Assembly: GCF_902497855.1 (NCBI RefSeq)
Contig: NZ_CABVHU010000011.1
Location: 186,001 to 250,000, forward strand
DNA: 64,000 bases
DNA from: Pseudomonas fluorescens
GTDB lineage: Bacteria > Pseudomonadota > Gammaproteobacteria > Pseudomonadales > Pseudomonadaceae
Direction: 5' to 3'
Of this stretch, positions 1 to 64,000 are shown piece by piece. The notes beneath the pieces were generated by a model. The model saw nothing but the letters and a program-made list of their open reading frames with translations. It had not been told where the DNA came from and searched no databases. A program made the translations under genes and the position numbers. Each line of letters begins with the position of its first letter. Position 1 is the first letter of the stretch.

Positions 1-150
1 ACCGGAATGGGGGTCGTGCCGCTGGGCGAATTGACTCGCCGTTATGTCGATGAAGCCGGCTGGCTGCATCAAGCCTTGGCCGAACGTTGTCAGCGCGTCG
101 TCCTGACCGTCGCCGGCCTGCCCCTGACTTTGAAAGGAACTGCGTCATGA
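1..150 (+). CDS. cobU: Adenosylcobinamide kinase / adenosylcobinamide-phosphate guanylyltransferase, C-terminal fragment
   Basis: The window opens inside this gene; only the last 49 codons are present. The enzyme phosphorylates adenosylcobinamide and adds GMP, making the AdoCbi-GDP that CobS uses four genes on. The visible residues ([18 protein letters not shown], then a conserved GLPLTLKG end) match the C-terminus of the CobU/CobP family. The stop codon TGA overlaps the cobT start in an ATGA junction, so the two are translationally coupled. The assignment rests on this short tail together with the context of cobT, cobC and cobS. Confidence 0.85.
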
Positions 151-1202
151 CTCAATCCTGGTGGCTGAACCCGTGCAAGCCGATCGACGCCCAAGTCGTC
201 GAACAAGCTGAGGCGCGACAGCAGCAACTGACCAAACCGGCCGGCTCCCTCGGTCGTCTCGAGTCGGTGGCAGTGCAATTGGCCGGGCTGCAGGGCCGGC
301 TGAAGCCGAGCCTGGATCAGCTGTGGATCGCAATTTTCGCCGGTGACCATGGCGTGGTCGCCGAAGGGGTGTCGGCGTTTCCCCAGGCGGTCACCGGGCA
401 GATGCTGCTCAACTTCGTCAACGGCGGGGCGGCGATCAGCGTGCTGGCGCGGCAACTGGGGGCCTCCCTTGAAGTGATCGATCTGGGCACCGTGACGCCG
501 TCGTTGGAGCTGCCGGGCGTGCGTCACCTCAACCTCGGCCCGGGCACCGGCAATTTCGTGGACGGTCCGGCCATGACTCGCGCCCAGGGCGAACTCGCCT
601 TGCAGGCCGGTCGCGACAGCGTGCAGCGAGCCATCGCGGCGGGCGCGCAGTTGTTCATTGGTGGTGAAATGGGCATCGGCAACACCACCGCGGCCAGCGC
701 CCTGGCCTGCGCCTTGCTCGATTGCCCGGTGCTGCATCTGGCCGGGCCGGGTACCGGGCTCGACGCGGCGGGGGTCAGCCATAAGGCGCAGGTCATCGAG
801 CGCGCGTTGGCGTTGCACGGCGCTCAGCGTGGCGACGTGCTGCAAACCCTGTTCAACCTCGGTGGTTTTGAGATCGCGGCGCTGGTCGGCGCGTATCTGG
901 CGTGTGCCCAGGAAGGTGTCGCGGTGCTGGTGGACGGGTTCATCTGCAGTGTTGCCGCGCTGGTCGCGGTGCGCCTGAACCCGGATTGCCGCGAATGGCT
1001 GTTGTTCGGCCATCGCGGTGCCGAGCCGGGTCATCGCCATGTGCTGGAAACCCTGAACGCCGACCCCCTGCTGGACCTGGGGCTGCGCCTGGGTGAGGGC
1101 AGCGGCGCCGCGTTGGCGGTGCCGTTGCTGCGCCTGGCCTGCGATCTTCACGGGCAGATGGCGACCTTTGCCGAAGCCGCGGTAGCGGATCGTCCGGCAT
1201 GA
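147..1202 (+). CDS. cobT: Nicotinate-nucleotide--dimethylbenzimidazole phosphoribosyltransferase
   Basis: CobT makes alpha-ribazole phosphate from nicotinate mononucleotide and 5,6-dimethylbenzimidazole, providing the lower ligand of cobalamin. The 351-residue product has the usual family length. The phosphate-binding motif [13 protein letters not shown] lies near residue 173, and a GEGSGAA segment near residue 317 carries the catalytic glutamate of this family. The ATG at 147 was chosen over upstream starts because it overlaps the cobU stop (ATGA) and begins with the conserved [14 protein letters not shown]. Its own stop overlaps the cobC start by 4 bases. It is the second gene of a four-gene cobalamin nucleotide-loop operon. 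Confidence 0.96.
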
Positions 1203-1774
1203 CCTTGCACCTTGATCTCTTGCGCCACGGCGAAACCGAACTCGGCGGTGGCCTGCGCGGCAGCCTCGACGATGCGCTGACCGATAAAGGCTGGGCGCAG
1301 ATGCGCGCGGCGGTCGTCGAGCAAGGGCCTTGGGATCGCCTGGTCAGCTCACCTCTGCAACGCTGCTCACGGTTCGCCGAAGAGCTCGGAGCACAACTGG
1401 GTCTGCCCGTGCAATTGGATAAAGATCTTCAGGAGTTGCATTTCGGGGCCTGGGAAGGGCAGAGCGCCGCGACGCTGATGGAGACCGATGCCCAGGCGTT
1501 GGGTTTGTTCTGGGCCGATCCCTATGCGTTTACGCCGCCTGAGGGAGAGCGGGTCGAGGATTTTTCGACGCGGGTGTTGGCCGCGGTCGAGCGTTTGCAG
1601 GCAACCTGCGCGGGGCAGCGGGTCTTGCTGATCAGCCATGGCGGTGTGATGCGTTTGTTGCTGGCCCGGGCGCGGGGATTGCCGCGTGAACAGTTGCTCA
1701 ATGTCGAAGTCGGTCATGGTGCGTTGTTCTCGCTGGCCATCGGGGCTGACGGCTTGTTGACGGAAGCGAGCTGA
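1199..1774 (+). CDS. cobC: Alpha-ribazole phosphatase (histidine phosphatase family)
   Basis: A 191-residue member of the phosphoglycerate-mutase-like histidine phosphatases. The nucleophile motif LLRHGETE lies at residues 7-14 and the second catalytic histidine is in LISHGGVMR near residue 148. In this context it should dephosphorylate alpha-ribazole 5-phosphate, or the late cobalamin phosphate intermediate, between the CobT and CobS steps. The start overlaps the cobT stop in an ATGA junction, and cobS begins two bases after its own stop. The function is inferred from the operon, since the fold alone does not fix the substrate. Confidence 0.93.
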
Positions 1775-1776
1775 AC

Positions 1777-2511
1777 ATGCTGCCGTTCTGGATTGCCCTG
1801 CAGTTCCTGAGCAGTCTGCCGATTCGTCTGCCGGGCATGCCTACGCCACAGGAAGTGGGGCGCTCGCTGCTGTTTTATCCGCTGGTCGGTTTACTGATCG
1901 GCGTGATTCTGTGGGCGCTGAACTGGCTCTTGCTAGGCACGCCTTTGTTGCTGCACGCGGCGTTGTTGTTGACAGCGTGGGTGTTGCTCAGCGGCGGGTT
2001 GCATCTCGATGGCCTGGCCGACAGCGCCGATGCCTGGCTCGGCGGGTATGGCGACCGTGAGTGCACGCTGACGATCATGAAAGACCCTCGCAGCGGGCCG
2101 ATCGCGGTGGTGACGCTGGTGCTGGTGCTGCTGCTCAAATTCGCTGCGTTGCTGGCGTTGATCGAGCAGCCACACAGCGTTGTGCTGATCATCGTTCCAT
2201 TGATCGGCCGTGGCGCGATGCTGGGTTTGTTCCTGACCACGCCTTATGTGCGTCCCGGCGGTTTGGGGCAGGCACTGGCTGACCATTTGCCGCGTCTGGC
2301 GGGTATGCAGGTGTTGGCGGTCAGTGTGGTGGCCTGTGTACTGGTGGCGGGTCTCGGTGGGGTTTTGGCCGTGGTGCTGGCAGCGCTGGTATTTGCCTGG
2401 TTGCGGCACGCAATGCTGCGGCGATTGGGCGGGACGACGGGCGATACGGCGGGAGCGTTGCTGGAGTTGCTGGAAATGATAGTGATCGTAGGCCTCGCGG
2501 TAATCCTGTAG
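1777..2511 (+). CDS. cobS: Adenosylcobinamide-GDP ribazoletransferase (cobalamin synthase)
   Basis: An integral membrane enzyme that joins AdoCbi-GDP with alpha-ribazole to make adenosylcobalamin. The 244-residue protein is almost entirely hydrophobic helices. It carries the family motif GGLHLDGLADSADAW near residues 69-83 and the DPRSGPIAV segment that follows. It starts two bases after cobC and closes the operon. The last codons merge into a REP-type repeat: the stop codon TAG lies inside the left arm of the repeat (TGTAGGAGCGAGG), so the element seems to have landed at, or supplied, the gene end. Confidence 0.95.
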   Translation: MLPFWIALQFLSSLPIRLPGMPTPQEVGRSLLFYPLVGLLIGVILWALNWLLLGTPLLLHAALLLTAWVLLSGGLHLDGLADSADAWLGGYGDRECTLTIMKDPRSGPIAVVTLVLVLLLKFAALLALIEQPHSVVLIIVPLIGRGAMLGLFLTTPYVRPGGLGQALADHLPRLAGMQVLAVSVVACVLVAGLGGVLAVVLAALVFAWLRHAMLRRLGGTTGDTAGALLELLEMIVIVGLAVIL

Positions 2512-2737
2512 GAGCGAGGCTTGCCCGCGAACCAGGCGCCGCGGTGTATCTATCGCCCCGCGTCATCGTTCTTCGCCGGCAAGCCTGGCTCCTACAGCGA
2601 ACCAGGGCGCCGCGGTGTATCTATCGCACCGCGTCATCGTTCTTCGCCGGCAAGCCTGGCTCCTACAGCGAACCAGGCGCCGCGGTGTATCTATCGCCCC
2701 GCGTCATCGTTCTTCGCCGGCAAGCCTGGCTCCTACA
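2507..2737. repeat. Tandem array of three ~70-bp REP-containing units
   Basis: After a left arm TGTAGGAGCGAGGCTTGCC at about 2507, a unit starting GCGAACCAGG and ending TGGCTCCTACA is repeated three times in direct order: 2527-2596 (70 bp), 2597-2667 (71 bp, one extra G and one C-to-A change) and 2668-2737 (70 bp). Each unit holds a REP half of the kind TTCGCCGGCAAGCCTGGCTCC. Open reading frames across it simply follow the repeat period and look spurious. The array fills most of the gap between cobS and the MarR regulator. Confidence 0.93.
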
Positions 2738-2775
2738 GGCGGTGTAATGTCTAAAAAATTTGCTTTCATTTAACC

Positions 2776-2791
2776 GCGGGTATATACACGC
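2776..2791. promoter_or_regulatory. Probable MarR operator, copy 1
   Basis: GCGGGTATATACACGC is one mismatch away from the perfect 16-bp palindrome found at 3221-3236. It ends three bases before the ATG of the MarR gene, so a bound repressor would block expression of its own gene. It is read as an autoregulatory operator from position and sequence only. Confidence 0.7.
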
Positions 2792-2794
2792 ACC

Positions 2795-3199
2795 ATGCTC
2801 GACTCCCAATGTTTATGCATCAACCTGCGTCGCGCCGCCCGTGGCGTCAGCAGGCACTACGACGGCGCTCTCGACGGCTTCGGGATCAACGTTGCCCAGT
2901 ATTCTTTACTGTGCAATCTGCAACGCCTGGATCAACCGAGTATTTCCACCCTGGCCGAGGCCATGGGGCTGGATCGCAGCACCCTGGGACGCAATCTGCG
3001 GGTGCTGGAGGGCGAAGGGCTGGTCATGCTGGTCGAAGGCGCAGACATGCGTAATCGCATCGTCAAGCTCACCGAGGCCGGCGCGGAACGCCTGACAGCG
3101 GCGTTGCCCGCCTGGGAGGCGGCGCAACAGCGCCTGGTTGATCGGCTGGGCGCCGAAAAACGCGAAACCTTATTGAAGCTGTTGGACGAACTGGCTTGA
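2795..3199 (+). CDS. MarR-family transcriptional regulator
   Basis: A 134-residue winged-helix regulator. The DNA-binding region LAEAMGLDRSTLGRNLRVLEGEGLV spans about residues 51-75 and is followed by the wing (GADMRNRIVKLTEAG). Helices at both ends would form the dimer interface. The ATG at 2795 gives the normal family length. A near-perfect copy of a 16-bp palindrome sits just before its start and a perfect copy lies between it and the MFS gene, so it probably represses both itself and the exporter. The inducing ligand cannot be told from sequence. The same gene order, MarR then MFS then glutathione peroxidase then FadL, is known in P. aeruginosa. Confidence 0.92.
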   Translation: MLDSQCLCINLRRAARGVSRHYDGALDGFGINVAQYSLLCNLQRLDQPSISTLAEAMGLDRSTLGRNLRVLEGEGLVMLVEGADMRNRIVKLTEAGAERLTAALPAWEAAQQRLVDRLGAEKRETLLKLLDELA

Positions 3200-3220
3200 A
3201 GCCGGTTTTTCCGATTATAA

Positions 3221-3236
3221 GCGGGTATATACCCGC
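3221..3236. promoter_or_regulatory. Probable MarR operator, copy 2
   Basis: GCGGGTATATACCCGC is a perfect 16-bp palindrome 15 bases before the ATG of the MFS gene. Together with the near-identical copy at 2776 it forms a matched pair, one in front of each gene. Confidence 0.75.
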
Positions 3237-3251
3237 AACTGGGGAACAAAA

Positions 3252-4460
3252 ATGACATCGATGTGGCGTACGTGCGGATGGGTGCTGTTGGGGAGTGCGC
3301 TGATTCTCGCGTTGTCTCTGGGCGTACGGCATGGCTTCGGGCTGTTTCTGGCGCCGATGAGTGCCGAGTTCGGCTGGGGGCGTCAGACATTTGCCTTCGC
3401 CATTGCCTTGCAGAACCTGATCTGGGGCTTGGCGCAACCGTTCACCGGCGCCCTGGCCGACCGCTTCGGTGCGGCGAAAGTGGTCGCCATCGGCGGTGTC
3501 CTCTACGCCTTGGGCCTAGTGTTCATGGGCCTGTCCGACTCGGCGGTGACCTTGTCGCTCAGTGCCGGTCTATTGATCGGTATTGGTCTGTCGGGCACCT
3601 CGTTCTCGGTGATCCTCGGCGTGGTGGGGCGCGCGGTGCCGCCGGAGAAACGCAGCATGGGCATGGGCATCGCCAGTGCCGCCGGTTCTTTCGGCCAGTT
3701 CGCCATGTTGCCCGGCACGCTGGGCTTGATCGGCTGGCTGGGCTGGTCCGTGGCGTTGCTGGTACTGGGCCTGCTGGTGGCGCTGATCGTGCCGCTGGTG
3801 AGCATGCTCAAGGACAAACCCCTGCCGGTCCTCGGCCATGAGCAAACCCTGTCCGAAGCGCTGCACGAAGCCTGCTCCCACTCGGGCTTCTGGCTGCTGG
3901 CGTTCGGCTTTTTTGTCTGCGGCTTCCAGGTGGTGTTCATCGGCGTGCACTTGCCGGCTTATCTGGTGGACCAGCATCTTCCGGCCACCGTCGGTACCAC
4001 GGTGCTGGCGTTGATCGGGCTGTTCAATATATTCGGTACCTACACGGCGGGCTGGCTCGGCGGGCGGATGTCCAAGCCGCGTTTGCTCACCGGTCTTTAC
4101 TTGCTGCGGGCGGTAGTCATCGGGTTGTTCTTGTGGGCGCCGGTGACGACGACCAGCGCCTATCTGTTTGGCATGGCGATGGGTTTCCTGTGGCTGTCGA
4201 CCGTGCCCTTGACCAACGGCACGGTCGCGACCTTGTTCGGCGTACGAAACCTGTCCATGCTCGGCGGGATTGTGTTCCTGTTCCATCAGCTCGGATCATT
4301 CCTCGGCGGCTGGTTGGGCGGGGTGGTGTATGACCGAACCGGGAGTTACGACTTGATCTGGCAGGTAGCGATTCTCTTGAGCCTGTTGGCCGCCGCCCTG
4401 AACTGGCCGGTGCGTGAGCAGCCGGTGGCACGCCTGCAAAGCCGGATGAGTGCGATATGA
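3252..4460 (+). CDS. MFS transporter
   Basis: A 402-residue major facilitator with about twelve hydrophobic helices and the loop 2-3 signature GALADRFGAAKV near residues 62-73, matching the family GxxxDRxGxR motif. It sits 52 bases behind the MarR regulator with a perfect palindrome in between, so expression is probably controlled by that regulator. The substrate is unknown. A regulated exporter of a toxic compound is plausible but is inference. Its stop codon overlaps the start of a 40-residue membrane peptide (ATGA), which suggests the two are made together. Confidence 0.9.
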   Translation: MTSMWRTCGWVLLGSALILALSLGVRHGFGLFLAPMSAEFGWGRQTFAFAIALQNLIWGLAQPFTGALADRFGAAKVVAIGGVLYALGLVFMGLSDSAVTLSLSAGLLIGIGLSGTSFSVILGVVGRAVPPEKRSMGMGIASAAGSFGQFAMLPGTLGLIGWLGWSVALLVLGLLVALIVPLVSMLKDKPLPVLGHEQTLSEALHEACSHSGFWLLAFGFFVCGFQVVFIGVHLPAYLVDQHLPATVGTTVLALIGLFNIFGTYTAGWLGGRMSKPRLLTGLYLLRAVVIGLFLWAPVTTTSAYLFGMAMGFLWLSTVPLTNGTVATLFGVRNLSMLGGIVFLFHQLGSFLGGWLGGVVYDRTGSYDLIWQVAILLSLLAAALNWPVREQPVARLQSRMSAI

Positions 4461-4579
4461 ACAGCCTCTGGCCGCGGATTGCGCTGACGGCTGTCTGCGC
4501 CTCGCTGCTGGCCTTGGCGTGGTGGGGCTGGCATCAGGGCGGGCTGGCCTTGATGCAGTTGGGCATGGGTGCTTGCTAG
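4457..4579 (+). CDS. Small membrane protein coupled to the MFS transporter
   Basis: A 40-codon reading frame beginning MNSLWPRIALTAVCASLLA and ending in GMGAC. It has one hydrophobic helix (about residues 8-27) and a tryptophan-rich segment WWGWHQGG. Its ATG overlaps the TGA of the MFS gene, the classic arrangement for translational coupling. It fills the gap before the glutathione peroxidase. The family is not recognised. A single-helix accessory peptide of the transporter is a reasonable guess, but conservation would have to be shown. Confidence 0.55.
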   Translation: MNSLWPRIALTAVCASLLALAWWGWHQGGLALMQLGMGAC

Positions 4580-4636
4580 CAGGCTGTGAGGGCGAGTAAC
4601 GTCGTGACTGACGACTCTCCTCAAGGATGCACCGAC

Positions 4637-5188
4637 ATGCTGATGCGCTGGCTTGCAGTTCCCGCGTTAGTGGTAGCCTTTACCGGATTGGCTCACGCGG
4701 CAGAATGCCCCGATCTGTTGCAGGGGTCGTTACCCAAGTTGCGCGCCAAGGAAACCATCGACCTGTGCCAGCGCTTTGCCGGCAAGCCGCTGGTGGTGGT
4801 CAATACGGCCAGCTTCTGTGGCTTCGCCCCGCAATTCAAAAGCCTTGAAGCGCTGAATCAGCGGTACAAGGATCAAGGGCTGGAGGTGATCGGCGTTCCA
4901 TCCCATGACTTCAAGCAGGAATCGAAGGATGGTGCCGAGACCGCCAAGGTCTGTTACGCGAATTACGGCGTGACCTTCACCATGACCGAGCCGCAGAAAG
5001 TCCGTGGTGACGACGCCACTCACCTGTTCAAGGTCCTGGCCAGGCAGAGCAGTGCGCCGAAGTGGAATTTCTATAAGTACGTGGTCGATCGCCAGGGCAA
5101 GGTGATCGCCGATTTCTCCAGCCTGACCAAGCCCGACGATCCCGAATTCATCGAAGCCGTGGAGAAAGCCCTGGCTTCGCAACCCTGA
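4637..5188 (+). CDS. Glutathione peroxidase-family protein, exported
   Basis: A 183-residue thioredoxin-fold peroxidase that reduces hydroperoxides using thiols. Residues 1-22 ([21 protein letters not shown]) form a signal peptide, so it should act in the periplasm. The peroxidatic cysteine is in [12 protein letters not shown], with cysteine in place of the selenocysteine of animal enzymes. The family glutamine (DFKQE) and the tryptophan of the KWNF motif are also present. The ATG at 4637 was preferred to an in-frame ATG at 4586 because it gives a clean signal peptide and has AAGGA upstream. Thioredoxin may be the real electron donor, as in many bacterial members. Confidence 0.9.
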
Positions 5189-5199
5189 TCGACACCCCT

Positions 5200-5289
5200 T
5201 GTAGGAGCTGGCTTGCCAGCGAAAGCGATGTATCAGTCACCATTAATGTTGGATGGAATATCGCCTTCGCTGGCAAGCCAGCTCCTACA
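5200..5289. repeat. REP-type inverted repeat (REPIN-like)
   Basis: TGTAGGAGCTGGCTTGCCAGCG and its reverse complement CGCTGGCAAGCCAGCTCC face each other across about 45 bases. The element lies between the convergent peroxidase and fadL genes. Confidence 0.88.
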
Positions 5290-5311
5290 GGGGGAGCAAT
5301 CATAGTCCGAT

Positions 5312-5350
5312 AAAAAGCCCCGCCTCTGTTCAAGAGCGCGGGGCTTTTTC
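5312..5350. terminator. Bidirectional intrinsic terminator
   Basis: AAAAAGCCCCGC and GCGGGGCTTTTT pair across a 14-base loop, with an A run on one side and a T run on the other. It lies between converging genes and can stop both. Confidence 0.9.
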
Positions 5351-5388
5351 AATTCAGGCGGCGAGGGGTTCAGGCTCGCCGTGAATCA

Positions 5389-6660
5389 TCAGAAACGGTA
5401 GGTCGCGCCTACACCGAAACCATTCGCATAGTTTTCATACTTGGCGTCGTAGGCTTGGCGGCCGTTGTTGTCGTTGACCTTGACCGACTCTTCATGCAGG
5501 TACGAATACGCCACATCGATGGTCAGGTCATCGGTCGGGCTCCAGCCGGCACCGAGGCTGAAGATTGTGCGATCGCCAGTCGGGATGCGTGGGGAGCGGT
5601 TTTCGTTGTTGGTCGGCGCCTGGTCAACGGACAGACCGGTACGCAGTACCCATTGCTTGTTCAGCTGGTACGACGCGCCAATAGCGTGAGCCCAGGTGTC
5701 GTGCCAGTTCTGCTCTTCGGTGATGGTGCCGAAGCCGCGTGCGGCCAGAGCGGCGGGAACGCCTTCGTTCTCGACGGAGATTTCTTTCAGGCGACTCCAG
5801 CGAGTCCAGGTGCTGCCTGCGTAGAGGGTCCACTGGTCGTCCAGTTTGTGGGTAACCGAGAAGTCGACCGATTCAGGCGTAGTGATGTCCAGCGAAGCGT
5901 CGAACTTCTGGTTCGGGTTCTGACCCAGGGCGCCGAGGAGGCCGTAGTTGACCTTGGTATCACCATCCAGCTTGTACTTCACTTTCGAGTGATAGGTCAT
6001 GCCGACGCTGGTGCTGTCGGTGGCTTGAACCAGGATACCAACGTTGTAGCCCAGCGCGGTATCGTCACCCTTGATCTTGACTTCGCCGTCCGGCGCGGCC
6101 GGGTTCAGCGACAGGTTCGATTCCAGCTTGCCGTCGATGCGGTTGATGGTCGGGCCGAAACCGATGGAAACCTTGTCGTTGAAGGCGTAGCTGACGGTTG
6201 GCTGGAGGGTGACGATCTTGACTTCGCTCTTGCTGCCGAAGTAACGGCCGGCAAAGCCGTTCTCGTAATCGGTCACCAGGCCGAATGGAGCGTACACGCC
6301 GATGCCGAATGCCCACTGGTCATCGATTGGCTTTACGTAGTAGCCCATGGGTACACCCATGAAAGGGACCATGTCACCTTTGTTGGTGCCACCGTTCGGA
6401 CGGGAGCTGGCATCACTGATGTCAGTGTGTGCATCGATAAATGCAACACCGCCGGTCACTTGTTCGCGTTTGAGGCGAGACATGCCGGCAGGGTTGCCAA
6501 AAATGGTGGATGCGTCGTCGGCAGAAGAAGATCGCCCGGCAAAACCTGTACCCATCCCGCTGATGCTTTGTTCGTTGAGGGCAAAGCCACTTGCAAAGAT
6601 CTGGGTGGATGCCAAGGCAACGGCGAGGCTAATGGTGGTTTTGAGCATTACTTTTTTCAT
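5389..6660 (-). CDS. FadL-type outer-membrane long-chain fatty-acid porin
   Basis: A 423-residue outer-membrane barrel for uptake of long-chain fatty acids or similar hydrophobic molecules. A signal peptide (residues 1-23, ending IFAS) precedes the N-terminal hatch sequence GFALNEQSISGMGTGFAGR and the family signature FGNPAGMSRL near residue 55. The protein ends in the aromatic GVGATYRF typical of beta-barrels. It is transcribed towards the glutathione peroxidase with a shared terminator. GGTGATCACC, a 10-bp palindrome, lies in its leader at 6674-6683, 13 bases before the start. Other FadL-family members carry aromatic hydrocarbons, so the exact substrate is open. Confidence 0.93.
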   Translation of the reverse strand: MKKVMLKTTISLAVALASTQIFASGFALNEQSISGMGTGFAGRSSSADDASTIFGNPAGMSRLKREQVTGGVAFIDAHTDISDASSRPNGGTNKGDMVPFMGVPMGYYVKPIDDQWAFGIGVYAPFGLVTDYENGFAGRYFGSKSEVKIVTLQPTVSYAFNDKVSIGFGPTINRIDGKLESNLSLNPAAPDGEVKIKGDDTALGYNVGILVQATDSTSVGMTYHSKVKYKLDGDTKVNYGLLGALGQNPNQKFDASLDITTPESVDFSVTHKLDDQWTLYAGSTWTRWSRLKEISVENEGVPAALAARGFGTITEEQNWHDTWAHAIGASYQLNKQWVLRTGLSVDQAPTNNENRSPRIPTGDRTIFSLGAGWSPTDDLTIDVAYSYLHEESVKVNDNNGRQAYDAKYENYANGFGVGATYRF

Positions 6661-6805
6661 TATTAGAACTCCTGGTGATCACCGGGGCGAAAATTACCAA
6701 GAATTTCGTTCGGGCGCTATAGGCTGTATCGCTTGATTTAGAGCGGTTTTGTAGGACAATCCGACCAGATTCGCGACATGTTGCGCGATCTTTCGAAAAG
6801 GAGGG

Positions 6806-7291
6806 TCAGCAGGCGACCTGATTCAGCGGTGAAACACAGGTTTGCCAGGCGAAGGTGAAGTCACGCAGGCGTCCTTGAGGCTGGAAGGTCTGGCGCCAGA
6901 TTCGGGCCATTCCCATCAGGTCGTCTGCGGCTTCGGGGAGCGGGGTATTCTGTTCTTCTACCAGCAGCCAGGCGATGGCGGTGGCGTAACGCAGGTTGAC
7001 GGTCAATTCGAGGTGCGGGCTACTGAGGAATGCATGCTGGCTGGCCAGGCCGCGAACCAGGCTGGCACGCTCCGGGTCCAGTGCCAGGTAGTGGTCCCAG
7101 AGCGCCTGGTGGCGGAGTTCGGCAATTCGGTACAGGCCGTGTCCACGGCGGTCATGCAGGGCGGAACCAAGGGCAGACTGGCTGGCGGCAATGCCCAGCA
7201 GCAGGGATTCGGCAGTTGCGCTATGGCGCCCGAGGTAAATCAAGGTCGGACGGATCACATAACGGCACAGTTCGCTGGCAGCGATACCCAT
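6806..7291 (-). CDS. Conserved hypothetical protein (161 residues)
   Basis: A soluble, mostly helical protein of 161 residues without a signal peptide or an obvious motif. It begins MGIAASELCRYVIRPTLIYL and contains ASQSALGSALHDRRGHGLY near residues 35-53. A GAGGGTG stretch precedes the ATG at suitable distance. It is encoded upstream of fadL on the same strand with a gap of 145 bases. In P. aeruginosa a protein of unknown function sits next to the fadL homologue in the same way, so this is probably a real conserved Pseudomonas gene. No function is proposed. Confidence 0.75.
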   Translation of the reverse strand: MGIAASELCRYVIRPTLIYLGRHSATAESLLLGIAASQSALGSALHDRRGHGLYRIAELRHQALWDHYLALDPERASLVRGLASQHAFLSSPHLELTVNLRYATAIAWLLVEEQNTPLPEAADDLMGMARIWRQTFQPQGRLRDFTFAWQTCVSPLNQVAC

Positions 7292-7511
7292 AACACCCTC
7301 GAAACGCGAAGTAGTCGGCGAGTCCTGAAGGGGCCTTGGCAGCAGTGGATCGGCTCAGGCTCGCCGGAAGCGGAACAGGCCGCTTGAGTTGAAGTGTAGT
7401 GTCATATTCGCGCCGTAAAGGACTGTTTTTAAAATATTTCCGGCTTCGAGTTATAACCTTTATATCGGTTAGTGCTTAGGCAGTGGCGAGGCAATGGGAA
7501 ACATCGGGCAA
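7292..7511. other. Intergenic stretch, no gene seen
   Basis: Upstream region of the 161-residue gene. It becomes AT-rich around 7420-7470 (ATATTTCCGG, ATAACCTTTATATCGG). No strong promoter pair or repeat was recognised. Confidence 0.4.
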
Positions 7512-7512
7512 T

Positions 7513-7546
7513 AAAAAGCCCCGCTTTTTTGAGCGAGGCTTTTACG
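7513..7546 (-). terminator. Intrinsic terminator
   Basis: Read on the minus strand, AAAGCCTCGCTC and the arm AGCGGGGCTTTTT form a hairpin followed by T residues. It lies 20 bases beyond the stop of the 76-residue gene. Confidence 0.8.
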
Positions 7547-7567
7547 GTTTTCAGTCTTGCTGGCGTA

Positions 7568-7798
7568 TCAGGCAACCAGTGCCTGACGGGTACGCTCGAT
7601 CACGGCCTGCAGCGGCTCGGCGCTGGAGTATTGATCGGGGTACAGGCGTTCGCTGTGACGGGCGATGCCGTGTTCGTTGACCAGGGTAAAGCTGAAGCAG
7701 CCTTTGCGGGCGGCCATGATCAGGCAGTTCATCGGTGCAAAAGCGTTGGTCAGGGTGCGGATAGCATCCTGGGTGTGGATTTGAGTAGACATAGTCAT
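7568..7798 (-). CDS. Small conserved hypothetical protein (76 residues)
   Basis: A 76-residue soluble protein starting MTMSTQIHTQDAIRTLTNAF and ending RTRQALVA. GTAGGAA at suitable spacing precedes the ATG, and a terminator follows directly, so it looks like a complete monocistronic gene. The segment MNCLIMAARKGCFSFTLVNEHG could be two beta strands after an N-terminal helix. The family is not recognised; such small proteins are common and unexplained in Pseudomonas. Confidence 0.7.
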   Translation of the reverse strand: MTMSTQIHTQDAIRTLTNAFAPMNCLIMAARKGCFSFTLVNEHGIARHSERLYPDQYSSAEPLQAVIERTRQALVA

Positions 7799-8792
7799 TG
7801 GGTGTTCCTACAAGCGACACGGATAAGAGCCGTGCAAAATTAAAACGTTCCAGTGACGACGACCACCGTTGGTCGAACGAAGAACCCGACTGGAACAAAG
7901 CAGCCAGTTTGAAGCGCTGATAATTGGCGCGCTTGGGCTGGCAGGTAGGTACTTAGGAGGGCAGGCAACACATCAAGGGCAAAGGTTCTGGGCCCGGGGT
8001 GAAGATCCTGATCAATTTGCAGGCTGGTTCGGTCAGAGTAAGTGATCTTCGCAACACCCTTTGCTTTCGATTCAAAGGCTGTGTTGACGCAAGGTTTACC
8101 TGGAAACCATCGAGGTGGTCGATCCCGCTTTTTCGGTGGAGGCTTCCTTGGGGAAGGCTGACCGGGGGGATTTGTTCGACCAGAATTGACTTTCAGCTTG
8201 GTACTAACGCCGCGGATAGTAACGCAATGATTGGGCAAAGGGAAGGGTTCTGGCAAAAAAGATGCCTGCCCTCGCATTTTCCGCCTCGCGCGTCGGGCGT
8301 CTTGGATAGCTCAAGACCGGCGTTTTCGCGCTGTGGTAGCACAGATTCCGATATTCGGTCGTCGATATTCGTCGAGTTCGCACTGGGCTGGATCAGGGGT
8401 TTTGCCAGGGTTTATCCCCAGGACCGACACGAAAATGCTCCGAAAAAACGTCCCGATATAACTGCCCGAAAGGTACTTGTGCACATTAGTTGCGCGGGCT
8501 GTCACCCCACTGTCATCTAGCCTTCAACCCGGGTGGGTGCCTGTATCCGAAATTTAAGTCAATGAAAAACATCGCTTTTTTTTACTGGTGAAAAAATCGT
8601 CAGTTTGACTGCGAGCCCCATTCCATAGGGCTTTGCGAGAGTTAAAGGGAGGTTGTCCACTGAGTTATCCACAGCTTCTGTGGATTGTCCCGAGCGCTTG
8701 CTCTAGGACGGGCGTGCCGGGTTTTTTTAGGCTTTACCTGTAAGAAAAAAAGAGTAGAGTGGCGCGCCTTCCGATCTGTCCCACAGTGCTTT
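7799..8792. other. Gene-poor stretch of about 1 kb
   Basis: No convincing protein is encoded. Open frames exist on both strands. One on the minus strand (7840-8277, 145 codons) has a basic proline-rich middle (PPGQPSPRKPPPKKRDRPPR) and lies upstream of the 76-residue gene on the same strand. One on the plus strand is at 7999-8520. Neither has a good ribosome site or recognisable domain. A small regulatory RNA is possible. A cluster of DnaA-box-like sequences sits near the right end, and T/A-rich runs (around 8570-8600 and 8720-8755) flank it. Confidence 0.5.
8653..8687. promoter_or_regulatory. Cluster of DnaA-box-like 9-mers
   Basis: TTGTCCACT (8653-8661), TTATCCACA (8665-8673, a perfect match to the TTATNCACA consensus) and, inverted, TGTGGATTG (8679-8687) fall within 35 bases. 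The last two also form an 8-bp inverted repeat ATCCACAG/CTGTGGAT with a 3-base loop. DnaA binding is inferred from the consensus alone. Confidence 0.5.
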
Positions 8793-9116
8793 ATGAAGTT
8801 TCGCTCAGTATCAATCTCAGTCACTTCCACACCCGCCCCTGTTACTCCGCCCAAGCGTTTTTCGATGCGTGTGGCCGAGTGGTTGCTGGACAGCCCGCGT
8901 CTGGGTGAAAACACCAACGTCAAACACTTCGCCGGACGTTTGCTCAAGCAACCGGCCCGTGAAGGCGTCGTCGCCGCGCAAAGTCGGCTCGGTCAGCTGA
9001 TGTGCCGCGAGTGCGGCAATGCCCGGGATCGCCGAATCGGTCAGGACCTGCTGCGCCAGGCTGCGCGGGCAGGGGATCGACGCGCCCAGCAGGAACTGGG
9101 TCTGATCGAAGACTGA
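8793..9116 (+). CDS. Small conserved protein with Sel1-like helical repeats
   Basis: A 107-residue protein starting MKFRSVSISVTSTPAPVTPP. After a polar N-terminus it forms short helices that resemble Sel1/TPR-like units: AAQSRLGQLMCRECG near residues 65-79 and GQDLLRQAARAGDRRAQQEL near 84-103. These suggest a protein-binding surface. It lies 61 bases before rmuC on the same strand and may be co-transcribed. A longer frame back to 8685 is less likely because that extension is rich in unlikely residues. Exact role unknown. Confidence 0.7.
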   Translation: MKFRSVSISVTSTPAPVTPPKRFSMRVAEWLLDSPRLGENTNVKHFAGRLLKQPAREGVVAAQSRLGQLMCRECGNARDRRIGQDLLRQAARAGDRRAQQELGLIED

Positions 9117-9177
9117 GCTGTCCAAGACCTGACGCCTTGGTTAACCTTCAAGTTTTATCGAATGGGCAGGATTGGCT

Positions 9178-10656
9178 ATGGCTATGGACTTGACCAGCGC
9201 GTTACTCGGTCTGGCGGGTGCTGCGCTGCCGTTGCTGGTATTGGCTTGGCAATTACAGCGCCGGGCGAGCGCGATGCAGTCGCAGGTGGCGTTGCTGGAA
9301 GAGCGCCTGACCACCGCCCATCTGGCTCAGGATGGACTGAACGCCCAACTCGAAGCCTGCCGCGATGAAATCGCCGATCTGGGCCAGGCCAACACGGCCC
9401 GGCAAGCGGACCTGGCCGCGGTGCGCCGTGAAGTCGAACTGCTGCAGATCGAGCGCGACGACGCCCGCGATGCCGCTCACGCGTGGAACCTGGAGCGCGC
9501 CGGCAAAGAAGCCGAGTTGCGTCGTCTGGACGCCCAGGCCGCCTCGCTCCACGCCGAACTGCGTGAGCAGCAGGAAAGCCATCAGCAGCGTCTCAGTGAC
9601 CTGCAGGGCTCGCGAGACGAGCTACGCGCGCAGTTTGCGGAGCTGGCCGGCAAAATCTTCGACGAGCGTGAGCAGCGTTTTGCCGAAACCAGTCAGCAGC
9701 GCCTGGGGCAGTTGCTCGATCCTTTGAAGGAACGCATCCAGTCCTTCGAAAAACGCGTCGAGGAAAGTTATCAGGCCGAAGCCCGGGAGCGTTTCTCCCT
9801 GGCCAAGGAGCTGGAGCGGTTGCAGCAGTTGAACCTGCGCCTGAGCGATGAAGCAACCAACCTGACCCGGGCCTTGAAAGGCCAGAAAACCCAGGGCAAC
9901 TGGGGTGAATTGATTCTGGAGCGGGTGCTGGAACATGCGGGCCTGGAGAAGGGGCGCGAATACCAGACCCAGGTCAATCTCAAGGGCCCGGACGGTGAGC
10001 GATTCCAGCCGGACGTGATCATTTATCTGCCGGGCGACAAGCAGGTGGTGGTCGACTCCAAAGTCAGCCTGACGGCCTATCAGCAATTCGTGGCGGCCGA
10101 AGACGATGCCATCGGCCAGATCGCGATCAAGCAACACGTGCTGTCGCTGCGCAATCACGTCAAAGGCTTGTCCGGCAAGGACTATAAGCGGCTCGACGGT
10201 TTGCACAGCCTGGATTTCGTCTTGCTCTTCGTCCCGATCGAAGCGGCGTTTTCCGCCGCGCTGCAGGCTGAGCCGACGCTGTTCCAGGAGGCTTTCGACC
10301 GCAATATCGTGATCGTCAGCCCGACGACGCTGCTGGCGACGTTGCGTGTCATCGACAGCCTGTGGAAACAAGAGCGGCAAAGCCAGAACGCCAGGGAAAT
10401 CGCCGAGCGAGCCGGGTGGCTGTACGACAAGTTCGTGCTGTTCATCCAGGATCTGGATGAGGTCGGCAATCGCTTGCAACAACTGGACAAGGCCTATAGC
10501 TCCGCGCGCAACAAGCTGACGGAAGGGCGTGGCAACCTGGTCAGTCGCAGTGAGCAGCTCAAGTTGCTGGGCGCGCGGGCGAGCAAGAGCCTGCCGGCGG
10601 ACCTGCTGGAGCGGGCGATGACGGATGTGGATGGTTTGGCCGAGTTGCCGGAGTAG
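9178..10656 (+). CDS. rmuC: DNA recombination protein RmuC
   Basis: A 492-residue RmuC-family protein, thought to limit inversions between short inverted repeats through nuclease-like activity. An N-terminal membrane anchor (about residues 5-25, ALLGLAGAALPLLVLAW) is followed by a long coiled coil rich in Glu, Arg and Gln (about 30-200). The conserved RmuC nuclease-like core comes next, including KTQGNWGELILERVLE, FQPDVIIYLPGDKQVVVDSK and LDFVLLFVPIEAAF. The ATG at 9178 follows GGCAGG at 7-base spacing; ATG 9184 is an alternative. It is interesting that the gene is directly followed by a large inverted repeat. Confidence 0.93.
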   Translation: MAMDLTSALLGLAGAALPLLVLAWQLQRRASAMQSQVALLEERLTTAHLAQDGLNAQLEACRDEIADLGQANTARQADLAAVRREVELLQIERDDARDAAHAWNLERAGKEAELRRLDAQAASLHAELREQQESHQQRLSDLQGSRDELRAQFAELAGKIFDEREQRFAETSQQRLGQLLDPLKERIQSFEKRVEESYQAEARERFSLAKELERLQQLNLRLSDEATNLTRALKGQKTQGNWGELILERVLEHAGLEKGREYQTQVNLKGPDGERFQPDVIIYLPGDKQVVVDSKVSLTAYQQFVAAEDDAIGQIAIKQHVLSLRNHVKGLSGKDYKRLDGLHSLDFVLLFVPIEAAFSAALQAEPTLFQEAFDRNIVIVSPTTLLATLRVIDSLWKQERQSQNAREIAERAGWLYDKFVLFIQDLDEVGNRLQQLDKAYSSARNKLTEGRGNLVSRSEQLKLLGARASKSLPADLLERAMTDVDGLAELPE

Positions 10657-10658
10657 AT

Positions 10659-10771
10659 GATCGTTCCCATGCTCTGCGTGGGAATGCATCCCGTGACGCT
10701 CTGCGTCACAGCTGCTGAAGCGGACGCGGAGCGTCCGTGGCGGCATTCCCACGCAGAGCGTGGGAACGATC
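10659..10771. repeat. Long inverted repeat with nested hairpins
   Basis: GATCGTTCCCATGCTCTGCG at the left pairs with CGCAGAGCGTGGGAACGATC at the right. Inside are two smaller palindromes, GTGACGCTCTGCGTCAC and GGACGCGGAGCGTCC. The 113-bp element lies between the converging rmuC and hybrid kinase genes. It looks like a dispersed Pseudomonas repeat distinct from the REP types, and may also act as a terminator. Confidence 0.9.
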
Positions 10772-10780
10772 TCTGCCACC

Positions 10781-13700
10781 CTACAACGGCAAATGCCGAC
10801 TCAACAACGCCCGCAACGCCGCCGGTTTCACCGGTTTGGCCAGGTAATCCAGCCCGGCCGCATGCACCTGCGCCACCATCTCGGGGCGCCCGTCCGCACT
10901 GATCACCACGCCCGGCACCGGTTCGCCCAATCGCGTCCGCAGCCAGGCCATCAGCTCGGTCCCGGTCTCGCCATGGTCCAGGTGGTAATCCACCAGCGCC
11001 AGTTGCGGACGCATCCCGTCGCTGAGCAACGCCGCGCATTCGTCGCGGTTGCGTGCGGTCCAGACCTGGCAACCCCAGCGTGTCAACAGGCTGTTCATGC
11101 CAATCAGGATGCTGTCTTCGTTATCGATACACAGTACCTGCGCGCCGCTCAACGGTTTGCCGTTGAGTTCGACGACCTTGGCCGGCGTCGCGGTTTGTGC
11201 CCGGGCCAATGGCACGCTGACGCTGAACACGCTGCCGCGCCCGGGCCAGGAGCGAACCTGCAGGGTATGGCCCAACACGCGACACAAGCCGTCAGCAATC
11301 GCCAGGCCCAGCCCGAGGCCTTTCTCGGCGCGGGTCTGGTGGCTGTCGAGACGTTTGAATTCCTCGAAAATCACCCGTTGCTTATCTTCCGGAATGCCCG
11401 GGCCACGGTCCCAGACCTCCAGGCACAATTCGCCCTTGCGCCGCCGAACCCCCAACAGCACCGGCCCTTTACCGTAGCGGAAAGCGTTGGTGAGGAAGTT
11501 CTGCAAGATCCGCCGCAACAGTTTGCTGTCGCTGTCGACCCGCAACGTACTGCCCCTGACCCGGAATTTCAGCCCCTGGTCTCGGGCCAGCGCCTGGAAT
11601 TCGGCACTGAGGACATCGAACAACTCATTGAGCACGAATGGCTTGGGATCCTTGTTGATCTTGCCGTTTTCCAGGCGGGATATGTCCAGCAAGTCGCTGA
11701 TCAGGTCCTCGGCCGAGCGCAGCGAGGTGTCCAGGTGATGCACCAGTTTCTGCGCCTCGCTGGACAAGCCGTCGTCCTGGTGAGTCAGGGCGGCGGAGAA
11801 TAGCCGCGCCGCGTTCAGCGGTTGCATCAGGTCATGGCTGACCGCGGCCAGGAACCGGGTTTTCGACTGGTTGGCCGACTCGGCGGTGCCCTTGGCTTCG
11901 GTCAGGGCCACGTTGAGCTGCGAGAGTTCGTGGGTCCGCTCGGTGACCCGTCGCTCCAGGCCTTCGTTGGCTTCGGTCAGCGCCTGTTCGGCCTCGCGGA
12001 ACGCGGTGATGTCGGTGAAGCTCATGACGAAACCACCGCCCGGCATCGGGTTGCCGATCAGCTCGATCACCCGGCCATTGGGGAACAGTCTTTCCGAAGT
12101 ATGGGCGCGGCCTTGGCGCATCCAGTGCAGGCGGCGGGCGACGTGCACTTCCGCTTCGCCGGGGCCGCACAGCCCGCGTTCGGCGTTGTAGCGAATGATG
12201 TCGGCAATCGGTCGCCCGACGCTGATCAAGCCGTCCGGATAGTTGAACAACTCCAGGTAACGCCGGTTCCACGCCACCAGCCGGAGTGACTGGTCGACCA
12301 CGCTGATGCCCTGGGTGATGTTCTCGATCGCGCCTTGCAGCAGGGCTCGGTTGAATTGCAGCACTTCCGAGGCTTCGTCGGCGATTCGCACGACATCCTC
12401 GAGTTGCATCTCCCGACCTTCGATGGCCGCCTTCACCACCGCGCGAGTCGAGGACGCGCCGAGCACACCGGCCAGCAGGCGCTCGGTGTGGGCGATCCAT
12501 TCGCCGTCGGCGTTCTGGTTCGGGTTGAAGCCTTTGCCCTGGCGGTAGGCGAAACGGATGAAACTCTGACGGGCGCGTTCTTCACCGACGAAACGGGCCG
12601 CCAATTGCAGCAAATCGTTGATCTGTACCGCCAGCATGGAGCGGGAGCTGGGACGGGCGCTGATTTCCTGACCGATGAAGCGACCGGCCTGCCAGTGTTC
12701 CGACACCCGGGTGCGCGATAGCACCGACACCCAGGCAAACAGGGTGAAGTTGCCCGCCAGGGACAGCACCACGCCTTGGGTCAGCGGGGTGATCGGCAGG
12801 TGCAGCGGGTTGCTGTGCAGCCAGGTCAGGCCCGGGAAGCTGCTCAAGGACCACCCCAGGCTGTGGGCGGCGATCGGCAGGATCAGGGTGTAGAACCAGA
12901 GGAACGTCCCAGCGGCGAGACCGGCGAATACCCCCCGACGGTTGGCCTGTTTCCAGTACAAGGCGCCGAGCATGGCCGGGGCCAGTTGGGTCACGGCGGC
13001 GAAGGCAATCTGGCCGATGGTTGCCAGGCTTGCGGTCGAGCCCAGCAGGCGATAGCTGACGTAGGCCAACAGCAGGATCACCACGATGGTGACCCGGCGC
13101 ACCGAGAGCATCCACTGGCGGAACACTTCGAACGGCCGCTCGGCGTTGTTGCGTCGCAGCAACCACGGCAGCAGCATGTCGTTGGAGACCATGGTCGACA
13201 GCGCCACGCTGGCGACGATCACCATGCCGGTCGCCGCCGAGGCACCCCCGATAAACGCCAGCAATGCCAAGGCCGGATGAGACTGCGCCAGGGGCAGGCT
13301 GATGACAAAAGAATCCGGCAAGACCGAGCTGGGCAGAAGCATCTGGCCGGCGAGGGCGATCGGGACCACAAACAACGCCGCCAGCGCCAGGTAAGCCGGG
13401 AACACCCATTTGGCCACCCGTAGATCCTGAGGGTCGATGTTTTCCACCACGGTTACATGGAACTGGCGGGGCAGGCAGATGATCGCCATCATTGCCACGC
13501 CGGTCTGGACGACCATGGACGGCCAGTTGATGGTTTCCTTCCAGTATTCCTCCAGGCGTGGGGCGAGCATGGCCTGATCGAACAGGTCGCCGGGACCGTC
13601 ATAGAGGCCGTAGGTCACGAACGCGCCGACCGCAAGAAACGCGAAGAGTTTGACCAGGGATTCGAACGCAATCGCCAGCACCATGCCGCGGTGGTGTTCC

Positions 13701-14251
13701 GTGGCGTCGAGGTTGCGGGTACCAAAGACAATGGTAAACAGCGCCAGCACCAGCGACACGACCAGCGCCGTATCCTGGGCGCGAGTGCCCGTGGCGTCCG
13801 CGCCCGCGCCGATCAGCAGATTCACCCCGAGCACGATGCCCTTGAGCTGTAACGCGATATAAGGCAGTACCCCGACCAGGCAGATCAGCGCCACCACCAC
13901 CGCCAGCGCCTGGGACTTGCCATAGCGCGCGGCGATGAAGTCGGCGATGGAGGTGATGTTCTCCTGCTTGCTGATCATCACCATTTTTTGCAGGACCCAC
14001 GGCGCGCAGACCAGCAGCAGGATCGGCCCGAGATAGATCGGCAGGAATGACCAGAGTTGTTCGGCGGCCTGGCCCACGGCGCCGAAGAAGGTCCAGCTGG
14101 TGCAATAGACCGCCAGTGACAGGCTGTACACCCAGGCACGCACGCGCGGCGGCAAGGGCGCGCTGCGCCGGTCACCGTAGAAGGCGATGGCGAACAGGAT
14201 GGCCATATAGGCCAGGGCGACGGTGGCGATCAGCCCGCTGGACAGCGACAT
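10781..14251 (-). CDS. Hybrid sensor histidine kinase with sodium/solute-symporter-like sensor
   Basis: A 1156-residue protein with four parts. The N-terminal ~500 residues form about a dozen membrane helices of the sodium:solute symporter (SSS) fold, with motifs such as YCTSWTFFGAVGQAA. A PAS domain follows (about 645-760, LRLVAWNRRYLELFNY). A histidine kinase comes next, with H-box AAVSHDLMQPLNAARLF (His near residue 804) and ATPase boxes including GLGLGLAIADGLCRVLG. A receiver domain ends the protein, with the phospho-aspartate in ALVDYHLDHG near residue 1086. The ATG at 14251 follows GGAG. The layout resembles the large CbrA-like kinases of Pseudomonas but adds PAS and receiver domains. 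The signal and partner regulator are not encoded here. Confidence 0.93.
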   Translation of the reverse strand: MSLSSGLIATVALAYMAILFAIAFYGDRRSAPLPPRVRAWVYSLSLAVYCTSWTFFGAVGQAAEQLWSFLPIYLGPILLLVCAPWVLQKMVMISKQENITSIADFIAARYGKSQALAVVVALICLVGVLPYIALQLKGIVLGVNLLIGAGADATGTRAQDTALVVSLVLALFTIVFGTRNLDATEHHRGMVLAIAFESLVKLFAFLAVGAFVTYGLYDGPGDLFDQAMLAPRLEEYWKETINWPSMVVQTGVAMMAIICLPRQFHVTVVENIDPQDLRVAKWVFPAYLALAALFVVPIALAGQMLLPSSVLPDSFVISLPLAQSHPALALLAFIGGASAATGMVIVASVALSTMVSNDMLLPWLLRRNNAERPFEVFRQWMLSVRRVTIVVILLLAYVSYRLLGSTASLATIGQIAFAAVTQLAPAMLGALYWKQANRRGVFAGLAAGTFLWFYTLILPIAAHSLGWSLSSFPGLTWLHSNPLHLPITPLTQGVVLSLAGNFTLFAWVSVLSRTRVSEHWQAGRFIGQEISARPSSRSMLAVQINDLLQLAARFVGEERARQSFIRFAYRQGKGFNPNQNADGEWIAHTERLLAGVLGASSTRAVVKAAIEGREMQLEDVVRIADEASEVLQFNRALLQGAIENITQGISVVDQSLRLVAWNRRYLELFNYPDGLISVGRPIADIIRYNAERGLCGPGEAEVHVARRLHWMRQGRAHTSERLFPNGRVIELIGNPMPGGGFVMSFTDITAFREAEQALTEANEGLERRVTERTHELSQLNVALTEAKGTAESANQSKTRFLAAVSHDLMQPLNAARLFSAALTHQDDGLSSEAQKLVHHLDTSLRSAEDLISDLLDISRLENGKINKDPKPFVLNELFDVLSAEFQALARDQGLKFRVRGSTLRVDSDSKLLRRILQNFLTNAFRYGKGPVLLGVRRRKGELCLEVWDRGPGIPEDKQRVIFEEFKRLDSHQTRAEKGLGLGLAIADGLCRVLGHTLQVRSWPGRGSVFSVSVPLARAQTATPAKVVELNGKPLSGAQVLCIDNEDSILIGMNSLLTRWGCQVWTARNRDECAALLSDGMRPQLALVDYHLDHGETGTELMAWLRTRLGEPVPGVVISADGRPEMVAQVHAAGLDYLAKPVKPAALRALLSRHLPL

Positions 14252-14396
14252 GGTAACTCCGGACAAAAGACGCCCGGGACTCCCGCCCGGTGAGACAGTC
14301 TCGCACGAGCGCCGGCGTTAGTCAGTGTCGACCAAGGTCGTGGCGTGGCGGGGTGTCGCGGGGGGCACCCAGATCTTCGGTGTCTGTTCGGGCCTC

Positions 14397-14487
14397 TTCG
14401 CGAGCAGGCTCGCTCCCACAGGGTTCTCTGTGAGTGGCAAATAGTGTGCACACCGAAGATCCCTGTGGGAGCGAGCCTGCTCGCGAA
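14397..14487. repeat. REPIN-like inverted repeat
   Basis: TTCGCGAGCAGGCTCGCTCC and its exact complement GGGAGCGAGCCTGCTCGCGAA enclose about 45 bases. The same arms recur at 25750-25842. Confidence 0.9.
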
Positions 14488-14494
14488 GGCGGTT

Positions 14495-15034
14495 TCACTG
14501 ACCCAACGCCATCTCGATCAACCGATGCAACTCCCCAACCTCCAGCGGCGCTTCTGAAAACAGGATGCGAAACACCGTAGGCGCCGCCACCAGGTTGATC
14601 AATCGATCGACGCTCGGCTTCGGCTGAGCGGGATAACGATCCAGAATCGTCTGCAACTGCGCGCCAATGATGGATGCGCAATAGATCGGCAGCGTGCTGC
14701 TTTGCACATCGCGCAACATGTTGCGACCGGGTTGCGAGCTCATCTCGTCCAGATACTGCTCTGCCCAGGCCATCACGTCGCCACGTAGGCTGCCGGTGTT
14801 GGCCGGTTCATTGTCCGGGCGCATGCGGGCGAGGGCGACATCGGCCAGCAGCGCCGACAAGTCTCCCCAGCGCCGGTAAATGGTCGACGGCGTGACCCCC
14901 GCGCGAGCGGCGATTTGCGGGACGGTCAGGGTAGAGCGCTCCTGCTCCTGGAGCAGGTCACGGACGGCCGAATGAATCGACTCTTGCACCCGGGCGCTAC
15001 GGCCACCGGGGCGTAAACCTTCTTTAATAGCCAT
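14495..15034 (-). CDS. TetR-family transcriptional regulator
   Basis: A 179-residue TetR repressor. The N-terminal helix-turn-helix is TVPQIAARAGVTPSTIYRRWGD (about residues 37-58), and the rest is the helical ligand-binding and dimer domain. It is divergent from an MFS gene 90 bases away. Between them lies a perfect 17-bp inverted repeat (15081-15123), its obvious candidate operator. The regulator probably controls the MFS exporter and itself; the inducer is unknown. A REPIN-like repeat lies 7 bases beyond its stop. Confidence 0.92.
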   Translation of the reverse strand: MAIKEGLRPGGRSARVQESIHSAVRDLLQEQERSTLTVPQIAARAGVTPSTIYRRWGDLSALLADVALARMRPDNEPANTGSLRGDVMAWAEQYLDEMSSQPGRNMLRDVQSSTLPIYCASIIGAQLQTILDRYPAQPKPSVDRLINLVAAPTVFRILFSEAPLEVGELHRLIEMALGQ

Positions 15035-15080
15035 GCATCGGACCTTAACACAAAGAATTTGCTTTAAGCGTTCGCCAGTA

Positions 15081-15123
15081 GCACACTCCGCAAAAGCAAA
15101 AAATTAGCTTTTGCGGAGTGTGC
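15081..15123. promoter_or_regulatory. Perfect 17-bp inverted repeat, probable TetR operator overlapping the MFS ribosome site
   Basis: GCACACTCCGCAAAAGC (15081-15097) and GCTTTTGCGGAGTGTGC (15107-15123) are exact complements separated by AAAAAATTA. The right arm ends one base before the MFS start codon and contains the GGAG that would be its ribosome binding site. It could act as a repressor site, or, if transcribed, as an RNA hairpin that hides the ribosome site. Confidence 0.8.
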
Positions 15124-15124
15124 A

Positions 15125-16333
15125 ATGCTTTCTTCAAAGTCGAACAGTTCTGCTTCCAGCCGTGCAAGCCTGTGGTTCCTGGCGATCACCTTGCTCAGCT
15201 TTCTCGCCGCTTCCACTGCCCCGACGCCCTTGTATCACCTGTATCAGGAACACCTGCAGTTCTCGGCAGCGACCCTGACCGTCATTTTCGGTGTATACGC
15301 CATCAGCTTGCTGGTGGCGCTGCTGACGGTCGGTTCCCTTTCGGATTACCTGGGCCGCAAACCGGTGATTTTCACCGCTGTATTGCTGAACATGCTCGCG
15401 ATGCTGCTGTTTATCAATGCCGACAGTGTGGCGTGGTTGATCAGTGCGCGGGTGCTCCAGGGATTTGCGACGGGGATGGCCACCGCGGTTTTGAGTGCCG
15501 CATTGCTCGATACCGATCGTCAGCAAGGACCACTGATCAACAGTCTCGCGCCGTTGCTGGGCATGGCGGTCGGAGCCATGGGCTGCGGGTTGTTGGCCGA
15601 GTTTGCGCCCTTGCCGTTGCAACTGACCTATTGGGTGTTGCTTGCGCTGTTCGTGATGCAGGGGCTGTACGTCTGGCGCCTGCCTGAAACGGTCAGTCCA
15701 CAAGCGGGGGCCTGGGGGGCGCTGCGGCCGACCCTGCATGTACCGATCCAGGCACGGTCCACCTTGTGGCGGGTGTTGCCGCTCAATATCGCGACCTGGG
15801 CGCTCGGCGGTTTTTATGCATCGCTGGCACCTTCGTTGGTGCGCACGGCCACCGGCTCGGACTCGAACCTGATTGGCGGCGCGACAGTGGCGGTCTTGAC
15901 CCTGACAGGTGCGTCGATGATCTTTACCCTGCGCAATCGGCCCGCCGCCAGGGCGCTGCTGTTGGGGGGCACATTGCTGCCAGCGGGTGTCGTATTGATT
16001 TTGCTGGGGGCGCACGGTGCCAGCCTGCCCTTGTTTTTCCTCGGCACTCTGGTGGCCGGTTGCGGATTCGGCGCCGGGTTCCTGGGGGCGGTGCGCAGTC
16101 TGGTGCCGCTGGCGCTGCCCCACGAGCGGGCCGGGTTGATGTCGGCGTATTATGTGCTCAGTTATCTGGCGTTCTGTTTGCCGTCGTTGCTGGCGGGAAA
16201 CCTGACACGGACGTTCGGCCTGGTGGCAACCACCGACGGGTATGGCGCGGTATTGATCGTGCTATCGCTGGTGGCGTTGCTGGGGTTGATGCATCAGCGG
16301 TCAGTCAAGGTCTGTAGCACCGATGTCGGGTGA
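15125..16333 (+). CDS. MFS transporter
   Basis: A 402-residue major facilitator with about twelve helices. It has the loop 2-3 motif GSLSDYLGRKPVI near residues 75-87 and a proline-rich FLAASTAPTPLYHLYQ after helix 1. Such proteins next to TetR repressors are often drug or toxic-compound exporters, but the substrate here is unknown. The ATG at 15125 lies directly behind a 17-bp inverted repeat whose right arm holds its ribosome site, so control by the divergent TetR protein is very likely. Confidence 0.9.
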   Translation: MLSSKSNSSASSRASLWFLAITLLSFLAASTAPTPLYHLYQEHLQFSAATLTVIFGVYAISLLVALLTVGSLSDYLGRKPVIFTAVLLNMLAMLLFINADSVAWLISARVLQGFATGMATAVLSAALLDTDRQQGPLINSLAPLLGMAVGAMGCGLLAEFAPLPLQLTYWVLLALFVMQGLYVWRLPETVSPQAGAWGALRPTLHVPIQARSTLWRVLPLNIATWALGGFYASLAPSLVRTATGSDSNLIGGATVAVLTLTGASMIFTLRNRPAARALLLGGTLLPAGVVLILLGAHGASLPLFFLGTLVAGCGFGAGFLGAVRSLVPLALPHERAGLMSAYYVLSYLAFCLPSLLAGNLTRTFGLVATTDGYGAVLIVLSLVALLGLMHQRSVKVCSTDVG

Positions 16334-16337
16334 TCGC

Positions 16338-16389
16338 AATATCTATGAAGTAGATAACAGTTAGAGATATTACCCGTTATATAGATATT
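16338..16389. promoter_or_regulatory. Spaced inverted repeat upstream of the TDT transporter
   Basis: AATATCTAT (16338-16346) and ATAGATATT (16381-16389) are perfect 9-bp complements 34 bases apart in an AT-rich promoter region. Possible paired regulator sites; no regulator gene is adjacent. Confidence 0.35.
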
Positions 16390-16440
16390 CGATTTGGTTC
16401 TACGATGAATTCCACCTCAACAAGAGGACAGGAGTTCGCC

Positions 16441-17592
16441 ATGACATACCCCAACACCGCTACAGCCGGTTTCAAACCTTTCGGTCATTTGCAGCACCCG
16501 CGTGAAGTGATCCGCCAGTTCACCCCGAACTGGTTCGCCGCCACCATGGGCACCGGTGTGCTGGCATTGGCCCTGGCGCAATGGCCTGGTGCGAGTCCCG
16601 GCGTGCAGGGGATCGCTGAAGCCCTCTGGCTGTTCAATATCGTACTGTTCGTGGTCTTCTCAGCGCTATACGCCGCACGTTGGCTGCTGTTTTTTGATGA
16701 GGCGCGGCGGATTTTCGGTCATTCAACCGTGTCGATGTTCTTCGGCACCATCCCGATGGGCCTGGCGACCATCATCAATGGTTTTCTGGTGTTCGGTCTG
16801 TCGCGCTGGGGCGATGGCGTGATCGCTGTTGCCGAAATACTGTGGTGGCTGGACGTGGCGATGTCCGTGGCCTGTGGCGTGCTCATCCCGTACCTGATGT
16901 TCACCCGCCAGGAGCACAGCATCGATCAGATGACGGCAGTATGGTTGTTGCCGGTGGTGGCCGCCGAAGTCGCCGCCGCCAGTGGCGGGCTGTTGGCGCC
17001 GCACCTGGCGGATGCCCATTCGCAATTAGTGGTGTTGGTCGCCAGCTACGTGCTCTGGGCCTTTTCCCTGCCGGTGGCATTCAGCATCCTGACCATTTTG
17101 CTGTTGCGCATGGCCTTGCATAAACTACCCCACGAAAACATGGCCGCCTCGAGTTGGCTGGCGCTCGGTCCGATCGGCACCGGTGCGCTGGGCATGTTGC
17201 TGCTGGGCGCCGACGCGCCGGCGATCTTCGCCGCCAACGGTTTGCCTGGGGTCGGTGAAATCGCCGCCGGGTTGGGCCTGGTGGCCGGGATCACGCTGTG
17301 GGGATTTGGCCTGTGGTGGATGCTGATCGCGCTGCTGATCACCGTGCGCTACCTGCGCGCCGGGATTCCGTTCAACCTCGGCTGGTGGGGGTTTACCTTC
17401 CCCTTGGGCGTGTACGCCCTGACAACCTTGAAGCTGGCCAGTGTGTTGAACCTGTCCTTTTTCAGTCTCTTCGGCTGTGTGCTGGTGGTGTTGCTGGTGG
17501 TGATGTGGCTGATCGTCGGCAAACGGACGGTACAGGGGGCATGGAGGGGAGAGCTATTTGTCTCGCCTTGCATTACAGGATTAAAGAAATAA
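16441..17592 (+). CDS. TDT-family (TehA/SLAC1-like) transporter
   Basis: A 383-residue membrane protein with about ten helices of the tellurite-resistance/dicarboxylate transporter family. The family start FTPNWFAATMGTGVLALAL lies near residues 26-44. Later segments such as LGPIGTGALGMLLLGAD and FNLGWWGFTFPLGVYALT are also typical. Members export C4-dicarboxylates, sulfite or anions, or mediate tellurite resistance; this one cannot be assigned further. The ATG at 16441 was chosen because AGGAG precedes it at about 7 bases. An ATG at 16405 would add a weak 12-residue extension. Confidence 0.88.
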   Translation: MTYPNTATAGFKPFGHLQHPREVIRQFTPNWFAATMGTGVLALALAQWPGASPGVQGIAEALWLFNIVLFVVFSALYAARWLLFFDEARRIFGHSTVSMFFGTIPMGLATIINGFLVFGLSRWGDGVIAVAEILWWLDVAMSVACGVLIPYLMFTRQEHSIDQMTAVWLLPVVAAEVAAASGGLLAPHLADAHSQLVVLVASYVLWAFSLPVAFSILTILLLRMALHKLPHENMAASSWLALGPIGTGALGMLLLGADAPAIFAANGLPGVGEIAAGLGLVAGITLWGFGLWWMLIALLITVRYLRAGIPFNLGWWGFTFPLGVYALTTLKLASVLNLSFFSLFGCVLVVLLVVMWLIVGKRTVQGAWRGELFVSPCITGLKK

Positions 17593-17687
17593 CCGCCCAG
17601 GATTAGGTAATGTGTGGCCTGGATCGACGTTCGGCATTCCAATCAACGTATCCACGCCACTCTCTACCAAAATCAGGGACACGGAAG

Positions 17688-19562
17688 ATGAGTCATCCCT
17701 CACAGTTCACCTTGCTTCGCACCCGGCGCTTCCTGCCGTTTTTCATCACGCAGTCGCTGGGTGCGTTCAACGACAACATCTTCAAGCAGTCGTTGATCCT
17801 CGCCATTCTGTACAAGCTGACGATCGACGGTGATCGCTCGATCTGGGTCAACCTGTGTGCACTGCTGTTCATCCTGCCGTTCTTTCTGTTCTCGGCGCTG
17901 GCCGGACAGTTCGGCGAAAAATTCGCCAAGGACGCGTTGATCCGTCTGATCAAGCTCGGGGAAATCGCCATCATGGCGGTCGGAGCGGTCGGTTTCATGT
18001 TCGATCACCTGCCGCTGATGCTGGTGGCGCTGTTTGCCATGGGTACTCACTCGGCGTTGTTCGGCCCGGTAAAATACTCGATCCTGCCCCAGGCCTTGCA
18101 CGAAGAAGAGCTGGTGGGCGGCAACGGTCTGGTGGAAATGGGCACCTTCCTGGCGATCCTCGCCGGAACCATCGGCGCCGGGATCATGATGTCGTCCAGT
18201 CATTACGCGCCCATCGTTTCCACGGCGATCATTGGCACTGCGGTCATCGGTTACCTGGCCAGCCGCAGCATCCCTCGTGCCGCGGCCGCCTCACCGCAAA
18301 TGCGCCTGAACTGGAACATTTTCAGTCAATCCTGGGCCACCCTGAAGCTGGGTCTGGGCCAAACCCCGGCCGTGTCGCGATCGATTGTCGGCAACTCATG
18401 GTTCTGGTTTGTCGGGGCGATTTATCTGACACAGATCCCCGCCTACGCCAAGGAGTGGATGCACGGCGACGAAACCGTGGTAACGCTGATTCTCACGGTG
18501 TTCTCGGTCGGTATCGCGCTCGGCTCGATGCTCTGCGAGAAACTGTCCGGGCGCAAAGTCGAAATCGGCTTGGTGCCGTTCGGCTCGTTCGGGCTGACGG
18601 TGTTCGGGTTACTGTTGTGGTGGCATTCCGGCGGCATCCCCGGCAGCGTCGACGGCCATGGCTGGGTCGAGATCCTCGGGTTTGGCCATACCTGGCTGGT
18701 GTTGATCGATATTCTTGGCCTGGGGATGTTCGGCGGTTTCTATATAGTGCCGCTGTACGCGCTGATCCAGTCACGCACTCCCGAGAACGAGCGGGCGCGG
18801 GTGATTGCAGCCAACAACATTCTCAATGCGCTGTTCATGGTGGTCTCGGCGATTGTCTCGATCGTCTTGCTGAGCCTGGTCCAGCTGTCGATCCCGCAGC
18901 TGTTCCTGGTGGTGTCGCTGCTGAACATCGGTGTCAACGCCTACATCTTCAAGATTGTCCCCGAGTTCAGCATGCGCTTCATGATCTGGCTGCTCAGCCA
19001 TTCCATGTACCGCGTGGAGCATCGCAATCTGCAACTGATTCCCGATGAGGGCGCGGCGTTGCTGGTCTGCAATCATGTGTCTTTCGTCGATGCGTTACTG
19101 ATCGGTGGTGCGGTGCGTCGGCCGATTCGCTTTGTGATGTACTACAAGATCTACAACCTGCCGGTGCTGAATTTCATCTTTCGCACAGCGGGGACGATTC
19201 CAATCGCGGGGCGTCAGGAAGATATCCAGATTTACGAAAAAGCCTTCACGCGCATTGCTCAGTATCTGAAGGACGGTGAGCTGGTGTGCATCTTCCCTGA
19301 AGGCAAACTGACTGCCGATGGCGAGATCAATGAATTCAGGGGCGGGCTGACGCGGATTCTTGAAGAGACACCGGTGCCGGTGATTCCGCTGGCATTGCAG
19401 GGGTTGTGGGGCAGTTTTTTCAGTCGCGATCCGGACAAGGGGGTGTTTCGTCGGCTGTGGTCGCGAGTGACCCTGGTGGCGGGCCCTGCGGTGACGGTAG
19501 AGGCGGCCGAACCGGCCAGGTTGCAAGGGTTGGTGGGCGAGTTGCGCGGCGCTGTCCGTTAG
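17688..19562 (+). CDS. MFS transporter fused to a PlsC-type acyltransferase (Aas/LplT-like)
   Basis: A 624-residue two-domain protein. Residues ~1-410 form an MFS unit (SLGAFNDNIFKQSL near residue 20 is typical of LplT). Residues ~430-620 form a glycerolipid acyltransferase with HX4D box NHVSFVD (His near residue 463) and the FPEGK block near 535. This resembles LplT-Aas, which imports lysophospholipids and re-acylates them at the inner membrane. The acyl-ACP synthetase part of Aas is absent, so the acyl donor must come from elsewhere. The ATG at 17688 is preferred over upstream in-frame starts because the conserved sequence begins there. Confidence 0.9.
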   Translation: MSHPSQFTLLRTRRFLPFFITQSLGAFNDNIFKQSLILAILYKLTIDGDRSIWVNLCALLFILPFFLFSALAGQFGEKFAKDALIRLIKLGEIAIMAVGAVGFMFDHLPLMLVALFAMGTHSALFGPVKYSILPQALHEEELVGGNGLVEMGTFLAILAGTIGAGIMMSSSHYAPIVSTAIIGTAVIGYLASRSIPRAAAASPQMRLNWNIFSQSWATLKLGLGQTPAVSRSIVGNSWFWFVGAIYLTQIPAYAKEWMHGDETVVTLILTVFSVGIALGSMLCEKLSGRKVEIGLVPFGSFGLTVFGLLLWWHSGGIPGSVDGHGWVEILGFGHTWLVLIDILGLGMFGGFYIVPLYALIQSRTPENERARVIAANNILNALFMVVSAIVSIVLLSLVQLSIPQLFLVVSLLNIGVNAYIFKIVPEFSMRFMIWLLSHSMYRVEHRNLQLIPDEGAALLVCNHVSFVDALLIGGAVRRPIRFVMYYKIYNLPVLNFIFRTAGTIPIAGRQEDIQIYEKAFTRIAQYLKDGELVCIFPEGKLTADGEINEFRGGLTRILEETPVPVIPLALQGLWGSFFSRDPDKGVFRRLWSRVTLVAGPAVTVEAAEPARLQGLVGELRGAVR

Positions 19563-19597
19563 CGCCACTCAGCCAGCGCGGGTCGCCCTGGCGGCCT

Positions 19598-20524
19598 TTA
19601 CCCCGCCATCGCCAACCGGTTGCGACCTGCGCGCTTGGCCACATACAGGGCGCTATCGGCCCGTCGCAGCAAGCTATCGGCGGACTCGCCGGGCAACAGG
19701 GTCGAACAGCCGAGGCTGATTGTCAGTTCGATCGACTTGCCGTCGGCGGCGAAATCCTGCGTCTGCGCGGCAAATCGCAAGCGCTCGCCGATCATGGCTG
19801 CCGCCTCCCGGCCGGTGTTGGAAAGCAGAATCAGGAACTCTTCGCCACCAAAGCGGAACACCATGTCCACGTTGCGCAACTGGTGCTTGATCGAGCCGGC
19901 AACCGCCTTCAGCACCTCATCGCCAGCGCTGTGCCCGTGGTTGTCATTGACGTGTTTGAAGTGATCGATGTCCAGCATCAACAGCGACAAGGGTTGCAGG
20001 TGCTGGCGCGACATCTCGATTTCCCGTTGCAGGGTCTGGTCCATCGCGATGCGATTGCCGGTGTCCGTGAGCGGATCACGCAAGGCGCTTTGGGTAGCGG
20101 CGCGGTAGAGCAGGGTATTGCGCATCGGATACAACAATGCCGACAGGATCGACTCGAGGTGGCCTTGTTCCTGGTCGTTGAATGGCTGCTTGCGGCGGAA
20201 TACCAGCTGCCCCAGGTGCTCGCCCTCATGGCTGAGGCTGTAGCTGATCGCATGAGCGGCGCGCTCGCCGAACTCCAGGCGCAAGTCGCTGGCCTTGTGC
20301 TCGTAACTCAAGGCGTCCAGTGGGACCATTCGCTGGATCTCGCGAAAAAACAGCCCGAGGATGCGTTGCGGCTCAAGACTGGTTTGCAGCAGATGGCTCA
20401 GCTGCTGGCGCATTTGCGCAGGGCTGACCGACCTCTCTGGACGGGGGGGCTGTTGACCAAAGCCCAGGCGTTGCAATTTGGCGCGATCGAAGTCAATTGC
20501 GTTGGTCTGGGAAGGTGGTTTCAT
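19598..20524 (-). CDS. GGDEF diguanylate cyclase
   Basis: A 308-residue soluble protein. Its C-terminal GGDEF domain (about 145-305) has the active-site motif RFGGEEFLILL near residue 225, so it should make cyclic di-GMP. RNVD lies exactly five residues before GGEEF, the position of the inhibitory I-site, so product feedback is expected. The N-terminal ~140 residues resemble a degenerate GAF-like sensor and lack membrane helices. It converges with the MFS-acyltransferase gene. In Pseudomonas such enzymes influence biofilm and motility; the target is unknown. Confidence 0.92.
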   Translation of the reverse strand: MKPPSQTNAIDFDRAKLQRLGFGQQPPRPERSVSPAQMRQQLSHLLQTSLEPQRILGLFFREIQRMVPLDALSYEHKASDLRLEFGERAAHAISYSLSHEGEHLGQLVFRRKQPFNDQEQGHLESILSALLYPMRNTLLYRAATQSALRDPLTDTGNRIAMDQTLQREIEMSRQHLQPLSLLMLDIDHFKHVNDNHGHSAGDEVLKAVAGSIKHQLRNVDMVFRFGGEEFLILLSNTGREAAAMIGERLRFAAQTQDFAADGKSIELTISLGCSTLLPGESADSLLRRADSALYVAKRAGRNRLAMAG

Positions 20525-20887
20525 ATGGCGTGCGCCCCTGAGCAGTAAGACCGTCGTACAGGCTGGGTGAGAGCGGCTTTGGGCTGCGCGTCATACTGAT
20601 CCATCAGTCCCGTAGGACATCTCCTACAAGTCTAATCCGCTTTGCCGAAGATAAAGTAACTATCGACGTCCCGTCTGCTTTCACACTGCGTGTCTAAGCA
20701 GATTTAGAGCGAAAGTCATGCAAGAATGTTCCACTAGATTATAACGTTATAATTCAATGGCTTGAGAGTTCTCCTGGAGGGGGTGGCGCGCGATGGCGGT
20801 TGTTTGACCCGCAATCCGCTGTAGTTGCGGGGGTGTTTCAAACGCCACGACAAGGAGACTGTCGCGGCGAAAAAGCGACGCACGGTG
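20525..20887. other. Intergenic region with an orphan palindrome
   Basis: No gene is seen in these 363 bases. They hold the presumed promoter of the diguanylate cyclase, the perfect palindrome ATTATAACGTTATAAT (20738-20753), and a weak hairpin CCCGCAA/TTGCGGG (20811-20833) that may end transcription of yciK, though it lacks a clear T run. Confidence 0.5.
20738..20753. promoter_or_regulatory. 16-bp perfect palindrome of unknown role
   Basis: ATTATAACGTTATAAT is fully self-complementary and stands in an AT-rich patch with no start codon near it. It resembles a repressor box built from TTATAAC half-sites. Confidence 0.45.
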
Positions 20888-21628
20888 TTACTGGGCGTTG
20901 AACGCCTGGCCGTTGATGCCGGTGCTGTCCGGGCCCATCAGGTAGAGATAGACCGGCATGATCTCCTCCGGCGTCGGATTGTTTAGCGGGTTTTCCCCGG
21001 GGTAGGCCTGGGCACGCATGCTGGTGCGGGTGGCGCCGGGGTTGATGCTGTTGGCGCGCACCGGTGCCACGGTATCGACTTCATCGGCCAGGGTTTGCAT
21101 CAAGCCTTCGGTGGCAAATTTGGAAACCCCGTACGCACCCCAATACGCACGCCCCTTGCGGCCGACGCTGCTGGACGTGAACACCACCGAGGCGTCCTGG
21201 GACAGCTTGAGCAGCGGCAGCAGCGTACTGGTGAGCATGAACACCGCGTTGACGTTGACGTGCATGACGCGCATGAAGTTTTCACCGGACAGCTGCTCGA
21301 TCGGTGTGCGCGGGCCGATAATCGACGCGTTGTGCAGCAGGCCGTCGAGGTGGCCGAATTCGGTTTCGATCATCGCTGCCAGCTCATCGTATTGATGGGG
21401 CAGGGCGGTTTCCAGGTTGAACGGGATCACTGCGGGCTGTGGATGACCGGCGGCTTCAATTTCGTCGTAGACCTGAGTCAGATTGGCTTCGGTCTTGCCC
21501 AGCAGCAGCACGATGGCGCCGTGGGCGGCGTAGGTTTTCGCCGCGGCGGCGCCGATACCACGACCGGCACCGGTGACCAGGATGACCCGGTCCTTGAGCA
21601 GTTCGGGGCGGGCGGAATAATCAAACAT
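20888..21628 (-). CDS. yciK: Short-chain dehydrogenase YciK
   Basis: A 246-residue SDR oxidoreductase. The cofactor motif TGAGRGIG lies near residues 20-27, the NAG-equivalent HNASIIG near 99-105, and the catalytic Ser and YGVSK (Tyr and Lys) near 150-171. The sequence and its place beyond mupP and ubiG match YciK of Pseudomonas, whose physiological substrate is not established. AGAGG precedes the start. It is last of the series mtaD, ubiG, mupP, yciK on the minus strand, separated from mupP by 152 bases containing a REPIN-like repeat. Confidence 0.9.
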   Translation of the reverse strand: MFDYSARPELLKDRVILVTGAGRGIGAAAAKTYAAHGAIVLLLGKTEANLTQVYDEIEAAGHPQPAVIPFNLETALPHQYDELAAMIETEFGHLDGLLHNASIIGPRTPIEQLSGENFMRVMHVNVNAVFMLTSTLLPLLKLSQDASVVFTSSSVGRKGRAYWGAYGVSKFATEGLMQTLADEVDTVAPVRANSINPGATRTSMRAQAYPGENPLNNPTPEEIMPVYLYLMGPDSTGINGQAFNAQ

Positions 21629-21670
21629 AAAAACCTCTAAAAATAGAAATGGCCGCCGTTACACGGTCCC

Positions 21671-21770
21671 TGTAGGAGCGAGCTTGCTCGCGATGGTCGT
21701 CAACGATAACGCGTCAAGCCAGACAGCCCGCGGCGTTCTCGGGTTTTTCGCGAGCAAGCTCGCTCCTACA
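21671..21770. repeat. REPIN-like inverted repeat
   Basis: TGTAGGAGCGAGCTTGCTCG and CGAGCAAGCTCGCTCCTACA form the arms. The left inner sequence ATGGTCGTCAACGATAACGC is shared with the copy at 29025-29124, so the two come from one family. Confidence 0.92.
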
Positions 21771-21780
21771 GGGGGCAGGC

Positions 21781-22452
21781 TCAGCAGCCACAAAGGGCGC
21801 TATCAAGCACTTTGCGCAACTCCAGCGGATGATCCACCACCACATCCGCGCCCCAGTGTCGCGGGTTATCGTTCGGATGGATGTAGCCAAAGGTCACCGC
21901 CGCAGTCCTGGTGCCCGCATCGCGACCGGATTCGATATCGCGCAGGTCATCACCCACGAACAGTACGCTGGCCGGGTCCAGGTCGAGCATCTTGCAGGCG
22001 AGGATCAACGGCTCCGGGTCCGGCTTGCTGTTCTTTACATGGTCCGGGCAAATCAGCAGCGCCGAGCGCTCGGCCAGCCCCAGCCCCTGCATGATCGGCT
22101 CGGCGAACCGCAGTGGCTTGTTGGTGACCACGCCCCAGACCAGATTGGCTTTCTCGATATCGGCCAGCAGTTCGCCCATGCCGTCGAACAATTTGCTGTG
22201 AATGGCGCAACCCACGAGGTAACGCTCGAGGAACTCCAGGCGCAATGCCTCGAATTCCGGCGATTGCGGGTCCATGGCGAAAGTCGCGGCGACCATCGCC
22301 TTGGCGCCACCGGAGATTTCGTCGCGAATCTGTTTATCGTTGATCGGCGGCAAGCCGCGGTCGGCACGCATCGCCTGGCAGATGGCAATGAAGTCCGGCG
22401 CGGTGTCGAGCAGGGTGCCGTCCATGTCGAAAAGGACTGCTCTGATACGCAT
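21781..22452 (-). CDS. mupP: N-acetylmuramic acid 6-phosphate phosphatase (HAD family)
   Basis: A 223-residue HAD phosphatase. The nucleophile motif [14 protein letters not shown] lies at residues 8-21, the lysine block TNKPLRF near 110, and the Mg-binding [12 protein letters not shown] near 167. In Pseudomonas the phosphatase encoded next to ubiG is MupP, which dephosphorylates MurNAc-6-P in the anhydro-MurNAc recycling route that feeds UDP-MurNAc synthesis and underlies intrinsic fosfomycin tolerance. It begins four bases after ubiG. A general phosphoglycolate-phosphatase label would also fit the fold, but the context favours MupP. Confidence 0.9.
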
Positions 22453-22456
22453 CGGC

Positions 22457-23155
22457 TTACTCCTCCCGCAGGGTCTGGATCATGTAGTTGACGTCCACGT
22501 CGGACGCGAGCTTGTAGTGTTTGGTCAGCGGATTGTAGGTCAGGCCGATGATGTCCTTGACGGTCAGCCCGGCCATGCGGCTCCAGGCACCCAGCTCGGA
22601 GGGGCGAATGAATTTCTTGAAGTCGTGGGTGCCGCGCGGCAGCAGCTTCATGATGTATTCGGCGCCGACGATGGCGAACAGGTACGCCTTCGGGTTGCGG
22701 TTGATGGTGGAGAAGAACACCTGGCCACCGGGCTTGACCATGCGGAAGCAGGCGCGGATCACCGAGGAGGGATCCGGCACGTGCTCGAGCATTTCCAGGC
22801 AAGTGACCACGTCGAACTGCTCGGGCATCTCTTCGGCCAGGGCTTCGGCGGTGATCTGCCGGTATTCGACACTCACGCCCGACTCCAGCTGATGCAGTTG
22901 CGCGACCGCCAGCGGCGCTTCGCCCATGTCGATACCCATCACGGTGGCGCCGCGCTGGGCCATGGCTTCGCTGAGAATGCCGCCACCGCAGCCGACGTCG
23001 AGGACTTTCTTGCCGGCCAGGTGGACCCGTTCGTCAATCCAGTTGACCCGCAGCGGGTTGATGTCGTGCAGCGGTTTGAATTCGCTTTCACGGTCCCACC
23101 AGCGATGGGCCAGGGCTTCGAATTTGGCGATTTCGGCGTAGTCGACGTTACTCAT
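22457..23155 (-). CDS. ubiG: Ubiquinone biosynthesis O-methyltransferase
   Basis: A 232-residue SAM-dependent methyltransferase that carries out both O-methylations in ubiquinone synthesis. The SAM-binding motif [20 protein letters not shown] lies near residues 50-69, the acidic motif VMGIDMGEA near 71-79 and [15 protein letters not shown] near 114-128. The N-terminus [19 protein letters not shown] is typical of UbiG. It lies between mtaD and mupP on the minus strand, four bases before mupP, forming an operon-like series. Confidence 0.96.
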
Positions 23156-23203
23156 GCTTAAGTCCTCTGAAACTTGAAAAATCCTGTTGCCCCGACCGGG
23201 GGC

Positions 23204-24538
23204 TTACGATTCGGTACGGCCGCTGATGCGCTGGCCCCAGGCCTTGGCGGTGGCACAAAGCTGGTCTTCATCCAGGCGGGTCAGGCGGCGGTCGTCGAGC
23301 AATTGCTTGCCGGCAACCCATAGGTGTTTCACGCAGTCCCGGCCAGTGGCGTATATAAGCTGCGAAACCGGGTCGTAGACCGGTTGCTGCGCCAGGCCGG
23401 AAAGGTCGAATGCGACGATGTCCGCGGCTTTGCCGACTTCCAGCGAGCCAACCTCGGCTTCGATCCCCAGCGCGCGGGCGCCGTTGAGGGTGGCCATGCG
23501 CAGCGCGCGATGGGCGTCCAGCGCGGTGGCGGAGCCGGCGACGGCCTTGGCCAGCAAGGCCGCGGTGCGGGTTTCGCCGAGCAGGTCGAGGTCATTGTTG
23601 CTCGCCGCGCCATCGGTGCCGATGGCGACATTGACGCCGGCCTGCCACAAACGTTCCACCGGGCAGAAGCCGCTGGCCAGCTTAAGGTTCGATTCCGGGC
23701 AATGGATTACGCTGGTATTGCTTTCTACCAGCAACACCAGGTCCTCATCGCTGATCTGCGTCATGTGGACCGCCTGGAAGCGCGGCCCCAGCAGGCCCAG
23801 GCGCCCGAGGCGGGCCAACGGGCGTTCGCCGTATTGCTCGACCGACTGCTGCACTTCGAAGGCGGTTTCGTGGACATGCATGTGAATCGAGGCGTCCAGT
23901 TCTTCGGCGATCACCCGGATTTTTTCCAGGTTTTCGTCGCCCACGGTGTAGGGTGCATGGGGGCCGAAGGTAATTTTGATACGCTCGTGGTGCTTGAGAT
24001 CGTTGAACAGTTCGACGCCCTGGCGAATGGCGTCGTCCGCCGTGCTGGCGCCCGGGATCGGAAAGTCGAGGATCGGAATGGCGATTTGCCCGCGAATGCC
24101 GCTCTCATGGATGCACCCGCTGGCAATCTTCGGGAAGAAATACATGTCGGAGAAGCACGTGATGCCGCCTTTGATCTGCTCGGCGATCGCCAGGTCGGTG
24201 CCGTCGCGAACGAAGGTTTCGTCTACCCATTTGGCTTCGGCCGGCCAAATGTGCTGTTCCAGCCAGGCCATCAGCGGCAGATCGTCCGCCAGGCCGCGGA
24301 ACAGCGTCATTGCGGCATGCCCGTGAGCATTGATCAGGCCAGGGCAGAGCAGCATGTCCGGCAATTCACGGATTTCGCTTGCCTCAAGCTTCAGTGCCGC
24401 GGCGCGCGGGCCGATAAAGACGATGCGCCCGTCGCGGATGCCCAGAGCGTGCTCCTTGAGGACAACACCAGCGGGTTCGACGGGTACCAGCCAGGTCGGC
24501 AGTAATAGCAGGTCGAGCGCAACGGCAGTGTTCGGCAT
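23204..24538 (-). CDS. mtaD: 5-methylthioadenosine deaminase (TRZ/ATZ-type amidohydrolase)
   Basis: A 444-residue metal-dependent amidohydrolase. Metal ligands are seen in [15 protein letters not shown] near residues 69-83, [12 protein letters not shown] near 217-228 and the aspartate of [13 protein letters not shown] near 305-317. Close relatives in Pseudomonas deaminate 5-methylthioadenosine to methylthioinosine. The methylthioinosine is then split to methylthioribose 1-phosphate, the substrate of MtnA, whose gene is divergent just 108 bases away. That pairing supports this assignment over S-adenosylhomocysteine or chlorotriazine activities. Confidence 0.9.
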
Positions 24539-24646
24539 CGAGGATGGGTTCCAGTGCTTTTATAAAGGATGGCGAAGTATACCCGAGCGTGTTCACGGGG
24601 GGATCGCTATAATCGGCGGCTTTTGTGTCTGAGTGCGGGGTGGGGA

Positions 24647-25723
24647 ATGCGCGATCGATTGTTGGCTGCGGAGAAGGTGAAGGCCATCGATTGGCGTGAT
24701 GGCGCCCTGTATCTGCTGGATCAACGTATTTTGCCGTTCGAGGAAACATGGATCGGCTATACCGGCGCCGCGGGTGTGGCCGAGGCCATTCGCTCGATGG
24801 TCGTGCGCGGCGCACCGGCCATTGGCATCAGTGCCGCTTATGGCGTGGTGTTGGCGGCGCGTGCCCGGTTTGCCGAAGGCGGGGACTGGCGGGCGGCGCT
24901 GGAAGAGGATTTCGCGCTGCTCGCCGATGCCCGTCCCACCGCCGTCAATCTGTTCTGGGCCCTGGGCCGCATGCGCGAACGGCTTGGGCGTCTCAAGCAT
25001 CACGCCGATCCGCTGGCGGTGCTGGAAGCGGAAGCCATTGCCATTCATGACAGTGATCGCGAAGCCAACCTGACCATGGCGCAGCTGGGGGTGGACCTGA
25101 TTCGCAAGCACCAGGGCAATGCCCAGGCGTTCCTGACCCATTGCAACACCGGAGCCCTGGCCACCGGCGGCTTCGGCACGGCGCTGGGGGTTATTCGCGG
25201 GGCGTTCATTGAAGGCATGGTCGAACGGGTATACGCCTGCGAAACCCGGCCCTGGCTGCAAGGTTCGCGCCTGACCGCGTGGGAATTGGCCAACGAGGGC
25301 ATTCCGGTCACGCTCAATGCCGACTCGGCCGCTGCCCACATCATGAAAACCAAGGGCATTACCTGGGTGATCGTGGGGGCCGACCGCATCAGCGCCAATG
25401 GCGACGTGGCCAACAAGATCGGCACCTATCAATTGGCGGTGAACGCCATGCACCACGGCGTGCGCTTCATGGTCGTGGCGCCGAGTTCGACCATCGACAT
25501 GAACCTGGCCAGCGGCGATGACATTCCGATCGAAGAGCGTGACGGCCGCGAGCTGCTGGAGGTCGGCGGTACGCGGGTCGGGGCCGATGTCGCCGCGTTC
25601 AACCCGGTGTTTGACGTGACGCCGGCAGACCTGATCGATGTGATCGTCACGGAAAAGGGCATTGTCGAGCGTCCGGATACGGCGAAAATGGCGCAGTTGA
25701 TGTGTCGCAAGCGGTTGCATTGA
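24647..25723 (+). CDS. mtnA: Methylthioribose-1-phosphate isomerase
   Basis: A 358-residue eIF2B-like isomerase of the methionine salvage pathway. Family motifs are [13 protein letters not shown] near residues 52-64, the cysteine motif [17 protein letters not shown] near 164-180 and [21 protein letters not shown] near 244-264. The ATG at 24647 is used because the conserved sequence [16 protein letters not shown] starts there; an in-frame upstream ATG at 24569 adds unconserved residues. It is divergent from mtaD, which feeds the same pathway, and precedes gyrA as in other pseudomonads. Confidence 0.95.
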
Positions 25724-25749
25724 TGGTCTGTGGTGCCTGATAAATCGCC

Positions 25750-25842
25750 TTCGCGAGCAGGCTCGCTCCCACAGTTGATCGGGGTGTTTGCGCAATTACC
25801 GGCACAACAGCGATCCAGTGTGGGAGCGAGCCTGCTCGCGAA
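25750..25842. repeat. REPIN-like inverted repeat
   Basis: TTCGCGAGCAGGCTCGCTCC and GGGAGCGAGCCTGCTCGCGAA enclose a unique core. Same arms as at 14397-14487. Confidence 0.9.
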
Positions 25843-26170
25843 GAGGCCCTGAAAGTCAACAAACAAGCCTCAATCAAGCCTGAAATCTGCATTCAACGAC
25901 TCTCTAAGCCTCTCTCGTCCCCTTCAAGCCTGTCATCGGTCAACTAACTATGCTCCATGCGCATCAGGGGGATAGGTGCGTGGCGGCTCTTGTGATAACA
26001 TCCGGCGTTTTCCGAGGCAGTCCCGCGGGGTTGTCTTCACTGCGCAGATCCATGGCATAACTCGTTGATTTGTCGTAAGTCGTTGCACGGCACTCAGCCT
26101 GCAGCGGCGAGCTTCGTTCGTCCCATATGGATGTGACGAAGTTTCACCAGAAAAAGGAATCAGGCTTCTC
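25843..26170. other. gyrA leader region
   Basis: Some 330 bases without a gene. They must hold the gyrA promoter; a TTGTGATAACAT segment at about 25992-26003 could be a -10 region but no confident pair was found. AAAAGGAA just before the start is the likely ribosome site. Confidence 0.45.
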
Positions 26171-28954
<2,784 letters not shown>

Positions 28955-28965
28955 GCGGGCAAACA

Positions 28966-28997
28966 GGGGGCGGATGAAAATTCGCCCCCTTGTTGTT
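28966..28997 (+). terminator. Intrinsic terminator after gyrA
   Basis: GGGGGCG (28966-28972) pairs with CGCCCCC (28983-28989), followed by TTGTTGTTTGT. It lies 12 bases after the gyrA stop. Confidence 0.85.
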
Positions 28998-29024
28998 TGT
29001 CCCTTTGGAAATACTGAAATCCCA

Positions 29025-29124
29025 TGTAGGAGCGAGCTTGCTCGCGATGGTCGTCAACGATAACGCAGGGCGTCTGGTGCACCCTTGCGCTCTCAGGTTT
29101 TTCGCGAGCAAGCTCGCTCCTACA
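29025..29124. repeat. REPIN-like inverted repeat
   Basis: Arms TGTAGGAGCGAGCTTGCTCG and CGAGCAAGCTCGCTCCTACA. The left inner sequence is the same as in the copy at 21671. It lies just upstream of serC, within its probable promoter region. Confidence 0.92.
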
Positions 29125-29155
29125 GTGTTACCACCAAATCAGAGCGAGATTGGAT

Positions 29156-30241
29156 GTGAGCAAGAGAGCCTATAACTTCTGCGCCGGTCCTGCGGCGCTT
29201 CCCGAAGCTGTCCTGCAGCGCGCCCAGGGTGAACTCCTTGATTGGCACGGCAAGGGCCTGTCGGTCATGGAAATGAGCCATCGCAGCGATGAGTTCGTGT
29301 CCATCGCCACCAAGGCCGAGCAGGATCTGCGTGATCTGCTGAATATCCCCTCGAACTATAAAGTGCTGTTCCTGCAGGGCGGCGCCAGTCAGCAATTCGC
29401 GCAGATTCCTCTGAACCTGTTGCCGGAAAGCGGCACCGCCGACTATATCGACACCGGTATCTGGTCGCAGAAAGCCATCGAAGAAGCGTCGCGCTACGGC
29501 CACGTCAACGTTGCCGCTACCGCCAAGCCTTATGACTATTTCGCCATCCCCGGTCAGAACGAGTGGAACCTGTCCAAAGACGCGGCCTACGTTCACTACG
29601 CACCGAACGAAACCATCGGCGGCCTGGAATTCCAGTGGATCCCGCAAACCGGTGACGTTCCGCTGGTGGCCGACATGTCCTCGGACATCCTCTCGCGTCC
29701 GATGGACATTTCGCGCTTCGGCATGATCTACGCCGGCGCCCAGAAGAACATCGGCCCGAGCGGCCTGGTCGTCACCATTATCCGCGAAGACCTGCTGGGT
29801 CGCGCCCGTTCGCTGTGCCCGACCATGCTCAACTACAAGGTCGCGGCCGATAACGGCTCGATGTACAACACTCCGCCAACCCTGGCCTGGTACCTGTCGG
29901 GCCTGGTGTTCGAGTGGCTGAAAGAGCAGGGTGGCGTCGAAGCCATCGGCAAGCTCAACGACGTGAAACAGCGCACGCTGTACGATTTCATCGACGCCAG
30001 CGGCCTGTACAGCAACCCGATCAACAAGTCGGACCGCTCGTGGATGAACGTGCCGTTCCGCCTGGCGGACGACCGTCTGGACAAGCCGTTCCTGGCCGGC
30101 GCCGACGAGCGTGGGCTGCTGAACCTCAAGGGTCACCGTTCCGTGGGCGGCATGCGTGCCTCCATCTATAACGCCGTCGATATCGTTGCGGTCAACGCAC
30201 TGGTTTCGTACATGGCAGAGTTCGAGAAGGAACACGGCTAA
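29156..30241 (+). CDS. serC: Phosphoserine aminotransferase
   Basis: A 361-residue PLP enzyme that makes 3-phosphoserine (serine route) and 4-phosphohydroxythreonine (pyridoxal phosphate route). The PLP lysine lies in MIYAGAQKNIGPSGLV near residue 198, and the N-terminal RAYNFCAGPAALP is characteristic. The start is read as GTG at 29156, giving MSKRAYNF; a TTG at 29150 is possible. It is the first gene of a tightly packed operon. The stop codon TAA overlaps the pheA ATG by one base. Confidence 0.96.
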   Translation: MSKRAYNFCAGPAALPEAVLQRAQGELLDWHGKGLSVMEMSHRSDEFVSIATKAEQDLRDLLNIPSNYKVLFLQGGASQQFAQIPLNLLPESGTADYIDTGIWSQKAIEEASRYGHVNVAATAKPYDYFAIPGQNEWNLSKDAAYVHYAPNETIGGLEFQWIPQTGDVPLVADMSSDILSRPMDISRFGMIYAGAQKNIGPSGLVVTIIREDLLGRARSLCPTMLNYKVAADNGSMYNTPPTLAWYLSGLVFEWLKEQGGVEAIGKLNDVKQRTLYDFIDASGLYSNPINKSDRSWMNVPFRLADDRLDKPFLAGADERGLLNLKGHRSVGGMRASIYNAVDIVAVNALVSYMAEFEKEHG

Positions 30242-31335
30242 TGTCTGAGCAAGAACTCAAGGCACTGCGCCTGCGCATTGATGCCCTGGACGAAAAAGTC
30301 CTGGAACTGATCAGTGAGCGCGCACGCTGCGCCCAGGAAGTTGCCCGGGTAAAGATGGCCTCGCTGGCCGAAGGCGAAGTGCCGGTGTTCTATCGTCCCG
30401 AGCGTGAAGCTCAGGTGCTCAAGCGCGTGATGGAGCGCAACCAGGGGCCGCTGGGCAACGAAGAGATGGCGCGGCTGTTCCGCGAAATCATGTCCTCGTG
30501 CCTGGCTCTCGAGCAGCCGCTGAAAGTGGCTTACCTCGGCCCTGAGGGGACCTTCACCCAGGCGGCGGCCATGAAACACTTCGGTCACGCGGTGATCAGC
30601 AAGCCGATGGCCGCCATCGACGAAGTGTTCCGTGAAGTCGCGGCCGGCGCGGTGAACTTTGGCGTGGTCCCGGTGGAAAACTCCACCGAAGGCGCGGTCA
30701 ACCACACCCTCGACAGCTTCCTAGAGCACGACATGGTGATCTGTGGCGAAGTCGAGCTGCGGATTCACCACCACCTGTTGGTCGGTGAAAACACCAAGAC
30801 CGACAGCATCAGCCGCATCTATTCCCACGCCCAGTCCCTGGCCCAGTGCCGCAAGTGGCTGGACGCCCATTACCCGAATGTCGAGCGCGTGGCGGTGTCC
30901 AGCAACGCCGAGGCGGCCAAGCGGGTCAAGGGCGAGTGGAACTCGGCGGCGATTGCCGGCGACATGGCGGCAGGTTTGTACGGGCTGACCCGTCTGGCGG
31001 AGAAAATCGAGGATCGCCCGGACAACTCCACGCGATTCCTGATGATCGGCAGCCAGGAAGTGCCGCCGACCGGCGACGACAAGACTTCGATCATCGTGTC
31101 CATGAGCAACAAGCCTGGCGCGCTGCACGAGTTGCTGGTGCCGTTCCACGATAACGGCATCGACCTGACGCGCATCGAGACCCGTCCGTCGCGCAGCGGT
31201 AAATGGACCTACGTGTTCTTCATCGATTTCGTCGGCCACCACCGCGATCCGCTGGTAAAAGGTGTGCTGGAAAAGATCAGTCAGGAAGCAGTGGCACTCA
31301 AGGTGCTCGGTTCCTACCCGAAAGCAGTTCTATAA
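30241..31335 (+). CDS. pheA: Bifunctional chorismate mutase / prephenate dehydratase (P-protein)
   Basis: A 364-residue fusion. Residues ~1-90 form an AroQ-type chorismate mutase (LRLRIDALDEKVLELISERARCA at the start). Residues ~95-270 form prephenate dehydratase (YLGPEGTFTQAAA near 98-110, and VPVENSTEGAV with the TEG/STE segment near 145). An ACT regulatory domain follows (GALHELLVPF and ESRP-like ETRPSR near 300-325) through which phenylalanine inhibits the enzyme. It makes phenylpyruvate for phenylalanine. The start overlaps serC and hisC follows 10 bases later. Confidence 0.97.
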   Translation: MSEQELKALRLRIDALDEKVLELISERARCAQEVARVKMASLAEGEVPVFYRPEREAQVLKRVMERNQGPLGNEEMARLFREIMSSCLALEQPLKVAYLGPEGTFTQAAAMKHFGHAVISKPMAAIDEVFREVAAGAVNFGVVPVENSTEGAVNHTLDSFLEHDMVICGEVELRIHHHLLVGENTKTDSISRIYSHAQSLAQCRKWLDAHYPNVERVAVSSNAEAAKRVKGEWNSAAIAGDMAAGLYGLTRLAEKIEDRPDNSTRFLMIGSQEVPPTGDDKTSIIVSMSNKPGALHELLVPFHDNGIDLTRIETRPSRSGKWTYVFFIDFVGHHRDPLVKGVLEKISQEAVALKVLGSYPKAVL

Positions 31336-31345
31336 GGGGTAGCAA

Positions 31346-32458
31346 ATGAGTGGCGACTTCCTCGCTCTGGCACAGCCGGGCGTGCAACAACTTTCGCCTT
31401 ACGTTCCGGGCAAGCCCGTGGACGAACTGGCGCGCGAGCTGGACATCGATCCGGCCAGCATCGTCAAGCTGGCGAGCAACGAAAACCCGCTGGGCGCCAG
31501 TCCCAAGGCTCTGGCGGCGATTCGCGAAGCATTGGCCGAGCTGACCCGCTATCCGGACGGCAATGGTTTTGCGCTCAAGACCCTGCTGGCCGATCAGTGC
31601 CGCGTCGAGCTGAACCAGGTGACCCTGGGCAACGGTTCCAACGACATTCTCGAGCTGGTCGCGCGTGCCTATCTGGCGCCGGGCCTGAACGCAGTGTTCA
31701 GCGAGCACGCGTTCGCGGTCTACCCGATCGTGACCCAGGCCGTTGGGGCTGACGCGCGGGTTATCCCGGCCAAAGACTGGGGTCATGACCTGTCGGCCAT
31801 GCTGGCCGCGATCGATGCCGATACCCGCGTGGTGTTCATCGCCAATCCGAACAACCCGACCGGGACCTGGTTCGGTGCCGAGGCGCTGGACGAGTTCCTG
31901 CAGGATGTGCCGGAGCACGTGCTGGTAGTGCTGGACGAGGCCTACATCGAATACGCCGAGGGCGGTGACTTGCCGGATGGCCTGGACTACCTGGCGGCGT
32001 ACCCGAACCTGCTGGTCTCGCGCACCTTCTCCAAGGCCTATGGCCTGGCGGCGTTGCGGGTCGGTTATGGCTTGTCTACCGCAGTGGTCGCGGACGTGCT
32101 GAATCGCGTGCGTCAGCCGTTCAACGTCAATAGCCTGGCCCTGGCTGCGGCGTGCGCTGCGTTGCAAGACACCGATTACCTGGCCGAAAGCCGTCGCCTG
32201 AACGAGTCCGGCATGCAACAGCTGGAAGCAGGTTTCCGGGAGCTGGGGCTGAGCTGGATTCCATCCAAAGGCAACTTCATCTGCGTCGATCTGGGTCGTG
32301 TCGCGGCACCGGTCTTCCAGGGCCTGCTGCGCGAAGGCGTGATCGTGCGTCCGGTGGCCAACTACGGCCTGCCAAACCACCTGCGCGTCACCATCGGCCT
32401 GCCGGCGGAAAACAGCCGCTTCCTCGAGGCGCTGACCAAGGTCCTGGCCCGTGGTTGA
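31346..32458 (+). CDS. hisC: Histidinol-phosphate / aromatic aminotransferase
   Basis: A 370-residue class I/II PLP aminotransferase. Features are the substrate/PLP motif LASNENPLGASPKAL near residues 42-56, NPNNPTGTW near 169-177, and the PLP lysine in SRTFSKAYGLAALRVGY near 230. It is the second HisC type known from Pseudomonas. Its place between pheA and tyrA::aroA suggests it transaminates aromatic keto acids as well as imidazole-acetol phosphate. The ATG at 31346 follows GGGG at short distance. Its stop overlaps the tyrA::aroA start by 8 bases. Confidence 0.94.
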   Translation: MSGDFLALAQPGVQQLSPYVPGKPVDELARELDIDPASIVKLASNENPLGASPKALAAIREALAELTRYPDGNGFALKTLLADQCRVELNQVTLGNGSNDILELVARAYLAPGLNAVFSEHAFAVYPIVTQAVGADARVIPAKDWGHDLSAMLAAIDADTRVVFIANPNNPTGTWFGAEALDEFLQDVPEHVLVVLDEAYIEYAEGGDLPDGLDYLAAYPNLLVSRTFSKAYGLAALRVGYGLSTAVVADVLNRVRQPFNVNSLALAAACAALQDTDYLAESRRLNESGMQQLEAGFRELGLSWIPSKGNFICVDLGRVAAPVFQGLLREGVIVRPVANYGLPNHLRVTIGLPAENSRFLEALTKVLARG

Positions 32459-34694
32459 TGTTACGGCGCTGCACTCTACTACACCTGTGATCGGGCGCCT
32501 GGTGGTGGTCGGTCTGGGCTTGATCGGCGGCTCGTTTGCCAAGGGCTTGCGTGCTAGCGGCCTGTGCCGCGAAGTGGTCGGGGTCGATCTCGACCCGCAG
32601 TCGCGCAAGCTGGCAGTCGAGTTGGGCGTGGTGGACCGTTGCGAAGAAGACCTGGCCGCCGCTTGCCAGGGCGCCGACGTGATTCAACTGGCCGTGCCGA
32701 TCCTCGCCATGGAAAAAATGCTCGGCCGCCTGGCCGGCATGAACCTGGGGCAAGCGATTCTGACCGACGTCGGCAGCGCCAAGGGCAACGTCGTGCGTGC
32801 GGCAACCGCCGCGTTCGGTGGCATGCCGGCGCGTTTTGTGCCGGGCCATCCGATTGCCGGTTCCGAGCAGAGCGGGGTGGAAGCCTCCAATGCCGACCTG
32901 TTCCGCCGCCATAAAGTGATACTGACCCCGCTGGATCAAACCGATCCGGCAGCCTTGGCCGTGGTCGACCGCCTGTGGCGCGAACTGGGCGCCGATGTCG
33001 AGCACATGCAGGTCGAGCGTCACGACGAAGTGTTGGCGGCAACCAGCCATTTGCCGCACTTGTTGGCGTTCGGCCTGGTCGATTCATTGGCCAAGCGCAA
33101 TGAAAACCTTGAGATCTTCCGTTACGCTGCCGGCGGTTTCCGCGATTTCACAAGAATCGCGGGGAGCGACCCGGTCATGTGGCACGACATCTTCCTCGCC
33201 AACCGCGAAGCTGTCCTGCGCACACTCGATACATTTCGCAGCGACCTCGACGCCTTGCGCGACGCGGTCGATGCAGGGGATGGGCACCAATTGTTGGGCG
33301 TGTTCACGCGCGCCCGGGTTGCCCGCGAACATTTCAGTAAAATCCTGGCCCGCCGGGCTTATGTGGACGCTATGAATTCCAACGACCTGATTTTCCTGGC
33401 ACAACCTGGTGGCCGCCTGACTGGGCGGATTCGTGTACCGGGCGATAAATCGATTTCCCACCGCTCGATCATGCTGGGCTCCCTGGCCGACGGCGTCACC
33501 GAAGTCGAAGGCTTCCTCGAGGGCGAAGACGCCCTGGCGACCTTGCAAGCCTTCCGCGACATGGGGGTGGTGATCGAAGGTCCGCACCACGGTCGCGTGA
33601 CCATTCACGGCGTCGGCCTGCACGGTCTGAAACCAGCGCCGGGCCCGATCTACCTGGGCAACTCCGGCACCTCGATGCGCCTGCTGTCTGGCCTGTTGGC
33701 TGCACAGGACTTCGACAGCACCCTGACCGGTGACGCATCGCTGTCCAAGCGCCCGATGAATCGCGTGGCCAATCCGCTGCGTGAAATGGGCGCCGTGATC
33801 GAGACCGCCGCCGAAGGTCGTCCACCGATGACCATTCGGGGCGGCAACAAGCTCAAGGGCCTGACCTACACCATGCCGATGGCCAGCGCCCAGGTGAAAT
33901 CCTGCCTGCTGCTGGCGGGTTTGTACGCCGAAGGCAAGACCACCGTCACCGAGCCTGCACCGACCCGCGACCACACCGAGCGCATGCTGCGTGGCTTCGG
34001 CTACCCGGTCAGCGTCAACGGCGCTACGGCGTCGGTCGAGTCCGGCCACAAGTTGACCGCCACCCACATTGAAGTCCCGGGCGATATTTCCTCTTCCGCG
34101 TTCTTCCTGGTGGCCGCTTCGATCGCCGAAGGTTCGGAACTGGTGCTCGAGCACGTCGGCATCAACCCGACCCGTACCGGCGTGATCGACATCCTGCGTC
34201 TGATGGGCGCTGACATCACCCTGGAAAACCAGCGTGAAGTCGGCGGCGAGCCGGTAGCGGACCTGCGCGTACGTGCAGCTAAACTCAAGGGTATCGAGAT
34301 TCCCGAAGCGCTGGTTCCGCTGGCCATCGATGAGTTCCCGGTGCTGTTCGTGGCCGCGGCCTGTGCCGAAGGGCGGACTATCCTGCGCGGCGCTGAAGAG
34401 CTGCGAGTGAAGGAGTCGGACCGGATCCAGGTCATGGCCGATGGCTTGCTGGCGCTGGGTGTCAAATGCGAACCGACTCCGGACGGCATCATCATCGACG
34501 GCGGCCAGATCGGCGGCGGCGAAGTGCATGGTCACGGCGATCACCGGATTGCCATGGCCTTCAGCGTGGCCTCGCTGCGCGCCACTGCGCCGATCCGCAT
34601 CCATGACTGTGCCAACGTCGCGACGTCGTTCCCGAACTTCCTTGCGTTGTGCGCGCAGGTCGGTATCCGTGTAGCACAAGAGGCTCAGTCGTGA
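32451..34694 (+). CDS. Fused prephenate dehydrogenase / EPSP synthase
   Basis: A 747-residue TyrA-AroA fusion. Residues ~1-300 form prephenate (or arogenate) dehydrogenase, with the NAD motif [15 protein letters not shown] near 18-32 and the catalytic histidine region [11 protein letters not shown] near 133. Residues ~307-747 form 5-enolpyruvylshikimate-3-phosphate synthase, starting [12 protein letters not shown], then [10 protein letters not shown] near 403. This AroA is closer in these motifs to the class II type (DKSISHRS) than to E. coli AroA. Start is GTG at 32451, inside hisC. The fusion is known in pseudomonads. The stop overlaps cmk in a GTGA junction. Confidence 0.95.
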
Positions 34695-35380
34695 AAATCA
34701 TCGCACCGGTCATCACCATTGATGGGCCAAGCGGCTCTGGCAAAGGCACGGTCGCCGGGATTCTGGCCAAGCGTCTGGGCTGGAACCTGCTGGACTCCGG
34801 TGCGCTTTATCGACTGCTGGCGTTCGCGGCGTATAACCACGGCGTCGACCTGACCAATGAAGAGCTGCTCAAGAAACTCGCCGCTCATCTGGACGTGCAG
34901 TTCATCGCGGCGACCGACGGTCAACTGCAGCGCATCATCCTTGAGGGTGACGAGGTCAGCGATGTCATCCGCACCGAGAGTATCGGTTCGGGTGCCTCCC
35001 AGGTCGCGGCGCTGCCCGCCGTGCGTGAGGCGCTGCTGCAGCGCCAGCGTGCATTCCAGGAAGCCCCGGGCCTGGTTGCCGACGGTCGCGACATGGGCAC
35101 GGTGGTGTTTCCCGGCGCTCCGCTGAAGATATTCCTCACTGCCAGTGCCGAAGAGCGTGCGCGCCGTCGATACTTGCAGTTGAAGGACAAAGTCGATGGT
35201 GTTAGTCTGTCGAGTCTGCTAGATGAGATCCGTGCACGCGATGAGCGTGACACCCAGCGCGCAGTGGCCCCGCTCAAGCCGGCGGCCGACGCGATACAGC
35301 TGGATTCCACGGAGTTGTCCATCGAACAGGTGCTTGAACGCATCATGAGCGAGATCGCAATTCGCGATATCGCCGGGTGA
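34691..35380 (+). CDS. cmk: Cytidylate kinase
   Basis: A 229-residue nucleoside monophosphate kinase for CMP and dCMP. The P-loop is [13 protein letters not shown] near residues 10-22, followed by [11 protein letters not shown], with [11 protein letters not shown] near 130 and the lid [10 protein letters not shown] near 155. The start is GTG at 34691, overlapping the tyrA::aroA stop (GTGA); an upstream ATG in the same frame would add residues read inside aroA. cmk before rpsA is an order widely conserved in bacteria. Confidence 0.96.
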
Positions 35381-35464
35381 CCAAGAAACGACCCAGGGGA
35401 CCAGTCATAGTCCTGTGTCGCTTCTTTAAATGAACGTAACCCACGTCGTCTGGGATGTGGAGCT

Positions 35465-35481
35465 GGGCGTATCCTTCGCCC
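35465..35481 (+). promoter_or_regulatory. Hairpin in the rpsA leader
   Basis: GGGCG (35465-35469) pairs with CGCCC (35477-35481) around TATCCTT, 20 bases before the rpsA start. S1 is known in gammaproteobacteria to repress its own translation through a structured leader, so this hairpin may belong to such a control site. This is inference from position. Confidence 0.4.
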
Positions 35482-35500
35482 TTATTCAACAGGAATTAAA

Positions 35501-37195
35501 ATGAGCGAAAGCTTTGCGGAACTCTTTGAAGAAAGCCTAAAAACCCTGAACCTTCAGGCAGGCTCCATCATCACCGGTGTTATCGTTGATATCGATTACC
35601 AGGCTCGCTGGGTAACCGTTCACGCTGGCCTGAAGTCTGAAGCACTCATCCCGCTTGAGCAGTTCTACAACGATGCTGGCGAACTGACAATCAACGTCGG
35701 TGACGAAGTTCACGTTGCTCTGGACTCGGTTGAAGACGGCTTTGGCGAGACCAAGCTGTCCCGTGAAAAAGCCAAGCGCGCTGAATGCTGGATTGTTCTG
35801 GAAGCAGCCTTCGCAGCCGAAGAAGTGGTCAAGGGCGTTATCAACGGTAAGGTTAAAGGCGGCTTCACAGTCGACGTTAACGGCATCCGTGCGTTCCTGC
35901 CAGGTTCTCTGGTTGACGTCCGTCCTGTGCGCGACACCACGCACCTGGAAGGCAAAGAGCTGGAATTCAAGGTCATCAAGCTGGACCAGAAGCGCAACAA
36001 CGTTGTCGTTTCCCGTCGTAGCGTCCTGGAAGCCGAGAACTCCGCCGAGCGCGAAGCTCTGCTGGAATCCTTGCAGGAAGGCCAACAAGTCAAAGGTATC
36101 GTCAAAAACCTCACCGATTACGGCGCATTCGTCGATCTGGGTGGCGTCGATGGCCTGCTGCACATTACCGACATGGCTTGGAAGCGTATCAAGCATCCTT
36201 CCGAAATCGTCAACGTTGGCGACGAGATCGATGTCAAGGTTCTGAAGTACGATCGCGAACGCAATCGTGTTTCCCTGGGCCTCAAGCAACTGGGCGAAGA
36301 TCCATGGGTTGCTATCAAAGCCCGTTACCCAGAAAGCACTCGCGTTACCGCTCGTGTAACCAACCTGACCGACTACGGCTGCTTCGCTGAGCTGGAAGAA
36401 GGCGTTGAAGGCCTGGTACACGTTTCGGAAATGGACTGGACCAACAAGAACATCCACCCTTCGAAAGTCGTACAAGTCGGCGACGAAGTGGAAGTCATGG
36501 TTCTGGACATCGACGAAGAGCGTCGTCGTATCTCCCTCGGCATCAAGCAGTGCAAATCTAACCCATGGGAAGATTTCTCTGGCCAGTTCAACAAGGGCGA
36601 TAAAATCTCCGGCACCATCAAGTCGATCACCGATTTCGGTATCTTCATTGGTCTGGACGGCGGCATCGACGGTCTGGTTCACCTGTCCGACATCTCCTGG
36701 AACGAAGTGGGCGAAGAAGCCGTACGCCGCTTCAAGAAGGGCGACGAGCTGGACACCGTTATCCTGTCTGTTGACCCAGAGCGCGAGCGCATCTCCCTGG
36801 GTATCAAGCAACTGGAAAGCGATCCGTTCTCCGAGTACGTTCAAGAGAACGACAAAGGCGCAATCGTTAAAGGCATCGTGAAAGAAGTTGACGCCAAAGG
36901 CGCCATCATCACTCTGGCCGACGATATCGAAGCGACTCTGAAAGCCTCCGAAATCAGCCGTGACCGCGTTGAAGACGCGCGCAACGTTCTGAAAGAAGGC
37001 GAAGAAGTAGAAGCCAAGATCATCAGCGTTGACCGCAAGAGCCGTGTAATCCAGCTCTCCATCAAGTCGAAAGACGTTGAAGAAGAGAAAGAAGCAATCC
37101 AGAGCCTGCGCGACAAGCCAGCTTCGGACACTGCTGCTCCTGGTCCTACCACTCTGGGCGACCTGTTGCGTGCACAAATGGAAAAACAGAACTAA
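35501..37195 (+). CDS. rpsA: 30S ribosomal protein S1
   Basis: A 564-residue S1 protein with six OB-fold S1 repeats. The repeats can be followed by phrases such as [41 protein letters not shown] and [20 protein letters not shown]. It binds mRNA on the small subunit and allows initiation on structured messages. AGGAA precedes the ATG. Codons are strongly biased as expected for a highly made protein, differing from the neighbours. It lies 120 bases after cmk with a structured leader and is followed by a strong terminator, then ihfB further on. Confidence 0.98.
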
Positions 37196-37212
37196 GTTCT
37201 GTCAGACCATAG

Positions 37213-37241
37213 AAAAAGGGCGACTTCGGTCGCCCTTTTTT
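37213..37241 (+). terminator. Intrinsic terminator after rpsA
   Basis: AAAAAGGGCGAC and GTCGCCCTTTTTT form a perfect hairpin with a TTCG tetraloop and T run, 17 bases after the stop. Confidence 0.95.
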
Positions 37242-37458
37242 GTGCCTGCGATTTGGCGAACGCACCGCTGTAGGAGTTGCCGCAAGCTCGAGCCGCGTTC
37301 GGACGATCTTTTGATCTTCTGCCGCTCCCCTGCATCCTGCGATGAACCGCGGTCCCCTCGAGCTGTCTCTTTCTTTAACAGGATCAATCGTTTAATTGCA
37401 GCTAGTCTATAGCTGAAGTAAACGACAGTCGGGCAACGCGTCCGGCATAAGGAAGTGA

Positions 37459-37737
37459 ATGAACAAGCTCATTGTCGCAGTGGCAGTACTGGCATTGGCG
37501 GGTTGTACCACTAACGTCAAGACACACGCAAAACGCGGGGTCAGTGGCATCGAGGTCGATTGCTCCGGGCTTGGCTCAGGCTGGGAGAAGTGCCGCAAAC
37601 GAGCGGACAAGGAGTGCAAGGGCGCTGGCTATAAAGTCGTGACAAGGTCCGATGATGCCAAGGAAGAGGATGAATATCCTTTCGGCTTCAATCCTGCCGG
37701 CTACCTGACCCGCACCATGCTGGTTATCTGCAGATGA
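37459..37737 (+). CDS. Small lipoprotein of unknown function
   Basis: A 92-residue protein with a lipoprotein signal: MNKLIVAVAVLALAGC, cysteine at residue 16 after the lipobox LAGC. The mature part has four further cysteines (CSGLG, KCRK, KECKG and the final ICR), which could form two disulfides, and the phrase ECKGAGYKVV. GGAAG precedes the ATG. It lies between rpsA and ihfB, a spot where small lipoproteins are often seen in Pseudomonas. The family is not recognised further. Confidence 0.8.
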   Translation: MNKLIVAVAVLALAGCTTNVKTHAKRGVSGIEVDCSGLGSGWEKCRKRADKECKGAGYKVVTRSDDAKEEDEYPFGFNPAGYLTRTMLVICR

Positions 37738-37889
37738 GCCAATAAGGGAGCGATCGGCATCCACTTGTTCCACAAAGGGGTCGTTCACAGCTGGTAAAGA
37801 TATGTGAAAACTCGGGCTGTTCAAATCCATCCGGGCGTGCTAAAACCTTTGAAGCGCTGATCTAGCTGCTTGAAAAAGAAGGGAAAAAT

Positions 37890-38186
37890 ATGACGAAGTC
37901 GGAGTTGATCGAACGAATTGTCACCCATCAAGGGCTGCTCTCATCCAAGGATGTGGAGCTGGCCATCAAGACCATGCTCGAGCAAATGTCCCAATGCCTG
38001 GCCACCGGTGATCGCATCGAGATCCGTGGATTTGGCAGCTTCTCATTGCATTACCGCGCGCCGCGGGTAGGGCGTAATCCGAAAACCGGGCAGTCGGTGA
38101 GCCTGGATGGCAAGTTTGTTCCGCATTTCAAGCCGGGGAAGGAGCTGAGGGATCGGGTGAATGAGGATGAGGAGGAGGGGCTTTGA
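37890..38186 (+). CDS. ihfB: Integration host factor subunit beta
   Basis: A 98-residue HU/IHF-family DNA-bending protein. It begins [21 protein letters not shown] and has the beta-arm signature [26 protein letters not shown] near residues 42-67, with the DNA-intercalating proline in the arm. It pairs with IhfA to bend DNA at specific sites in transcription and recombination. The order rpsA, ihfB, then the O-antigen locus is the known arrangement in P. aeruginosa. The ATG at 37890 gives the standard length. Confidence 0.97.
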
Positions 38187-38216
38187 TCGTCGCTGCTGCA
38201 ATTGAAGGATCCGTTC

Positions 38217-38456
38217 ATGCGTAATTTCAAACGCGTAATGCTCGCTGTATTCGTCCTGTTGCTGGTTCTGGCAATTCTGGCGTTCGTTCTGGAGAATCAG
38301 CAATCGGTTTCATTGCTGTTTCTTGGCTGGGCCGGGCCGCAGTTGCCGGTATCGTTGGTCATGGTTATTACGCTGCTGATCGGCATGGTAATCGGGCCGA
38401 TTCTCGGCTGGTTTCTGGGGCGTACATCCAGAGCCTCACGCAAGCGGCTTGTCTGA
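38217..38456 (+). CDS. LapA-domain (DUF1049) inner-membrane protein
   Basis: A 79-residue protein with two membrane helices (about 8-28 and 43-66). The family phrase ENQQSVSLLFLGW lies between them, and a basic tail (RTSRASRKRLV) follows. It matches the short LapA/DUF1049 proteins linked to lipopolysaccharide assembly. It is encoded 30 bases after ihfB, just before the O-antigen genes. AAGGA precedes the ATG at 38217 by eight bases, which favours it over an upstream TTG frame. Confidence 0.88.
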   Translation: MRNFKRVMLAVFVLLLVLAILAFVLENQQSVSLLFLGWAGPQLPVSLVMVITLLIGMVIGPILGWFLGRTSRASRKRLV

Positions 38457-38684
38457 TTGCCACATGACCGGGAGGCGCGCCGACTCCAGCCACAGCTTGT
38501 CCATATCCATTAGTAAAACCTTCATTAAGCTGTAAAATACTGCGCTTGTCCGATAATGGCATTTTCCCACATCGGTTCAGATTGACACGGTCAGAAGCCT
38601 CGGCAGGCTTAATGGCTTTTGCATTCATGGATCAGACGGAACTCGGTTGCCGGTCCTGTCAGTAACTAAAGGGTATGGTTTCGC
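38457..38684. other. Intergenic region before the O-antigen genes
   Basis: About 230 bases with no gene. It should contain the promoter of rmlBDA. AT-rich TAAAACCTTCATTAAG and a TTGACA at 38582 are candidates, but no confident -35/-10 pair was found. No ops element here. Confidence 0.4.
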
Positions 38685-39761
38685 GTGAAAATTCTAGTAA
38701 CGGGCGGCGCCGGGTTTATCGGCTCGGCAGTCATCCGACATATCGTCTCCAACACTACTGACTCCGTCGTCAACGTCGATAAGCTTACTTACGCCGGGAA
38801 CCTCGAGTCATTGGCCGAGGTCAGCCAGAACTCGCGTTATGTGTTCGAACGCGTCGACATTTGCGACCGTGACCAGATCGACCGAGTCCTGCGTGAACAC
38901 CAACCAGATGCCATCATGCATCTGGCTGCAGAGTCCCATGTCGACCGCTCGATCTCCGGCCCGTCTGAATTCATTCAGACCAACATCATCGGCACTTACA
39001 CTCTGCTGGAAGCGGCCCGTCACTATTGGGCAGCGCTGGACGATGCGCGTAAAGCCGGCTTTCGGTTCCACCATATTTCGACTGACGAAGTGTACGGAGA
39101 CCTTGAAGGTCCGGAAGACCTCTTCACCGAAACCACGCCCTATCAGCCAAGTTCGCCATACTCTGCCAGCAAGGCCAGTTCCGATCACCTGGTTCGAGCA
39201 TGGAGTCGTACTTACGGCCTGCCGACCCTCGTCACCAATTGCTCGAACAACTACGGTCCGTGCCACTTCCCGGAGAAGTTGATCCCGCTGATCATTCTCA
39301 ATGCACTGGAAGGCAAGCCATTGCCGGTCTATGGCAAGGGCAATCAGGTCCGTGACTGGCTGTACGTCGAAGACCATGCCCGCGCACTGTACAAAGTCGT
39401 CACCGAAGGCGTTATCGGCGAGACTTACAACATCGGTGGTCATAACGAAAAGCAGAACATTGAAGTGGTGCATACCCTTTGTGCGCTGCTGGACGAACTG
39501 CGTCCAGACTCCGCTCATCGTCCACACGCCAGCCTGATCACCTACGTTCAGGATCGCCCGGGCCATGATCAGCGTTATGCGATTGACGCCAGTAAAATCC
39601 AGCGTGAGCTGGGGTGGACACCGGAAGAAACCTTCGAAACCGGCATCCGCAAGACTGTCGAATGGTACCTGAGCAACACTGAATGGGTTGCCCATGTGAA
39701 GAGCGGCAGCTACCAGCAGTGGATCGATCAGAACTACGCCGATCGTTCGAACAAAGCATGA
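38685..39761 (+). CDS. rmlB: dTDP-glucose 4,6-dehydratase
   Basis: A 358-residue extended SDR that converts dTDP-glucose to dTDP-4-keto-6-deoxyglucose. Features are the NAD motif [13 protein letters not shown] near residues 7-19, [12 protein letters not shown] near 82-93, [10 protein letters not shown] near 134, and catalytic [14 protein letters not shown] near 160-173. The start is GTG at 38685 with AAGGG upstream. It is first of rmlBDA; its stop overlaps the rmlD start (ATGA). It supplies the dTDP-rhamnose route and possibly other 6-deoxy sugars for O-antigen. Confidence 0.96.
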
Positions 39762-40651
39762 AAATCCTTCTGCTGGGAAAAAACGGCCAAGTGGGTTGGG
39801 AGTTGCAGCGCTCGCTTGCGCCGCTCGGCGAGCTGATCGCCCTTGATCGTCAAACGGTCGATGGTTTATGTGGCGACCTGGCTGATCTCGACGCCTTGCG
39901 CTCGACCATCCGCCAGGTAAAGCCTGACGTAATCGTCAATGCAGCTGCTTATACAGCCGTCGATAAAGCAGAGTCCGAAACCGAGTTGGCCGATCGTGTA
40001 AACGGCCACGCCTGCCGAGTCATGGCCGAAGAAGCTGCCTCCCTGGACGCGTGGCTGATTCATTACTCAACCGACTACGTCTTCAGTGGCCAAGGGTCGA
40101 CACCCTGGCAGGAGGCGGACGCAGTGGCGCCCGTGAATCATTACGGCACCAGCAAGCTGGCTGGTGAGCAAGCCATTATCGCCTCGGCGTGCAAGCATCT
40201 GATCTTCCGCACCAGTTGGGTCTATGGCGCTCGGGGCAACAATTTCGCGAAAACCATGCTGCGCCTGGCTAAAGATCGTGAAACGTTGAGCGTTATCGCA
40301 GACCAGATCGGAGCTCCGACGGGTGCAGACCTGATCGCCGATGTGACTGCACTGGCCATACAACAGGTCATGCAGCGCCCTGAATTAGCGGGCCTATATC
40401 ACCTGGCGTCCGCTGGCGAAGTGTCCTGGCACGGCTATGCCAGCCATGTGATCGGCTTTGCCAAAGCCAATGGTGAGCAACTCGCCGTTGCGGCGATCAA
40501 TCCGATTGAGACGACCGCGTACCCAACCCCTGCACGCCGCCCTCTGAATTCGCGTTTGAATACCCGGAAGCTGCGTGACAATTTCTGTCTACACTTGCCG
40601 GATTGGCAAAGTGGCGTAACCCGAATGCTAATGGAAGTTCTGAATAAATGA
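39758..40651 (+). CDS. rmlD: dTDP-4-dehydrorhamnose reductase
   Basis: A 297-residue reductase that performs the last step to dTDP-L-rhamnose. It shows the motif [14 protein letters not shown] at residues 4-17, [13 protein letters not shown] near 63-75, [10 protein letters not shown] near 104 and [10 protein letters not shown] near 128-137. The ATG at 39758 overlaps the rmlB stop, and its own stop overlaps the rmlA start in the same ATGA fashion, so the three are coupled. It needs RmlC to supply its substrate; rmlC is not in this operon but at 62409-62954. Confidence 0.95.
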
Positions 40652-41538
40652 CCACGACAAATCGTAAAGGCATCATCCTCGCGGGCGGCTCGGGCACTCG
40701 TTTGCACCCCTTGACCCTCGGTGTGTCCAAGCAGATGCTGCCGATCTACGACAAGCCGATGATCTTTTATCCGCTGTCGGTACTGATGCTCGCGGGTATG
40801 CGTGAAATCCTGATCATCTCCACTCCGGAAGATCTGCCGTGCTTTCGCAAACTGTTGGGCGATGGCAGTCTGTACGGCATCAAGCTGACCTACGCTGAAC
40901 AGCCTAGTCCAGACGGTCTGGCACAAGCCTTTATCATCGGCGAAAAGTTTATCGGCAAGGATCCATGCTGCCTGATACTGGGCGACAATATCTTTTACGG
41001 TCAGCACTTCTCGGATAATTTGCGTTCGGCCAGCACTCAAGAGCTTGGCGCGACGGTATTTGGTTATCACGTGTCCGACCCGGAACGTTTCGGCGTTGTG
41101 GAATTCGATGCAACGGGCAAGGCGCTGAGTATCGAAGAAAAGCCACTGAAGCCAAAATCCAACTATGCGGTGACAGGTCTGTATTTCTACGACAACGACG
41201 TTGTCGAGATTGCCAAGAGCATCAAGCCGTCCGAGCGTGGCGAACTGGAAATCACTGACATCAATCGTGCCTACCTAGAGCGTAATACGCTCAATGTCGA
41301 AATGCTAGGCCGCGGCTTCGCCTGGTTGGATACCGGCACCCATGATTCGCTGCTGGAAGCCAGTCACTTCGTGCACACCATCGAGCAGCGCCAAGGCTTG
41401 AAAGTGGCCTGCCTGGAAGAGATCGCCTACCACAACGGTTGGATCACTGCCGAGCAGTTGGGCACACAAGCTAACGCCCTGAAGAAGACTGGCTATGGTC
41501 AGTATCTGCAGAAACTGCTGGATTTACCTTCCCATTGA
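40648..41538 (+). CDS. rmlA: Glucose-1-phosphate thymidylyltransferase
   Basis: A 296-residue nucleotidyltransferase that makes dTDP-glucose from glucose 1-phosphate and dTTP, the entry step to dTDP-rhamnose. The signature [16 protein letters not shown] lies at residues 8-23, with GDNIFYG near 112 and [10 protein letters not shown] near 205. It ends the rmlBDA unit. A gap of 277 bases follows before wzz, with no clear gene. Confidence 0.97.
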
Positions 41539-41815
41539 GATGAGAGCGTTGTTTCTGGGCAACCATCGGATCCGTACATTGGGGGGCATGCTAGTCATAC
41601 AAATCAGTGTTGAAGTTTACTGGGCGCTTACGATCGTATGCAGTGTATCGAGAAGCTAGTTCATCGATCCTTGCCCAATGACCAGCATACTCAACGGGTA
41701 ATGTCGATGTTGATTCCCGGCTTCTGATGGCGTTTCGCTAAATCATATGAATGGATGCTGAAGAGGTAGAAGCTTGCGTCCAATCCACCGAAAAACTGAA
41801 AAGGTTAAACCTGAT
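41539..41815. other. Intergenic region before wzz
   Basis: No gene seen. It includes a TTG-started extension of wzz from 41774 that is not preferred. Presumably holds the wzz promoter. Confidence 0.4.
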
Positions 41816-42865
41816 ATGGCGAATAACCCGGCAACGATGCAGGGCGCGAATGAGATCAATCTGTTTGAATTGATTGTGGCGTTATGGGCTCAAAAATTTC
41901 TGATAATCAGCGTCACCTTGATCGTGACCTTAGCTGCAGCAATGTACGCTTTCTTTAGTAAGCCGATTTACGAAGCGCGTGTTTACCTGCAACCGCCTAC
42001 CTTGAACGGTATTGCTGATTTCAACTATGGCCGAACCAAGAATGCAGAGCTAACGCCCTTCACGATTAAAGATGTGTATGAGGTTTTCACTCGTAACCTG
42101 CAAAGTGAATCATTACGTCGGTCCTTTTTCAACGAGGTTTATTTGCCTTCACTACCTGCGTCCGAACGTGGCGGATCGCAGGATGCATTGTATTCCAGTT
42201 TTTTGAGAGCACTGACCATCGGTTTTCCTACTAAGGAGCAGCCAGATCGCTATTCCGTTATCGTTGAGGGCGAGGACCCTGCCCAAGTCACCGCTTGGAT
42301 AAAAACATTTATAGAAAGGGCGGGTGCTGCCGCGGAAAAGGAAATGATTAGCAATACCACCCGTGAAGCGGAAGTGCGGGCACGCAACTTTGGTCAACAG
42401 ATCAGTACCCTGCAAGAAACCGAAAGTCGAATTCGCCAAGACTCCATTACGCGATTGCGCGAAGCGCTGACAATTGCTGAGGCGATTGGCCTGCAGAACC
42501 CGCCCATTATTACTGGCAATCTTTCTGCAGAGGTTTCCGCTGCTATGGATGGGCAGCTAACCTATATGCGGGGTAGTAAGGCACTCAAGGCTGAAATTGA
42601 TAACCTTCAAAATCGTAAATCTGATGATCCTTTTATAGAGAAGTTAAGAGCGCTGCAAATCAAGCAAAGCTTTTATAATGACTTGAAGGTAAGCCCAGAC
42701 ACCGTATCGGTCTACCGCCAGGACGGTCCCATCGAACAGCCTGACCGCCCTACAAAGCCAAAAAAGGGCCTGATTATACTGCTGGGTCTGGTCTTGGGCA
42801 GCATGCTGGGCTTCATGATCGCGCTGGTTCGCCATTTGGTTCTGGTCAAGCTAAGCAGGGTTTGA
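41816..42865 (+). CDS. wzz: O-antigen chain length determinant (Wzz)
   Basis: A 349-residue polysaccharide co-polymerase. Helix 1 is near residues 25-46 (FLIISVTLIVTLAAAMYAFF). A large periplasmic domain with coiled coil (about 60-300) follows, and helix 2 comes near the C-terminus (GLIILLGLVLGSMLGFMIALV) after the proline-glycine segment PTKPKKG typical of Wzz. It sets the number of O units joined by Wzy. The ATG at 41816 is chosen because the conserved part begins soon after; a TTG start 14 codons earlier is possible. Wzz stands before the ops leader, so it may be expressed apart from the RfaH-controlled genes. Confidence 0.93.
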   Translation: MANNPATMQGANEINLFELIVALWAQKFLIISVTLIVTLAAAMYAFFSKPIYEARVYLQPPTLNGIADFNYGRTKNAELTPFTIKDVYEVFTRNLQSESLRRSFFNEVYLPSLPASERGGSQDALYSSFLRALTIGFPTKEQPDRYSVIVEGEDPAQVTAWIKTFIERAGAAAEKEMISNTTREAEVRARNFGQQISTLQETESRIRQDSITRLREALTIAEAIGLQNPPIITGNLSAEVSAAMDGQLTYMRGSKALKAEIDNLQNRKSDDPFIEKLRALQIKQSFYNDLKVSPDTVSVYRQDGPIEQPDRPTKPKKGLIILLGLVLGSMLGFMIALVRHLVLVKLSRV

Positions 42866-43550
42866 AATATTGGGAGTGAAATGCTCATTCCGGGTCGTTC
42901 TGAGAGGTAGCGTGGGCTCAACCCGATCCTGAATGCTACCAAAAGCAGCGGGGATAGTGTCCATGCGATCCGGACTGGGGCTGCCGTTATCCGCTAAGTC
43001 GGCTAGATCGGAGTGAGACTGATACCAGACATAAAAGTTGACGCTTTGCGCATGGGAACCACAAGGTTTGGTAGAATTTCCAGCCGACATGGCGGTTGGT
43101 TGTGAGAGATGAGGCGCGGGCTGCGGTATCGAGTAGGCCTAAAAATAGCACCGGCCGGGCTTAGGAAAACCTATACCTCTCAAAAGTCAGCGACAGAATT
43201 GCTTACAGTTTATAGACATTGCGGCAACGAGTGAGTGACTTCGGTCCTAATGTCCTTGGTCGGGTGTGTTAGTGAACACGGCGTTCTCAGGAAACCGACG
43301 GTAAATCCTGGGGCGGTAGCGTGTTTTTTATTTTCTTTCCATGGTGTCCGCTCTTTTTTGGGCAGGAAGCTCAAAGGTCAGAATAACGCGGGAAGATACC
43401 TACTACCGGCGAGGCAGGTCTGTCAGTTTGGCAGTTATCGTCAAATCATCCGGTTTACCGCCAACTCGACGATGCGACTGGAATAATCAACCGGCGTCGG
43501 CAACCTTGAGTCAATTGCAGAGTCGAGAAAGGTTCACATGAGTTATTAGA
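42866..43550. other. 685-bp untranslated leader between wzz and wzx
   Basis: No protein with support is encoded; frames on either strand are short and lack motifs. The right half carries a JUMPstart/ops element at 43299-43323 followed by a T-rich stretch (TTTTTTATTTTCTTTCC). A three-codon frame ATGAGTTATTAG at 43538-43549, preceded by GAAAGG, ends one base before the wzx start. The stretch is most likely a long leader of the wzx-wbpM operon. Confidence 0.6.
43299..43323 (+). promoter_or_regulatory. JUMPstart / ops element (RfaH recruitment)
   Basis: GGCGGTAGCGTG at 43312-43323 is an exact match to the ops core found in front of RfaH-controlled polysaccharide operons. The bases before it (CGGTAAATCCTGG) match the general pattern of the JUMPstart sequence, in which GGTA and CCAGG-like segments precede ops. 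It lies about 230 bases before wzx. In enteric bacteria RNA polymerase pauses here and RfaH joins it, allowing transcription through long AT-rich operons. Confidence 0.85.
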
Positions 43551-44852
43551 ATGTCTCTCAGAAAAAATACGTTATGGAATTTGTTGGGCAGCGGCGCACC
43601 ATTTTTGTTAGGAGCAGTCACGATACCTTTCTTGCTCAATAGAGCGGGTGTTGAGGTCTTTGGGATTTTAACGCTCGTTTGGGTCTTGATTGGATATTTT
43701 AGCTTGTTTGATTTTGGTCTCGGTCGTGCGTTAACGCAAACCGTAGCTCAAAAACTTGCGAGAGGTACAATCGATGAAGTGTCAAGAGTTATAAATCTTG
43801 GTCTTATCATGGTTTTAGTCGCTGGCTTATTTGGAGGTGCACTTCTCGCAGTTGCTGCCATACCTTTAGGGGGTACCTGGTTAAGTGTAAGTGTTGGACT
43901 ACGGCATGATGTCATTGTATCTCTCTTCATCGCATCAATAGGTATACCTCTTACTACCCTTACTTCTGGGCTGCGGGGTGTCCTAGAAGCTTATGAAGAG
44001 TTTGGGAAGGTTAATATACTGAGGGTGTTGTTGGGGCTTGCAAATTTTGGTATGCCCGCTATCACGGTATTAATTTGGGGCCCGGCTCTGCAATGGATGG
44101 TCGCGAGTTTGGTCTTGGCAAGGTTTATTGTTTTCTTAGCGCATGTTTATTTGGTGTATCAGAAAACAGAGTTTTTTTGGATACCGCCAAAGTCGCATCC
44201 AGAGGAGGCCAAAGGTTTGCTGACTTTTGGATCTTGGATGACATTATCGAATCTAATAAGTCCATTGATGGTGACGGCGGACAGGTTTGTGATTTCATCT
44301 GTAGTTGGCGCTAGTTTGGTGGCCTATTACACTGTTCCATTTGAAGTTCTGATCAGGTTTCTGATCTTGCCTGCGGCACTAACTGCCGCCCTGTTTCCAA
44401 AATTGGCAGCACTAATTGTGGTGGATATTGCCAGTGCGGAGAAGCTTTTTAAGAAGTCTGTATTGTTGATAGCAGGAGTAATGTTAGTTGTTTGTGCAAT
44501 CGCTTCAGTGGGTTCATTATGGGGGATGACACTATGGTTGGGGCAAGATTTCGCGGGCCGCTCTTGGCATTTGGCATCAATAATGGCAGTTGGAATCCTG
44601 TTTAATTCAATAGCACAAGTTCCTCATGCTGCTGTGCAAGCTGCAGGAAATGTAAAAGGCACTGCCCTTGTTCATTTGGCGGAGTTTTGTATCTACTTTC
44701 CGTTGTTATTCATATCTGTACATAAATTTGGCTTGGTGGGAGCTGTCTTGGTCTGGGTATTGAGAGCCTTTATCGACATGTCTCTAATGTTTTTTCTAGC
44801 GCACAACGTATTTTCAGGGAATAAGAAGGAAGCCATATGCGCCATGAAGTAG
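43551..44852 (+). CDS. wzx: O-antigen flippase (Wzx)
   Basis: A 433-residue membrane protein with about twelve helices and the polysaccharide-translocase start LRKNTLWNLLGSGAPFLLGAVTIPFLL. YFSLFDFGLGRALTQ near residues 44-58 is also typical of Wzx. It would flip the undecaprenyl-linked O unit to the periplasmic face. The gene is markedly AT-rich compared with its surroundings, as is usual for O-antigen-specific genes. The start ATG at 43551 has only a weak ribosome site; a better GAAAGG serves a three-codon frame ending just before it. The next gene overlaps by 16 bases. Confidence 0.88.
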   Translation: MSLRKNTLWNLLGSGAPFLLGAVTIPFLLNRAGVEVFGILTLVWVLIGYFSLFDFGLGRALTQTVAQKLARGTIDEVSRVINLGLIMVLVAGLFGGALLAVAAIPLGGTWLSVSVGLRHDVIVSLFIASIGIPLTTLTSGLRGVLEAYEEFGKVNILRVLLGLANFGMPAITVLIWGPALQWMVASLVLARFIVFLAHVYLVYQKTEFFWIPPKSHPEEAKGLLTFGSWMTLSNLISPLMVTADRFVISSVVGASLVAYYTVPFEVLIRFLILPAALTAALFPKLAALIVVDIASAEKLFKKSVLLIAGVMLVVCAIASVGSLWGMTLWLGQDFAGRSWHLASIMAVGILFNSIAQVPHAAVQAAGNVKGTALVHLAEFCIYFPLLFISVHKFGLVGAVLVWVLRAFIDMSLMFFLAHNVFSGNKKEAICAMK

Positions 44853-45655
44853 CCGTTGGTATTGTCGTGTATAACGCAGGCGACAACCTGCTTGATCGCT
44901 TGAAGATCACCGTGTCGGCAGGCTACAGCGTCTATATTTTTGATAATTCACCTTCTAATGGTACAGTCAAAGAGTTGGCTAAACGGTACGAAGGTATTAA
45001 CTATTTTACCTGCGGTAGCAACGTAGGCCTGGGATATGGTATCTCAACTGTGTGCGCCCAGGCTGAAGTAGACGATTTTAAGGCGATGGTATTTTTCGAT
45101 CAAGATACGGGGTTCAGTGAAGAAACCTTAGATTTTATTGAGCAATTTTACTTAGATAGGAAAGAGCTTGCCAATAAGTACAGTGCCTTTCTTTTCAATG
45201 CAAAAGACAATGTCGGTCAGCCTCAGAATGTGGAAGGGTTGAGGGATGTCAGCTTGGCGATAAATAGTGGAAGTCTCTACTTTCTTGAGAATCTCAAGCG
45301 GCAGGGGTGGCATGATTGCAGCTATTTTGTAGATGGTGTGGATTATAAGTTCTGTCTGGATTCGGCCAGGCATCATATGAAAATAGGGGAGTGCTCTTAC
45401 ACGCCAGGATTTGATCATGTAACGGAGCAAGAAGATAGCATATATTCTCTGTTTGGGAAGGATTATCAACTTAGGCCTTATTCTTGGCGGCGCATCATGG
45501 ATACCTCAATTTCGAGTATGAGGTTAATCGGATCTTCGGTGCTTAGTGGAGAGTGGAAGTTTTCCAAGATTTTAGTTCGGCTGTTTTCGATATACCTCGT
45601 CACCCAAATTTATGTTAGGGTTGTTAATTTCTGGAGGCGCAAGAAAAATGTCTGA
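44837..45655 (+). CDS. Family-2-like glycosyltransferase of unknown specificity
   Basis: A 272-residue GT-A glycosyltransferase. It begins VAVGIVVYNAGDNLLDRLK, has GSNVGLGYG near residues 58-66 for nucleotide binding, the metal motif FFDQDTGF near 79-86 and YFVDGVDYKFCLD near 163-175. The pattern is that of rhamnosyltransferase-like family 2 enzymes, though the donor cannot be assigned. AAGGAAG precedes the ATG, which overlaps wzx by 16 bases, and the stop overlaps the next transferase by 8. AT-rich, part of the imported core. Confidence 0.85.
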   Translation: MRHEVAVGIVVYNAGDNLLDRLKITVSAGYSVYIFDNSPSNGTVKELAKRYEGINYFTCGSNVGLGYGISTVCAQAEVDDFKAMVFFDQDTGFSEETLDFIEQFYLDRKELANKYSAFLFNAKDNVGQPQNVEGLRDVSLAINSGSLYFLENLKRQGWHDCSYFVDGVDYKFCLDSARHHMKIGECSYTPGFDHVTEQEDSIYSLFGKDYQLRPYSWRRIMDTSISSMRLIGSSVLSGEWKFSKILVRLFSIYLVTQIYVRVVNFWRRKKNV

Positions 45656-46865
45656 TTCGGGCAATGCAGAAAATATAAATTATACTGTTTTTACAGTCTG
45701 CAATTTGGCGTATTTGCCGAAGGCATTAGTTTTAGCCGAGTCATTAGCGGCCTTCAACCATCCGAAGTTGAAAATCTTTTTATTTGATAAGAAAGTTGAG
45801 GGCGAACTACCACATGAGTTGGCAGAGTTTGAGTGGGTAGAAGATCTTGGGTTAACAAATTTTAATCAATATGCATTTAAGTACGATATTACCGAGCTTA
45901 GTACAAGTCTCAAGCCGTGGTTGACGTTGAGGCTTCTAGAATCAACCAAAAAAGTAATATTTTTAGATCCTGATACATGTTTGTTCAGTTCGCTAGATCC
46001 GATTTTGGGTTTGCTCGAAGAAAAAGAAATAATACTGACGCCACATTATGTTACGCCTCATACAGACGGCGATATAGGTATGATGAGGTTTGGTTCTTTT
46101 AATTTGGGTTTTTTTGCGGTTAATAGTTCTTTAGAGAGCCTGCGATTTTTAAAGTGGTGGAATGAACGATGTCTTGATCTTTGTTATTTTGAAACTCAAT
46201 TTGGCTTGTCTACAGATCAGAAATGGGTAAGCATTGCGCCGTGTTTTTTTCCGACACTACATATTTCTTTTGATCTTGGCTATAATGTTGCATTTTGGAA
46301 TGCGCATGAGCGTATAATTTCAGTCAACCCTAATGGCGGATATCTGGTTAATAACAAATACCCCTTGATATTCTTTCATTTTAGCTCATTTGATGAGAAA
46401 AATCCGAACTTGTTGAGTAAGCGTGCGTTTGCCGACAGAGAATCGGGGCGTACAGATTATACAGAACTGGCTAACAGCTATAATAATTCGCTGCAGCGAT
46501 TGAAGATCAAGATTTCAAAAACAAAGTATGGGTTTGACTTCATGTCTAACGGTGATTATATATCACCGACACTCCGGCGTGCCTACGCTAGTGTATTAAG
46601 TGACCTGCCGCTCGGGCATGATCCGTTCGACTCAAATGGTATAGTCGCGGATTTTGCAAAAAAGAATTATCTTGTTAGCGATAAATCAGGATATCAACCT
46701 AGTGGTTTCGGTGACGTTGAAAGTAATAAAAGAAAATTTTATTTGGTTAATAAATTGATGAAGATGGCGCTCTATGCACTCGGGCCAAACCGGTTTATGA
46801 ATTTTTCTCGTTTGCTCGTTTATCTTTCAAGCTTCAGGCTGAATCGTGATATGTGGAAGCTATAG
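45648..46865 (+). CDS. Glycosyltransferase-like protein of unknown specificity
   Basis: A 405-residue protein. It begins INYTVFTVCNLAYLPKALVLAESL near residues 8-31, as in GT-A enzymes acting on nucleotide sugars, and the metal motif VIFLDPDTCLFSSLD lies near residues 102-116. LTPHYVTPHTDGD and FNLGFFAVNSS follow, which resemble GT8-like folds. It probably adds one sugar of the O unit. The ATG at 45648 overlaps the previous stop; a TTG start 12 codons earlier is less likely. The C-terminal 120 residues have no recognised motif. AT-rich like its neighbours. Confidence 0.8.
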   Translation: MSDSGNAENINYTVFTVCNLAYLPKALVLAESLAAFNHPKLKIFLFDKKVEGELPHELAEFEWVEDLGLTNFNQYAFKYDITELSTSLKPWLTLRLLESTKKVIFLDPDTCLFSSLDPILGLLEEKEIILTPHYVTPHTDGDIGMMRFGSFNLGFFAVNSSLESLRFLKWWNERCLDLCYFETQFGLSTDQKWVSIAPCFFPTLHISFDLGYNVAFWNAHERIISVNPNGGYLVNNKYPLIFFHFSSFDEKNPNLLSKRAFADRESGRTDYTELANSYNNSLQRLKIKISKTKYGFDFMSNGDYISPTLRRAYASVLSDLPLGHDPFDSNGIVADFAKKNYLVSDKSGYQPSGFGDVESNKRKFYLVNKLMKMALYALGPNRFMNFSRLLVYLSSFRLNRDMWKL

Positions 46866-46977
46866 TGTTTTAATAGAATCCTAGTGGTGAGAGTTGGTTC
46901 AATCAAAGCTGGCTCCGAGAGCTGTTAGGTAATGTGGGCGCGCCGAAGGGATTCAACACATTCCCTGCGCGCTCAAG

Positions 46978-48285
46978 TTGCGAAGTTTTTACTATCAGAA
47001 TCGTGCGGATCTGACATTGTATAATCAAATCGAAAATTCCAAAGCACCGAAGCTAGGCATACTATCAGTTTATTTATTGTGGATTGCGTGCCTGTTTGAT
47101 CCGATTGGACAAATTTATCATATTAAATTTATCGCTATAGGTTTGGTTTATGTTGTTCTTGGTGTAACCGTAGCTCTCGAAAGCGCCAGAATGCGCATTG
47201 ATATTTTCTATATTTTTTCTTTGGTATTGTTTGTTCTTTATCTTCCTGGATATGGTTTGTTATTGGCTGTATTGCGAGGAGGAGTTCCAGGTGAGTTTAT
47301 AGACACCTCGTATATATCTGCCTCGGTCTATATGGTTTGCTCTTTGTTGTATTTGGCTCCTGGATATATGTGGTGGGCCTATCGTGCTCTCGTAGTATCG
47401 TTGCGTCTGTTATGTGTTGTGATTTTAGTAAGTTTTCTTTTTACCGCCGTCGATATTTTTACAGACTTCGTTTTCTTTTTTGTTGAGAATGGTGTGGCTT
47501 ACATTGGTGAGCGAGAATATGCGGGCGTATCTTTTTACTATATCTACTTTATTGCATCGCCTATGCTGGTTTTTTTACTGTGTCATGAAACATGGAAAAT
47601 GTTGGAAAGACCCTCTTTAAAATCATGCGTAGCTCTGCTTTTACCGGTATTTGCATTGTTCTTGTCCGGTACCCGGGCTAGCATAATACTATCATTCTGC
47701 GCGCCCTTTTTTGTGTGGATGTGGTATCGGTTTGGTCGAGGGGCAATTGTTCTTGTTTTTTGCACCATTGTATTGGCGATGACGGCGTTGTTATTTATCG
47801 ATGTGCCTATAATATCCGAAATGTTTGGTGCTAGAGAGCAGAGTAACGCTACAAAAATAGGATATCTCAGCAGTTACAGTGAAATTTTCGCTAGTCCTCT
47901 AACAGTGCTATTTGGGCAGGGGTTCAATGCACATGTATGGTCCCCAGTTTTACAAAATATGTTGCCAGAAGGCGCCAGTAAAACAGAACTTACTTATATA
48001 GAATTGCTTAGGGTGTTTGGGTTGTTCGGTAGTGGAATGTTGGCATTTTTGCTTGCTTATCTTTCACTCAGCGGGAAAGTAGCGAGGTCAAGCTACCCAT
48101 GGATTGCTCCTTCTATATTTCTATATTCTGCTGTATCTGCTATTAATCCCTACATATTTTCTTCGAATGGGATGCTTTTGATCGGTTTTGCGACTGCTGC
48201 CATTGCATTCACGCCGCCTGGAGCCATCGGAGACTCATTGCAGGATAATAGTGGCGATGGAACGATTGTTCCTAATAGGCTATGA
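46978..48285 (+). CDS. wzy: Probable O-antigen polymerase (Wzy)
   Basis: A protein of up to 435 residues with ten or more membrane helices and one large loop (about residues 275-340, SEMFGAREQSNATKIGYL onward), the usual design of Wzy polymerases. The segment LFLSGTRASIILSF near 224-237 resembles the O-antigen ligase/polymerase consensus. Sequence identity among Wzy proteins is low, so the call rests on topology and on being the only such protein in the cluster. The start is uncertain: the frame opens with TTG at 46978 without a clear ribosome site, and the first internal ATG is far inside (near residue 72). Confidence 0.78.
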   Translation: MRSFYYQNRADLTLYNQIENSKAPKLGILSVYLLWIACLFDPIGQIYHIKFIAIGLVYVVLGVTVALESARMRIDIFYIFSLVLFVLYLPGYGLLLAVLRGGVPGEFIDTSYISASVYMVCSLLYLAPGYMWWAYRALVVSLRLLCVVILVSFLFTAVDIFTDFVFFFVENGVAYIGEREYAGVSFYYIYFIASPMLVFLLCHETWKMLERPSLKSCVALLLPVFALFLSGTRASIILSFCAPFFVWMWYRFGRGAIVLVFCTIVLAMTALLFIDVPIISEMFGAREQSNATKIGYLSSYSEIFASPLTVLFGQGFNAHVWSPVLQNMLPEGASKTELTYIELLRVFGLFGSGMLAFLLAYLSLSGKVARSSYPWIAPSIFLYSAVSAINPYIFSSNGMLLIGFATAAIAFTPPGAIGDSLQDNSGDGTIVPNRL

Positions 48286-48324
48286 TCATACGATTAGTAC
48301 TTTTGACTTTATAAGGGTTTGGCA

Positions 48325-49359
48325 ATGTTCGAGAATAAAACGCTCCTTATTACCGGTGGGACGGGTTCCTTTGGGAACGCCGTGTTAAAGAGATTTTTGT
48401 CTACTGAGATTAATGAAATTCGGATTTTTAGCAGGGATGAAAAAAAACAAGATGATATGCGCAAGCGTTATGCCAGTTCAAAACTCAAATTTTATATTGG
48501 TGACGTTCGTGACTATCAGAGTGTTTTAAATGCAACCCGAGGCGTTGATTACATTTTTCATGCAGCAGCGCTCAAGCAAGTCCCTTCTTGCGAGTTTCAC
48601 CCAATGGAGGCAGTTAAAACCAATGTCATCGGGACTGACAACGTGCTCGAAGCTTCGATCCAAAATGAAGTAAGACGTGTTGTATGTCTGAGCACGGATA
48701 AGGCTGTATATCCTATTAATGCGATGGGCATCTCAAAAGCCATGATGGAAAAGGTCATGGTCGCAAAGTCACGAAATGTCGATGAAGCCAAAACAGTTAT
48801 TTGTGGTACACGCTACGGCAATGTCATGGCTTCGCGCGGTTCGGTCATCCCTTTGTTTATTGATCAAATTAGAGCAGGTCAATCGCTGTCAATTACAGAT
48901 CCAAACATGACTCGCTTTATGATGACTCTGGCTGATGCAGTCGATCTTGTTCTGTACGCTTTTGAAAATGGTAACAATGGAGATCTCTTCGTTCAGAAGG
49001 CGCCGGCTGCGACGGTGGAAACCCTTGCTCTCGCTTTGACGTCCATGTTGGGGCAGCCCGAACATCCGATCCAGATAATCGGTACGCGACACGGTGAAAA
49101 ACTATATGAAGCTCTCTTGAGCCGAGAAGAAATGGCGTGTGCAGAAGATATGGGCGATTACTTTCGAGTACCACCAGATTTGCGAGATTTGAATTACAGT
49201 AAATTTGTGGAGCAAGGTGAAGAGAAAATTTCTACTATGGAAGATTATAATTCGCATAATACTGAGCGTTTGGACGTTGAGGGCATGAAAAAATTACTCT
49301 TGAAACTTGATTTTATGCGTGCCATTCAGCGCGGCGAGCACGCGGTACCTGAGGAGTAA
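48325..49359 (+). CDS. wbjB: UDP-GlcNAc 4,6-dehydratase/5-epimerase (WbjB/CapE type)
   Basis: A 344-residue extended SDR that starts UDP-N-acetyl-L-fucosamine synthesis from UDP-GlcNAc. The NAD motif is LLITGGTGSFGNAVLKRF at residues 7-24. The active-site region LSTDKAVYPINAMGISK has Met in place of the usual Tyr of YxxxK, as known for CapE-type enzymes. The ATG at 48325 follows AAGGG. GC content rises again here. It is first of wbjB-wbjC-wbjD, the conserved three-gene set for UDP-L-FucNAc found in P. aeruginosa O11 and in Staphylococcus type 5 capsule loci. Confidence 0.92.
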   Translation: MFENKTLLITGGTGSFGNAVLKRFLSTEINEIRIFSRDEKKQDDMRKRYASSKLKFYIGDVRDYQSVLNATRGVDYIFHAAALKQVPSCEFHPMEAVKTNVIGTDNVLEASIQNEVRRVVCLSTDKAVYPINAMGISKAMMEKVMVAKSRNVDEAKTVICGTRYGNVMASRGSVIPLFIDQIRAGQSLSITDPNMTRFMMTLADAVDLVLYAFENGNNGDLFVQKAPAATVETLALALTSMLGQPEHPIQIIGTRHGEKLYEALLSREEMACAEDMGDYFRVPPDLRDLNYSKFVEQGEEKISTMEDYNSHNTERLDVEGMKKLLLKLDFMRAIQRGEHAVPEE

Positions 49360-49362
49360 AGC

Positions 49363-50481
49363 ATGAAAGTATTGATCACCGGTGCCAATGGATTTGTTGG
49401 CAAGAACCTTATTGCTCATCTGCAAGAGCGAAAAGACATCGAGGTGTTGCGATTCTGTCGTGAAGATGAAATCGCCAGTCTGCATTCACTCGTATCTGAG
49501 GTGGACTTTATTTTCCACTTGGCCGGTGTCAATCGTCCTCAGCATGTCGAAGAATTTAAGGTCGGTAACGCCGATTTGACTCAAACGTTATGCGCAGCGG
49601 TCGCGGCGAGTGGACGTAATGTTCCTCTACTGTATACCTCCTCAATACAAGCTGAGTTGGGCAACGCTTACGGCGATAGTAAACGCGAAGCTGAGGACGC
49701 TCTGCTGAACCTTTCTACGAAATTCGGCAATAGTGTGCATTTGTTCAGATTGCCAAACGTATTTGGGAAGTGGGCTCGGCCTAACTACAATTCGGCCGTA
49801 GCGACTTTCTGTCATAACATTGCAAATAATTTGCCTGTCAGTATCAACGACGCCAATGCGAAAATTTCACTGGTTTACATTGACGACGTAATAAGCAGTT
49901 TTATTTCTGTAATGGACGGTGAGCAGTCAGGTAATCCGTTTGTACAGGTCGAACCAAATTACTCGATAACCGTAGGTGAGCTCTCCGCGCAACTGTATGC
50001 ATTTAAAGAGAGTCGGCAGTCGATGGTGACTGCACGCGTGGGTACTGGTCTCGTGCGGGCGTTGTACTCGACCTATCTCAGCTATTTAAGGCCGGAAGAG
50101 TTCACTTACGAAGTTCCTAAGTACGGAGACGCTCGCGGCGTTTTCGTGGAGATGCTCAAAACCAAGGATTCGGGTCAGTTTTCATACTTCACCGCGCACC
50201 CGGGTATTACTCGAGGCGGTCATTATCATCATACGAAAACAGAAAAGTTTCTGGTTATTTCTGGTAAAGCCTGCTTCCGATTTCGCCACATAATATCGGG
50301 CGAATTCTATGAGTTATTCACAGATGGTGAATCACCAAAAATTGTTGAGACCGTGCCAGGTTGGAGCCATGACATCACCAACGTTGGCGAAAGTGAAATG
50401 ATCGTCATGCTGTGGGCGAACGAGATTTTTGATCGTGAGCTCCCGGACACCTACACTATGCCAGTGGGCACCGAAGCCTGA
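49363..50481 (+). CDS. wbjC: UDP-L-FucNAc pathway reductase/epimerase (WbjC/CapF type)
   Basis: A 372-residue two-domain enzyme. Residues ~1-245 form an NAD(P)-dependent SDR reductase (LITGANGFVGKNLIAHL at the start, YGDSKREAEDALL near 105-117). Residues ~250-372 form a cupin with metal-binding HYHHTKTEKFLVISGKA near 287-303. In CapF the cupin epimerises C3 and the SDR domain reduces C4. It starts 4 bases after wbjB and is followed by wbjD, the epimerase that completes UDP-L-FucNAc. Confidence 0.93.
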   Translation: MKVLITGANGFVGKNLIAHLQERKDIEVLRFCREDEIASLHSLVSEVDFIFHLAGVNRPQHVEEFKVGNADLTQTLCAAVAASGRNVPLLYTSSIQAELGNAYGDSKREAEDALLNLSTKFGNSVHLFRLPNVFGKWARPNYNSAVATFCHNIANNLPVSINDANAKISLVYIDDVISSFISVMDGEQSGNPFVQVEPNYSITVGELSAQLYAFKESRQSMVTARVGTGLVRALYSTYLSYLRPEEFTYEVPKYGDARGVFVEMLKTKDSGQFSYFTAHPGITRGGHYHHTKTEKFLVISGKACFRFRHIISGEFYELFTDGESPKIVETVPGWSHDITNVGESEMIVMLWANEIFDRELPDTYTMPVGTEA

Positions 50482-50504
50482 TCGTATTAGGAATGAGTAT
50501 TACA

Positions 50505-51635
50505 ATGAAAAAGTTAAAGATCGTTACTGTTGTGGGTACCCGTCCTGAAATCATTCGCTTGTCGCGCGTCATCACCGCGCTGGATAAGTATTGCGATCAC
50601 GTACTGGTTCACACAGGTCAAAATTACGATTATGAGTTGAATGAAATATTCTTCCAGGATCTAGGGATCCGCAAACCGGATCATTTTCTCAATGCCGCGG
50701 GCAGCAATGGTGCTGAGACCATAGGGAATGTGATCATTTCTGTGGACCGAGTCCTTGCTTCTGTTCAGCCTGAAGCTTTGCTGGTTTTGGGCGATACCAA
50801 TAGTTGCATGGCTGTCATTCCTGCCAAGCGTCGCAAGATTCCAACTTTTCACATGGAAGCTGGTAATCGTTGTTTTGATATGCGAGTGCCTGAGGAAATC
50901 AACCGGCGGATCGTAGATCATACTGCTGACATTAATCTGACTTACAGCACTATTGCGCGCGATTACTTGCTCAAAGAAGGTCTTTCACCTGATATGGTTA
51001 TCAAGACTGGTAGCCCGATGTTTGAAGTCCTGAATTATTATCGCGATGGAATCGAATCTTCGGACGTGTTGAAACGTTTGGGGCTTGAGGCTGGTAAGTT
51101 TTTTGTAGTAAGCGCACACCGCGAAGAGAATATCGATTCTGACAAAAATCTCCTGAAATTAGTCGATGTTCTCAATACCGTAGCGACAACCTTCGGTTAT
51201 CCGGTCATTGTTTCTACTCATCCACGCACTCAGAAGCGTGTTGATGCCATGGGAATTGTATTTCACGAAAACGTGAAACTTCTTAAACCTTTGGGTTTCA
51301 AAGATTACAACAAGCTGCAGTTGGAATCCAAAGCGGTGCTTTCTGACAGCGGTACCATCAGCGAAGAGTCTTCGATACTTAATTTTCCTGCGTTGAATAT
51401 ACGTGAGGCCCACGAGCGTCCAGAAGGAATGGAGGAGGCTGCGGTGATGATGGTGGGGCTCGAGGTCGAGCGAGTACTGCAAGGACTGATGGTTCTGGAT
51501 ACGCAAGCTTCCGGTACGGAGCGTACCCTGCGCCTGGTCGAAGATTACAACATGCCCAATGTGTCCGAAAAAGTAGCCCGGATCGTTCACAGTTATACCG
51601 ACTATGTAAATCGTATCGTCTGGAAGCGCTACTAA
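50505..51635 (+). CDS. wbjD: UDP-N-acetylglucosamine 2-epimerase-like (WbjD/CapG type)
   Basis: A 376-residue non-hydrolysing 2-epimerase fold. The start MKKLKIVTVVGTRPEIIRLSR and the active-site segments EAGNRCFDMRVPEEINRRIVDH (near 126-147) and SDSGTISEESSIL (near 282-294) are present. It turns UDP-L-PneNAc (2-acetamido-2,6-dideoxy-L-talose) into UDP-L-FucNAc, completing the wbjBCD route. ATG 50505 is preferred to ATG 50493 because the TTAGGA ribosome site would leave no spacer for the earlier codon. Confidence 0.93.
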   Translation: MKKLKIVTVVGTRPEIIRLSRVITALDKYCDHVLVHTGQNYDYELNEIFFQDLGIRKPDHFLNAAGSNGAETIGNVIISVDRVLASVQPEALLVLGDTNSCMAVIPAKRRKIPTFHMEAGNRCFDMRVPEEINRRIVDHTADINLTYSTIARDYLLKEGLSPDMVIKTGSPMFEVLNYYRDGIESSDVLKRLGLEAGKFFVVSAHREENIDSDKNLLKLVDVLNTVATTFGYPVIVSTHPRTQKRVDAMGIVFHENVKLLKPLGFKDYNKLQLESKAVLSDSGTISEESSILNFPALNIREAHERPEGMEEAAVMMVGLEVERVLQGLMVLDTQASGTERTLRLVEDYNMPNVSEKVARIVHSYTDYVNRIVWKRY

Positions 51636-51649
51636 TTCGAGTTGTGATT

Positions 51650-52903
51650 ATGCCTGAGAAGAAACTGAGAATCTTGGTGGTTACGCAATATTTTTGGCCG
51701 GAAAATATGCGTATAAACGATCTGGTTCGTGATTTTATCGATAAAGGACATTCGGTCACCGTGTTGACGGGTCTGCCTAATTACCCGGAAGGAGCAGTAT
51801 TCGATGAATTTCTGGCAGCGCCTGAGCGTTTCAATGACTACTTTGATGCCAGAATTGTCCGGGTACCGATGCTTCCGCGAGGTAAGCGCAGCATTAATTT
51901 GGCATTGAATTATCTCAGTTTCTTTACTAGCGCCTCAGTCGTTGGTGCCTACAAGTTGCGTGGCGAGCAGTTCGACGCAGTCTTCGTATATGCAGTATCA
52001 CCGATCATGGCTGCCATTCCGGCATTGGTGATTGGTCGGTTGAAAAAAACCCCCGTATTTGTGTGGGTTCTTGATCTCTGGCCTGAAACACTCAGAGCTG
52101 TAGGCGTTTTGAAAAAACCTGCGCTGCTGTCGTTGGTCGGTAAAATGGTTTCATGGATTTACAACCGTACTGATTATTTGCTTCTGCAGTCGCATGGTTT
52201 TTTTGACAATGTTCAAAAATATTGTACGAAAGATATATCTCCCCAGCGACTAGTCTATTTTCCAAGTTGGGCTGAAGATGATTTTTCTGCAGTCGAAGAT
52301 CGAGACTCAACCTTGCTGGCACGTGACAATACGGTCTTTACTGTATTGTTCGCGGGCAATCTAGGAGAAGCACAAGATCTTCCCGCTGTGTTGGATGCGG
52401 CCGAAGCTTTGGTTGACAAGGTAGCTGTGCGCTGGGTAATTGTTGGCGATGGGCGCATGAGCCATTGGCTAAGTCAACAAGTCCAGTCCAGAGGGCTAGG
52501 TAACGTGTTGCTATTAGGTCGACATCCTCTGGAGGAGATGCCAGCTCTTTTCGCTTGTGCAGATGCTTTGCTCGTGTCACTTAAGACCAACGACGTTTTT
52601 GAGAAGACAATACCTGGAAAAGTACAGGCTTATCTTGCCTCAGGCAGGCCGCTGTTAGGGATGATCAACGGAGAGGCAGCAAGAGTGATTGGAGACTCGG
52701 GTGCCGGTCTCACATGCTCTTCTGGTGATTCGAAAGGCTTGGCAGAGATTACGTTGGCGCTGGCGCAATCGGACGCAAATCAGTTGAAGGCAATGGGTGA
52801 ATCCGGTCGGCAATATTACTTGAGTAATTATTCGAAACCCCTCCTTCTAGCCCGACTGGAAGATCTTTTCAGAAGCGCCACCTTAAGAAAGGCCAGCCAT
52901 TGA
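51650..52903 (+). CDS. wbjE: GT4-family glycosyltransferase, probable L-FucNAc transferase
   Basis: A 417-residue GT-B glycosyltransferase. It begins KLRILVVTQYFWPENMRIND and has the donor-binding C-terminal domain with FAGNLGEAQDLPAVLDAAE near 225-243 and the EX7E-like region IPGKVQAYLASGRPLLG near 318-334. It follows wbjBCD as in P. aeruginosa O11, so it most likely transfers L-FucNAc to the lipid-linked first sugar. The start could also be GTG at 51644. Stop and next start overlap. Confidence 0.88.
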   Translation: MPEKKLRILVVTQYFWPENMRINDLVRDFIDKGHSVTVLTGLPNYPEGAVFDEFLAAPERFNDYFDARIVRVPMLPRGKRSINLALNYLSFFTSASVVGAYKLRGEQFDAVFVYAVSPIMAAIPALVIGRLKKTPVFVWVLDLWPETLRAVGVLKKPALLSLVGKMVSWIYNRTDYLLLQSHGFFDNVQKYCTKDISPQRLVYFPSWAEDDFSAVEDRDSTLLARDNTVFTVLFAGNLGEAQDLPAVLDAAEALVDKVAVRWVIVGDGRMSHWLSQQVQSRGLGNVLLLGRHPLEEMPALFACADALLVSLKTNDVFEKTIPGKVQAYLASGRPLLGMINGEAARVIGDSGAGLTCSSGDSKGLAEITLALAQSDANQLKAMGESGRQYYLSNYSKPLLLARLEDLFRSATLRKASH

Positions 52904-53865
52904 TGCAGTATTCTATTTTGTTGACTGGGGCGACGGGGTTCGTTGGCGGCGCCATTCTCAAGCGCTTATACAACGAAAAAAAATATCCTGTTGCTGCGGT
53001 TGTCCGAGGTGAATCCCAGCTTCCGGTACAGGACATTCCGACGGTACGCATCGGCTCCTTTGATGGCGAAACCCAGTGGAAGGAAAATCTCATAAAATTT
53101 AACGTGATTATTCACTCTGCTGCACGGGTTCACGTCATGAATGAGGCCGAGTCCGATCCGTTGGCGGCGTTTCGCAAAGTGAATGTTGAAGGTACTTTGA
53201 ATCTTGCTCGTCAGGCGGCCGCCTCTGGTGTGCGGAGATTCATTTTTATCAGTTCTATTAAGGTCAATGGAGAGGGGACGACTGCGGGCGCTGCCTACAC
53301 TGGCGATGATGCTCCCGCTCCGGTAGATCCCTACGGTATTTCGAAAATGGAGGCTGAACAGGGACTTCGACAGCTTTCTGCGGAAACCGGGATGGAGGTG
53401 GTTATTATCCGGCCGGTCTTGGTCTATGGACCGGGAGTCAAAGCAAATTTTCTGAGCATGATGCGCTGGCTGGACAAGGGAATTCCCCTACCTTTCGGCG
53501 CAATTTACAATAATCGTAGTCTCGTTGCTCTCGATAATCTGGTAGATCTGGTAGTGACCTGTATTAGTCACCCAGCAGCTGCCAATCAGACCTTTCTTGT
53601 GAGCGATGGGGAGGATTTATCCACGACCGCATTGCTTAGCAGGATGGCGAAAGCGCTTCACAAGCCGGCGCGACTTATTCCTGTACCCAGCTGGGTGCTT
53701 CAGGGTGGCGCAGCGTTGTTGGGTAAGAAAGCACTCTCCCAGCGTCTATGTGGATCGCTGCAAGTCGATATTTCCAAGACCCGCACTCTTTTAGGCTGGA
53801 CGCCGCCAGTCAGTGTTGATGAGGCTTTGGCGGCAACTGCATTACATTTTCGGGAACATCAATAA
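52903..53865 (+). CDS. wbpV: NAD-dependent epimerase/dehydratase, WbpV/WbjF type
   Basis: A 320-residue SDR with LLTGATGFVGGAIL near residues 6-19, HSAARVHVMNE near 70-80, SSIKVNGEGT near 121 and catalytic YGISKMEAEQGL near 146-157. This family reduces UDP-4-keto-6-deoxy-GlcNAc, made by WbpM, to UDP-D-FucNAc or UDP-D-QuiNAc, the donor for WbpL. Which of the two is not decidable from sequence by eye. The ATG overlaps the wbjE stop, and wbpL follows two bases later. Confidence 0.9.
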   Translation: MQYSILLTGATGFVGGAILKRLYNEKKYPVAAVVRGESQLPVQDIPTVRIGSFDGETQWKENLIKFNVIIHSAARVHVMNEAESDPLAAFRKVNVEGTLNLARQAAASGVRRFIFISSIKVNGEGTTAGAAYTGDDAPAPVDPYGISKMEAEQGLRQLSAETGMEVVIIRPVLVYGPGVKANFLSMMRWLDKGIPLPFGAIYNNRSLVALDNLVDLVVTCISHPAAANQTFLVSDGEDLSTTALLSRMAKALHKPARLIPVPSWVLQGGAALLGKKALSQRLCGSLQVDISKTRTLLGWTPPVSVDEALAATALHFREHQ

Positions 53866-53867
53866 CA

Positions 53868-54902
53868 ATGATTTACTTGTGGCTAATTCCAACTGTTGCC
53901 GTTCTTTCATTGGGGCTCACTGCAGCTTTACGTCGTTATGCTCTGAGTCGAAGCATTATCGATATCCCTAATGCGCGAAGCTCTCACTCCATCCCAACCC
54001 CACGCGGTGGTGGAGTGGCAATCGTCATCGCTTTTCTCGTATCGCTACCCGTTCTTGGTTATGCAGGGTTAGTTCCATGGTCGCAGCTCATTGCTGTAGG
54101 CGGCGCGGGTGTTTTAGTCGCCGTAATAGGGTTTATGGATGATCATGGTCATATAGCAGCTCGTTGGCGGTTGCTTGGTCATTTCAGTGCAGCTGTATGG
54201 GCGTTGTTATGGACAGGAGGCTTTCCTCCTATAGTCCTTTTTGGTCTGAGCGTAGACCTGCACTGGATTGGCCATATTCTTGCGGCAATTTATCTGGTTT
54301 GGGTTCTCAATCTCTGCAACTTCATGGATGGGATTGACGGAATTGCCAGCGTTGAAGCTTTGTGCGTGTGCCTTGGCGCCTGCTTGCTTTATTGGATCAA
54401 CGGCGTTCCAACACTGATCTGGGGCCCGCTGGTTTTGGCAATGGCGGTTCTCGGTTTCCTTTATTGGAATTTCCCTCCTGCGCGCATTTTTATGGGGGAT
54501 GCGGGGAGTGGTTTCCTGGGGGTTGCCCTGGGTGTGTTGTCTCTACAGGCCGCCTGGCAATCGTCAGAACTATTCTGGGCATGGTTGATTCTTTTAGGCG
54601 TCTTCATAGTCGATGCCACGTTTACTCTGTTACGTCGATTGATCCGCGGCGACAAAATTTACGAGGCGCATCGTAGTCACGCCTATCAGTTCGCCTCTCG
54701 ACAGTTTGGCAAACATTTACCTGTGACCTTGGCTGTAGGTGCAATCAATCTGTTCTGGTTGCTCCCCATTGCTTACTGGGTGACCTACTGGGGACTTGAT
54801 GGCGCTCTTGGTTTGGCTGTGGCGTACTTCCCATTGATCATTCTCGCTGTGAAATTCCACGCAGGGCAGCTCGAAAGCTCCGTCTCGGCGTCATCCAGTT
54901 AA
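53868..54902 (+). CDS. wbpL: Undecaprenyl-phosphate glycosyl-1-phosphate transferase WbpL
   Basis: A 344-residue membrane enzyme with about eleven helices of the WecA/MraY type. Signatures are RSSHSIPTPRGGGVAI near residues 38-53, the aspartate motif NFMDGIDGIASVEA near 150-163, FMGDAGSGFLG near 204-214 and the basic loop HRSHAYQFASRQF near 266-278. It starts O-antigen synthesis by putting the first D-6-deoxy-HexNAc phosphate on undecaprenyl phosphate. It is followed by wbpM after 84 bases. Confidence 0.95.
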   Translation: MIYLWLIPTVAVLSLGLTAALRRYALSRSIIDIPNARSSHSIPTPRGGGVAIVIAFLVSLPVLGYAGLVPWSQLIAVGGAGVLVAVIGFMDDHGHIAARWRLLGHFSAAVWALLWTGGFPPIVLFGLSVDLHWIGHILAAIYLVWVLNLCNFMDGIDGIASVEALCVCLGACLLYWINGVPTLIWGPLVLAMAVLGFLYWNFPPARIFMGDAGSGFLGVALGVLSLQAAWQSSELFWAWLILLGVFIVDATFTLLRRLIRGDKIYEAHRSHAYQFASRQFGKHLPVTLAVGAINLFWLLPIAYWVTYWGLDGALGLAVAYFPLIILAVKFHAGQLESSVSASSS

Positions 54903-54986
54903 GCTTTGGAGACTGATTTAGCAGGTGTCGGTTGGGTTCGGAAAGGTACAATGATCGAGTCATATCCAGTTTAGGAGCGGGACAAG

Positions 54987-56996
54987 GTGTTTGAAGCGTT
55001 TATGGATAGGTTACGAGCTCTTTTACTGGGGCTACCACGCCGCCAAAAGCGACTGATTCAGGTTTCGACCGACGTTGTTTTGGTATGGGCTGCTCTGTGG
55101 CTGGCGTTTGTGGTTCGTCTTGGCATTGACGAGATGGTGAACCCATTTCTCGTCCATCCTTGGCTTTTCCTGATTGCTCCAATTGTTGCAATACCGTTGT
55201 TTATCCGCTTCGGCATGTATCGTGCGGTGATGCGCTATTTCGGCAATGATGCGCTAATCGCCATTATCAAGGCCGTGAGCTTGTCATCGCTGATTCTTGG
55301 GGTAATCGTTTATTGGTACAGCAACCATCAGAATATCGTCCCTCGTTCGATCATCTTCAATTATTGGTGGTTGAGCATGATCATGATTGGCGGCTTGCGA
55401 TTGGCAATGCGGCAGTATTTCCTGGGGGACTGGTTTGCTGCAGTCCAGCATGTGCCATTTGCCAGCCGGGACGATGGACTGCCAAGAGTGGCTGTTTATG
55501 GCGCCGGTGCTGCGGGGAACCAGCTTGTTGCCGCATTGCGCATGGGGCGGGCCATGCGGCCGGTCGCGTTTATTGATGATGACAATGGCATTGCCGAGCG
55601 GATTATCTCAGGTCTGCACGTCTACAAGCCAAAGCACATTCAACGAATGATCGACGTCACCGGAGCGCAAGAAGTTCTCCTCGCGATTCCATCGTCTAAC
55701 AGAGGCCGTCGCCGCGAGATCCTTACTTTCCTTGAGGGTTTCCCGTTGCATGTTCGAAGTGTGCCGGGTTTTATGGATCTGGCCAGTGGCAGAGTTAAGG
55801 TCGATGACATTCAGGAAGTCGATATCGCCGACTTGTTGGGTCGTGACTCCGTGCCAGCGCAAGGAGAATTGCTCGAACATTGCATCAAGGGGCAGTCGGT
55901 CCTTGTCACCGGGGCAGGAGGCTCCATTGGTTCTGAGCTTTGCCGTCAAATACTGGCGTTGCGGCCCACAACACTTTTACTGCTTGATCATAGCGAGTTT
56001 AATCTCTACAACATCTTGTCAGAACTGGAGCAGCGCATCGCGCGCGAATCCTTGCCGGTTCGTCTGCTACCAATTCTTGGTTCCGTTCGCAATCCGGACA
56101 AGCTGCTGGATGTGATGAAAACCTGGCGCGTAGACACGGTCTACCATGCTGCCGCTTACAAACACGTGCCTATGGTCGAGCACAACATTGCCGAAGGCGT
56201 TCTGAACAATGTGATCGGGACGCTCAATACCGCTCAGGCTGCCCTTCAGGCCGGTGTTGCCAACTTTGTGTTGATCTCCACGGACAAGGCCGTGCGGCCG
56301 ACCAATGTGATGGGCAGTACCAAGCGCCTTGCCGAGTTGACGCTGCAAGCACTGAGCCGTGAGGTTGCCCCGGTGCTCTTTAGTGACACGGGCAATGTGT
56401 CGCGGGTTAATAAAACCCGCTTCACCATGGTCCGGTTTGGCAATGTGTTGGGGTCTTCCGGCTCGGTGATCCCGTTGTTCCACAAGCAGATCAAGTCGGG
56501 TGGACCGCTGACCGTTACTCATCCGAAGATCACTCGCTATTTCATGACGATTCCTGAAGCTGCCCAGTTAGTGATCCAAGCGGGTTCCATGGGGCAGGGA
56601 GGGGATGTGTTCGTGCTGGACATGGGTGAGCCTGTGAAAATCGTCGAGTTAGCAGAGAAGATGATTCACTTGTCCGGGTTGAGCGTTCGTTCGGACAAGA
56701 ATCCCCATGGCGATATCTCGATTGAATTCACCGGTCTACGGCCTGGCGAAAAGCTTTACGAAGAGTTGCTGATCGGGGACAACGTAGCAGCGACTCAACA
56801 TCCAATGATTATGACTGCAAATGAAGACCATCTGGCTTGGGATGTACTCAAGGCTAAGCTGACCGAACTACTCAATGCTGTTGAAAAGGATGACTACGCT
56901 CGCGTCCGCCAACTCCTGCGCGAAACCGTCAGCGGCTACACCCCTGACGGCGAAATCGTCGACTGGATCTACCAGCAGCGTCGCCTCGAACCCTGA
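54987..56996 (+). CDS. wbpM: UDP-GlcNAc C4,C6 dehydratase WbpM
   Basis: A 669-residue membrane-bound dehydratase. Four helices (about residues 25-130) and a Rossmann-like linker (VAVYGAGAAGNQLV near 168) precede the catalytic SDR domain, which has VLVTGAGGSIGSELC near 306. The active site LISTDKAVRPTNVMGSTK has Met where smaller relatives have Tyr, the altered SMK triad known in WbpM. It makes UDP-4-keto-6-deoxy-GlcNAc for WbpV. The start is GTG 54987 with AGGAG upstream; ATG 55002 would give 664 residues and is also possible. In P. aeruginosa wbpM closes the O-antigen locus in the same way. Confidence 0.95.
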   Translation: MFEAFMDRLRALLLGLPRRQKRLIQVSTDVVLVWAALWLAFVVRLGIDEMVNPFLVHPWLFLIAPIVAIPLFIRFGMYRAVMRYFGNDALIAIIKAVSLSSLILGVIVYWYSNHQNIVPRSIIFNYWWLSMIMIGGLRLAMRQYFLGDWFAAVQHVPFASRDDGLPRVAVYGAGAAGNQLVAALRMGRAMRPVAFIDDDNGIAERIISGLHVYKPKHIQRMIDVTGAQEVLLAIPSSNRGRRREILTFLEGFPLHVRSVPGFMDLASGRVKVDDIQEVDIADLLGRDSVPAQGELLEHCIKGQSVLVTGAGGSIGSELCRQILALRPTTLLLLDHSEFNLYNILSELEQRIARESLPVRLLPILGSVRNPDKLLDVMKTWRVDTVYHAAAYKHVPMVEHNIAEGVLNNVIGTLNTAQAALQAGVANFVLISTDKAVRPTNVMGSTKRLAELTLQALSREVAPVLFSDTGNVSRVNKTRFTMVRFGNVLGSSGSVIPLFHKQIKSGGPLTVTHPKITRYFMTIPEAAQLVIQAGSMGQGGDVFVLDMGEPVKIVELAEKMIHLSGLSVRSDKNPHGDISIEFTGLRPGEKLYEELLIGDNVAATQHPMIMTANEDHLAWDVLKAKLTELLNAVEKDDYARVRQLLRETVSGYTPDGEIVDWIYQQRRLEP

Positions 56997-57109
56997 TTGT
57001 TTCACATCCTGCAACAGACACATTTTTGACAGTCTCCATCCATCGCCTAAGTTTGGAAGGCAGCTTCGGAAAAAGCTGCTTTCCCAATCGATGTCATGGA
57101 GCGTCATTT

Positions 57110-57445
57110 ATGCGTACTGGCTACTTCTATTCTCTGGTTTTCGCCCTGCTCACCAGCGCCTCTATCGCCGCTGTTGCTGCGCCAGCAGTCAAGCCCGAAG
57201 CTGGCAATGCACCCCAGGTGCAACAAATGTCCCCCGAGGCACAGTCCGGTAAAGTCGATCTCAACAAGGCGGATGCGTCGACCCTGCAGAGTGAGCTGTC
57301 CGGTATCGGGGAGGCCAAGGCCCAGGCGATTGTTGCGTATCGTGAGAGTAATGGGGCGTTTTCGTCAGTGGACGAGTTGCTTGAGGTCAAAGGGATCGGC
57401 AAAGCCCTGCTCGATAGGAATCGCGAGAAGCTTGTAGTGAACTAA
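57110..57445 (+). CDS. ComEA-like helix-hairpin-helix protein
   Basis: A 111-residue exported protein. A signal peptide covers residues 1-24 (ending SIAAVAA). A tandem helix-hairpin-helix unit follows, VDLNKADASTLQSELSGIGEAKAQAIVAYR near 46-75, with DELLEVKGIGKALL near 86-99. It belongs to the short ComEA family, which binds DNA in the periplasm during uptake. A gene of this type follows wbpM in pseudomonads. A longer upstream frame (from 57026) is rejected because it breaks the signal peptide. Terminator just downstream. Confidence 0.9.
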   Translation: MRTGYFYSLVFALLTSASIAAVAAPAVKPEAGNAPQVQQMSPEAQSGKVDLNKADASTLQSELSGIGEAKAQAIVAYRESNGAFSSVDELLEVKGIGKALLDRNREKLVVN

Positions 57446-57464
57446 GCTACTAAGACAACGCCAG

Positions 57465-57490
57465 AGGCCGGTCATTTGACCGGCCTTTTT
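57465..57490 (+). terminator. Intrinsic terminator after the ComEA-like gene
   Basis: AGGCCGGTCA and TGACCGGCCTTTTT form a strong hairpin with a T run, 19 bases after the stop. Confidence 0.95.
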
Positions 57491-57656
57491 GCATTTGGCG
57501 AACGGCCAAGACAGTGCACCTTCTGTCAGCCCGAGGAAAATTACGACTATCATATTCATATAATATTATGTATATAATAAATTGATCGCCCACTGACGGG
57601 TTTTGAACCCGGGCGCTTGTCTTTCCTTCGAGCCTCTTTTATCCAGGAGCACTGTC

Positions 57657-58451
57657 ATGAACTCTGTCCAATCCCAGGGAACAGCCCTCGTCACCGGTGC
57701 CTCCTCCGGCATCGGTGCGATCTACGCCGAGCGATTGGCGGCGCGTGGTTTCGATTTGTTGCTGGTGGCTCGCGATCAGGAGCGGCTGGAAGCGGCGGCG
57801 AGCACGTTGCGCGCCGAACATGGCGTTCAGGTTGAGGTGCTCAGGGCTGATCTGACGCAAAAGAATGATGTGCTCAAACTTGAGCAGCGCCTGCGTAGCG
57901 ACTCCAGTATCAGTTTGCTGCTGAACAACGCCGGTGTTGCAGCGGATGGCTTGCTGGCCAATGCCGATATGGATCAGTTGGAGCAATTGATCCAGCTGAA
58001 CGTTACAACGGTGACGCGGCTGGCGTCGGCGGCGGCGGCTGGTTTTGCCAAGGCGGGCAGGGGAACGATCATCAATATCGCCTCTGTGGTGGCCTTGTTT
58101 CCCGAGCGCTTCAACGCAACTTACAGCGCCAGCAAGGCTTATGTGTTAAGTCTGACCCAGTCGTTGAACGCCGAGCTGGATGGCACCGGGGTCCAGGTTC
58201 AAGCCGTGTTGCCTGGTGTAACACGCACCGAGATCTGGGAACGCTCCGGTATCGATGCTACCCAGATCCCGGCGGATATGGTGATGGAGGCGGGGGAGAT
58301 GGTGGATGCGGCGTTGTCGGGGCTGGACCAGGGTGAGTTGGTCACCATTCCTTCGTTGCCGGATGCCGCCGACTGGGATGCCTTTGTTGCAGCGCGTCAC
58401 GTGATGGCGCCGAATCTTTCCAAAAGCAAGGCCGCCTCGCGTTACAAGTGA
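57657..58451 (+). CDS. Short-chain dehydrogenase/reductase
   Basis: A 264-residue classical SDR. The motif VTGASSGIGAIYAERL lies near residues 12-27, NNAGVAADG near 87-95, and catalytic Ser plus YSASKAYVLSL (Tyr near 156) follow. AGGAG precedes the ATG at 57657. The upstream region is strikingly AT-rich (57545-57585), a probable promoter. It is followed after 32 bases by a FabF-type condensing enzyme, suggesting a small fatty-acid or polyketide-like unit in which this protein may reduce a keto group. The substrate is unknown. Confidence 0.88.
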   Translation: MNSVQSQGTALVTGASSGIGAIYAERLAARGFDLLLVARDQERLEAAASTLRAEHGVQVEVLRADLTQKNDVLKLEQRLRSDSSISLLLNNAGVAADGLLANADMDQLEQLIQLNVTTVTRLASAAAAGFAKAGRGTIINIASVVALFPERFNATYSASKAYVLSLTQSLNAELDGTGVQVQAVLPGVTRTEIWERSGIDATQIPADMVMEAGEMVDAALSGLDQGELVTIPSLPDAADWDAFVAARHVMAPNLSKSKAASRYK

Positions 58452-58483
58452 GGTGCCATCCATTGGTTTGAGGTAATTGCGGT

Positions 58484-59758
58484 ATGAGTGATCGTCGAGT
58501 GGTTGTAACAGGCATGGGCCTGGTGTCGCCGTTGGGTAGCGGTGTAGAAGCCGTCTGGCAGCGTTTGTTGGCGGGACGTTCCGGGGTGCGCAATTTGCCC
58601 GACGAGGTGGTTGCCGATCTGGCGACCAGGGTCGGTGGTGCAGTGCCGACCCTGGCTGAAGATGCCGAGGCCGGTTTTGACCCGGACCGGGCCACGTCGC
58701 CCAAAGAGCAGAAGAAGATGGACCGCTTTATTCTGTTTGCCATGGAGGCGGCTCGTCAGGCAATCGAGCAAGCGGGTTGGCAGGCGCTGGACGCCAATGC
58801 CCAGGAGCGTACGGCGACCATTATCGGTTCCGGCGTGGGCGGTTTCGGCGCGATTGCCGATGCGGTGCGGACCACGGACAGCCGGGGCCCGCGGCGATTG
58901 TCGCCGTTCACCATTCCTTCGTTTCTGGTCAACCTCGCGGCCGGTCATGTGTCGATTCAGCACGGTTTCAAGGGGCCGTTGGGTGCTCCGGTGACGGCGT
59001 GCGCGGCCGGGGTCCAGGCGATTGGCGATGCGGCGCGGCTGATTCGTTGCGGTGAAGCGGACATTGCGGTGTGCGGCGGTGCGGAAGCGGCGATCGATCG
59101 CGTCAGTCTGGCCGGATTTGCCGCGGCTCGCGCCTTGTCCAGTGCGTACAACGACACCCCGGAGCGTGCTTCGCGGCCGTTCGACAGCGGTCGCGATGGC
59201 TTCGTCATGGGTGAGGGCTCCGGTCTTCTGGTGATCGAATCCCTGGAGCATGCCCTGGCTCGCGGCGCGCAACCGTTGGCCGAGCTGGTGGGTTACGGCA
59301 CCAGCGCCGATGCCTTTCACCTGACTGCCGGACCAGAGGATGGCGGCGGTGCACAGCGAGCCATGTTGCTGGCATTGGCACAGGCGGGTATTTCACCTGC
59401 GCAGGTGCAGCATCTCAATGCCCACGCAACCTCGACGCCGATTGGAGATCTTAGTGAGCTGGCCGCCATCAAGGCGGTGTTCGGTACGGATAACAACATT
59501 GCGGTGTCCTCGACCAAATCTGCCACCGGGCATTTGCTCGGTGCGGCAGGCGGAATCGAGGCGATCTTCACGCTGTTGGCGATTCGTGATCAGGTAGTGC
59601 CGGCTACCCTCAATTTCGATAACCCGGACCCCGCTAGCCAAGGCGTCGACATCGTCCATGGTCAGGCACGGCCGATGGCCATTGAATACGCATTGTCCAA
59701 TGGCTTCGGCTTTGGCGGGGTCAATGCCAGCGTGCTGTTCAAGCGCTGGCAGGGTTAA
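58484..59758 (+). CDS. fabF: Beta-ketoacyl-ACP synthase II-like (FabF family)
   Basis: A 424-residue condensing enzyme. The catalytic cysteine is in VTACAAGVQAIGDA near residue 172, with histidines in NAHATSTPIGD near 312 and KSATGHLLGAAG near 348, so the C-H-H triad is complete. It is a paralogue outside the usual fab gene cluster (no acpP, fabG or fabD beside it). It lies in a unit with the SDR gene, so a specialised role or a back-up for unsaturated fatty-acid elongation is likely. It converges with a TetR gene, overlapping by 4 bases. Confidence 0.93.
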   Translation: MSDRRVVVTGMGLVSPLGSGVEAVWQRLLAGRSGVRNLPDEVVADLATRVGGAVPTLAEDAEAGFDPDRATSPKEQKKMDRFILFAMEAARQAIEQAGWQALDANAQERTATIIGSGVGGFGAIADAVRTTDSRGPRRLSPFTIPSFLVNLAAGHVSIQHGFKGPLGAPVTACAAGVQAIGDAARLIRCGEADIAVCGGAEAAIDRVSLAGFAAARALSSAYNDTPERASRPFDSGRDGFVMGEGSGLLVIESLEHALARGAQPLAELVGYGTSADAFHLTAGPEDGGGAQRAMLLALAQAGISPAQVQHLNAHATSTPIGDLSELAAIKAVFGTDNNIAVSSTKSATGHLLGAAGGIEAIFTLLAIRDQVVPATLNFDNPDPASQGVDIVHGQARPMAIEYALSNGFGFGGVNASVLFKRWQG

Positions 59759-60312
59759 TCCCCGGTTCGTTTGAGATAGGCGCGGGTGATGTCGAGAATC
59801 CGCTGGGCGAACTGCGGATTTTCGACACTGCGCGATAGCAGCAGCGCCCCGACCAGGGTCGACATGATGACAATGGCGCGGTCGGCGGCATCCTCGCTTT
59901 CGAGGGTGGCTTGCACTTGGTCGAGCCGTGCATTGAGCACCGCGTCAGAGGTCGGGCTTGGCTGACCGCGCAGGCCGAGTTCCGACGACATGGTCGGCAG
60001 CGGACAACCTTCATCCGGTGAAGTCTGGTGCCATTCGGACAAATAGGCATCAATGAATGTTTCCAGCGGTTGATCCTGGGCAAACAGTTCGGCGCAAATA
60101 ACGTCTACCTGATCTCCCGCCGCTTGCAGGGCTTTTTCTACCAGTTCGTCCTTGGACTTGAAATGCGAGTAGAAGCCGCCGTGAGTCAAACCCAACGCTT
60201 TCATCAGCGGCTGCAGGCCGGTCGCGCCAATCCCATCGCGACGAAAACGCGCTGATGCTTCCTCGATGATACGTCGGTGGGTCTGAGCTTTATGGTCCTG
60301 CGAGTAACGCAT
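59755..60312 (-). CDS. TetR-family transcriptional regulator
   Basis: A 185-residue TetR protein. MRYSQDHKAQTHRRIIEEAS starts the DNA-binding domain, with helix-turn-helix GATGLQPLMKALGLTHGGFYSHFKSKDEL near residues 25-53. GGAG precedes the ATG at 60312. It lies tail to tail with fabF (4-base overlap) and may control the SDR-fabF unit. An imperfect inverted repeat CACCAT/ATGGTG with AT-rich centre at 60333-60363, in its own promoter, is a possible operator. Confidence 0.9.
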   Translation of the reverse strand: MRYSQDHKAQTHRRIIEEASARFRRDGIGATGLQPLMKALGLTHGGFYSHFKSKDELVEKALQAAGDQVDVICAELFAQDQPLETFIDAYLSEWHQTSPDEGCPLPTMSSELGLRGQPSPTSDAVLNARLDQVQATLESEDAADRAIVIMSTLVGALLLSRSVENPQFAQRILDITRAYLKRTGD

Positions 60313-60332
60313 TTCGAATCTCCGCAACAATG

Positions 60333-60363
60333 CACCATATTAACCAATGAAAATTAAATGGTG
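60333..60363. promoter_or_regulatory. Possible operator of the TetR gene
   Basis: CACCATATTAA at the left and TTAAATGGTG at the right are approximate inverted repeats about 20 bases upstream of the TetR start. Weak evidence. Confidence 0.35.
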
Positions 60364-60460
60364 ACTGTACTTCTACTGCTAAAAAGCATGCAGATGCGTC
60401 AAACTTAGTCTTAGCTACATTGTTTTAGCTGGCACGAATAGTGATTACTTGTTAACCGAC

Positions 60461-60475
60461 GATTGTTGAACAATC
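60461..60475. promoter_or_regulatory. Probable GntR (FCD) operator
   Basis: GATTGTTGAACAATC is a perfect 15-bp palindrome (central G), 14 bases before the regulator start and directly before its AGGAGGT ribosome site. Its core TTGTTGAACAA fits the TNGTNNNACNA pattern bound by FadR/FCD-type GntR proteins. Confidence 0.75.
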
Positions 60476-60489
60476 AGGAGGTAACAAGC

Positions 60490-61143
60490 ATGAGCAGCGA
60501 ATTGTCCCTGGCTGACCACATTACATTTGAGCTGCGCGCCGACATTATCGGTGGGCGTTTGCTGCCTGGCATGGCGCTGGTGGAAAACGATCTGGTATCA
60601 GCCTACTGCGCATCCCGTAACACTATTCGAGAAGCGTTACATCGCCTGGGGCAGGAAGGTCTGACCCGTTATGTGCGCAACAAAGGCGTCATGGTTCGCC
60701 AACTGGGCGTCGAGGACGTGCGGGACCTGTTTAATGTGCGTCGCACTCTGGAATTGCAAGCCATCAGCGCGAGTCGGCCGTTGCGCGACGCTCAATCTGA
60801 TCGGATGCTCCAAGCCCTGGAAGCCACCGAGCTGGCCCGGGAACGCGAAGATTGGCGTGCCGTCGGTACCCACAGCCTGGCGTTTCATCAACACATCGTC
60901 GGGTTGCTGCGCAGCCCTTTGTTCGATGAGTTTTTTACCAATGTCGTCGCGCAGTTGCGCCTGGTGTTCAGCACCGCCCCTGACGAATCACGATTTCAGG
61001 CGCCGTGGCTGGTGCGCGATCGACAGATACATGAGTGGCTGGTCGAAGGCGACAAACGCGCGGCCGAGGACGCCATGAGCCTGTATCTCGACGATTCCGA
61101 ACAGCTCTTGCTGCAGATGCTTGCCCCAATCTCCCAACACTGA
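60490..61143 (+). CDS. GntR-family regulator with FCD domain
   Basis: A 217-residue regulator. A winged helix (about residues 8-72, with YCASRNTIREALHRLGQEGL as recognition region) is followed by an FCD ligand-binding domain containing DLFNVRRTLELQAI near 80 and metal-binding histidine segments (THSLAFHQHIVG near 127). AGGAGG precedes the ATG at 60490. A perfect palindrome fitting the family consensus overlaps the promoter, so it probably represses itself and the DUF1989 gene 15 bases downstream. Ligand unknown, likely a small organic acid. Confidence 0.92.
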   Translation: MSSELSLADHITFELRADIIGGRLLPGMALVENDLVSAYCASRNTIREALHRLGQEGLTRYVRNKGVMVRQLGVEDVRDLFNVRRTLELQAISASRPLRDAQSDRMLQALEATELAREREDWRAVGTHSLAFHQHIVGLLRSPLFDEFFTNVVAQLRLVFSTAPDESRFQAPWLVRDRQIHEWLVEGDKRAAEDAMSLYLDDSEQLLLQMLAPISQH

Positions 61144-61158
61144 TCGAGGATTCGTGCC

Positions 61159-62010
61159 ATGTACAAAGACTATCCGGCGGCCTACCAGGTCAGCAAGGGT
61201 TCGGCCTTGCAGGTGGACACAGCGTTTTACGAGCGGATCCGCGATACGAAGGATGGGCGCACGCTGATTGAAGCCTTTGAGGTGCCGATCCGCACCGGTC
61301 GCGCGTGGAAGGTGCCAGCCGGGCATGTGTTCCGGGTCACGACGCCAGTGGGCCCGCAGGTCGGGGATTTCAATGTGTGGAATGCCAATGACCCGCGCGA
61401 ACGCTTGTGGGCGGCCCGGACCCGACAGCTGCAAGGCGCGCATGTCAGTACCCATGACCGGCTCTGGTCGAACCTGCCGTTTTTACGGCCGCTGATGACC
61501 ATCACCGATGACAGCCTGGCCGGTTACGGTATCGATGAGCATGGTGGTCGCTTGCACGATTTGCTCGGCACCCGATGCGACCCCTATGTGAACAAAATGC
61601 TCACCGGGGAAGACTTCCATCATCACTGTCATTCGAACCTGACCCGTGCGGTGTTGCCCCATGGTTTGACCGAGTTCGACGTGCATGACGTGTTGAATAT
61701 TTTCCAGTGCACCGGCCTGAATCACGACGACATGTACTTCATGAAGGCCTGTCCGGCACAGAAGGGGGACTACCTGGAGTTCTTTGCCGAAATCGATCTG
61801 CTGTGTGCGTTGTCAACCTGTCCGGGCGGCGATCTTTCGCTGGCCATGTGGGGGCCGGATGCGCAGGATCCGCTGAGCGTATGTCGACCGCTTGGGGTGG
61901 AGATTTATCGGTTGGAGGATTCGCTGCTTGCGGGCTGGAGCCAGCCGGAGCGTGCGGCGTACAAAGGGCTGCATGGCTTGCACATTGCCAAGGCGGATTG
62001 GGAGAAATAA
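61159..62010 (+). CDS. DUF1989 / urea-carboxylase-associated family protein
   Basis: A 283-residue protein of the DUF1989 family. Family segments are GRAWKVPAGHVFRV near residues 48-61, VGDFNVWNANDPRERL near 71-86, a histidine-cysteine cluster DFHHHCHSNLTRAV near 152-165 that may bind metal, and CPGGDLSLAMWG near 221-232. Relatives are encoded with urea amidolyase or with transporters and regulators in nitrogen compound use; the biochemical role is not established. It follows the GntR regulator by 15 bases, apparently as its only partner. Confidence 0.85.
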   Translation: MYKDYPAAYQVSKGSALQVDTAFYERIRDTKDGRTLIEAFEVPIRTGRAWKVPAGHVFRVTTPVGPQVGDFNVWNANDPRERLWAARTRQLQGAHVSTHDRLWSNLPFLRPLMTITDDSLAGYGIDEHGGRLHDLLGTRCDPYVNKMLTGEDFHHHCHSNLTRAVLPHGLTEFDVHDVLNIFQCTGLNHDDMYFMKACPAQKGDYLEFFAEIDLLCALSTCPGGDLSLAMWGPDAQDPLSVCRPLGVEIYRLEDSLLAGWSQPERAAYKGLHGLHIAKADWEK

Positions 62011-62019
62011 AAAGCGAAA

Positions 62020-62109
62020 AAGATCGCAGCCTGCGGCAGCTCCTACGGATTGTGAATCCCTCGCAGGTTGCGATCTTCAGATCTTCAGATCTTTTGATCT
62101 TTAGATCTA
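62020..62109. repeat. Inverted repeat followed by GATCTT tandem motif
   Basis: AGATCGCAGCCTGCGGCAGC at the left has a partial complement CGCAGGTTGCGATCTT at 62062-62077. The arm then continues as a run of GATCTT units (62072-62107: GATCTTCAGATCTTCAGATC and on). The stop codon of the DUF2897 gene lies inside the end of this run. Confidence 0.75.
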
Positions 62110-62274
62110 GCGGTCCTGCGCATCCTTGGCATCCGCTTGCGCGTTGCGTTCAGCGACGCGTTTGCGTTGCTCTTCGGTCAGTTCGACCTTGTGCGCGGTG
62201 TCGCGCAGCATCATCAAACCGCCAACGATCGAGCCGATTGCAACGACCAGAATCAACCAGGCATACCAGGGCAT
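62107..62274 (-). CDS. DUF2897 small membrane protein
   Basis: A 55-residue protein: MPWYAWLILVVAIGSIVGG forms one membrane helix, followed by LRDTAHKVELTEEQ and a polar basic tail ending NAQADAKDAQDR. This matches the DUF2897 family widespread in Pseudomonas. AAGGAGAG precedes the ATG at 62274, the best start; the frame extends upstream but without conservation. Function unknown. Confidence 0.85.
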   Translation of the reverse strand: MPWYAWLILVVAIGSIVGGLMMLRDTAHKVELTEEQRKRVAERNAQADAKDAQDR

Positions 62275-62408
62275 AGGGCTCTCCTTGAGGGCAGGCCGGT
62301 TGGCGGGTTTCGCCAATCGATCGTGCATACCACTTTGAGCGATTTATTTTCGCGGTGGTTCCATTCTATGCCTGTTATGCCCGATGCATCTGCGCCAATC
62401 GCTTAGGG

Positions 62409-62954
62409 TTACGCAAAAACCTCCGCGTCCTTTAAGAACTTCGCAGCCTGATCCTTTGCAGACAGTTGCGGAGCTTCGTCCAGTTGCCAGTCAATGGCCA
62501 TGTCCGGATCGTCCCAACGGATGCTGCGCTCGGCAGATGGCGTGTAGTAGTTGGTGGTCTTGTAGAGAAACTCGGCGAAATCACTCAACACCACAAAACC
62601 GTGGGCAAAACCTTCCGGGATCCAGAGCTGGCGATGGTTGTCGGCGGACAGGCGCACAGCAACCCATTTACCGAAGTGCGGCGAGCTGCGGCGAATATCC
62701 ACGGCTACATCGAGTACTTCACCGGCCGTCACGCGAACCAGTTTGCCCTGGGCGTTTTCCAGTTGGTAATGCAGCCCACGCAATACGCCTTTTCGCGAGC
62801 GCGAATGATTGTCCTGCACAAATTGAGTGTTAAGGCCAGTGGCATCCTCAAAAGCCTTGGCGTTGAAGCTCTCGTAAAAGAACCCTCGTTCATCACCGAA
62901 GACTTTCGGTTCGATGATCAGAACACCGGGCAAATCGGTGGCAATTACATTCAT
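62409..62954 (-). CDS. rmlC: dTDP-4-dehydrorhamnose 3,5-epimerase
   Basis: A 181-residue cupin epimerase that acts between RmlB and RmlD. It starts MNVIATDLPGVLIIEPKVFG, with the family segments DERGFFYESFNAKAF near residues 21-35, QDNHSRSRKGVLRGLHYQ near 46-63 containing the catalytic histidine, and LWIPEGFAHGFVVLSD near 114-129. It is the missing member of rmlBDA, 21 kb away on the other strand. ATG 62954 gives the family length; the frame extends further upstream without conservation. Confidence 0.95.
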   Translation of the reverse strand: MNVIATDLPGVLIIEPKVFGDERGFFYESFNAKAFEDATGLNTQFVQDNHSRSRKGVLRGLHYQLENAQGKLVRVTAGEVLDVAVDIRRSSPHFGKWVAVRLSADNHRQLWIPEGFAHGFVVLSDFAEFLYKTTNYYTPSAERSIRWDDPDMAIDWQLDEAPQLSAKDQAAKFLKDAEVFA

Positions 62955-63219
62955 GGGTATTATTCCGGCAATAGTCTTCAATGGCCGACATTCTTGCTTA
63001 AAGCGTGCGCTGATGCGAGTAGCAGGTGTGGACACTGCTGACTATTTGGCGTTGACCGGTCCGGAGTCGCGGGTTGATCGCGCAGAGCTCCGCCCGAACA
63101 CCACCGTAATCTTTACGCTTTCTTTATACCCCGCCACCCCCCTCGATCTCGTTCCTTTACAGCCTCCCTGCCGACAATGACTGCACACGCGGCAATACGC
63201 CGTAACACGGAGAATTTCC
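62955..63219. other. Divergent intergenic region rmlC / kdp
   Basis: About 265 bases serving the promoters of rmlC (leftwards) and kdpFABC (rightwards). It includes the probable KdpE site at 63112-63128. Nothing else recognised. Confidence 0.5.
63112..63128 (+). promoter_or_regulatory. Probable KdpE binding site
   Basis: TTTACG, five bases, then TTTATA, followed by CCCCGCC. The E. coli KdpE target upstream of kdpFABC has the same layout: two TTTAYA-like direct repeats five bases apart in a T-rich run before CCCCGCC. It lies 91 bases upstream of kdpF. Confidence 0.65.
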
Positions 63220-63309
63220 ATGAGCGTTCTGGATGGAGTGTCGCTGCTGCTGGCAGTGGGGCTGTTCATTTATCTGTTGGTTGCGCTGTTGCGCGCGGAT
63301 CGGAACTAG
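63220..63309 (+). CDS. kdpF: Potassium-transporting ATPase small subunit KdpF
   Basis: A 29-residue peptide, MSVLDGVSLLLAVGLFIYLL then VALLRADRN. One membrane helix and a charged end, as in KdpF, which stabilises the KdpFABC high-affinity K+ pump. It lies eight bases before kdpA. It is too short for most gene finders. Confidence 0.88.
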   Translation: MSVLDGVSLLLAVGLFIYLLVALLRADRN

Positions 63310-63317
63310 GGGCGGCC

Positions 63318-64000
63318 ATGCACAGTTATGACTATTGGCTGATTCTCGCCTTCCTGGCCGTGGTGCTGATCCCGGCGCCGTTTCTCGGGCGGTTTTTTTA
63401 CCAGGTCATGGAGGGGCAGCGCACTTGGCTGACCCCGATCCTCGGACCGGTCGAGCGCGGGTGCTACAAAGTGGCCGGTGTGGATCCGCAGGCCGAACAG
63501 AGCTGGCAGACCTACACCCTGGCCTTGCTCGCCTTCAACCTCGCGGGCTTCTTGTTGTTGTTCATGATCCTGTTGTTTCAGGACCATTTGCCGCTCAATC
63601 CGCAGCACTTGCCGGGTCAGGAATGGACCCTGGCGTTCAATACCGCCATCAGTTTCATGACTAACACCAACTGGCAGGCTTACAGCGGTGAAGCGTCCCT
63701 CAGCTACCTGAGCCAGATGGCCGGCCTCACCGTGCAGAACTTCGTCAGCGCCGCGACCGGCCTGGCGGTATTGGTGGCGCTGTGTCGCGGTATCGGTCGC
63801 AAGTCGACCGCAACCCTGGGCAACTTCTGGGTCGACATGACCCGCGCGACCCTCTACGGCCTCCTGCCGCTGTGCGTGCTGCTGGCGCTGTTTCTGGTCT
63901 GGCAGGGCGTGCCACAAACCTTCGCCCAGTACGTGAATGCGGTGACGATGCAGGGCGTCGATCAGGTGATCCCGCTCGGCCCGGCGGCCAGCCAGATTGC
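63318..64000 (+). CDS. kdpA: Potassium-transporting ATPase subunit KdpA (5' part, cut by window end)
   Basis: The first 227 codons of the K+-binding and channel subunit. The start HSYDYWLILAFLAVVLIPAP is followed by the first pore-loop region NTAISFMTNTNWQAYSGE near residues 110-127 and then QNFVSAATGLAV near 146-157, both typical of KdpA. GGCGG precedes the ATG by a few bases. The gene continues beyond the window; kdpB and kdpC are expected next. Confidence 0.95.
   Translation, partial: MHSYDYWLILAFLAVVLIPAPFLGRFFYQVMEGQRTWLTPILGPVERGCYKVAGVDPQAEQSWQTYTLALLAFNLAGFLLLFMILLFQDHLPLNPQHLPGQEWTLAFNTAISFMTNTNWQAYSGEASLSYLSQMAGLTVQNFVSAATGLAVLVALCRGIGRKSTATLGNFWVDMTRATLYGLLPLCVLLALFLVWQGVPQTFAQYVNAVTMQGVDQVIPLGPAASQI

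Follow-up and report, generated by a model that had tools for sequence, protein, structure and literature searches.

In E. coli, RNA polymerase pauses at the ops sequence, where RfaH is loaded and then suppresses polarity downstream (PMC7593976), and as of 2020 this was the only organism for which the recruitment of RfaH was understood in detail (PMC7593976). Other specialised NusG paralogues are resident in the loci they serve, namely, UpxY in Bacteroides, TaA in Myxococcus and the RfaH cluster CL7 in Shewanella (PMC7593976). In the Pseudomonadaceae, Wang et al. (2020; PMC7593976) found RfaH to be patchily distributed, with about 60% lacking it, duplications and ongoing loss, and envelope genes to be frequent neighbours of most RfaH clusters; section 11 of their survey describes no Pseudomonas DNA target, and the word 'JUMPstart' does not occur in the main text. 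Also in print are an exopolysaccharide (EPS) locus of P. stutzeri with an RfaH-domain protein, and rfaH genes beside surface loci of Azotobacter. Further cited literature comprises PMC2864571, PMC5532660 and PMC4465626. Among titles and the openings of abstracts, a scope outside which most subscription journals fall, we found no report of RfaH/ops at a Pseudomonas O locus.

We analysed a stretch of 64,000 nucleotides of a Pseudomonas fluorescens genome (contig NZ_CABVHU010000011.1, positions 186,001 to 250,000), hereafter the window, in whose O-antigen locus an element of this kind occurs. As in the JUMPstart/ops-RfaH system of the Enterobacteriaceae (Rfam RF01707), a 3' core, GGGGCGGTAGCGTG, follows a short hairpin and precedes polysaccharide genes, and RfaH is encoded in the genome. 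However, the sequence and the loop of the hairpin differ, which lowers the score of the window copy under the Rfam model (see below), and in Pseudomonas, unlike in the Enterobacteriaceae system, rfaH usually lies inside the locus that it targets. This residence of a specialised NusG paralogue within the long operon served is shared with UpxY, TaA and CL7, from which the Pseudomonas lineage differs by coming with an ops/JUMPstart site, and the window locus by having the site without the gene. The patchy presence of RfaH and its envelope-gene neighbours are in line with the survey of Wang et al. (PMC7593976). We consider it likely that the element heads the O-unit operon wzx-wbpM and that an RfaH encoded on another contig of this genome, C23, acts on it in trans, so coupling O-antigen and EPS. 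The features of the locus are as follows.

38685-41538, + strand: rmlB, rmlD and rmlA, upstream of the element (NCBIfam)
41774-42865, + strand: wzz, chain-length determinant, upstream of the element (Pfam Wzz, 66.6 bits)
42866-43281, + strand: gap between wzz and the element, the position of rfaH in relatives (from their layout)
42896-42914, + strand: weak element-like piece without a hairpin, 30 bp past the wzz stop (covariance model R1, 17.9 bits, E 0.0078 over 312 kb)
43047-43079, + strand: promoter-like stretch AAGGTTTGGTAGAATTT, common with the region upstream of rfaH at locus L220
43282-43323, + strand: complete JUMPstart-type element of 42 bp, hairpin plus ops (R1, 68.5 bits), a block common to other loci
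43288-43310, + strand: hairpin with arms CAGGA (43288-43292) and TCCTG (43306-43310) and a 13-nt loop (pair counts)
43312-43323, + strand: ops core GGCGGTAGCGTG, an exact match, equal to the 3' end of the Rfam JUMPstart consensus
43439-43525, + strand: decayed 5' fragment of rmlB, between the element and wzx (blastx-type match to RmlB of locus L130)
43551-56996, + strand: O-unit genes wzx to wbpM, all on one strand with gaps of at most 112 bp (open reading frames, family matches)

Elsewhere in the window, and unrelated to the element, the Rfam gyrA RNA (RF01740) matches at 26073-26159 with 83 bits.

The exact ops core reported in an earlier sequence-only reading of this DNA was confirmed at 43312-43323, and a 12-mer search found it to be the sole exact copy in the window. 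It forms the last 12 bases of the 42-bp element, and the JUMPstart element that the same reading placed at 43299-43323 is real in kind, but those coordinates cover only the 3' part of 43282-43323. A 5-bp hairpin stands directly 5' of GGGGCGGTAGCGTG, the Pseudomonas form of the JUMPstart core, and RF01707 can be aligned to 43279-43323 so that the hairpins coincide (21.5 bits, E 0.04 per 735 bases), below the gathering score of 35 bits, at which there were also no matches in eight further loci, seven of them element-bearing. The element has the marks of the family, namely, a hairpin directly before GGGGCGGTAGCGTG, whose five-pair helix shows changes on both sides, and a position before polysaccharide genes (wzx-wbpM here; rml, wzx or EPS genes elsewhere). 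On sequence grounds we take it to be a Pseudomonas variant of JUMPstart, not to be filed as an Rfam member. In an alignment of 12 distinct rows, 98.3% of the cells of the hairpin were paired and two pairs had changes on both sides, with 6 of 500 shuffles as high; in 32 distinct rows, 98.7% were paired (0 of 500 shuffles as high; 2 of 500 for pairs with both-side changes), counts that lean towards the model because this larger alignment (A3) was fitted to the model's structure. The covariance model, R1, was built from a 14-row alignment (A2) from which a locus with a shorter loop (L038) and a close relative of C23 (L061) were excluded, and the R1 scores of the window copy and several relatives are not independent, since those copies built the model. 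The 77 sites of the GTDB pattern scan described below were chosen with the hairpin fixed and were kept out of the covariation analysis.

Applied to the window up to E 1, R1 returned only the element at 43282-43323 and the weak piece at 42896-42914, which may be either a decayed element copy or a chance match. Neither this search nor the exact one found a copy before rmlB or wzz, in agreement with the sequence-only reading. The 12-mer GGCGGTAGCGTG alone is not beyond chance genome-wide, since it occurs twice in 7.4 Mb and a reversed control pattern also occurs twice, whereas the longer 42-bp element is. We compared the wzz-wzx gap with 15 other loci, which had been selected for the 14-mer GGGGCGGTAGCGTG and, on visual inspection, for a hairpin, the loop and upstream bases being unused in the choice. 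This gave a single matching block of about 42 bp (best E 2e-15), which in 13 loci extends over 41-53 bp (81-98%) and in the remaining two, L038 and L059, is weaker; outside it there were two matches, of 16-17 bp, with E-values of 0.026 and 0.32. The element of Azotobacter chroococcum (L206), in a locus ordered ihfB-wzz-rfaH-element-wzx, is identical to the window copy at 42/42 positions, and that of the O locus of G069 (L057) at 41/42. In 149 Pseudomonas genomes the 14-mer GGGGCGGTAGCGTG occurs at 29 places; sorted by eye, 16 have the hairpin, with an rfaH match in 8 of these 16 3-kb loci, and 13 are without it, with an rfaH match in none. A chance match as the whole explanation was ruled out by the 42-bp block, the second copy in the genome and the co-occurrence with RfaH (the latter two described below).

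Downstream, wzx starts at 43551, 227 bases after the ops core (the sequence-only reading gave 230), and the map bears out the division of the locus proposed there, with rmlBDA and wzz before the signal and wzx-wbpM after it. This run extends 13.7 kb beyond the element, with a GC content of 40-47% across approximately its first 9 kb; an AT-rich run on one strand is the kind of target that would be expected for RfaH, and we infer that wzx-wbpM is the RfaH-dependent unit. The rmlB fragment at 43439-43525, whose reading frame contains an internal stop, matches at 55% over 29 aa the RmlB encoded after the rfaH-element pair in L130 (32.0 bits, versus 30.0 for the best of 200 shuffles). Because a decayed rmlB start occupies the interval from the element to wzx, it is probable that the element formerly stood at the head of an rmlB gene. 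That a decayed rmlB start follows the element while intact rmlBDA precedes wzz is also a sign of past replacement in the O locus. Upstream of the element, the promoter-like stretch at 43047-43079 matches the region upstream of rfaH at L220 (33 bp, 85%) and that at L191 (18 bp, E 0.025), that is, two of up to 47 compared rfaH upstream regions. It lies about 245 bp from the ops region in the window and about 857 bp from it in L220, a difference close to the length of an rfaH gene and in keeping with a deletion of rfaH, judged from this one locus and the 18-bp match at L191. The stretch is absent from the list of a simple sigma-70 scan, whose sole match in 42750-43700 (0.7 expected by chance) is at 43523-43552, past the element. 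Were it a promoter, transcription from it would not cross ops, which is a point against the RfaH reading. No intrinsic terminator was found in 42750-43700, where 1.1 were expected by chance.

The sequence-only reading regarded the position after wzz as unusual, which turned out not to be the case. In relatives, the order of the O locus is ihfB-..-wzz-rfaH-JUMPstart-O-unit genes. Eight of 20 fetched element loci are the rpsA-ihfB O locus, and in all eight rfaH lies between the wzz region and the element, although it is damaged in two (truncated in L136 and in two pieces in L144); the same holds for rfaH between wzz and the element at 13 of 13 sites of the GTDB scan that have ihfB in the stretch, two loci being common to both sets. 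The element is thus conserved in relatives whose locus is of this kind; a lack of such conservation would, by that reading, have refuted it. At L220, where ihfB does not occur within 2 kb upstream, the order rmlBDA-wzz-rfaH-element is that of the window with rfaH present. Since 'after wzz' is the ordinary place of the element in Pseudomonas, it is the missing rfaH that sets the window locus apart, and this absence, the unusual point of the locus, had gone unseen. No rfaH remnant was found in the gap at 42866-43281, where the best rfaH blastx match (18.1 bits) is far under the best shuffles. The gene was presumably lost from this locus, rather than never there. None of 56 other genomes has the same wzz-wzx gap, and therefore the orphan state of the window element is undatable and could reflect recent decay.

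Both an rfaH homologue and a further ops site, which the sequence-only reading proposed to search for, exist in this genome. Besides NusG, it encodes two further NusG-family proteins, on contigs C23 and C6, which score 188.4 and 161.5 bits, respectively, above the NCBIfam RfaH cut-off (TIGR01955, 144.5 bits), and which are below the UpxY cut-off. At E 0.01 or better the genome has only two elements, that of the window and one at G000:C23:49764-49805, which is identical to the window copy at 40/42 positions and contains the other exact copy of GGCGGTAGCGTG. The latter lies 600 bp downstream of the intact C23 rfaH in an EPS cluster with the order wzc - rfaH - element - sugar transferase - Wzx-like flippase - Wzy-like - Wza - YjbH, further genes being interspersed. 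Likeness of the elements does not itself single out the C23 RfaH, because the copies at L206 and L057 are closer still. In a tree of 99 RfaH rows, which has long branches and many weakly supported forks, the C23 RfaH falls in a group of nine whose other eight members all come from element-bearing genomes. It keeps the E. coli positions K10, R16, Q24, T72, R73, E48, I93, F130, R138 and L142, but has N for H20 and NWHP for HTTT (65-68), departures that count against it. We take R16, Q24, T72, R138, L142, H20 and HTTT 65-68 to be functional positions of RfaH. Contact with ops is made by K10 and R73, and autoinhibition involves E48, I93 and F130 (PMC7593976); the former two are kept in 47/47 RfaH proteins from the loci of the GTDB scan, and the latter in 3/3 cases in the C23 RfaH. 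A single AlphaFold prediction from a 28-row alignment, for the L215 protein (93% identical to the C23 RfaH), gave a beta-barrel CTD (mean pLDDT 86.4), not the autoinhibited helical form, so that an autoinhibited trans-acting factor is not favoured by the model. In a 2026 preprint it is proposed that beta-barrel predictions of this kind may be genuine and accompany RfaH proteins that act in cis (PMC13015549).

With R1 and a threshold of E 1e-13, 18 sites were identified among the 149 genomes. They fall in 17 genomes, of which 16 encode an over-cut-off RfaH, as compared to 45/149 overall (Fisher p 7e-9; 2e-8 without our own genome); the 17th, G060, encodes an RfaH of 143 bits with an internal stop. 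A draw of 398 Pseudomonas genomes, including these 149, yielded, at a threshold of E 1e-8, 68 sites distributed over 61 genomes, 58 of them with an over-cut-off RfaH versus 132/398 overall (Fisher p 7.5e-29) and the remaining three with a sub-cut-off RfaH; because the genomes are related, these p-values overstate independence. Relaxing the threshold to E 1e-4 gave 77 sites in 67 genomes, 61 of these with an over-cut-off RfaH. An rfaH gene lies within 10 kb of 69 of the 77 sites; at 45 of these it is immediately upstream, in the same orientation and at most 1 kb away. The GTDB pattern scan, which has several genomes in common with the 398, found 77 sites in 76 stretches from Pseudomonas, Azotobacter, Stutzerimonas, Halopseudomonas and Serpens, and in addition one each from Alcanivorax, Marinobacterium and Marinospirillum. 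In these stretches of up to 8 kb, rfaH is visible at 56/77 sites, and 20 of 20 genomes without it in the stretch (several of them also among the 398) carry an over-cut-off RfaH in the genome. Among ihfB-linked loci, the element scores 60.8-69.3 bits under R1 where rfaH is intact (6/6) and 32.6-33.6 bits where it is absent or damaged (G361, G125 and G035), which suggests that the element may decay without RfaH, with the reservations that five of the six intact loci are in R1 and that the EPS-type elements of G037 and G088, with intact rfaH, also score about 33 bits. The three low-scoring copies, at L280 (G361), L144 (G125) and L136 (G035), are degenerate elements of O loci whose rfaH is absent, broken or truncated; in G361 the ops 12-mer is kept, yet there is no RfaH match.

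Orphan elements are not confined to the window. Of the 77 sites in the 398 genomes, 8 lack an rfaH gene at a distance of 10 kb or less, namely, those of the window, G356, G132, G264, G276, G364, G125 and G361. The rfaH gene of G356 is on another contig, and G125 and G361 have no RfaH match at E 1e-20, G125 having rfaH in pieces beside the element. In G132, G264, G276 and G364 a second site stands directly after wzc of another polysaccharide cluster, with rfaH far off beside the other element; in G132, the one genome in which O-locus identity was checked, the locus of the rfaH-bearing element is the O locus (L129). P. sagittaria, P. oryzagri and P. linyingensis have the wzz-element arrangement without rfaH, ihfB not being present in the 6.5-7.4 kb upstream, and a single over-cut-off RfaH on another contig with its own adjoining element; in the latter two species a wzx match follows the orphan element, and in P. 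oryzagri some 25 kb separate a third element (L182) from rfaH. In A. vinelandii and A. chroococcum, an element before wzc lies 1.5 Mb from RfaH or on another contig. Orphan JUMPstart sites with RfaH elsewhere in the genome were thus seen in ten other genomes. As a separate observation, on two MAG contigs (L169/L218, matching G242:C12 in length, and L231/L237, matching G208:C27) identical elements recur two or three times at a spacing of a few kb, together with partial copies of rfaH; this may reflect either tandem duplication or cassette exchange at the element.

For the window locus, RNA polymerase starting at an upstream promoter would pause at ops, be loaded with RfaH and be carried through the long AT-rich wzx-wbpM operon, and rmlBDA and wzz, which precede the signal, should be unaffected by RfaH. 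Without an rfaH gene in front of the element, the locus would have to draw its factor from another part of the genome, most likely from the C23 gene, beside the genome's only other element; one RfaH would then couple the expression of O-antigen and EPS. We think it unlikely that the element acts in trans with the C6 RfaH instead, or with both. The C6 protein is above the cut-off and keeps K10, Q24, R73, E48, F130 and R138, and in its wider group one row (L133, genome G120), the next outward from its closest group, adjoins a variant JUMPstart and has no GCGGTAGCTT in its 17 kb. However, its closest group in the tree has six rows, and of the other five, four come from element-free genomes and one, L266, from a genome whose second RfaH is element-linked. 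Moreover, this lineage has a sequence of its own, GTGCGGTAGCTTTG, an ops-like 14-mer without the JUMPstart hairpin. It occurs upstream of rfaH in all six rows (in our genome at G000:C6:37134-37147, - strand), and 26 of its 37 occurrences in the 398 genomes lie 194-326 bp before a same-strand rfaH. Furthermore, in C6:18000-37500 the sole 9-mer resembling GGTAGCGTG (one mismatch) is GGCAGCGTG at L008:12528, which is fewer than expected by chance. The C6 lineage and GTGCGGTAGCTTTG look like a second, differently addressed RfaH pair.

It is also improbable that the element is a relic, the O genes being transcribed without any loading of RfaH after rfaH had gone from the locus. Such a history would fit the lack of an adjoining rfaH, the rearranged junction shown by the rmlB fragment, the decay seen in the three ihfB-linked loci with absent or damaged rfaH, and the single promoter-like scan match downstream of the element. 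On the other hand, the window copy scores like those of the intact-rfaH loci (five of these and the window copy being in the model), and the genome has kept an rfaH gene whose own partner site is nearly the same in sequence. More doubtful still is the view that the element is kept mainly as a short homology block for recombination of O and EPS cassettes, whatever RfaH does. It is consistent with the confinement of between-locus similarity to about 42 bp and with the repeated copies on the two MAG contigs, but it leaves unexplained both the covariation of the hairpin and the 58/61 co-occurrence with RfaH; in any case, a role in recombination and a role with RfaH do not exclude each other. Tentatively, and with slightly more doubt than belief, we propose a broader pattern: rfaH and JUMPstart would form a portable two-part module in surface-polysaccharide loci of Pseudomonas and relatives, and a locus may lose rfaH, keep the site and rely on the rfaH of another locus, thereby linking O-antigen and EPS, with the gene resident in the EPS locus in one species (this genome) and in the O locus of another (G132). 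Separate channels could then coexist in one cell, as they may in this genome, if each of two RfaH lineages has its own site (GGCGGTAGCGTG with the hairpin, and GTGCGGTAGCTTTG without).

Of the 132 sampled Pseudomonas genomes that have an over-cut-off RfaH, 61 contain a mapped element (E 1e-4 or better) as a predicted RfaH target, and elements with and without a local rfaH constitute a natural experiment on action in cis and in trans. If the proposal is true, the expression of both O-antigen and matrix polysaccharide would depend on a single elongation factor in some pseudomonads, and surface polysaccharides could be rewired by the movement of rfaH between loci or by its loss. An orphan site is also present in Azotobacter vinelandii, which is tractable in the laboratory. 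Apart from the two RfaH lineages of this genome, the tree contains a third group, in which a search extending about 1.5 kb from rfaH revealed no common GGTAGC-type or ops-like site. This clade of 14 rows (L097-L107, L118, L122 and L124) comes from element-free genomes, in which its rfaH genes lie near wzc-like genes.
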